Assembly: GCA_946623195.1 (NCBI GenBank)
Contig: CAMOQW010000015.1
Coordinates: forward strand, 1 to 27,838
Direction: 5' to 3'
Origin: an uncultured Prevotella sp.
Lineage (GTDB): Bacteria > Bacteroidota > Bacteroidia > Bacteroidales > Bacteroidaceae
Length of the DNA: 27,838 bases
A program made the translations under genes and the position numbers. The notes under the pieces were generated by a model. That model was given only the letters and a program-made list of their open reading frames with translations, was not told where the DNA came from and searched no databases. Shown here one piece after another: positions 1 through 27,838 of the stretch (position 1 is its first letter; the number at the start of each line of letters is the position of its first letter).

Positions 1-30
1 ATAGATATTAAAATGAATAAATATTGTTTT

Positions 31-1218
31 TTAGTATAGGAAGCCAAGTAGCCACAGGGGTATCTGGTTGTCCTTTCCAATTTCAGTGTTATAGCGTGCA
101 TAGATAGTATCTGGCGCATACCTTATTTTATTTGGTGCACTGGCATCGCAGACACGGAATTTCATCTTGCCGTCTACTGTGTAGAAACTGTCATGCCCGT
201 TCTGGTTGACCTTGTGGTCTTTCCAGAGAGAATTGACAAAGAATGTCTCCATTGCCGTCTGTTTCTCTACATGGATGGGGTAGATGGCATAGAGCAGGTT
301 ACTATTATGGAGCATGATCTTCGACGGCTTTTTGGGAAAGTCTTCGCCCACGGGATAAATCATGTTCAGCAGTCGTGCATCAGTCAGATACTTGATATAG
401 TTCATCACCGTGGCACGGCTGGTCTCAATGTCGTTAGCCAGTTTCGACACGTTGGGAGCCTTAGGCCCTTCTTCAGCCAGTTCGTAGAACAGCTTCTTGA
501 TTTTCGTCAGATACTTCAGCTCTATCTGCTTGATGAGCAGAATGTCCACCTCAGTCATCATGTTCATCGTCTTCAGCAGGTTTTCGCTGTAGTTGCGCTG
601 TTCCTGGAAGAAAGGGTAGAATCCATGATGGATGTAGTCTTGGAAGTAGCGGTTGGGTGATACCTTGGGCAGTATCTGCTTGATGATGCGCTCATGGTCG
701 CGCAGTATTTCCTCCAGGGTATATGCCTGGAAGTCGTTGCCCGTCATCAGATTGATGAATTCGCGGAAAGAGAAACCTCTGAGATTGTACGACTTGACGA
801 TGCCGTTCAGCTCGGGATTCTCATCCTTCAGGCGCATCACGCTGGAGCCCGTGAAGACAATCTTCAGATAGGGGTAGAGGTCGTAGCACTTACGCAGTTC
901 CGAACTCCAGTCGGGCTGTTTGAACACCTGGTCAATCAGCAGCACGCGACCTCCGTGACGGCAGAATTCGCCAGCAAAGTCGGCAATACCACGCCCCTGG
1001 AAGTAGAAGTTGTTCATATTGATGTACAGGCACTGGCGGTCGTTGGTATCGAAGTGCTCCTTGGCATACTGTAAAAGAAAGGTTGTCTTCCCGACACCTC
1101 GTGTACCTTTGATGCCAATCATGCGGTCGCGCCAGTCTATCTCATCCATCAAGGAGCGACGAACCGGCGCATTGACATGCTCCACCAAGTAGCGATGTGT
1201 CCGAAAGAAAGCTTCCAT
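31..1218 (-). CDS. AAA-type (AAA_14-like) ATPase with C-terminal winged-helix-like region
   Basis: A 395-residue protein resembling the large family of stand-alone prokaryotic ATPases with an AAA_14 domain and a C-terminal DUF4143-like or helix-turn-helix region. The Walker A motif GTRGVGKTT is at residues 38-46. The Walker B strand RVLLID is at about 91-96, and a sensor-like GSS follows at 124-126. In this family Walker B is normally followed by Glu (DE). Here the codon after Asp96 is CAG, so the motif reads DQ. Residues of about 255-290 (LANDIETSRATVMNYIKYL) look like a helix-turn-helix. No signal peptide or membrane segment is seen. The gene stands alone with its own promoter and is separated from the upstream operon by a terminator. 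The physiological role of these ATPases is poorly known, and I assign only the fold. Confidence 0.85.
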   Translation of the reverse strand: MEAFFRTHRYLVEHVNAPVRRSLMDEIDWRDRMIGIKGTRGVGKTTFLLQYAKEHFDTNDRQCLYINMNNFYFQGRGIADFAGEFCRHGGRVLLIDQVFKQPDWSSELRKCYDLYPYLKIVFTGSSVMRLKDENPELNGIVKSYNLRGFSFREFINLMTGNDFQAYTLEEILRDHERIIKQILPKVSPNRYFQDYIHHGFYPFFQEQRNYSENLLKTMNMMTEVDILLIKQIELKYLTKIKKLFYELAEEGPKAPNVSKLANDIETSRATVMNYIKYLTDARLLNMIYPVGEDFPKKPSKIMLHNSNLLYAIYPIHVEKQTAMETFFVNSLWKDHKVNQNGHDSFYTVDGKMKFRVCDASAPNKIRYAPDTIYARYNTEIGKDNQIPLWLLGFLY

Positions 1219-1245
1219 TCGTATAGATTTGTTTTAAAACGTGTG

Positions 1246-1276
1246 CAAAGGTAATACTTTTCCCGCAAATTGCAAA
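1246..1276 (-). promoter_or_regulatory. Bacteroidetes-type promoter for the AAA ATPase gene
   Basis: On the minus strand a -33 box TTTG (1276-1273) is followed after 19 bases by the -7 box TACCTTTG (1253-1246). This matches the Bacteroidetes sigma-70 consensus TTTG-N19-21-TAnnTTTG. The predicted start of transcription is about 20-25 bases before the ATG at 1218. Confidence 0.7.
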
Positions 1277-1327
1277 GTCAAGTTGGCAATTTTCTCACTA
1301 AATTAAGTTATTTTTGCGCTATCTAAA

Positions 1328-1352
1328 TAAAAAAGGTAGTCAGTGACTACCC
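1328..1352 (-). terminator. Intrinsic terminator of the six-gene signalling operon
   Basis: GGTAGTCA (1335-1342) and TGACTACC (1344-1351) form an inverted repeat. Read on the minus strand it gives a 6-7 bp hairpin followed directly by six T residues and a further AT-rich stretch. It begins 9 bases after the stop codon of the last TonB receptor gene, so it closes that operon and insulates the ATPase gene downstream. Confidence 0.8.
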
Positions 1353-1360
1353 AATAATGA

Positions 1361-3916
1361 TTAGAATTTGTAAGATATGTCGAACAGGAACCAGCGGCCG
1401 CGCTGTGGAATGAGACCGGTATTGACACCGCTGAGTGAGTATTTCCTGTTGAACAGATTGTGGATGTTGAGGGCCAGCCCGAGCTTGCCTATCTGATAGT
1501 CGGCACCCACGTTGACGGTGAAATAGGGATTGATATCTTTAGTCACAGTAGTTTCCTTGCTCAACTTTTCTATGTTCTCATAAGCAGTGTTAAACTCTTG
1601 CAGCTCGGAGGGCGTCATCTTGTCGAAGTCGATACTCTGAGTCGCCGTATTCCAGTATTTTTCCATTAATGTCAAGTACACCTCGTTATATTTATAGAGT
1701 AGCATGTAGTTGACTATGTTGGCAAACTGGGTGGTCTGCTTATCGCAGAAAGCGATGTTGGCATGCAGTCTCAGCCTGTCGGTAAGTTTCCATGCCAACA
1801 CACTGTTGACGGAGAACTTAGGTGTGTTGAACGGATGCGGATATTCATTATCGAACACTTCGAATTTTCTGGTAGCCAGCCAGGTGGCGATAAGATTGGC
1901 CGTGAAGCGACGGGTGGTGTATCTGCCTGAGAACTCTAGTCCGTAGAGATCGGAGTTGCTGCCGTTGAGGTGTTCCAGCAAGTTGGGCACGATGAGGTTC
2001 TTGGCGTGGTTGTAGAAAGCATTGACCTCGAAGTTAAGACCTTTTACCCATTGTGTGGCTCCAAACGTCAGCTGGTAGGAATGCAGCGTCTCAGGGTCGA
2101 TATTGGCGGTGAGTTCCTTGAGGTTCAGCCCCTCGAATGCCGTCAGGAAAAGGTTCGACTTACGATAGAAAAATGGAGCATCGATGAATGCCTTCGAGTA
2201 GCTCAGCTTGACATTCCACTTAGGCTGCGCGTAGATGAGAGCCACACGGGGTGAGAACTCGCGGATGGTCGTGGAATCGTAGCGAAACTTGTAGTCGAAG
2301 CGTAAACCGGCATTGAGTATGAGTGAACGCCACTGGTGTTTCAATTGTATATAGCCGTTGGCGCTGTTCTCGTGGGCTTTGCCGAGATCAGAGACAATGT
2401 TGTTTTCGGGCAGTGTCAGTTTGAAGTTATAACCGAAAACATAGCGGGTGTCGTCTAATTTGAAGTAAGAGTATTCAGCGCCGAAAGACAGCAACCCTTT
2501 ATGATGCTGGTTGTTCATATAGCTCCAGTCACCTTGTAGTTTGATGCCGAATGTGTGCTCCTGTCCGCTGACATAACGAGAGTAACCGCCATGGTCGTTG
2601 GCTTTCAGCTGTTCCAGAGCCGCATCATCGATGGGCAGCAATTCTATGAAACCAGGCAGTTTCTGGTCGCTGATGGCTTGGTAGTGAGTCATGTCGCTAT
2701 TGTCGTAGCTGACGGTGCCGCGCAGGAATACATTGTCAAACTGATGCTGAAGACTGAGGTGGGCATGGTGTGAAGATGTGGTAAAGCTGGGACCGACAGC
2801 GTTGAACGTCTTGTAAGAGTCATGATTGTAGGGTTCGAAAAGGAAAGACATGGTCAGGGGAGCCTGTACTTGCGAGAACTGAGAGGTATAGAGGAACTGC
2901 AGGTTTTTGTAGCGTAAAGAGCTGCCGAACTCGTAGGAGGGCTTATTACCTATAGCTCCAACTGTGGCATAGCCGTCGGAGCCGTAGCTTTGGCCGAGTC
3001 CGGTTTCTTCCTTTGGAATGAAAAAGTCCTGGCCTGCTGACTTGTACAGGTTGGCCCACAGCAGAATGTCAAGATCGAAGAACCGTTTGCCAAACAGAAT
3101 GTTGCCGCGCAACTGGCGGTAGTTGCCCACACCAGCTGACAGTCGGACACCATCCACGTCAGCTCCGCTTTTGGTGATGAGGTTGACCACAGCTGTCAAT
3201 GCCACATTGCCGTAGAGTGAGGAGGCCGGGCCGCGCAGCACCTCAATCTGTTTCAGCTTTTCGAGTCCGATGCTGAAGTCTGGCGAAGCTATATTGGTTG
3301 AGTAGCTGTTCAGTCGGTGACCGTTCAGCATGACGAGTATTTTCTCTTGTCCGTTGCCGTAGATGCCTCGCATGGAGATGTTGATGTCATCGTTGCAGTC
3401 GATGATGTTCATGCCGGGCACATAGGTTGCCAACACTTCCTGCAGGTTGCGTGCTCCTGAGTCGTGTATCATCTCTTCTGTGATGAGTGTGATGGGCACG
3501 GGTACCTCACTCAGCTGTTCAGCCTGGCTTGATGCGGTAGTAATGGTGGCTGACATGCCTCTCTTGATATTCTCTACCATGTCGGTGAAGCGCTGGTAGT
3601 CATCAAGTGTAGGGGTGTAGTAGGGGTTGTCAGCTAGCAGCAGCTGTGTGTATTTCTCAGCCAGATCATCGCGGTCGACGGCCATATTGGTAAGTGCCAA
3701 CAGGCGGTAGACACTTTGAAGCAGGTCGTTGGGGAATTTTCCCAGATTGTTAGACAGCAGACTATCCGCTTGCTCGAATCGTCCGATAAAGTATTCTGAC
3801 TCAGCTTGCTTGTAGATGGCACGGTAGTCGGTAGTACTGTTTTGTGCGTAACCGCCGGTGAAAACTCCAAGCGGGATGAATAGTGCGTAAAGTCGTATAA
3901 TGTTACTTTTGTTCAT
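1361..3916 (-). CDS. TonB-dependent outer-membrane receptor with N-terminal TPR-like module (paralogue 1)
   Basis: An 851-residue outer-membrane protein. A signal peptide (about residues 1-25, ending AYAQ) is followed by a TPR-like helical stretch (about 30-118) containing FEQADSLL and a terminal FTDMVENIK segment. A linker with ITTASS leads into the plug domain, which shows VPVPITLITEEM, the LRGPASSLYGNVA plug signature and VVNLITKSG. A long beta-barrel region ends in the aromatic C-terminus FDISYKF typical of outer-membrane barrels. No SusD-like partner or CarboxypepD_reg repeat is present, so a classical polysaccharide-utilisation receptor is unlikely. The gene starts 3 bases after the stop of its paralogue and is the last gene of the operon. 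The ligand is unknown; a role in signal input or in uptake tied to the kinases is an inference from context. Confidence 0.9.
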   Translation of the reverse strand: MNKSNIIRLYALFIPLGVFTGGYAQNSTTDYRAIYKQAESEYFIGRFEQADSLLSNNLGKFPNDLLQSVYRLLALTNMAVDRDDLAEKYTQLLLADNPYYTPTLDDYQRFTDMVENIKRGMSATITTASSQAEQLSEVPVPITLITEEMIHDSGARNLQEVLATYVPGMNIIDCNDDINISMRGIYGNGQEKILVMLNGHRLNSYSTNIASPDFSIGLEKLKQIEVLRGPASSLYGNVALTAVVNLITKSGADVDGVRLSAGVGNYRQLRGNILFGKRFFDLDILLWANLYKSAGQDFFIPKEETGLGQSYGSDGYATVGAIGNKPSYEFGSSLRYKNLQFLYTSQFSQVQAPLTMSFLFEPYNHDSYKTFNAVGPSFTTSSHHAHLSLQHQFDNVFLRGTVSYDNSDMTHYQAISDQKLPGFIELLPIDDAALEQLKANDHGGYSRYVSGQEHTFGIKLQGDWSYMNNQHHKGLLSFGAEYSYFKLDDTRYVFGYNFKLTLPENNIVSDLGKAHENSANGYIQLKHQWRSLILNAGLRFDYKFRYDSTTIREFSPRVALIYAQPKWNVKLSYSKAFIDAPFFYRKSNLFLTAFEGLNLKELTANIDPETLHSYQLTFGATQWVKGLNFEVNAFYNHAKNLIVPNLLEHLNGSNSDLYGLEFSGRYTTRRFTANLIATWLATRKFEVFDNEYPHPFNTPKFSVNSVLAWKLTDRLRLHANIAFCDKQTTQFANIVNYMLLYKYNEVYLTLMEKYWNTATQSIDFDKMTPSELQEFNTAYENIEKLSKETTVTKDINPYFTVNVGADYQIGKLGLALNIHNLFNRKYSLSGVNTGLIPQRGRWFLFDISYKF

Positions 3917-3919
3917 CAG

Positions 3920-6286
3920 TTAAAACGTATAAGCTATGGACGCTATCAGGTTGCGGCCGCGTTGTCGGTAGGGGTACATGTTGAAGTCTGCGCCAGTCAA
4001 ATAACGTTTGGTGTCAAGTATGTTTTCACAATCCACAGCCAGTTGCAGTCTGCCGTTGAATGTATACTTGGCTCCTAAGTCGAAAATGACGGTCTTGTCG
4101 AGATATTTTTCCTGAAGAGATGTGCCGTCTTCGGTATAATGGGAATTCATCAGTTTACTCCCCTCGTACTTGGCATTGCCGTAAATCTTCAGTGCATGCA
4201 TCTTGTGCTTGATGAGTTGATACCCCACGTTCAGATTGGCAGTCAGGTGTGGTACGCTGAGCACCCGGTGTTTGGCTTCGCTATAGAAATAATTGTCAGC
4301 TTTCCAGTCCTTACACCAGTAGAAATTGAGCAAGGCCATCAGACGTGACTGTTTGTACATCAGACTGGCCTCGACCCCGAAGTTCTTATACATCCCCTCG
4401 TTTTCCCACCTGTTTCCTGTAGCCTGATAAGACTGGAAGTAGAGATTCTCATATTTGTTGTAGACGAGATTGACATCGTAGGAAAGATGCCATGGCTCAA
4501 TGCGTCCCATCAGGTTAAACTGTATGGCAGTGAGATATTGTGGCAGGTATTCGGAATCTATAAAATAATTCTGCATCGAACGGTAGTAGTACGACATGTC
4601 AACAAACGATTTGGCGTACGTTAGTTTCATGCTGAAGTCTGTCTTAGGACTATAAATCAAGGCCAGACGGGGCGACACAGCCTTTACGTTGTCTTGTTCG
4701 AATCGGTGTTTGATGTCGTAACGAATGCCTGCGTTGAGAATCAGCTTCGACGTAAAATTGTGCTTGCCCTGCGCATAGAACGACAGGCTGTTTTCTGCCG
4801 CCTTGACATCTTTTGTCAGAAAGGGTGGCTCACTAAAAACCCCAGTGTATGAACTGCCTGAAACAAACGACATTTCCGTCAGTCTGAAATGCTCATACTG
4901 CGCACCGATGAGGAAGTTGCCCTTCATGCCGCCCAGACTGTATTTGGTGCTGGCTCTCAGATTGCTGCCCATCGTACCCTCCTTGAATTTACCATAGTTG
5001 TAAATGCCATAGAGCGTGAACTCATCATCCGGCTCTTTGACTGACTCATCACCGGCAGCCTCGTAAAAATGATGGGCATACCAGTCGCCGTAAGCCGAGG
5101 CGTTGAGCGTTACGTTTCCGAGCATACGGGTGTAGCCAATTTCGACATGATTTTCCTCTATTCCCTTTCCGGGCATGATGCCATCCATGCTTCTGTACTT
5201 GTCGTAATCGTAATAACCCATGCTACCATACTGCGTCAGTTTTTTGCTGTTTTTCCTGGAGAACATGATGTCAAACCCCTTGTATTTGAATGACATGCCG
5301 ATGTCATAGCTTGGTGTGTCCTTATAGGCATCAACAAAGGCATTGAATTTTGGGTTGATGTCAGTTAGGAAATGGTTATTGTACTCCTTGGCGTCACGCG
5401 CTGGAATCAATTGTCCGTCAGACCGGTAGAATGAGCCCCATACCAAGATGTCAGCATCCATAAAACGGGTGCCGGCCACCAGGTCTGCCTTATGCGTATT
5501 GAACGAGCCGTAGCCGTACTTGGCCTTCACACCGTCAACGTCCTTTCCGCTCTTGGTGATAATGTTCACCACAGCCGATAGCGCCACGTTGCCGTATAGA
5601 GAAGACGCCGGACCGCGCAACACCTCGATGCGTTCTATCTTCTCCGTGCTGATGGCGTAGTCCATCGAACAGCTATTTATAAAACGGTTGTTCAGCCGGT
5701 GACCGTTCTCCATGACGAGTATGAGTTCCTGATAGACGTTGAATGCACCATGCATCGACATGTTATCTTCTTGCCCTGTCGACACTTCTGCCATACCGGG
5801 AACGAAGGTGGCCAGTATCTGGCCCAGACGCTTGTTATAGCCCAGGCTCTCAATCATCTCGCTGGTGATGATGGTGACGGGTACAGGAGCCTCGTTGATG
5901 GTCTCCGACACGCTGGAAGCCGTGGTAATGGTGGTGATGTGGCCTGCCTTCAGCCGGTTGACCATATCTTCGAAACGGATAGGATCATTGACGGTATTGT
6001 AGAAGTTGTTGAGCTCTATCAGCTGACTGGCATAGCGTTCGGCTTCGGCTTCTTTGTCTTGTGCCAAATAGCACAAGGCTATTAGGCGCAGTGCCTTCTG
6101 CTTGTCGGCTGTATGCATGTTGCCGATGTTACTCAGAAGCAATTCCAACGCCTGGTCAAACTGCCCCAGCTCATAGTTCTCGCCGGCTTGCTCCAGCAAC
6201 TGCGTATGGTTATCGTTTTGTGCTAACAACGGGACAGCAGACAGAAGAGCGATCAACAATATGTAAAGAAACCGGGCATGCGTCAT
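3920..6286 (-). CDS. TonB-dependent outer-membrane receptor with N-terminal TPR-like module (paralogue 2)
   Basis: A 788-residue paralogue of the next gene in the operon, with the same layout. It has a signal peptide (residues 1-23, cleavage near LLAQ) and a TPR-like stretch at about 28-110, with YELGQFDQALELL, LIALCYLAQDKEAEAERYA and a DPIRFEDMVNRLK tail. The ITTASS linker leads to a plug with VPVTIITSEMIES and LRGPASSLYGNVA, and the barrel ends in ASIAYTF. Its ATG overlaps the TGA of the upstream kinase gene (ATGA at 6286-6283), so translation is probably coupled. The two receptors differ widely in barrel loops while keeping the N-terminal module, as expected if ligands differ but the periplasmic partner is shared. 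That last point is inference. Confidence 0.9.
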   Translation of the reverse strand: MTHARFLYILLIALLSAVPLLAQNDNHTQLLEQAGENYELGQFDQALELLLSNIGNMHTADKQKALRLIALCYLAQDKEAEAERYASQLIELNNFYNTVNDPIRFEDMVNRLKAGHITTITTASSVSETINEAPVPVTIITSEMIESLGYNKRLGQILATFVPGMAEVSTGQEDNMSMHGAFNVYQELILVMENGHRLNNRFINSCSMDYAISTEKIERIEVLRGPASSLYGNVALSAVVNIITKSGKDVDGVKAKYGYGSFNTHKADLVAGTRFMDADILVWGSFYRSDGQLIPARDAKEYNNHFLTDINPKFNAFVDAYKDTPSYDIGMSFKYKGFDIMFSRKNSKKLTQYGSMGYYDYDKYRSMDGIMPGKGIEENHVEIGYTRMLGNVTLNASAYGDWYAHHFYEAAGDESVKEPDDEFTLYGIYNYGKFKEGTMGSNLRASTKYSLGGMKGNFLIGAQYEHFRLTEMSFVSGSSYTGVFSEPPFLTKDVKAAENSLSFYAQGKHNFTSKLILNAGIRYDIKHRFEQDNVKAVSPRLALIYSPKTDFSMKLTYAKSFVDMSYYYRSMQNYFIDSEYLPQYLTAIQFNLMGRIEPWHLSYDVNLVYNKYENLYFQSYQATGNRWENEGMYKNFGVEASLMYKQSRLMALLNFYWCKDWKADNYFYSEAKHRVLSVPHLTANLNVGYQLIKHKMHALKIYGNAKYEGSKLMNSHYTEDGTSLQEKYLDKTVIFDLGAKYTFNGRLQLAVDCENILDTKRYLTGADFNMYPYRQRGRNLIASIAYTF

Positions 6287-7104
6287 TTCTTGATGGGAAA
6301 AGTCATGGTGAATGTGGTGCCAATGCCTTCCTGACTTTCAAAGCTCAGGCTGCCTTGATGCTTGTTTTCTATGATGTCGCGTGTGATAGACATGCCCAGT
6401 CCTGTGCCTTGTCCTACAGGCTTGGTCGTGAAGAAATTTTCGAAAAGCCGTACCTTCACTTCATCGTTCATGCCTTCGCCATTGTCTTTAATGACGATGA
6501 TGATATTGGTGCCGTCACTGCTGACCTTCACATCAATGGTGGGTGAGTAGTTGCCATCTTGCTGTTGCTGTTTATGCCAGACGGTATAGCATGCATTATT
6601 CATCAGGTTGAGCACGGCACGGCTGATGTCCTGGGGAATCACTCGCACCATCGGGATTCCCTCCTGATAGTCTTCGTGAATAGTAAGGTTAAAACCTTTA
6701 TGACTGGCGCGCATGGCGTGATAGGACAGCCATACATACTCCTTCACGATACGGCAGACGTCTGAGGGTATGAACTCGCTCTCGTTTCCCCGCGAGACAA
6801 GTAGTATACCCTGAATGATGTTGATGGCACGCTCGCCGTGTTCTACTATCTTGCTCAAGTTCTCTTTCAGGTCGGCGACGATGTCGTCTACTTCCTGGCG
6901 GTCGTCGTCTGAAAAACGCTCGGCATTGTCTTCGACAATCTCGGCTAGGTCGTTCAGCAACTTGTCTGACATTTTGCTGAAGTTAATGACGAAGTTGAGC
7001 GGGTTCTGTATCTCGTGGGCTATACCGGCACTGAGTATGCCGAGGGCGGCCAGTTTCTCCTGTTCCTTCAGTTGCTGTTGCAGTGTCTCTAATTCTTTCT
7101 CCAT
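6283..7104 (-). CDS. Soluble sensor histidine kinase with intact H-box
   Basis: A 273-residue cytoplasmic kinase with no signal peptide, membrane segment or PAS domain. A short coiled-coil lead (1-20) runs into the dimerisation/phosphoacceptor helix GIAHEIQNPLNF with His30. The ATPase domain has the N-box NLMNNA (Asn170), G1 box DNGEGM (207-212), F-box FENFFTTK and G2 box GQGTGLGMS (231-239). All catalytic motifs are present. It follows the membrane-bound kinase-like gene by 11 bases and overlaps the next receptor gene by 4. Since it has no sensor domain of its own and its neighbour lacks the phosphoacceptor His, the two may act as a split sensor/kinase pair (inference). The likely phosphate acceptor is the receiver-phosphatase encoded first in the operon. 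Confidence 0.9.
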   Translation of the reverse strand: MEKELETLQQQLKEQEKLAALGILSAGIAHEIQNPLNFVINFSKMSDKLLNDLAEIVEDNAERFSDDDRQEVDDIVADLKENLSKIVEHGERAINIIQGILLVSRGNESEFIPSDVCRIVKEYVWLSYHAMRASHKGFNLTIHEDYQEGIPMVRVIPQDISRAVLNLMNNACYTVWHKQQQQDGNYSPTIDVKVSSDGTNIIIVIKDNGEGMNDEVKVRLFENFFTTKPVGQGTGLGMSITRDIIENKHQGSLSFESQEGIGTTFTMTFPIKK

Positions 7105-7115
7105 AGCTATTGGCT

Positions 7116-9881
7116 TTATAGGGTTGGTAAAGTAATGGTGAACTCGGTATATTCATTCTTTACAGACTCGACGGTGATGTCGCCACCGTGATTCTGGGTT
7201 ATTTCCTTGCTCAGGTAGAGTCCTACACCTGAGGCTTCACCTGTTGTCTTGGTAGTGAAGAACGGGTCAAATATCTTGTGGAGGATATTCTCGCTGATAC
7301 CGGTTCCGTTGTCGTGGATGGTCAGATAGGCAGTCTTGCCCGATTGATGGAGTTTCAACTTGATAGCGAGACCGGACTCAGTTCGTTCTTTCTTCTCATC
7401 CTTTTTACATACGGCATATACGGCATTGGCCAGCAGGCTCATTACCGTCTTGCTGAGCAACTCTGTGTTACCGTTGATCATCAGCGGTGTACTGGGCAGT
7501 TGGAAACTGATGTCGATATGGTGCAGGGCAATCTCGTTCTTATAGTAGTTCTCTATCATCTTGTGGTTCTGCTTCAGCATGGCACAAAGGTCCATAGGCG
7601 CCAAATTTCCAGAGTGGTTCTTCAGCATTTCCTCCATAGCCTTCAGCGTACGGGTGGTGTTGGCGCCATGTTCGCCGACTTTCTGAAGGTTGACCTCCAG
7701 CATATTGAGTACATCCATCGTATCTTCGTAGTTCTCCTGGTCCATGTTGTCTTTCTCGTCCTCAATATTAGCGGTCACGTCCTTGACAAGTCCCTGCGAG
7801 AGTTTGCTGAAGTTGTTGATGTAGTTCAGGGGGTTAAGTATGCGGTCTATCAGTCCTTGCGTCAGTTTACCGACGGTGGCCATTTTCTCCAGCCGCACCA
7901 CTTCGGCAGTCCTGTCTTTTACGATGTTCTCCAGTCGCACTTTCTCCTTTTCGAGGCGGCTCAGACGGAAACGTATCAGCAAGTAGACTGTCAGGGCGAG
8001 GGCGATAACGTAAAGAGCCATCATGTACCAGCGCATGTAGAGCGGGAAGTCATAGTTGATGTTCAGCCTGACCACATCGGAAGTGCGTCCGAAGGCATCA
8101 CGGCCCTGTATCTCTAATATATTGGTGCCATAGGGCTGATTGATCATCTCAACGCTATTATCGTCATCCCACTGGCTCCACTTGTTATCGTTGACACGAT
8201 AGCGGAACTCAGGTTTGCCTATGGCGACAGGGAAATTCAACGAATAGTGGATGCGAAGGTGACGTTCGTTGCTGGCCAAGGTCGGCAGCGATTGGGGCTG
8301 CTGCCCGTAACCTCCGTACAACACACTGTCTTCGCGCAGGGTGATGCTACGCAGCAGCACTTCGGGCTTGGTTTTCATCAGCATCGGCTCAACGTCGGTG
8401 TCAATAGTGAATATGCCTCGCTCACCGCCTACCCAAAGCTTATTTCCGTCTTGCAGCACAGCTCTTACTGAGTAGTCCATGAAAGGTTTTACCAGTCTGG
8501 ACAATTTGGCGTCAACTGCCTCGTCAGTGAATGCATACAGACCGCGCCCCTTGTTGTTAGTCAGCCAGATGACTCCGTTGTTGTCGGAATACGAGAACAG
8601 AGGGTAGGGGAAGGGCTTTTTAGTGTTGGCAACGATGGGGTAAATCATACCGCCATTGTTGACGAGAGTGGCCACTTCCAAATTGTCTTTTTCAGATGTG
8701 AGGGCAACGAAGTCGTCCCCCCGTTTGCCTTTCCATATCTTGCCGTAGATGGTCTGCAGCCAGATGCAGCTGATGTTGTCTTTCAGAATGCGTACCACCT
8801 TTTCAATACTGTTCAGTTTCTGCCTCGTCCCGTCAGCATGGTTGTAGTACAGACCGTCCATCTCGCCGCTATAGAAGTTTTCGCCGTCAGCCATCAGCGA
8901 CAGTACGCTGGCAGAGGTAAGCCGCCTGACGCTGCCGTTGTTGTTGACACGGAATACTCCGTCCATGGTGGCTGCCAGCAGATGGTCACCATGGCTGATG
9001 AGTTGCCACGTGGTATGAGTGATTTCATTGACAGGCACGAAACGGCGACCTTCCTTCCGGTAGAGTCCGCTCAGTGTTCCGGCGTAGATGTGGCCGCCTG
9101 ATTTCAGCAGCGACAGCACTTCGCCGCGCAGTCCTTCTGTTGTCGTGAAACGTGAGAAAGCCGAAGGGAAGGAAATGACAAAGACGCCGTTGTCTGTGGC
9201 ACCCCATAGCTGACCCTTATTAAAGGTAATGTGTGCCACGTTGTCTGAGCATAGTCCGTCCTGTTCCTTGATACTGAAAAGTCTGTTGCCATTCTGATCC
9301 GTAATAATCACACCGTCGCCGTTTGTGGCCAGTGCCTGCAGTCCGTTTCCCAGCTGTTGAATTTGGTTGATGTGTAATTTGTCGCTAAGGGTGGCAAAGC
9401 CCGTTGTGGGCGTAGTGGCTTCCGGATGCCGTTCTATCTTCTCGCCTGTGATGCTGAATATCTGATTGCCACTGGTAAGAAACCATATGGAGCCGTCTTT
9501 CTCCCAGATCCAGTTTACCTCGCCATGAAACGGCGTAGCGGTCAGTGTCTTGAGCCTCAGTTCTCCTTTGGCGGTTGTGGTCAGGTAGCCTATGTAATTG
9601 AACCCCCCGGTCCAGATGATATTTTTAGAATCGCGGTATAGACTGGTGATACGTGTGACTCCTGGCGTGTGGAGCATGTGCCACTCCGCATTGTCGAAGT
9701 AGAGCAGGCCTTCGAAGTTGGCCACATAGATGGTGCCGTCGTCGCCAGTGATGATGTCGAAATTCTGATTGTGTCCGTTGTACTCCGTTGCCGGGTAGTT
9801 TCGGATGAAGGGGAGGCCCTGTGCCGTCATCTGCAGGGTCACGCAGATTTGGAGGGCGACGAGTAGTGCTAACTTTCTCAT
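7116..9881 (-). CDS. Propeller-type membrane sensor kinase homologue lacking the phosphoacceptor histidine
   Basis: A 921-residue protein when started at 9881, where MRKLALLVALQ gives a signal peptide and the ATG overlaps the upstream TGA (ATGA). A start at 9944 would lie inside the upstream gene. Periplasmic two-component-regulator propeller repeats fill most of the first 500 residues (for example DSKNIIWTGG and DGSIWFLTSG). A Y_Y_Y domain (FRYRVNDNKWSQW) follows, then one membrane helix (about 616-636), a coiled coil and a dimerisation helix. The H-box reads GLIDRILNPLNYI: Asp679-Arg680 replace the usual His-Glu, checked on the bases at 7847-7842. The ATP-binding domain keeps an N-box, DNGTGI, FDPFFTTK and SGVGL. 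This is the domain order of the hybrid two-component sensors of Bacteroides, but without receiver or AraC domains. It probably senses in the periplasm and cannot autophosphorylate in the usual way. Confidence 0.9.
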   Translation of the reverse strand: MRKLALLVALQICVTLQMTAQGLPFIRNYPATEYNGHNQNFDIITGDDGTIYVANFEGLLYFDNAEWHMLHTPGVTRITSLYRDSKNIIWTGGFNYIGYLTTTAKGELRLKTLTATPFHGEVNWIWEKDGSIWFLTSGNQIFSITGEKIERHPEATTPTTGFATLSDKLHINQIQQLGNGLQALATNGDGVIITDQNGNRLFSIKEQDGLCSDNVAHITFNKGQLWGATDNGVFVISFPSAFSRFTTTEGLRGEVLSLLKSGGHIYAGTLSGLYRKEGRRFVPVNEITHTTWQLISHGDHLLAATMDGVFRVNNNGSVRRLTSASVLSLMADGENFYSGEMDGLYYNHADGTRQKLNSIEKVVRILKDNISCIWLQTIYGKIWKGKRGDDFVALTSEKDNLEVATLVNNGGMIYPIVANTKKPFPYPLFSYSDNNGVIWLTNNKGRGLYAFTDEAVDAKLSRLVKPFMDYSVRAVLQDGNKLWVGGERGIFTIDTDVEPMLMKTKPEVLLRSITLREDSVLYGGYGQQPQSLPTLASNERHLRIHYSLNFPVAIGKPEFRYRVNDNKWSQWDDDNSVEMINQPYGTNILEIQGRDAFGRTSDVVRLNINYDFPLYMRWYMMALYVIALALTVYLLIRFRLSRLEKEKVRLENIVKDRTAEVVRLEKMATVGKLTQGLIDRILNPLNYINNFSKLSQGLVKDVTANIEDEKDNMDQENYEDTMDVLNMLEVNLQKVGEHGANTTRTLKAMEEMLKNHSGNLAPMDLCAMLKQNHKMIENYYKNEIALHHIDISFQLPSTPLMINGNTELLSKTVMSLLANAVYAVCKKDEKKERTESGLAIKLKLHQSGKTAYLTIHDNGTGISENILHKIFDPFFTTKTTGEASGVGLYLSKEITQNHGGDITVESVKNEYTEFTITLPTL

Positions 9882-11446
9882 TTGACGGCCTCCCTTCCTG
9901 TAAATGTCTCGTACGGTATGTTGCTTCCTATATAATAGTTCCACTCATCGCGTGTCAGATTGCGTTTTATCAGACTTTTCAGTTGGGTGGTCATAACGGG
10001 TACGGACATGATAGTACGTGTAAGTGTGCCTTTATAGTCGCCACACCAGATATAGTTCTTGTCGCTGTCAAAGTTGAAGTCAATGATCCAGCCGTTAGTT
10101 TGGGCGATGGGAATGGGTTCTATCTTTGTGTTGTCAACCATCCATAGGTTGATGGTGCCGTCGTAGCTGGCAGAATAGATGCGCCATCCGTTGATCTTGA
10201 TTTTCGAGATGCGTGAGCGGTGCCCCACCAGTTTGTACGACTTGCCTTGGCGGTCAATATAGTAAATAGTGCCGTCTTTCATGCCGTAGGCCTGGATGCC
10301 GATGCTGTTGGAACTGGCATAGGCGGTCACCTGTCCGCTGAAAGGCACACGCTGATTGTCCTGACGGTTGAGACTGAAAATCTTATGCATGCCGCCTTGA
10401 TCGTCGAAGACGAAAGGTATGCCTTTTACCCGACAGACGGTTACTATTTTATAGGGCAGCGGCTTGCTGCCGTTTTGTTGCCAACTCTTACGGTCTATAC
10501 GTGCCAGTCCGCGGTCGCCGATGATGAGCAGCTCGTTACCGACGGTGTCCAGGCGCAAAGGGTGTCCGATACCGCTGATTTCGTGGATGATGTTCTTGCC
10601 GTTCTGACGGACCAGCAGATGACCTGTCCGGCTGACAGCTAATATGGCTCCTGTACGCCGGTCTGTCTTCACATCGCGGAAGTCATAGCTTTTATTGGTG
10701 AACAGCGAGTCGGTACGCAAATGGGAACCGTCGGCTTGGTGGGAGAATAGTTCACCATAGCTGCTACAGGTCAGAAAGCGCGGCACTTTATTACCAGACA
10801 GGAAGCTGATGCACTCTATCGGTCCCTTATGGCGGTTCCATTGGCGCTTGCTTTGACTGGTCATCACCAGTGCCTGATGGATGGTTGGATAATATAAATC
10901 ACCGTTATAACGTCGTGTATATACGCAGGCGGCATAGGCTAACAGGTTGGCCAGTTCTGTATGGCCGGTCTGATATTGCGTGATAGCCACATTGCCCAGT
11001 TGTCTGGCCAGTGTGAGATAGCTCAACGTGTCAGCAACCCTTTTGGAGAATTCAGCCTGTGTACGCTGGTTCTCTGCGATGATGCGCTGGGTGTTGGCTG
11101 TCTCCTCGGCTTGCTGGGCCAGGTGCTGTGCGGTCAAGGCTTTCTGCTGCTCTGCCTCTGCGTGGCGTCTCATTTCTTCGGCCACCTTCGTCTGTTGCTC
11201 GGCAGCCTCGCGCTGTTCGTCACTTATCTGACGTTCCTGCAGGGCTATCTCCTCCATCTGGGCATTGATGCTCTGCATGATGGCTGACCTGTTCTCCTTC
11301 TTGCTCAGCTCTTCTATCTGTACTTTTAGTTCCTCCGTCTTACGGGTTTCCCTTTCGTACATCATGTAGATGCCGATACAGCCGCCCCCTGCGAGTAACG
11401 TGAGACACAAAACCAGGAGAGTACTTGTCTTTCCGAATATTTTCAT
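9878..11446 (-). CDS. Membrane-anchored coiled-coil / WD40-like repeat protein
   Basis: A 522-residue protein. One N-terminal membrane helix (about 8-28) is followed by a long charged, Gln/Glu/Ala-rich coiled coil (about 32-145) rich in ERQ, EEMRRHAEAEQQ and QQAEETA stretches. A helical segment ARQLGNVAITQYQTG ... ELANLLAYAA comes next. The remainder (about 190-480) reads as degenerate beta-propeller repeats, the clearest being KINGWRIYSASYDGTINLWMV. The C-terminus has NLTRDEWNYYIG, similar to the tail of WD40 proteins that follow NACHT/nSTAND ATPases. Whether the propeller faces the cytoplasm or the periplasm cannot be decided from sequence alone. The gene overlaps its neighbours by ATGA at both ends, so it is an integral part of the operon. 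A scaffold between receptors, kinases and phosphatase is plausible but unproven. Confidence 0.8.
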   Translation of the reverse strand: MKIFGKTSTLLVLCLTLLAGGGCIGIYMMYERETRKTEELKVQIEELSKKENRSAIMQSINAQMEEIALQERQISDEQREAAEQQTKVAEEMRRHAEAEQQKALTAQHLAQQAEETANTQRIIAENQRTQAEFSKRVADTLSYLTLARQLGNVAITQYQTGHTELANLLAYAACVYTRRYNGDLYYPTIHQALVMTSQSKRQWNRHKGPIECISFLSGNKVPRFLTCSSYGELFSHQADGSHLRTDSLFTNKSYDFRDVKTDRRTGAILAVSRTGHLLVRQNGKNIIHEISGIGHPLRLDTVGNELLIIGDRGLARIDRKSWQQNGSKPLPYKIVTVCRVKGIPFVFDDQGGMHKIFSLNRQDNQRVPFSGQVTAYASSNSIGIQAYGMKDGTIYYIDRQGKSYKLVGHRSRISKIKINGWRIYSASYDGTINLWMVDNTKIEPIPIAQTNGWIIDFNFDSDKNYIWCGDYKGTLTRTIMSVPVMTTQLKSLIKRNLTRDEWNYYIGSNIPYETFTGREAVK

Positions 11447-12609
11447 GCTTTACGCTTCAGAGCCATGATGGTGATGTCGTCGCTTTGTGGCGCCTCACCC
11501 GCAAAAGTGCGTACATCGTCCAACAGACCGTTAATGATATCGCTACAGTCCTTTCCTTTCATCGAGGCCAGAACCTGCTCCATGCGCGTCTCGCCATATT
11601 CTTCTAACGATACGTTGAAAGCCTCGTTCACGCCATCAGTATACATCAGCAGGGTATCGCCCGGATGCAGCTGTGCATTGTGCTCTTCGAACGTGACACC
11701 GTCAATACAGCCCACAACAGTGTTTACGCTCTGAGGCAGCTGTTCTACCATACCGTTGGCCCGCAGGATAAAAGGTGAGTTGTGGCCTCCGTTGCAATAA
11801 GCCAGTTCTCCTGTCCTGATGTTGTAGATAGCATAGAATACGGTAACGAACATACAGTCAGCAGACTCCTTGCTTAGCAGCTCATTGGATTTAGTCAGAC
11901 ACTTTCCCGGCGTTCCGCCCTGTAGTCCTACGGTCCTGATGAGTGTGCGGCTGACAGCCATGAAGATAGCGGCCGGTATACCTTTCCCGCTGACGTCGGC
12001 CATCACCACGCCGATGTGGTCGTCGTCAATGCGGAAGAAATCGTAGAAGTCGCCGCCCACATCCTTTGCGGGAGTCATCAATGCTGCCAGATCCAGCTCA
12101 TGCTCGTTCTCGGGGAACGGCGGGAAGATGCGAGGCAGGATGGCCTGTTGTATCTCGGCGGCCACAGCCAGGTCTGTTTTCAGCAATTCCAGCTGCGTAT
12201 GCTCCTCTTGCGCCTGTTTGATATAATGTATCTGCTCGATGGCCTTCTCGATGGTAAGGCTGAGGTCGTCGAGGTCGATGGGCTTCGTGGCGAAGTCGAA
12301 GGCCCCGTTGTTCATCGCCTGGCGGATGTTGCCCATGTCGCCATAGGCCGACACCATGATGCACTTCAGCGCGGGGTTACGCAGCTCGTTCACCTTCGTG
12401 AGCAGCGTCAGGCCGTCCATCTCGGGCATGTTGATGTCGCTCAGGATGATGTCGAAGTCCTTCTCCCTGAGGAGCATGGTAAGGGCCTCAAGGCCGTTGT
12501 GGGCAAAGTGGAACTCATACTCTCCCTTCCTGATTTTCCGTCTGAAGTATTGTGTCAGGAGCAACTCGAGGTCGTTCTCGTCATCGACACTAAGTATTTT
12601 TACTGGCAT
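11443..12609 (-). CDS. Response regulator fused to SpoIIE/RsbU-type PP2C Ser/Thr phosphatase
   Basis: A 388-residue cytoplasmic protein. The N-terminal receiver domain (about 1-125) has the acidic pair Asp9-Asp10, phosphoacceptor Asp58 in ILSDINMPEMDG, Ser86 in MVSAYG and Lys109 in TKP. A coiled-coil linker (about 120-158, including the AAEIQQAILP element seen in RsbU-like proteins) leads to a PP2C SpoIIE domain (about 180-385). Metal-binding motifs are GGDFYDFF, ADVSGKG (Asp205), GGHNSP, YTDGVNEA (Asp325) and SDDITIMAL (Asp377-Asp378). Phosphorylation of the receiver presumably controls phosphatase activity. No STAS antagonist, anti-sigma kinase or sigma factor lies nearby, so the substrate is not evident. 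As first gene of the operon it follows a good promoter. Confidence 0.93.
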   Translation of the reverse strand: MPVKILSVDDENDLELLLTQYFRRKIRKGEYEFHFAHNGLEALTMLLREKDFDIILSDINMPEMDGLTLLTKVNELRNPALKCIMVSAYGDMGNIRQAMNNGAFDFATKPIDLDDLSLTIEKAIEQIHYIKQAQEEHTQLELLKTDLAVAAEIQQAILPRIFPPFPENEHELDLAALMTPAKDVGGDFYDFFRIDDDHIGVVMADVSGKGIPAAIFMAVSRTLIRTVGLQGGTPGKCLTKSNELLSKESADCMFVTVFYAIYNIRTGELAYCNGGHNSPFILRANGMVEQLPQSVNTVVGCIDGVTFEEHNAQLHPGDTLLMYTDGVNEAFNVSLEEYGETRMEQVLASMKGKDCSDIINGLLDDVRTFAGEAPQSDDITIMALKRKA

Positions 12610-12641
12610 ATTTTTATGATGTATTTATTAGGATTTGCCTG

Positions 12642-12673
12642 CAAAATTACGGTTATTTATCAAGAATACCAAA
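12642..12673 (-). promoter_or_regulatory. Promoter of the six-gene signalling operon
   Basis: On the minus strand TTTG (12673-12670), a 20-base spacer and the -7 box TAATTTTG (12649-12642) match the Bacteroidetes consensus. Predicted transcription starts near 12635, giving a leader of about 25 bases before the ATG at 12609. The promoter is back to back with the one serving the plus-strand gene at 12753. Confidence 0.7.
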
Positions 12674-12702
12674 AAAAAGGGTAAGAAAAGAAATATTTTA
12701 TG

Positions 12703-12710
12703 TAATTTTG
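12703..12710 (+). promoter_or_regulatory. -7 element for the ATP-grasp-like gene
   Basis: TAATTTTG matches the TAnnTTTG -7 consensus and lies about 43 bases before the ATG at 12753. No convincing TTG-type -33 box is seen 19-21 bases upstream. The last base of the element is the first base of a 30-bp tandem duplication. Confidence 0.5.
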
Positions 12711-12769
12711 TGGCCTGTAACGACGAAACTACATATATTGTAGCCTGTAACGATGAAACTACATATTTT
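12710..12769 (+). repeat. 30-bp imperfect tandem duplication spanning a gene start
   Basis: Copies 12710-12739 and 12740-12769 match at 27 of 30 positions. The core CCTGTAACGAnGAAACTACA is shared. The second copy carries the ATG start of the downstream gene; the first has ACG at the same place and an in-frame TAG after it. Only the second copy can therefore initiate. Confidence 0.9.
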
Positions 12770-13796
12770 CAATCCAGAACACGACATTGCCCTGGCGTCA
12801 GGCCTGAGCAATTTCACAGCACCCCATGCCGGGCGGCAGTTGCGCAGCGACGTGGGGTTCCTGCCGGCCTTGTGGGCCGGTGCCGGCGAGTGTGTGCTCG
12901 TAGAGCATGCCGACGAGGCGGAGCAGCGCTTCCGCCGCCTGATGAACCGGCCTTTCGGGCGGTTTGTAGAGAAACAGATGCTTTCGGTCATCGACATCAG
13001 CAGGATAGAGCCCTGGGGATGGGACGCCGCCCTCAAGGCCTTTCTGCTGCGCAGGGGGGTAAGGGCTGAGGTGCTGCCCGGCGACGAGCGGCTGCGGCTT
13101 ATCCGCCAGCTGTCGAGCCGTGCCACGGCCGTGGCGATGCTGCCACTGCTGCAGGGTCCGGGGCGCACGGGCGAGTCGGTGATGGCCCGCAGCCTGGGCG
13201 AGGCTGCCGACGCACTGGCCCGCTGGCAGAGCATCGTGGTGAAGGCGCCCTGGAGCAGCAGCGGGCGGGGCGTGCGCTTCGTCGGTGGCCAGATGGCACC
13301 GGCGGTAGAGCGCTGGATGGCGGGCGTCATCCGCAGGCAGGGGGCGGTCGCCATAGAGCCTCACTACCGTAAGGTGCGCGACTTCGCCATGGAGTTTGAG
13401 GCCGACGGACAGGGGGCGGCGCGCTATTCTGGACTGTCGCTCTTCCAGACGGAGAACGGAGCCTATCAGGGGAACATCATCGCCTCCGAGGAGGAGAAGA
13501 TGGAGATGATAAGCCGCTATCTGCCAGAGCGTTTGCTGCGCGATGTTCAAGAAGAGATTTGCCAGAGCTTCAGCCGCCTGCAGAACCATCCCTACCAGGG
13601 GCCGTTCGGGGTCGATATGATGGTGGTGGCACGCCCCGATGCACAGGGATTCCTGCTGCATCCCTGCGTGGAGCTCAACCTGCGCCGCACCATGGGCCAC
13701 GTGGCCCTCGGCCTGCAGCACTGCTGTCCGCTGCCGTCGGTGATGCGCGTTGTCTGCTCGGAAGACCATTACAAGATTAAAATACAGCGTATATGA
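12753..13796 (+). CDS. Uncharacterised ATP-grasp-like protein
   Basis: A 347-residue protein starting MKLHIFNPEHDIALASG. I recognise it only as a conserved Bacteroidales hypothetical protein. The central VVKAPWSSSGRGVRF (about 162-176) resembles the glycine-rich ATP-binding loop of ATP-grasp enzymes. The later IEPHYRKVRDFAMEF, GPFGVDMMVV and CVELNLRRTMGHVAL resemble the strands and metal/ATP ligands (Asp, Glu-x-Asn) at the end of that fold. A carboxylate-amine or similar ligase is possible, but no substrate can be assigned. No signal peptide is present. The gene is very GC-rich (70% in a hand count of bases 13201-13260) and its stop overlaps a possible start of the following glycosidase reading frame. 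Both ends of the gene carry a 30-bp tandem duplication. Confidence 0.75.
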   Translation: MKLHIFNPEHDIALASGLSNFTAPHAGRQLRSDVGFLPALWAGAGECVLVEHADEAEQRFRRLMNRPFGRFVEKQMLSVIDISRIEPWGWDAALKAFLLRRGVRAEVLPGDERLRLIRQLSSRATAVAMLPLLQGPGRTGESVMARSLGEAADALARWQSIVVKAPWSSSGRGVRFVGGQMAPAVERWMAGVIRRQGAVAIEPHYRKVRDFAMEFEADGQGAARYSGLSLFQTENGAYQGNIIASEEEKMEMISRYLPERLLRDVQEEICQSFSRLQNHPYQGPFGVDMMVVARPDAQGFLLHPCVELNLRRTMGHVALGLQHCCPLPSVMRVVCSEDHYKIKIQRI

Positions 13797-13828
13797 GATT
13801 ACAAGATCAAAATCCAACGTATATGAGA
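13769..13828 (+). repeat. 30-bp imperfect tandem duplication spanning a stop/start junction
   Basis: Copies 13769-13798 and 13799-13828 match at 27 of 30 bases. Each ends in an ATGA where a stop of the upstream frame and a start of the GH43 frame overlap. In the upstream frame both copies read YKIKIQRI then TGA, and all three differences fall at third codon positions and are synonymous. The duplication gives the glycosidase gene two in-frame ATGs, at 13793 and 13823. Confidence 0.9.
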
Positions 13829-15499
13829 AAACTATTTCTACTGGCTGCCGCCCTGCCACTGATGGCCGGCGCGCAGTACAAATCGCAGGTGTGGTCGCCC
13901 GACAATGGCGACGGCACCTACACCAACCCCGTCATCAATGCCGACTACAGCGACCCCGACGTCTGCGTGGGGCCCTCCGGCGAAGACTACTACATGACGG
14001 CCAGCTCGTTCCAGTGTACGCCCGGACTGCCCATCCTGCACTCCCGCGACCTGGTGAACTGGCAGATAGTGGGCTATGCCCTGCGCAATCTCTACGAGGG
14101 CGACGCCCGGCTGCTGGAACACTTCAGCCAGCCCCGTCACGGTGCCGGCGTGTGGGCCCCCTCTATCCGCTTCCACGAGGGCCAGTACTACATCTACTGG
14201 GGCGACCCCGACTATGGCTGCTACATGGTGAAGACCAAAAATGGCGACCCGACCGGCGAGTGGGAGCAGCCCGTCTGCGTGATAGCCGGACAGGGCATCA
14301 TCGACACCACGCCGCTCTGGGACGACGACGGCCGCTGCTATCTGGTGAACGGATGGGCCAACTCGCGCTCCAAGTTTGCCTCTGTCTTGTGCGTGCGCGA
14401 ATTGAATAAGGAGGGCACGCAAGCCATCGGCGAACCCGTCATCGTGTTCGACGGCAACGGCACCGAGCACCGCACCTGCGAGGGCCCCAAGTTCTACAAG
14501 CGCGAGGGCTGGTATTGGATTATGTGTCCGGCAGGCGGCGTACCCACGGGCCATCAGCTGGCCATGCGCGCCAAGTCACCCTACGGACCCTATGAGCACA
14601 AAATCGTGCTGCAGCAGGGCAAAACAAAAATCAACGGCCCTCACCAGGGCGCTTGGGTGCACAACAAGTATGGTGAAGACTGGTTCCTGCACTTCCAGGA
14701 CAAGGAGGCCTATGGTCGCGTGGTGCACTTGAACCCCGTCGACTGGTCTACCGGATGGCCCGTCATGGGCAAGAAGGGTGAGCCCGTCACTACATACAAG
14801 AAGCCCCAGTCGTCCAGCAACGTCATCGTCAACCCCCAGGAGAGCGACGAGTTCAATTCGCCCCTGCTCGGCAAACAATGGCAGTGGCACGCCAACTACC
14901 ACCAGTTCTTCGGCATGCCCACCGCCTTTGGCACCATGCGCATCTATACCCATAAACTCAGCGAGGGCTGGAAAAACCTCTGGGAGGTGCCCAACATGCT
15001 GTTGCAGAAGACCCCTGCCGACGAGTTTACCGCTACCGCCAAGATGCGCTTCACGTCGAAAGCCGACGGACAGATGGGCGGCATCATCATGATGGGCCAC
15101 AACTACCAGGCTCTGGTGGTGCGCCGCGAGGGCCGGGAGTTCAAGCTCGTCATCCTCACCTGTCAGGATGCCGACCGTGGCAAGGCTCAGCAGGAGGAGG
15201 TGGTGGCTACGCTGAAGCCCACCGCCGAAGACCAGATAGACTATAAGCCCGGCATCCACGAAGACATCTACCTGCGCCTGCGCGTCACCAATGCCGAGGC
15301 CGGAGCAGCTCATGGCGGCAAACCCCTGGTCAGCTTCGCCTGGAGCCTGAACGGCAAGAAGTTCACCGACTGCGGTGGCCAGTACCAGATGAAGGAAGGC
15401 AAGTGGATAGGTGCCAAGTTCGGTTTCGTGGCCGTAGAGACCAACCCCAAGGTTGACAAGGGCTGGATAGATGCCGACTGGATTCGCGTCGGGAGGTAA
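13823..15499 (+). CDS. Secreted glycoside hydrolase family 43 (beta-xylosidase / arabinofuranosidase type)
   Basis: A 558-residue exported hydrolase. The start at 13823 is preferred over the in-frame ATG at 13793 because MRKLFLLAAALPLMAGAQ then begins directly with a signal peptide. The five-bladed propeller of GH43 covers about 25-320. Its three acidic residues are visible: Asp44 (general base) in NADYSDPDV, Asp161 in GIIDTTPLWDDDG and Glu220 (general acid) in CEGPKFYKREGWYW. A C-terminal concanavalin-like region (about 345-555, from ESDEFNSPLLGKQWQW to the end) is the accessory domain often found in GH43 xylosidases and arabinofuranosidases. The exact substrate cannot be read from sequence; plant hemicellulose side chains or xylo-oligosaccharides are likely. 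No SusC/SusD pair is adjacent, so this is not a complete polysaccharide-utilisation locus. Confidence 0.92.
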   Translation: MRKLFLLAAALPLMAGAQYKSQVWSPDNGDGTYTNPVINADYSDPDVCVGPSGEDYYMTASSFQCTPGLPILHSRDLVNWQIVGYALRNLYEGDARLLEHFSQPRHGAGVWAPSIRFHEGQYYIYWGDPDYGCYMVKTKNGDPTGEWEQPVCVIAGQGIIDTTPLWDDDGRCYLVNGWANSRSKFASVLCVRELNKEGTQAIGEPVIVFDGNGTEHRTCEGPKFYKREGWYWIMCPAGGVPTGHQLAMRAKSPYGPYEHKIVLQQGKTKINGPHQGAWVHNKYGEDWFLHFQDKEAYGRVVHLNPVDWSTGWPVMGKKGEPVTTYKKPQSSSNVIVNPQESDEFNSPLLGKQWQWHANYHQFFGMPTAFGTMRIYTHKLSEGWKNLWEVPNMLLQKTPADEFTATAKMRFTSKADGQMGGIIMMGHNYQALVVRREGREFKLVILTCQDADRGKAQQEEVVATLKPTAEDQIDYKPGIHEDIYLRLRVTNAEAGAAHGGKPLVSFAWSLNGKKFTDCGGQYQMKEGKWIGAKFGFVAVETNPKVDKGWIDADWIRVGR

Positions 15500-15518
15500 G
15501 TGACCGCGGAAAGATTTT

Positions 15519-15567
15519 TGTCGGTCGTTCAATGCCACTATATATATATGGCATTGAACGACCGACA
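15519..15567. repeat. 19-bp perfect inverted repeat with AT loop
   Basis: The arm GTCGGTCGTTCAATGCCA (15520-15537) is exactly complementary to 15549-15566, and the next outer pair (15519/15567) also matches. The loop of 11 bases is almost pure TA. It starts 20 bases after the GH43 stop and lies between convergent genes. Neither strand has a T-run right after the stem, so it is not a textbook intrinsic terminator. It could still stabilise or end transcripts from both sides, or be a mobile REP-like palindrome. Confidence 0.85.
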
Positions 15568-15590
15568 GGAATCCGCCACGAAAATCGACA

Positions 15591-15675
15591 AATTAACCCA
15601 GCCTTATTGCACAATAACCCGCCCTTATTGGAAAATAACCCTGCCTTATTGCGCAATAACCCGCCCTTATTGCGC
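15591..15675. repeat. Four-unit 21-bp tandem repeat between convergent genes
   Basis: Four units (15591-15612, 15613-15633, 15634-15654, 15655-15675) share the core AATAACCC-nGCC-TTATTG; the first has one extra base. The junction of adjacent units forms the palindrome TTATTGCGCAATAA (15647-15660). Although 21 is a multiple of three and reading frames stay open on both strands, no start context or homology supports a protein. Confidence 0.85.
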
Positions 15676-15718
15676 AGCCTTTCCTTTTCTCGTAGGGGAG
15701 TGGAAGGGTTGGGTGTCG

Positions 15719-16504
15719 TCAGCGGCAAAGGATGCCGGTGAAGATGCGCCCTGAGCGGATGCCGAGGCGACGGGCTGAGAAGTAGGTGTCGCAGGCTTTG
15801 TAAGTGCAGATGCCGCTCAGCCGGATGCGCTCTGCCCGCAACCCGCTGGCCAGGAGTTGCAGGCGGTTGCATTCAGGCAGGTCGATGTGCCACTTGGCAT
15901 ATTTTCTGCTGATGGTTGGCATGTCGAAACCGGCAACGGCGAAGGCATCGTAGACCTCCTGGCCCACCTCGAAGCTGTCAAGGCTGATGCCGGGACCTAT
16001 CTGTGCCGTGAGGTCGGCGGGCCGTGTGCCGTAGGTGGCCGACATGGCCCTTACAGCCTGCTGGACTATGCGCGCCACGGTGCCCCGCCAGCCTGCATGA
16101 ATGGCGCAGATGGCGCGGTGCAGCGGGTCGTGGAGTAGGAGTGGGATGCAGTCGGCCGTGCTCACCCCGATACATACGCCCGGCAGGTTGGTCATTAGCG
16201 CGTCAATACCCTCTAATGCCGTCTGTCGCTCAGCCTGGGGCAGAGCCATGAATGCCTCGTCGATGCAGGCCATGCGGGTCTGGTGGGTCTGGTGGGGCAT
16301 CACAAGGCGGTCGCCGCTGATGCCTAACAGCTGGCACAATGCCTCGCGGTTGGCAGCCATGTGCCCTTCGTCGTCACCACAGTAGGGGTTGATGTTCAAA
16401 GAGGCATAGTTGCCCGTGCTGCATCCGCCCTGACGGGTGGTGCTGAAGGCCACCACGTCGGGTGCCATATCATAATAGGAAAGAACCAAGAGACTCTCGG
16501 GCAT
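15719..16504 (-). CDS. pgeF: PgeF/YfiH-type laccase-domain protein (purine nucleoside phosphorylase family)
   Basis: A 261-residue protein. The start at 16504 gives MPESLLVLSYYDM, matching the usual family length of about 240-270. The upstream extension of the open frame to 16933 lies antiparallel-free within the preceding gene and has no homology-like character. Zinc-ligand motifs are all present: HQTH (His71), STADC (Cys119) and HAGWRGT (His136), together with FSTTRQGGCS and IGPGISLDSFEVG. The family is known for zinc-dependent purine nucleoside phosphorylase/adenosine deaminase activity, and Escherichia coli YfiH is implicated in keeping peptidoglycan precursor composition correct. It starts 5 bases after the stop of the LolA-like gene and is the last gene of the malic enzyme operon. 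Confidence 0.9.
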   Translation of the reverse strand: MPESLLVLSYYDMAPDVVAFSTTRQGGCSTGNYASLNINPYCGDDEGHMAANREALCQLLGISGDRLVMPHQTHQTRMACIDEAFMALPQAERQTALEGIDALMTNLPGVCIGVSTADCIPLLLHDPLHRAICAIHAGWRGTVARIVQQAVRAMSATYGTRPADLTAQIGPGISLDSFEVGQEVYDAFAVAGFDMPTISRKYAKWHIDLPECNRLQLLASGLRAERIRLSGICTYKACDTYFSARRLGIRSGRIFTGILCR

Positions 16505-16509
16505 GGGGC

Positions 16510-17130
16510 TTACCGTTTGTCGATGAATTCGCAGTTTCTGTATTGTTCGCGGGGGAAATGAAACAGGTTGTCGCTGATGCCGCCGGCCTTGAAATTGCTG
16601 ATCTTGATGGTGGTATGGAAGATGCCCACCTTGATGCGGATGCTCAGCGGGTGGCGGGTCTTCTTGTCTATCAGCACGCGGGCCTCCTTGATGCCCTTCA
16701 CGCCTTTCTTGGCCTTCAGCGTGATGTTGTAGCCCTTGCTGGAGTCCTTGATGCTGTACTTGTAGTTGTCGGGCTCGAACTTGAACTTGGTGGCATACTT
16801 GTCGCGCTCCTCGGAGTGGGCGTTGTAGACGGTCACCGTGTTCTTCTTGCGCTCGTAGCGATAGTAGGTCACGTCGTCGTTCCAGGCCGTATAGCGCTCG
16901 TCGGTAAACTTGCTCTTCTTGCCCTTGGTCCATATCGTGCCCTCCGTCTTGTAGATGCCGATGATGTTCACCTTGTAGTGCAGCGAAGCCCCTTCGTTGC
17001 CATACACCTTATTATATATGTCCATGAACATGCGGCGCGCCTGCTGCTCGTTGGGCGTCAGGTGGTCCTCGCCATGCACGGCCAATGTTGCCAGCAATGC
17101 CAGCATGATTAGTTGTATCTTCCTCATCAT
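16510..17130 (-). CDS. LolA-like periplasmic protein
   Basis: A 206-residue exported protein. A signal peptide MMRKIQLIMLALLATLAVHG is followed by a mature domain with alternating beta strands, rich in Lys and aromatic residues (GTIWTKGKKSKF, TAWNDDVTYYRYERKKNTVTVY, YNITLKAKKG, VLIDKKTRHPLSIRI, HTTIKISNFKAG). This is the pattern of outer-membrane lipoprotein carrier LolA-like folds, where strands form an open barrel for lipid. It lacks close resemblance to proteobacterial LolA, so the role in lipoprotein transport is an inference. The start could equally be the second ATG at 17127. It lies 6 bases after the malic enzyme stop and 5 bases before pgeF. Confidence 0.75.
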   Translation of the reverse strand: MMRKIQLIMLALLATLAVHGEDHLTPNEQQARRMFMDIYNKVYGNEGASLHYKVNIIGIYKTEGTIWTKGKKSKFTDERYTAWNDDVTYYRYERKKNTVTVYNAHSEERDKYATKFKFEPDNYKYSIKDSSKGYNITLKAKKGVKGIKEARVLIDKKTRHPLSIRIKVGIFHTTIKISNFKAGGISDNLFHFPREQYRNCEFIDKR

Positions 17131-17136
17131 GACGGT

Positions 17137-19449
17137 TTATCTGACGTTGGCGGCAGCGCTGCTGATGCGGTTCTTCACCTTTTCCACGTAGGCATCGATG
17201 ACGGCCACGGCCACGATGTTGACGACGTCGCGGACGGAGGCGCCGAAGTCGATGAAGTGGATGGCCTTGTTCAGACCCATCTGGATGGGGCCGATGATTT
17301 CCACGTCGGCATCGAGCATCTGCAGCATCTTGTAGCTGGAGCGCGCTGAGGTCAGGTTAGGGAACACGAGGGTGTTGACATCCTTGCCCTTGACGCGTGT
17401 GAAGGGGTATTGCTCGTCGCGCAGCTCGCGGTCGAGGGCAAAGCCCAGCTGCATCTCGCCGTCGATGGCCAGGTCGGGGTATAGCTGCTGCATCTTCTCT
17501 GTGGCATAGCGCACCTTGTGGGCACCGTCGCTCTGTGAGGAGCCGAAGTTGGAGTGGCTGATCATGGAGATGACAGGCTTCTCGTTGAAGAATCGCACGC
17601 TGGTGGCTGCCAGCTTGGCGATGTCGACGAGGGTGTCGGTGTCGGGATTCTCGTTGACCATCGTGTCGGCGATGTAGAGCGTGCCCTTGGGGGAGTTGAT
17701 GATGTGCATGGCTCCGAAGTGCTTATACTCAGGACGGATGCCGATGACCTCGTTGACCACTTTGATGGTGTTAGAATACTTGGTATAGAGGCCGGTGATG
17801 AAGGCGTCGGCTTCTCCGGTCTCTACCATCATCATGCCGAAGTAGTTGCGCTCGAACATCTTGTCGTTGGCTTCCTGGAAGGTGTAGCCGTCGCGCTGGC
17901 GCTTCTCGGTCAGGATGCGGGCATAGCGCTCGCGGCGCTCCTGCTCTGACGGATGGCGCAGGTTGACAATCTCGATGCCCTCCAGGTTGAGGTCGAGCTG
18001 GCGGGCCATCTTCTCTATCACCTCGTCGTTGCCCAGCAGCACGGGGTGGCAGATGCCCTCGGCCCTGGCCTGTACGGCGGCCTTGAGCATGGTGGGGTGG
18101 ACGGCTTCGGCAAAGACGACGCGCTGCGGATGGGCAGCAGCGGTGGCATAGAGTTTCTGGGTGAGCTTGGTCTCCTGGCCCAGCAGCACGGAGAGCGAGT
18201 TCTTGTATTCCTCCCAGTCAGTGATGTGCTTGCGGGCCACACCGCTGTCGATGGCGGCCTTGGCCACGGCGGCGCTCACCTCGGAGATGAGGCGCGGGTC
18301 GACGGGCTTGGGAATGAAGTAGTCGCGGCCGAAGTGCAGGTTGTTCACCTTGTAGACATCGTTCACGACATCGGGCACGGGCTGCTTGGCCAGGTCGGCA
18401 ATGGCATGTACGGCAGCCAGCTTCATCTCCTCGTTGATGGCTGTGGCGTGCACGTCCAGGGCGCCGCGGAAGATGTATGGGAAGCCGATGACGTTGTTGA
18501 TCTGGTTGGGATAGTCGGTGCGCCCGGTCGACATGAGCACGTCGGGGCGGGCCTCCATGGCGTCCTCGTAGGAAATTTCGGGAACGGGGTTGGCCAGTGC
18601 AAAGATGATGGGGCTGGGGGCCATGGCGCGTACCATGTCCTTGGTGAGCACGTTGCCCTTGGAGAGACCCACGAAGACGTCGGCACCGCGTACGGCTTCC
18701 TCCAGCGTGCTGACATCGCGGCGGTCGGTGGCAAAGAATCGCTTCTGTTCGTTCAGCCCTTCGCGGTCGCTGCGGATGACGCCCTTGGAGTCGAGCATCA
18801 GGATGTTCTCCTTCTGGGCACCGAGGGCCATGTAGAGCTTGGTGCACGAGATGGCGGCGGCACCGGCACCGTTGACCACGATCTTTACCTGACGGATGTC
18901 CTTGCCGACGACCTCCAGGGCATTCTTCAGTCCGGCGGCCGAAATGATGGCCGTGCCGTGCTGGTCGTCGTGCATCACGGGGATGTCGAGGGTGCGCTTC
19001 AAGCGGTCCTCAATATAGAAGCATTCGGGGGCCTTGATGTCTTCCAGGTTGATGCCGCCGAAAGTGGGGGCTATGCGCTCGACGGCTTCGCAGAACTTCT
19101 CGGGGTCTTTCTCGTCGACCTCGATGTCGAACACGTCGATGCCGCCATATATCTTGAACAGCAGACCCTTGCCTTCCATGACGGGCTTGCCGCTCATGGC
19201 TCCGATGTCGCCTAAACCCAATACGGCTGTACCGTTGCTGATGACGGCCACCAGATTGCCCTTGTCGGTATAGCGGTAGGCATCCTCCGGGTTCTGCTGA
19301 ATCTCCAGACAGGGATAAGCTACGCCTGGCGAGTAAGCCAGCGAGAGGTCGGTTTGTGTACGATAGGCCTTGGTGGGCTTCACTTCAATCTTGCCGGGAC
19401 GTCCTGTCTCATGATACTGCAGGGCGGCTTCCTTAGAAATCTTTACCAT
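17137..19449 (-). CDS. maeB: NADP-dependent malic enzyme fused to a phosphotransacetylase domain
   Basis: A 770-residue two-domain protein of the MaeB type. The start at 19449 ([14 protein letters not shown]) is chosen because the longer frame to 19497 begins with TTG and overlaps the predicted -7 box. The malic enzyme half (about 1-410) has [35 protein letters not shown] and the dinucleotide-binding [11 protein letters not shown], plus ALANPVPEI and [12 protein letters not shown]. It decarboxylates malate oxidatively to pyruvate. The C-terminal half (about 425-760) resembles phosphate acetyltransferase ([36 protein letters not shown]). In characterised MaeB enzymes this domain is regulatory and binds acetyl-CoA rather than being an active transferase. 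It leads an operon with the LolA-like gene and pgeF. Confidence 0.95.
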
Positions 19450-19494
19450 ATCAAAAAAGCGTGTTGTTATGTCTTTGTTTTCTTTTCCGAGGTG

Positions 19495-19502
19495 CAAAAT
19501 TA
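19495..19502 (-). promoter_or_regulatory. -7 element for maeB operon
   Basis: On the minus strand TAATTTTG matches the Bacteroidetes -7 consensus, about 46 bases before the ATG at 19449. No clear TTTG is present at the expected -33 position, which would suit a promoter needing an activator. It lies back to back with the regulator's own -7 box 43 bases away. Confidence 0.55.
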
Positions 19503-19545
19503 CGAAAAAGCCACGGAAAACCTGCCTTTTTTAGCAACTTTTTAG

Positions 19546-19553
19546 TAACTTTG
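19546..19553 (+). promoter_or_regulatory. -7 element for the TetR-type regulator
   Basis: TAACTTTG matches TAnnTTTG and lies 18 bases before the ATG at 19572, implying a very short leader. The -33 region is weak. The spacing between this and the divergent maeB box would let one bound regulator cover both promoters. Confidence 0.55.
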
Positions 19554-19571
19554 CACCGAAATTTAATACTT

Positions 19572-20189
19572 ATGCAGGAAATAAAGGAAACCACATCGTA
19601 TCGTCAGGCGCTCAAGACGCGCATTCTGGATACGGCCATACGGGCCTTTGCGACCCGTGGCGTTCGTGCCGTCAAGATGGACGACGTGGCCCAGATGATG
19701 GGTATTTCGAAGCGTACCCTCTACGAAATCTACAAAGACAAGGAGACGCTGCTCTATCAGGGCATCATGAAGTATGACCGCGAGAAGAGGGAGCAGATGC
19801 GGCTGTATGCCGAGTCGCACAACGTGATGGACGTCATACTGCATGCCTATCGCTTGAAGGCGGAGGAGACACAGCATGTCTGTACACAGTTCTACCTGGA
19901 CATCCAGAAGTATCCGCATGTGGTTGACTACATCAACAGAAACCGGGAGAGCACGTTTGTCTATTTCCGTGACTTCCTGCTGCGCGGCGTGCAGGAAGGC
20001 TATTTCCGCAAGGATGTCAACTACGACTTGCTGCCCCACCTGTTTGATGCCGTAGGGAAGTATCTGGCTGATATGCAGCTTTTTGAAAAGTATGACTTCA
20101 AGGAACTGTTCGCCACTCTGCTGCTGGTTCCCCTTCGCGGATTCTGTACGAAGAAGGGCCTGCAAGTGCTGGAGAAAGCAGAGTTTTAA
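19572..20189 (+). CDS. TetR/AcrR-family transcriptional regulator
   Basis: A 205-residue regulator. The start at 19572 (MQEIKETTSYRQ) is used because the longer frame runs back through the promoter region. The N-terminal DNA-binding domain (about 12-62) shows LDTAIRAFATRGVRAVKMDDVAQMMG up to the recognition helix ISKRTLYEIYKDKETLL, the standard TetR pattern. The C-terminal ligand-binding half (about 65-205) is helical and not recognisable to a specific effector. It is transcribed away from the maeB operon, so autoregulation and control of maeB are reasonable but unproven. Its stop codon overlaps by 2 bases that of the convergent cytidine deaminase gene. Confidence 0.92.
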   Translation: MQEIKETTSYRQALKTRILDTAIRAFATRGVRAVKMDDVAQMMGISKRTLYEIYKDKETLLYQGIMKYDREKREQMRLYAESHNVMDVILHAYRLKAEETQHVCTQFYLDIQKYPHVVDYINRNRESTFVYFRDFLLRGVQEGYFRKDVNYDLLPHLFDAVGKYLADMQLFEKYDFKELFATLLLVPLRGFCTKKGLQVLEKAEF

Positions 20190-20659
20190 AATTCCGTGAA
20201 TGATAGTGGCATAAGCTTGCTGATGCCGTCGACGATGTAGACGTGGCGCTGGCCGTAGAGCAGGATTCGGACGGGATGCTTGAAGCGCGTCTCCGTCTCG
20301 ATGAGTACTTGTCGGCAGGTGCCGCACGGGGTGACGGGGTCGCTGAGCAGTTCGCCCTGTTCGTTGCGGGCTGCTATGGCCATCATCACGACGGGCTGGT
20401 CGGGATAGTTGGCTCCGGCAGCAAAGAGGGCCGTACGCTCGGCACATAGGCCGGCGGGGAAGGCGGCGTTCTCCTGGTTGCATCCGATGAACGTCATGCC
20501 GTTGCGCAGCAGCAGGGCGGCACCGACGTGAAAGCGTGAGTAGGGGGCATAGGAACGGCTGGTGGCGTCGATGGCCTGCTGCACGAGTGAACGTTCCGCT
20601 TCGGTCAATTCCGACAGCTGTGCGACGTGAATTGTCGATTTCAGTACTAAATCTTCCAT
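20186..20659 (-). CDS. cdd: Cytidine deaminase
   Basis: A 157-residue enzyme that deaminates cytidine and deoxycytidine to the uridine nucleosides in pyrimidine salvage. The start at 20659 (MEDLVLKSTIHV) sits about 13 bases after the predicted transcription start; the longer open frame to 20731 runs through the promoter and is rejected. Motifs of the homotetrameric class are present: YAPYSRFHVGAAL (substrate loop, 37-49), CAERTALF with zinc ligand Cys72 and catalytic Glu74, and PCGTCRQ with zinc ligands Cys112 and Cys115. No signal peptide is present. It is transcribed alone, divergent from the glucosaminidase gene. Confidence 0.94.
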   Translation of the reverse strand: MEDLVLKSTIHVAQLSELTEAERSLVQQAIDATSRSYAPYSRFHVGAALLLRNGMTFIGCNQENAAFPAGLCAERTALFAAGANYPDQPVVMMAIAARNEQGELLSDPVTPCGTCRQVLIETETRFKHPVRILLYGQRHVYIVDGISKLMPLSFTEF

Positions 20660-20674
20660 ATTATTCCGATTTCT

Positions 20675-20706
20675 GTTGCAAATATAATTATTTTTCCTTA
20701 CTTTTG
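20675..20706 (+). promoter_or_regulatory. Promoter of the glucosaminidase/LysM gene
   Basis: GTTG (20675-20678), a spacer of exactly 20 bases and TACTTTTG (20699-20706) form a full Bacteroidetes promoter. The leader before the ATG at 20730 would be about 17 bases. The element is interlocked with the opposing cdd promoter. Confidence 0.75.
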
Positions 20707-20710
20707 CAAA
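20679..20710 (-). promoter_or_regulatory. Promoter of the cytidine deaminase gene
   Basis: On the minus strand TTTG (20710-20707), a spacer of exactly 20 bases and TATATTTG (20686-20679) form a full promoter. Each of its boxes abuts a box of the opposing promoter, so RNA polymerase cannot occupy both at once. Confidence 0.75.
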
Positions 20711-20729
20711 CCAAAAGCATTTTTTTTTC

Positions 20730-21635
20730 ATGAAACGGTATATATTCGTCTTTCTGGTGGCTGTATGCGGCGGCCTGGATGCTGCGGCACAGCATGTGGT
20801 CTGGAACCAGCGGTACCAGGAGTATTTCGACCTTTACAAGGATGTGGCTATCGAACAGCAGCACAAGTATGGCATTCCGGCCAGCATTACCCTGGCGCAG
20901 GGGGTATTGGAGTCGGGGGCCGGGAGCAGCGAGCTGACGCGCAGGTCGAACAACCACTTCGGCATCAAGTGTCATGGCTGGAAGGGGCGTACGTCCTATC
21001 ACGATGACGATGAGCGGGGCGAGTGCTTCAGGGCTTACGACAATGCCTACGACAGCTTTGTTGACCATTCGGAATTCCTGCGCGGCAGTCAGCGCTACAG
21101 CCGGCTGTTCAAGCTGAAGACGACCGACTATAAGGGTTGGGCAAAAGGGCTGAAGGCCTGCGGCTATGCCACCAGTCCTACTTATGCCCGGCGGCTGATA
21201 GAGATTATCCAAGTCTACAAGCTGGACCGCTACGACAAGGCCAGGCATTACGACAAATACCAGCTGGAGCAGGCCCGCCATCAGGGCATATTGCGCCGGG
21301 TGTATCACTTTAACGACAACTACTACGTGGTGGCCCGACGCGGCGATACGTTCCGCACGGTGGCTGAGGACATGGACATGTCGTACCGCAAGTTGGCCAA
21401 GTATAACGAGCGCGACAAGGATGATGCCCTCGAGGAGGGTGAGTTCGTGTGGCTGAAGAAGAAGCGCCGCAAGGCTCCCAAGGACTACAAGGGCCGTCTG
21501 CACTACGTCCGTGACGGCGAGTCGATGTACCTGATAGCCCAGAAATACGGCATCCGACTGCGCAACCTGTATAAGTTGAACGACTTGTCGCCCGACTATG
21601 TCATCCGTGTGGGCGATGGTCTCCGACTGCGGTAA
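20730..21635 (+). CDS. Secreted glucosaminidase (GH73-type) with two LysM domains
   Basis: A 301-residue exported cell-wall hydrolase. A signal peptide (1-20, ending AAAQ) is followed by a mannosyl-glycoprotein endo-beta-N-acetylglucosaminidase-like domain (about 30-165). The likely catalytic Glu61 is in ITLAQGVLESGAG, and SNNHFGIKCHGWKG, FRAYDNAYDSFVDHSEFL and the CGYATSPTYARRLIEII end are typical of the family. Two C-terminal LysM motifs (about 205-253 and 257-301; HYVRDGESMYLIAQKYGI is the clearer one) would bind peptidoglycan. The enzyme likely cuts the glycan strand during wall remodelling or cell separation. It has its own promoter and the rnf operon begins about 70 bases downstream. 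Confidence 0.93.
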   Translation: MKRYIFVFLVAVCGGLDAAAQHVVWNQRYQEYFDLYKDVAIEQQHKYGIPASITLAQGVLESGAGSSELTRRSNNHFGIKCHGWKGRTSYHDDDERGECFRAYDNAYDSFVDHSEFLRGSQRYSRLFKLKTTDYKGWAKGLKACGYATSPTYARRLIEIIQVYKLDRYDKARHYDKYQLEQARHQGILRRVYHFNDNYYVVARRGDTFRTVAEDMDMSYRKLAKYNERDKDDALEEGEFVWLKKKRRKAPKDYKGRLHYVRDGESMYLIAQKYGIRLRNLYKLNDLSPDYVIRVGDGLRLR

Positions 21636-21703
21636 ACTGCAAACGATTACGGTTATTTTCTGAAAAAAAACACATTTCCTACGCAGGATTGCGAATTTTT
21701 TAC

Positions 21704-21711
21704 TACCTTTG
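21704..21711 (+). promoter_or_regulatory. -7 element for the rseC-rnf operon
   Basis: TACCTTTG matches TAnnTTTG and is followed by GCA, as at other promoters here. It lies 27 bases before the ATG at 21738. No good -33 TTG is found at 19-21 bases upstream. The leader includes two copies of TTGCAAACT-like sequence (around 21715 and 21729) of unknown meaning. Confidence 0.5.
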
Positions 21712-21737
21712 CATTTGCAAACTCGAGATTGCAAACT

Positions 21738-22151
21738 ATGAATACTAAAATAAGTCATTCGGGGGTTATTGAGAGTATCGACGGCGACGGCGTCCATGTG
21801 CGCATCGTTCAGACTTCTGCATGTGCTGCCTGTAAGGTGGCGGGATACTGTAATGCGGCAGAGTCAAAGGAGAAGGTGGTCGACGTGACTGGTGCTGCCC
21901 ATGCTGACCGCTATAGGGTGGGCGATGTGGTGACGGTGACCACTACCGGAACGGTGGCTGCCAGGGCTCTGCTGTGGGCCTTCGGCTTGCCTTTCGTGGT
22001 GCTGGTGGGAGTGCTCGTGGCCGTGCTGCTGACGACGGGCAGCGAGGGGCTGGCGGCACTGAGCGCGCTGGCGGCTCTTATACCTTATTATATATTATTG
22101 TGGCTGCTGCGGCACAGGATGCGGGAGCAGCTGGCGTTCGTGATAGAATAA
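21738..22151 (+). CDS. RseC/MucC-family membrane protein, first gene of the rnf operon
   Basis: A 137-residue protein. A cysteine-containing N-terminal domain has SACAACKVAGYC (Cys29, Cys32, Cys38) and VGDVVTVTTTGTVAARALLWAFGLPF. Two membrane helices follow at about 76-98 and 105-124. This is the architecture of RseC/MucC proteins. In Escherichia coli RseC is linked to the Rsx (Rnf-like) complex that keeps SoxR reduced, and it is commonly found as an rnf neighbour. Here it probably helps assemble the Rnf complex or supply reducing equivalents to it. The start at 21738 is the first ATG; the frame extends only three codons further to a TTG. rnfB begins 38 bases downstream. Confidence 0.88.
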   Translation: MNTKISHSGVIESIDGDGVHVRIVQTSACAACKVAGYCNAAESKEKVVDVTGAAHADRYRVGDVVTVTTTGTVAARALLWAFGLPFVVLVGVLVAVLLTTGSEGLAALSALAALIPYYILLWLLRHRMREQLAFVIE

Positions 22152-22189
22152 CAATTCAAGCTAATAACAAATAAATAAACAAGTATTTT

Positions 22190-23119
22190 ATGAATTTCAT
22201 TTTTGTTGCTGTAGCAGTGCTGGGTGCTATCGGACTGATAGCCGCCCTGGTGCTGTATGTCTGCTCCAAGAAGTTCGCCGTCTATGAAGACCCGCGCATC
22301 GCGCAGGTTCAGGAGACGCTGCCCGGTGCTAACTGCGGCGGTTGCGGATTTGCTGGATGTGGCGGTCTGGCCGATGCCCTGGTGAAGGGTGCCGATGCCG
22401 GCAGCCTGGAGGGTCTGATGTGCCCGGTGGGCGGACAGGAAGTGATGGGTAAGGTGGCCGACCTGTTAGGCATGGCCATTGCCAACGGCGACCCGATGGT
22501 GGCCGTGGTGCGTTGTAACGGAACATGTGCTCTGCGCCCGAAGATAGCAGAGTACAGTGGCCTGCGAACCTGCGGAGCTATGAATGCCTGCGGTGCCGGC
22601 GAGACGGCCTGCGGTTTTGGCTGTCTGGGTTGTGGCGACTGTGTGGCAGCCTGCCAGTTTGACGCCATCCGCATGAATGCCGAGACGGGACTGCCCGAGG
22701 TAGACGACGAGAAGTGCGTGGCCTGCGGAGCCTGCGTGAAAGCATGTCCGCGCCACATCATCGAACTGCGTAAGAAGGGTCCGAAGGGTAGGAGAGTGTT
22801 CGTCTCGTGCGTGAACAAGGACAAGGGTCCCGTGGCGAAGAAGGCTTGCGATGCAGCCTGCATCGGTTGCGGCAAGTGCGCCAAGGAGTGCCAGTTTGGT
22901 GCTATCACCGTGGAGGGCAACGTGGCCTATATCGACCACACGAAGTGCAGGCTGTGCAAGAAGTGCGTAGCTGCCTGTCCGACCGGTGCCATCCACGCCG
23001 TGAACTTCCCGGCCCCGAAGCCGAAGCCGGTAACCCAGGTAACGCCGGAAATTCCTGAAACTCCGGTTAAACCTGAAACTCCGGAAACAACTAACGAAAG
23101 AAAGGAGGACCAAGCATGA
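22190..23119 (+). CDS. rnfB: Rnf complex subunit RnfB (polyferredoxin)
   Basis: A 309-residue subunit that accepts electrons from ferredoxin. An N-terminal membrane anchor (3-25) precedes the Fe-S domain ANCGGCGFAGCGG (Cys49, Cys52, Cys57) with Cys78 as fourth ligand. Four ferredoxin-type 4Fe-4S motifs follow, beginning at Cys145, Cys176 (CVACGACVKACP), Cys224 (CIGCGKCAKECQ) and Cys253 (CRLCKKCVAACP). The last 35 residues are a Pro/Thr/Glu-rich tail (PKPKPVTQVTPEIPETP) of low complexity. Long cluster-rich RnfB proteins of this kind are found in anaerobes such as clostridia and Bacteroidetes, while proteobacterial RnfB is shorter. The stop overlaps the rnfC start (ATGA at 23116). Confidence 0.95.
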   Translation: MNFIFVAVAVLGAIGLIAALVLYVCSKKFAVYEDPRIAQVQETLPGANCGGCGFAGCGGLADALVKGADAGSLEGLMCPVGGQEVMGKVADLLGMAIANGDPMVAVVRCNGTCALRPKIAEYSGLRTCGAMNACGAGETACGFGCLGCGDCVAACQFDAIRMNAETGLPEVDDEKCVACGACVKACPRHIIELRKKGPKGRRVFVSCVNKDKGPVAKKACDAACIGCGKCAKECQFGAITVEGNVAYIDHTKCRLCKKCVAACPTGAIHAVNFPAPKPKPVTQVTPEIPETPVKPETPETTNERKEDQA

Positions 23120-24495
23120 ACGCAAGAACATTCCGCATCGGAGGTGTACACCCCGAAGAGAACAAACTGACCCATGATGTCAAGACCGTGGTGGCCGCCC
23201 TGCCCAAGCAGGCTATATTCCCGCTGTCGCAACACATAGGAGCACCGGCAAAGCCCGTCGTCGCCAAGGGCGACAAGGTGAAGGTGGGCACGATGATAGC
23301 AGAGGCTGGCGGATTCGTTTCCGCGCCCATCTTTTCGAGTGTCAGCGGCACCGTGTTCAAGATTGACACGGCCATTGATGCCACCGGCTATCGTAAGCCC
23401 GTGATTATCATTAACGTGGAGGGCGACGAGTGGGAAGAGAGCATTGACCGCTCAGACAAGTTGGAACTGGTGAAAGACCACCCTGAACTGACGCCGGAGG
23501 AAATCGTGAACCGCGTGAAGGCCGGCGGCGTGGTAGGCATGGGTGGTGCCTGCTTCCCGACGTTCATCAAACTGACGCCGCCGCCTACGGCCAAGGCCGA
23601 GTGCGTAATCATCAATGCCGTGGAGTGCGAGCCGTACATCACGGCCGACTACCGGCTGATGATGGAGCATGCCGACGAGATTCTGGTGGGTCTGGAACTG
23701 CTGATGAAGGGAGCCAAGGTGACCACCGGCTACATCGGTATTGAGACCAACAAGCCCGCAGCCATCGAACTGCTGACCAGGAAGGCTGCCGAGGCTTTTG
23801 CCCAGAGTGAATACACGGTGGAGGTAGTTCCCCTGCAGCAGCGTTACCCGCAGGGTGGCGAGAAGCAGCTGGTGGATGCCGTGATTCGCCGTCAGGTGCC
23901 TGCACCGCCTGCTATCCCCGTCAACGTAGGTGCCATCGTCCAGAACGTTGGTACGGCCTACGCCGTCTATGAGGCCGTGATGAAGAGGAAGCCGCTGTTT
24001 GAGCGCTATACCACCGTGACCGGCAAGCGTCTGCAGAAGCCCGGCAATTTCCTGGTGCGCATGGGTACGCCGATGAGCGACCTGATAGCGGCCTGCGGCG
24101 GTATGCCGGAAGGCGACAACAAGCTGCTGGCCGGTGGACCGATGATGGGCAAGGCGCTGACGTCGGTGGATGTGCCTATCTGCAAGGGTACCAACTCGGT
24201 GACCATCATATCGGGCGACGAGGCCGTGCGCAAGGAGCCGCAGCCCTGCATCCGCTGTGCCAAGTGCGTCAGCGCATGTCCGATGGGCCTGGAACCCTAC
24301 CTGCTGGCCAAGTTGGCTGCCGTGAAGAACTGGGAGCGTGCGGAGCATGAGGAGGTGGTGAGCTGCATAGAGTGCGGCTCGTGCCAGTTTACGTGTCCGG
24401 CCCACCGCCCGCTGTTGGACAACATCCGCATGGCAAAGACCACCGTGATGGGCATCATCCGCGCACGTGCCGCAGCCGCTGCACCCAAGAAGTGA
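23116..24495 (+). CDS. rnfC: Rnf complex subunit RnfC (NADH-binding)
   Basis: A 459-residue peripheral subunit that carries FMN and exchanges electrons with NAD+. The N-terminal region (about 30-100) has an RnfC barrel-sandwich domain (PLSQHIGAPAKPVVAKGDKV, PIFSSVSGTV). The nucleotide-binding region shows GGVVGMGGACFPTFIKL and INAVECEPYITADY, homologous to the flavin/NADH domain of complex I NuoF. A SLBB-like region follows, then two 4Fe-4S motifs, CIRCAKCVSACPMG (from Cys378) and CIECGSCQFTCPAHRP (from Cys417). Unusually for this genome, AAAGGAGG lies 7 bases before the ATG, inside the end of rnfB, giving a strong Shine-Dalgarno. Confidence 0.95.
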   Translation: MNARTFRIGGVHPEENKLTHDVKTVVAALPKQAIFPLSQHIGAPAKPVVAKGDKVKVGTMIAEAGGFVSAPIFSSVSGTVFKIDTAIDATGYRKPVIIINVEGDEWEESIDRSDKLELVKDHPELTPEEIVNRVKAGGVVGMGGACFPTFIKLTPPPTAKAECVIINAVECEPYITADYRLMMEHADEILVGLELLMKGAKVTTGYIGIETNKPAAIELLTRKAAEAFAQSEYTVEVVPLQQRYPQGGEKQLVDAVIRRQVPAPPAIPVNVGAIVQNVGTAYAVYEAVMKRKPLFERYTTVTGKRLQKPGNFLVRMGTPMSDLIAACGGMPEGDNKLLAGGPMMGKALTSVDVPICKGTNSVTIISGDEAVRKEPQPCIRCAKCVSACPMGLEPYLLAKLAAVKNWERAEHEEVVSCIECGSCQFTCPAHRPLLDNIRMAKTTVMGIIRARAAAAAPKK

Positions 24496-24545
24496 AAGGG
24501 ATAAGTAGAAAGAAAAAGGAATCAAAGTAATTAATTTAGAATACA

Positions 24546-25553
24546 ATGGGAAAGTTAATTGTATCACTATCGCCTCACGCACACGGGACGGACAGCGTGG
24601 AGCGCAACATGTATGGCGTCATCATAGCCCTGCTGCCTGCGCTGCTGGTGTCGTTCTATTTCTTCGGCATAGGCTCGGCCATCGTGTGCGCCACGAGCGT
24701 AGCGGCCTGCGTGCTGTTCGAGTGGGCCATCAATAAGTTCATGCTCCATAATGAGCGCTGTACCATCTGCGACGGTTCGGCCGTGCTGACGGGACTGCTG
24801 CTGGGATTCAACCTGCCTTCGAATCTGCCCATCTGGATTATCATCATCGGTGCGCTGTTTGCCATCGGACTCGGTAAGATGCCGTTCGGCGGACTGGGCA
24901 ACAACCTGTTCAATCCTGCACTGGTGGGACGCGCCGCCCTGCTGGTGGCATTCCCCGCGCAGATGACGACGTGGCCGAAGGTGGGCCAGCTGGGTAGCTA
25001 CCTGGATGCTGAGACCGGAGCCACTCCGCTGGCTCTGATGAAGCAGGCCATCAAGGCCGACACGCCGGAGGAGGCTCAGCAGATACTGGGCCAGTTGCCC
25101 GACACGCTGTCGCTCTTCCTGGGCAACCATCCCGACGGAGCCGGCGCCATGGGCGAAATCTGTGCCCTGGCCCTGCTGCTGGGACTGGCCTACATGCTGT
25201 GGCGCAGGATTATCACGTGGCACATCCCGGTGAGCATCATCGGCACCGTCTTCATCCTGGCAGCCGTATGCCACGCCGTGAGTCCTGCCTACGCCGACCC
25301 CTTCAGCGTCATCCTGTCGGGCGGTCTGATGCTGGGTGCCATCTTCATGGCTACTGACTATGTGACGTCGCCGATGACGGCCAAGGGTCAGCTCATCTAC
25401 GGTGTCGCCATCGGTGTGCTGACCGTTGTCATCCGCAACTGGGGAGCCTATCCGGAGGGTATGTCGTTCGCCATTCTGATTATGAACGCGTTCACCCCGC
25501 TGATCAATAATTATGTGAAGCCCAAACGTTATGGGGAGGCACCTGCGAAATAA
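24546..25553 (+). CDS. rnfD: Rnf complex subunit RnfD (membrane, covalent FMN)
   Basis: A 335-residue integral membrane subunit of the NqrB/RnfD family. About eight to ten hydrophobic helices are visible (for example 22-45, 93-112, 125-140 and four near the C-terminus). TGATPLA at 157-163 contains Thr160, which corresponds to the threonine that carries FMN through a phosphoester bond in this family. FGGLGNNLFNPALVGRA is another family signature. It takes part in electron transfer across the membrane and ion translocation. The gap of 50 bases after rnfC is the largest within the operon. Confidence 0.95.
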   Translation: MGKLIVSLSPHAHGTDSVERNMYGVIIALLPALLVSFYFFGIGSAIVCATSVAACVLFEWAINKFMLHNERCTICDGSAVLTGLLLGFNLPSNLPIWIIIIGALFAIGLGKMPFGGLGNNLFNPALVGRAALLVAFPAQMTTWPKVGQLGSYLDAETGATPLALMKQAIKADTPEEAQQILGQLPDTLSLFLGNHPDGAGAMGEICALALLLGLAYMLWRRIITWHIPVSIIGTVFILAAVCHAVSPAYADPFSVILSGGLMLGAIFMATDYVTSPMTAKGQLIYGVAIGVLTVVIRNWGAYPEGMSFAILIMNAFTPLINNYVKPKRYGEAPAK

Positions 25554-25591
25554 ATGAAAGATGAAGGATGAACAATTTAAAATGAAAGATT

Positions 25592-26182
25592 ATGAAGAAG
25601 CTTGAATCATCTTTGACTAATATGGTGCTGGTGCTCACGGGCGTGGCTGTCATCATGGGTGGCGTGCTGGCCGCTGTGAACCACATGACCGAGGGCCCCA
25701 TTGCCGCACAGAAGGAGAAGGCGCTGGCCGACGGCATCAGGACCGTCATGGTGTCTGACAATATCACCGTCGGCGAACCCGTTGAGGTGAAGCAGGACGA
25801 CGGCAAGGGCAAGGAACTGACCTATACCGTTTATCAGGTGAAGGACGCTCAGGGCCAGGACCTGGGGGCTGCCGTGGAGTCGGCTACGGGCGGCTTCGGG
25901 GGCGACCTGAAAGTGCTCGTCGGCTTCAATCCCGAGGGCACCATCCTGGGCTACACGCTGCTGGAGCACGCCGAGACGCCGGGCCTGGGGGCCAAGGCCG
26001 ACAAGTGGTTCCAGCGGGGCCAGAAGGGCGACATCATCGGCAAGTCGCCCAAGGAGCCGCTCACCGTGTCGAAGGACGGCGGACAGGTGGATGCCATCAC
26101 GGCGTCGACCATCACCAGCCGGGCCTTCCTGCTGGCCGTGAACAATGCCTACCGTGCCTACCGTGCTACGCCGGCGGAGTAA
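25592..26182 (+). CDS. rnfG: Rnf complex subunit RnfG (covalent FMN)
   Basis: A 196-residue subunit. One N-terminal membrane helix (about 8-28) anchors an FMN-binding domain on the outer face of the membrane. The flavinylation motif is DAITASTITS (168-176); Thr173 is the expected FMN attachment residue, with Ser in the place where many homologues have Ala in TGATxTS. LGYTLLEHAETPGLG is the other conserved family signature. The C-terminus is short and charged. The covalent FMN presumably accepts electrons in the RnfD/RnfE/RnfA path. Confidence 0.94.
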   Translation: MKKLESSLTNMVLVLTGVAVIMGGVLAAVNHMTEGPIAAQKEKALADGIRTVMVSDNITVGEPVEVKQDDGKGKELTYTVYQVKDAQGQDLGAAVESATGGFGGDLKVLVGFNPEGTILGYTLLEHAETPGLGAKADKWFQRGQKGDIIGKSPKEPLTVSKDGGQVDAITASTITSRAFLLAVNNAYRAYRATPAE

Positions 26183-26217
26183 TATATTAAGTGTGGAATC
26201 ATGTAAACTACAGAGAA

Positions 26218-26799
26218 ATGAATTACGTAGATATCATCAAGAATGGCATCGTCAAGGAGAACCCGACGTTCGTCCTGATGCTGGGTATGTGTCCGACGCT
26301 GGCCACTACCACCTCGGCCATCAACGGTATGTCGATGGGCCTGGCCACGATGGCTGTGCTCATCTGCACCAACTTCGTCATCTCGTGCCTCAAGTCGGTG
26401 ACGCCCGACAAGGTGCGCATCCCCGTGTTCATCGTCGTCATTGCCGCCTTCGTCACCATGCTGCAGCTGGTCATCAAGGCCTACCTGCCCGACATCGACG
26501 CCGCCCTCGGACTGTTCATACCGCTGATTGTGGTGAACTGCATCATACTGGGACGCGCCGAGGCTTTTGCGGCCAAGAATACGCCCGTGGCATCGCTCTT
26601 CGACGGCATCGGCATCGGACTGGGATTCACCCTCGGACTCACCCTGCTCGGCATCTGCCGCGAACTGCTCGGCTCGGGCTCCGTGTTCGGACTGGTGCTC
26701 GTGCCCGAAACCTACAACATCCTGCTCTTCGTGCTGCCTCCGGGCGCATTCATCATGCTGGGCTTCCTGATTGCAATCGTTAATAAAATAAGAGGATAA
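26218..26799 (+). CDS. rnfE: Rnf complex subunit RnfE (membrane)
   Basis: A 193-residue membrane protein of six predicted helices, homologous to NqrD and to RnfA encoded next to it. The ATG at 26218 (MNYVDIIKNG) is chosen; the frame extends nine codons to a GTG at 26191 but RnfE proteins normally begin at this point. Cys25 in LMLGMCPTLA and Cys108 in LIVVNCIILGRAEAF are the conserved cysteines that, with the matching pair in RnfA, hold the membrane iron-sulfur cluster at the RnfA-RnfE interface. rnfA starts 6 bases after its stop. Confidence 0.94.
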   Translation: MNYVDIIKNGIVKENPTFVLMLGMCPTLATTTSAINGMSMGLATMAVLICTNFVISCLKSVTPDKVRIPVFIVVIAAFVTMLQLVIKAYLPDIDAALGLFIPLIVVNCIILGRAEAFAAKNTPVASLFDGIGIGLGFTLGLTLLGICRELLGSGSVFGLVLVPETYNILLFVLPPGAFIMLGFLIAIVNKIRG

Positions 26800-26805
26800 A
26801 GAGTT

Positions 26806-27408
26806 ATGGAATACATACTGATTTTCATTAGCGCGATATTCGTCAACAATATCATCCTGTCGCAGTTCCTGGGCATCTGCCCGTTCCTCGGCGTATCCAA
26901 GAAGATCGACACCTCGCTGGGCATGTCGGCAGCCGTGGCCTTCGTGCTCACGCTGGCCACCATCGTGACCTGGCTGGTGCAGAAGTTCGTGCTCGACGCC
27001 TTCGGACTGCAATACCTGCAGACCATCGCCTTCATCCTGGTCATCGCCGCACTGGTGCAGATGGTGGAAATCATCCTGAAGAAGGTGTCGCCCGCGCTGT
27101 ATCAGGCACTGGGCATCTTCCTGCCGCTGATTACGACGAACTGCGCCGTGCTGGGTGTCGCCATACTGGTCATCCAGAAAGACTTCAACCTGCTGCAGTC
27201 CGTGGTATATGCCTTCTCCACGGCCATCGGCTTCGGGCTGGCTCTCACCGTCTTTGCCGGCATGCGCGAACAGCTGGAGCTGGTCTCCGTGCCCAAGGGC
27301 ATGCGCGGCATGGCCATTGTACTGCTGTCGGCCGGACTGCTGAGCCTCGCCTTCATGGGCTTCTCGGGTGTGGACGGCGGACTGCGCACGCTGTTCGGAA
27401 TCGATTAA
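26806..27408 (+). CDS. rnfA: Rnf complex subunit RnfA (membrane)
   Basis: A 200-residue membrane protein with six predicted helices, of the NqrE/RnfA family. Conserved cysteines are Cys25 in LGICPFLGVS and Cys113 in LITTNCAVLGVA, symmetric to those in RnfE. RnfA and RnfE insert in opposite orientations and form the pseudo-twofold core of the complex. It is the last gene of the operon: an AGAGGA lies 9 bases before the ATG, and a strong intrinsic terminator follows about 45 bases after the stop. Confidence 0.95.
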   Translation: MEYILIFISAIFVNNIILSQFLGICPFLGVSKKIDTSLGMSAAVAFVLTLATIVTWLVQKFVLDAFGLQYLQTIAFILVIAALVQMVEIILKKVSPALYQALGIFLPLITTNCAVLGVAILVIQKDFNLLQSVVYAFSTAIGFGLALTVFAGMREQLELVSVPKGMRGMAIVLLSAGLLSLAFMGFSGVDGGLRTLFGID

Positions 27409-27452
27409 GCGATACGAATACCATTACTAATTTTCAATAATAAAGCTAAGTC

Positions 27453-27489
27453 GGCGCGCTGGCCCGTGAGGGTAGGCGCGCTTTTTTTT
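27453..27489 (+). terminator. Intrinsic terminator of the rnf operon
   Basis: GCGCGC (27454-27459) pairs with 27476-27481, continuing through wobble pairs and one mismatch to CCC/GGG closed by a GTGA loop (27466-27469). The hairpin of about 12 bp is followed by eight T residues (27482-27489). The form is a textbook Rho-independent terminator. Confidence 0.9.
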
Positions 27490-27503
27490 GTGTCATGATA
27501 CCG

Positions 27504-27787
27504 TCGCGGACGCGGACTTTTGCCAAATCGGACGTGGACTTTTGCTCAATCGGACGCGTCCAATCACTCAATCGGACACGTCCAATCACTCAATCGGACA
27601 CGTCCAATCACTCAATCGGACACGTCCAATCACTCAATCGGACACGTCCAATCATTCAATCGGACACGTCCAATCACTCAATCGGACGCGTCCAGTCACT
27701 CAATCGGACACGTCCAATCACTCAATCGGACACGTCCAATCACTCAATCGGACACGTCCAATCATTCAATCGGACGCGTCCAGTCGC
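27504..27787. repeat. 22-bp tandem repeat array (about ten exact-length units plus degenerate ends)
   Basis: From 27550 to 27769 ten consecutive 22-base units begin TCGGAC and contain GGACACGTCC or the perfect palindrome GGACGCGTCC, followed by an AT-richer ATCACTCAA-type tail. A partial unit follows to 27787. Two more degenerate units precede (27528-27549 and about 27506-27527) in which the second half is changed to GGACTTTTGC. There are no variable spacers. The array fills most of the 385 bases between rnfA and the converging gene at the edge; the rest of this gap holds only the rnf terminator. Units 1, 7 and 11 carry the G variant; units 5 and 10 have ATTCAA. Confidence 0.93.
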
Positions 27788-27793
27788 TTTTTC

Positions 27794-27838
27794 TTATTTC
27801 TTCAGTTTTTCCAGCCTTCGCTTTGCGTCCGGAATGTC
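27794..27838 (-). CDS. 3' end of a gene entering from the right edge
   Basis: Read on the minus strand from the window edge, 14 codons give DIPDAKRRLEKLKK and then TAA at 27796-27794. The charged, Lys-rich ending and position right after the array are typical of a true C-terminus, and no other frame offers a better reading. Too little is visible to name the product. Confidence 0.4.
   Translation of the reverse strand, partial: DIPDAKRRLEKLKK

Follow-up and report, generated by a model that had tools for sequence, protein, structure and literature searches.

The locus described here probably encodes a trans-envelope signaling operon in which envelope cues act through a split histidine kinase on a PP2C partner switch, a reading that we hold at a probability of roughly 0.6. 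It lies in the window, the whole 27,838-nucleotide stretch of DNA that was analysed, from an uncultured Prevotella sp. The gene set is conserved among Prevotella-type bacteria and appears to link outer-membrane receptors to an intracellular regulatory phosphatase. We propose that envelope cues, arriving through TonB receptors with TPR-like extensions, a membrane-anchored WD40 protein in the periplasm and the propeller that a kinase (pHK) holds in the same compartment, would cause a change in pHK, which would pair with a small soluble kinase (HK). The pair would place phosphate on the histidine of HK, probably across a mixed dimer; from HK it would go to the receiver of a response regulator phosphatase (RR-PP2C). 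Receiver phosphorylation could then determine how actively the PP2C domain dephosphorylates a STAS protein, and thereby the state of a STAS/RsbW partner switch. We infer the mixed dimer, the phosphate flow and its sign.

Layout and conservation of the operon

The operon consists of six tightly packed minus-strand genes at 1361-12609, as seen in the list of open reading frames and the junction sequences. The features are as follows.

12705-12764, no strand assigned: two tandem 30-bp repeats, upstream of the promoter
12642-12673, minus strand: Bacteroidetes-type promoter, TAnnTTTG at about 12649 with TTTG upstream
11443-12609, minus strand: RR-PP2C, receiver (D58) and SpoIIE-type PP2C phosphatase, 388 aa (Pfam PF00072, PF07228)
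9878-11446, minus strand: anchored WD40 protein, N-terminal TM helix, long coiled coil and seven-bladed propeller, 522 aa (model and Foldseek)
7116-9881, minus strand: pHK, periplasmic Reg_prop propeller and Y_Y_Y, one TM helix, histidine-kinase core, 921 aa (Pfam and alignment)
6283-7104, minus strand: HK, soluble HisKA and HATPase_c kinase with histidine H30, 273 aa (Pfam and alignment)
3920-6286, minus strand: TonB receptor 1 with N-terminal TPR-like extension, 788 aa (Pfam, model, Foldseek)
1361-3916, minus strand: TonB receptor 2 with the same N-terminal TPR-like extension, 851 aa (Pfam, alignment)
1334-1352, minus strand: intrinsic terminator after the operon, 8-pair stem and T-run

All six reading frames of a preliminary description of this DNA were located, together with the 4-base overlaps it claimed at three junctions (11443-11446, 9878-9881 and 6283-6286) and its gaps of 11 bases between 7104 and 7116 and 3 bases between 3916 and 3920. 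The promoter motif was found within the interval it had proposed, and the stem and T-run, read from 1352 to 1334, lie within its proposed terminator at 1328-1352. Among relatives, TAnnTTTG occurs no more than 130 bp from the RR-PP2C start in 32 of 39 response regulator rows, whereas 500 letter shuffles gave 3.15 on average; one of the 40 rows, L006 (663 aa), is another protein. The 30-bp repeat had no exact match elsewhere in the 147 loci searched.

The gene packing had been taken as meaningful, and the same order seen again in 34 of 43 loci (RR-PP2C, WD40 protein, pHK, HK, TonB receptor) argues against chance. Conserved synteny, the check that the preliminary description had proposed, was thus strongly borne out by gene order and by co-occurrence: in a 399-genome family sample, pHK and the WD40 protein occupy the same genomes (at least 28), where they are adjacent, and at the thresholds used they were never seen apart. 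Two or three candidates were scored per genome in the family-sample scans and two in the class-wide scan, so that genome counts are lower bounds. Of the 28 family-sample loci, 27 have HK next to pHK, and the remaining one stops at a contig end. Since some relatives do not have two receptors, the conserved unit is best described as five genes plus an optional second receptor. One locus (L008 and L143) is counted twice in the 41 pHK, 41 WD40 and 40 response regulator rows. Scanning genome contigs with the generic pattern K[IV]FDPFFT recovered the module in just 12 of the 80 loci listed. A search for plasmid carriage gave two weak WD40 matches and no support. Among the matches listed in a literature search, the portions available to us contain no description of the locus, or of a route from receptors to STAS/RsbW in Prevotella-type Bacteroidota.

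Proposed output and envelope components

RR-PP2C combines a receiver bearing a phospho-accepting Asp with a SpoIIE-type PP2C domain, as in partner switches of the RsfR kind, and we take its invariant PP2C residues to form the active site. A full-length homologue is present in 33 of 34 module genomes and in none of 46 comparison genomes, which were hand-picked from 371 module-negatives, many of them large, with kinship ignored. Of the 34 module genomes, 32 also have an RsbW-type kinase match (HATPase_c_2), the exceptions being G003 and G006, versus 9 of 46, again ignoring kinship. RR-PP2C is the sole match of its search in 13 module genomes, and 11 of these have the RsbW-type kinase. The nine RsbW-positive comparison genomes coincide with the nine in which the PP2C part of RR-PP2C has a match, and RsbW is located away from the module in most module genomes; RsbW may therefore track SpoIIE phosphatases generally rather than RR-PP2C. 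A STAS protein would be the RR-PP2C substrate in the window's organism.

The relay to a PP2C output, which had been suggested earlier, gains support from relatives with STAS, RsbW, both kinases and RR-PP2C in one same-strand run. Two genomes of the class-wide sample carry STAS, RsbW, pHK, HK and RR-PP2C in this order, and a third has two pHK genes followed by HK and RR-PP2C. In G175 and G308, STAS and RsbW genes stand between RR-PP2C and the WD40 gene in a same-strand run. Three minimal loci from other Bacteroidia keep HK beside pHK, with no receptor, WD40 protein or propeller. Because of this minimal version, the kinase pair and phosphatase look like the core and the partner switch like its output. 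The WD40 protein, propeller, TPR-TonB receptors and a nonribosomal peptide synthetase (NRPS), which is present in the loci of 12 relatives, look like additions to that core.

The WD40-like Pfam matches of the anchored protein are weak, below curated cut-offs. Its AlphaFold2 model (mean pLDDT 85.6, 28 strands) has WD40 proteins as Foldseek matches, and model and matches together confirm the predicted WD40 fold. The coil and propeller are predicted to be periplasmic, and the positive-inside rule holds in 37 of 41 sequences. The receptor 1 model (mean pLDDT 85.9) has five helices before the plug and a barrel that is nearest to siderophore and cobalamin receptors by Foldseek. This barrel, and the lack of a SusD among the six genes by Pfam, led us to reject a SusCD-type nutrient locus. 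Neither receptor has an STN domain by Pfam. The receptors would serve as input, presumably for a small siderophore-like or NRPS-made ligand.

It is also conceivable, if rather unlikely, that the locus serves TonB-dependent uptake and is transcribed together with its own regulator; the receptors would then be cargo or target, the kinases would sense another cue and no signal would pass through receptors or WD40 protein. The barrels do resemble siderophore and cobalamin transporters, the minimal versions dispense with receptor, WD40 protein and propeller, and G077 (L131) has no adjacent receptor. However, the strict co-occurrence of pHK and the WD40 protein at the thresholds used in the 399 genomes speaks against such a passive association, as does the TPR-like extension, which by eye can be seen in all 40 aligned module receptors and suggests a periplasmic partner.

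The kinase pair

The longest pHK reading frame starts at GTG 9944, and starting instead from ATG 9881 gives 921 aa, as long as P0127, the closest homologue among the matches listed. Pfam finds Reg_prop, Y_Y_Y (below cut-off) and HATPase_c, and no HisKA. In the H-box, Asp-Arg replaces the phospho-acceptor His-Glu in the query and in all 120 homologues examined, which are the best 120 of 2678 and many of them near-identical (36, including the query, below 75% identity). The exchange is equally constant in the 41 locus copies, and the key residues of the N-box, G1, F-box and G2 are intact in all 41. The most conserved part of the protein is the DHp region, the dimer face, with 49 of 108 positions invariant; the ATP lobe has 29 of 167 and the sensor 52 of 594. 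All 47 pHK sequences in the tree form one clade (0.999). Inspection of 12 of at least 19 matched genomes in the class-wide sample found Asp-Arg in G001, G510, G718, G739 and G642 and an ordinary histidine in seven (L153-L159). A local mutation is ruled out by the invariance of the exchange in the examined copies and in these five other loci.

HK is a canonical HisKA kinase, with the phospho-acceptor histidine in 38 of 38 copies and its ATP motifs kept; no sensor domain was found in it. The 41 partner HKs form one clade (1.0), and an ordinary sensor kinase is placed as their sister with weak tree support (0.53-0.58). The earlier view of the two kinases as equivalent relays was not borne out, because pHK has no phospho-acceptor histidine whereas HK does. 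Since pHK retains an ATP site, it would instead act through pairing with HK. One half of a split kinase is thus recognizable in pHK, a catalytic lobe with no phospho-acceptor; the other half departs from the pattern, in that HK has a complete HATPase_c besides its phospho-acceptor and, by its sequence, might autophosphorylate without pHK.

This completeness of HK, along with the missing histidine of pHK, would also suit a regulatory pseudokinase, comparable to DivL/CckA or RetS/GacS, that binds HK and shifts its kinase/phosphatase balance without phosphorylating it; the available part of a review describes DivL and RetS as working likewise. The preservation of all four ATP motifs in every pHK copy is unexpected if ATP is unused, although ATP binding without phosphotransfer would preserve them as well, and we consider this explanation unlikely. 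That pHK and HK are independent homodimers with different targets, held together by operon inertia only, is very improbable: each has an ATP lobe, and L142, L143 and L165 have a pHK with no HK next to it, but a pHK homodimer would have no known phospho-acceptor, and HK lies beside pHK in the family-sample and minimal loci described above.

Numbers of the two kinases also vary. G007 has three pHK loci and an HK beside only one of them (L142 and L143 stand without), and L162 has two tandem pHK genes and one HK. If the split-kinase reading holds and the pair is a mixed dimer, it would be a conserved, naturally occurring HisKA-type split kinase and would offer a clean test of a kinase with sensing and phospho-acceptor on different proteins, and, in G007 and L162, of several sensors sharing one output. 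If true, it would also connect outer-membrane receptors to a STAS/RsbW switch in Prevotella-type Bacteroidota. Speculatively, and with considerable doubt, there might be a distinct Bacteroidota class of split kinases in which one soluble His kinase, feeding a PP2C partner switch, serves His-less sensor kinases whose sensors can be exchanged for one another (short membrane anchor, TPR or propeller). TPR-TonB receptors and the anchored WD40 protein would have extended it over both membranes in Prevotella relatives, many of which would hear a small peptide of the receptor-adjacent NRPS, a self-made signal or metallophore.

Comparison with known systems

The pHK propeller matches PDB 4a2l and 3v9f, which we take to be Bacteroides hybrid two-component sensors (HTCS), and pHK resembles these as a periplasmic propeller sensor of the same family. 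HTCS proteins carry a receiver and AraC-type output on the kinase chain and a normal histidine. In contrast, the pHK chain ends after HATPase_c with no receiver or AraC-type domain by Pfam, which together with the lost histidine excludes a split-up HTCS. WD40 proteins of the nSTAND type have a TM helix, an Ala/Gln/Arg-rich coiled coil, a WD40 propeller and a C-terminal EW...PY motif; compared by this description, the anchored protein shares all four features, with no NTPase domain here. FecA-type signaling receptors have a periplasmic N-terminal STN domain, adjacent signaling genes and an ECF sigma factor as output. Here too, a TonB receptor that carries an N-terminal domain in the periplasm is encoded next to signaling genes, but with TPR-like helices instead of STN and a two-component/PP2C output instead of an ECF sigma factor.

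The following comparisons rest on the portions of the cited papers available to us. Response regulators act on anti-sigma antagonists in RsfSR-RsfB (PMC10950880) and HsbR-HsbA (PMC6482189). RsfR, like RR-PP2C, is a receiver-PP2C protein under histidine-kinase control (PMC10950880); RsfS is a single CHASE3 histidine kinase, and the portion available mentions no His-less partner, WD40 protein or TonB receptor. In FasB/FasC/FasA, two sensor-kinase-like proteins are reported to heterodimerise and to phosphorylate one regulator, which is DNA-binding, unlike RR-PP2C, and FasC, opposite to pHK in this respect, keeps its histidine and can do without its kinase domain (PMC12675982). In CheA3/CheA4 of Rhodobacter sphaeroides, a kinase without its own phospho-acceptor phosphorylates a partner that has one (PMC3591291), as the catalytic lobe of pHK and the histidine of HK would suggest here. 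These proteins are of the CheA class with a P1 domain, and CheA3 has no catalytic domain, unlike HK; CheA4 has lost the whole P1 domain, whereas pHK has exchanged one residue pair inside a DHp region that is kept (PMC3591291).

Gene order and distribution of the module

The six minus-strand reading frames at 1361-12609, together with the overlaps, short gaps, single promoter and terminator assigned to them in the preliminary description, were all borne out when ORF coordinates and junction sequences were checked. In the direction of transcription, Pfam assigns a receiver and a SpoIIE-type PP2C phosphatase to the first product (RR-PP2C) and WD40-type matches below the curated cut-offs to the second, an anchored propeller protein (WD40). 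These are followed by a propeller sensor kinase without a phospho-acceptor histidine (pHK; Reg_prop, Y_Y_Y and HATPase_c), a small soluble kinase that has one (HK; HisKA and HATPase_c) and two TonB receptors. The surroundings in the window are:

31-1218: AAA_14-type ATPase gene downstream of the module, as in several genomes (L005, L144 and L147:1380-2567)
12705-12764: a tandem pair of 30-bp repeats that are 90% alike and contain TGTAG...CTACA half-sites, directly upstream of the operon promoter
13793-15499: GH43 enzyme gene, with relatives also near the module in L001, L005, L124 and L141
17137-19497: malic enzyme-phosphotransacetylase fusion
22190-27408, plus strand: Rnf electron-transport genes, ordinary

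An exact match to the 30-bp repeat was absent from 147 loci.

Evidence from outside these 27.8 kb comes from relatives, the named ones being chiefly Prevotella or Prevotellaceae. We compared 43 loci (the window, 11 from named contigs and 31 from other genomes; L008 and L143 are one place). Conserved gene order, which the preliminary description had proposed as the sign of a system, was found: 34 of the 43 keep RR-PP2C, WD40, pHK, HK and a TonB receptor in this order on one strand, including L114, where a nonribosomal peptide synthetase (NRPS) lies between HK and receptor. The nine without the full order include two contig ends (L007, L115), two loci with the receiver gene about 6 kb upstream and genes for the partner-switch proteins STAS and RsbW, among others, in between (L116, L117), one with RR and HK divergent from the remaining genes (L127) and one with no adjacent receptor (L131). 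The others all belong to genome G007, which has three pHK/WD40 loci: L008/L143 is without HK and receptor, L142 is without RR and HK, and beside these L141 is complete but truncated by a contig end, so that it includes HK and only the first part of a receptor gene. This suggests that several sensors share one HK.

Among 399 genomes from the family of G001, pHK (E <= 1e-100) was detected in 28; WD40 (E <= 1e-40) was detected in exactly these genomes, with the two genes adjoining (Fisher 1e-43, without correction for relatedness). When GLIDRILNP was searched as a degenerate DNA pattern, 23 of the 399 matched, every one within these 28; of the other five, four read GLVDRILNP (G008, G038, G175, G308), and in the fifth, G242, the sequence breaks off at a contig end. 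Of 34 module genomes, 33 gave a match to RR-PP2C over its full length; the one that did not is G242, whose module lies on a 3.5-kb contig. None of 46 module-negative genomes that we chose from 371 negatives gave such a match, and nine of them match the PP2C part only.

The Asp-Arg kinase and its histidine-bearing partner

The H-box reads GLIDRILNPL in pHK versus GIAHEIQNPL in HK, and Asp-Arg thus stands where the phospho-acceptor histidine and the next acid would be. D700 and R701 are present in the query and in all of the best 120 of 2678 pHK homologues, and are invariant across 36 sequences kept below 75% identity. In 41 genome-locus copies with identity down to about 32% (one locus counted twice), the Asp and Arg are invariant, as are, in the ATP lobe, the N-box asparagine, DNGxGI, FFTTK and GxG; HK retains its histidine in 38/38. 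Invariant positions in the 36-sequence alignment number 49/108 in the DHp domain, 29/167 in the ATP lobe and 52/594 in the sensor. Such a pattern is unlike that of a dead relic and would fit a dimer face under strong constraint. In the tree, all 47 pHKs fall into a single clade (0.999) and the 41 partner HKs into a second (1.0).

Histidine-less pHKs also exist outside the WD40/receptor module. A class-wide search of 395 genomes matched 19, and the 12 inspected comprised five with Asp-Arg and seven with an ordinary His. L161 (G510) and L163 (G718) have the order STAS, RsbW, pHK (373 and 380 aa, GLVDRILNP), HK (277 aa, AHEIQNPL), RR-PP2C, while L162 (G739) has two tandem pHKs followed by HK and RR-PP2C; all three are minimal runs with the same kinase pair, and Pfam confirms the STAS and HATPase_c_2 assignments. 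G642 encodes two histidine-less pHKs (GIVDRILNP) with other sensors, one adjoining several ordinary sensor kinases and the other, with TPRs, without kinase neighbours (L164:8646-10835 and L165:7389-9413). A Rhodothermales run (L014:5712-10870) of RR-PP2C, HATPase_c_2, a periplasmic binding protein and an ordinary sensor HK is plausibly of an unsplit ancestor type.

Envelope components and the adjoining NRPS

The predicted WD40 structure (mean pLDDT 85.6) has a helix at residues 4-63 that includes the transmembrane segment, a long helix at 78-159 and a poorly modelled stretch at 53-79; its 28 strands would form a seven-bladed propeller, and Foldseek matched WD40 propellers. Since positive charge precedes the transmembrane segment in 37/41, coil and propeller should be periplasmic. 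An N-terminal helical extension is found in 40/40 aligned module receptors, modelled in receptor 1 as five helices ahead of the plug; one relative (P0322) carries PF13432, which we take to be a TPR family. The barrel is nearest siderophore and cobalamin receptors. Judging by linkage, WD40 and the receptors may feed pHK.

An NRPS gene follows or splits the receptor genes in 12/28 family-sample loci:

NRPS next to module receptors: L114, L116, L117, L119, L120, L121, L123, L125, L126, L127, L130, L144

Eight of the 12 have one adenylation and one carrier domain; L116 and L127 add a condensation domain in front, and L114 and L125 have two modules. The C-terminal part looks thioesterase-like (Pfam match in L116 only, plus L114 below cut-off), with Cys instead of Ser in the motif in 10/12; the motif was not found in the remaining two. 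In a search of 80 genomes that required coverage of at least 690 of 826 positions, matches lay at the module in the 12, elsewhere in module genomes G077 and G210, and in 0/46 module-negative genomes. The adjoining receptor suggests a self-made ligand, which is not general to the module, since the window has no NRPS.

Output and comparison with known systems

In G175 and G308, RR-PP2C and WD40 flank two STAS genes and one RsbW gene, all on one strand; L122 has STAS before the module and RsbW after it, and L143 has both upstream. HATPase_c_2 occurs in 32/34 module genomes versus 9/46 module-negative ones, mostly away from the module. The nine negatives with HATPase_c_2 coincide exactly with those matching RR-PP2C over its PP2C part, and RsbW may therefore track SpoIIE phosphatases generally; where RR-PP2C is the sole match of its own search, 11/13 module genomes have HATPase_c_2. 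By analogy with RsfR-RsfB (PMC10950880) and HsbR-HsbA (PMC6482189), the output is taken to be a partner switch. Phosphorylation lowers the phosphatase activity of RsfR; for RR-PP2C, the sign cannot be read from sequence.

Most likely, the pHK ATP lobe, with its invariant motifs, would phosphorylate the HK histidine across a mixed pHK-HK dimer. The main rival makes pHK a purely regulatory pseudokinase, as DivL and RetS are. HK keeps its own ATP lobe, and the pair therefore departs in one respect from a split kinase of the CheA3/CheA4 type. That system is nevertheless the closest in logic to the proposed pHK/HK mixed dimer, and neither of its proteins works alone (PMC3591291). We put the whole scheme, from envelope cues through the split kinase to RR-PP2C and a STAS/RsbW partner switch, at a probability of roughly 0.6. 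FasB/FasC are reported to heterodimerise too, but there the proposed pseudokinase retains its histidine, unlike pHK (PMC12675982), and ChrS/HrrS is a laboratory-evolved case (PMC9491836). A published description of the locus or of an Asp-Arg kinase class was absent from the matches listed in open-licence literature, where absence is weak evidence. The individual parts are all of known kinds; what is new, as far as we have seen, is how they are combined and the conserved split of Asp-Arg and His between the two kinases.
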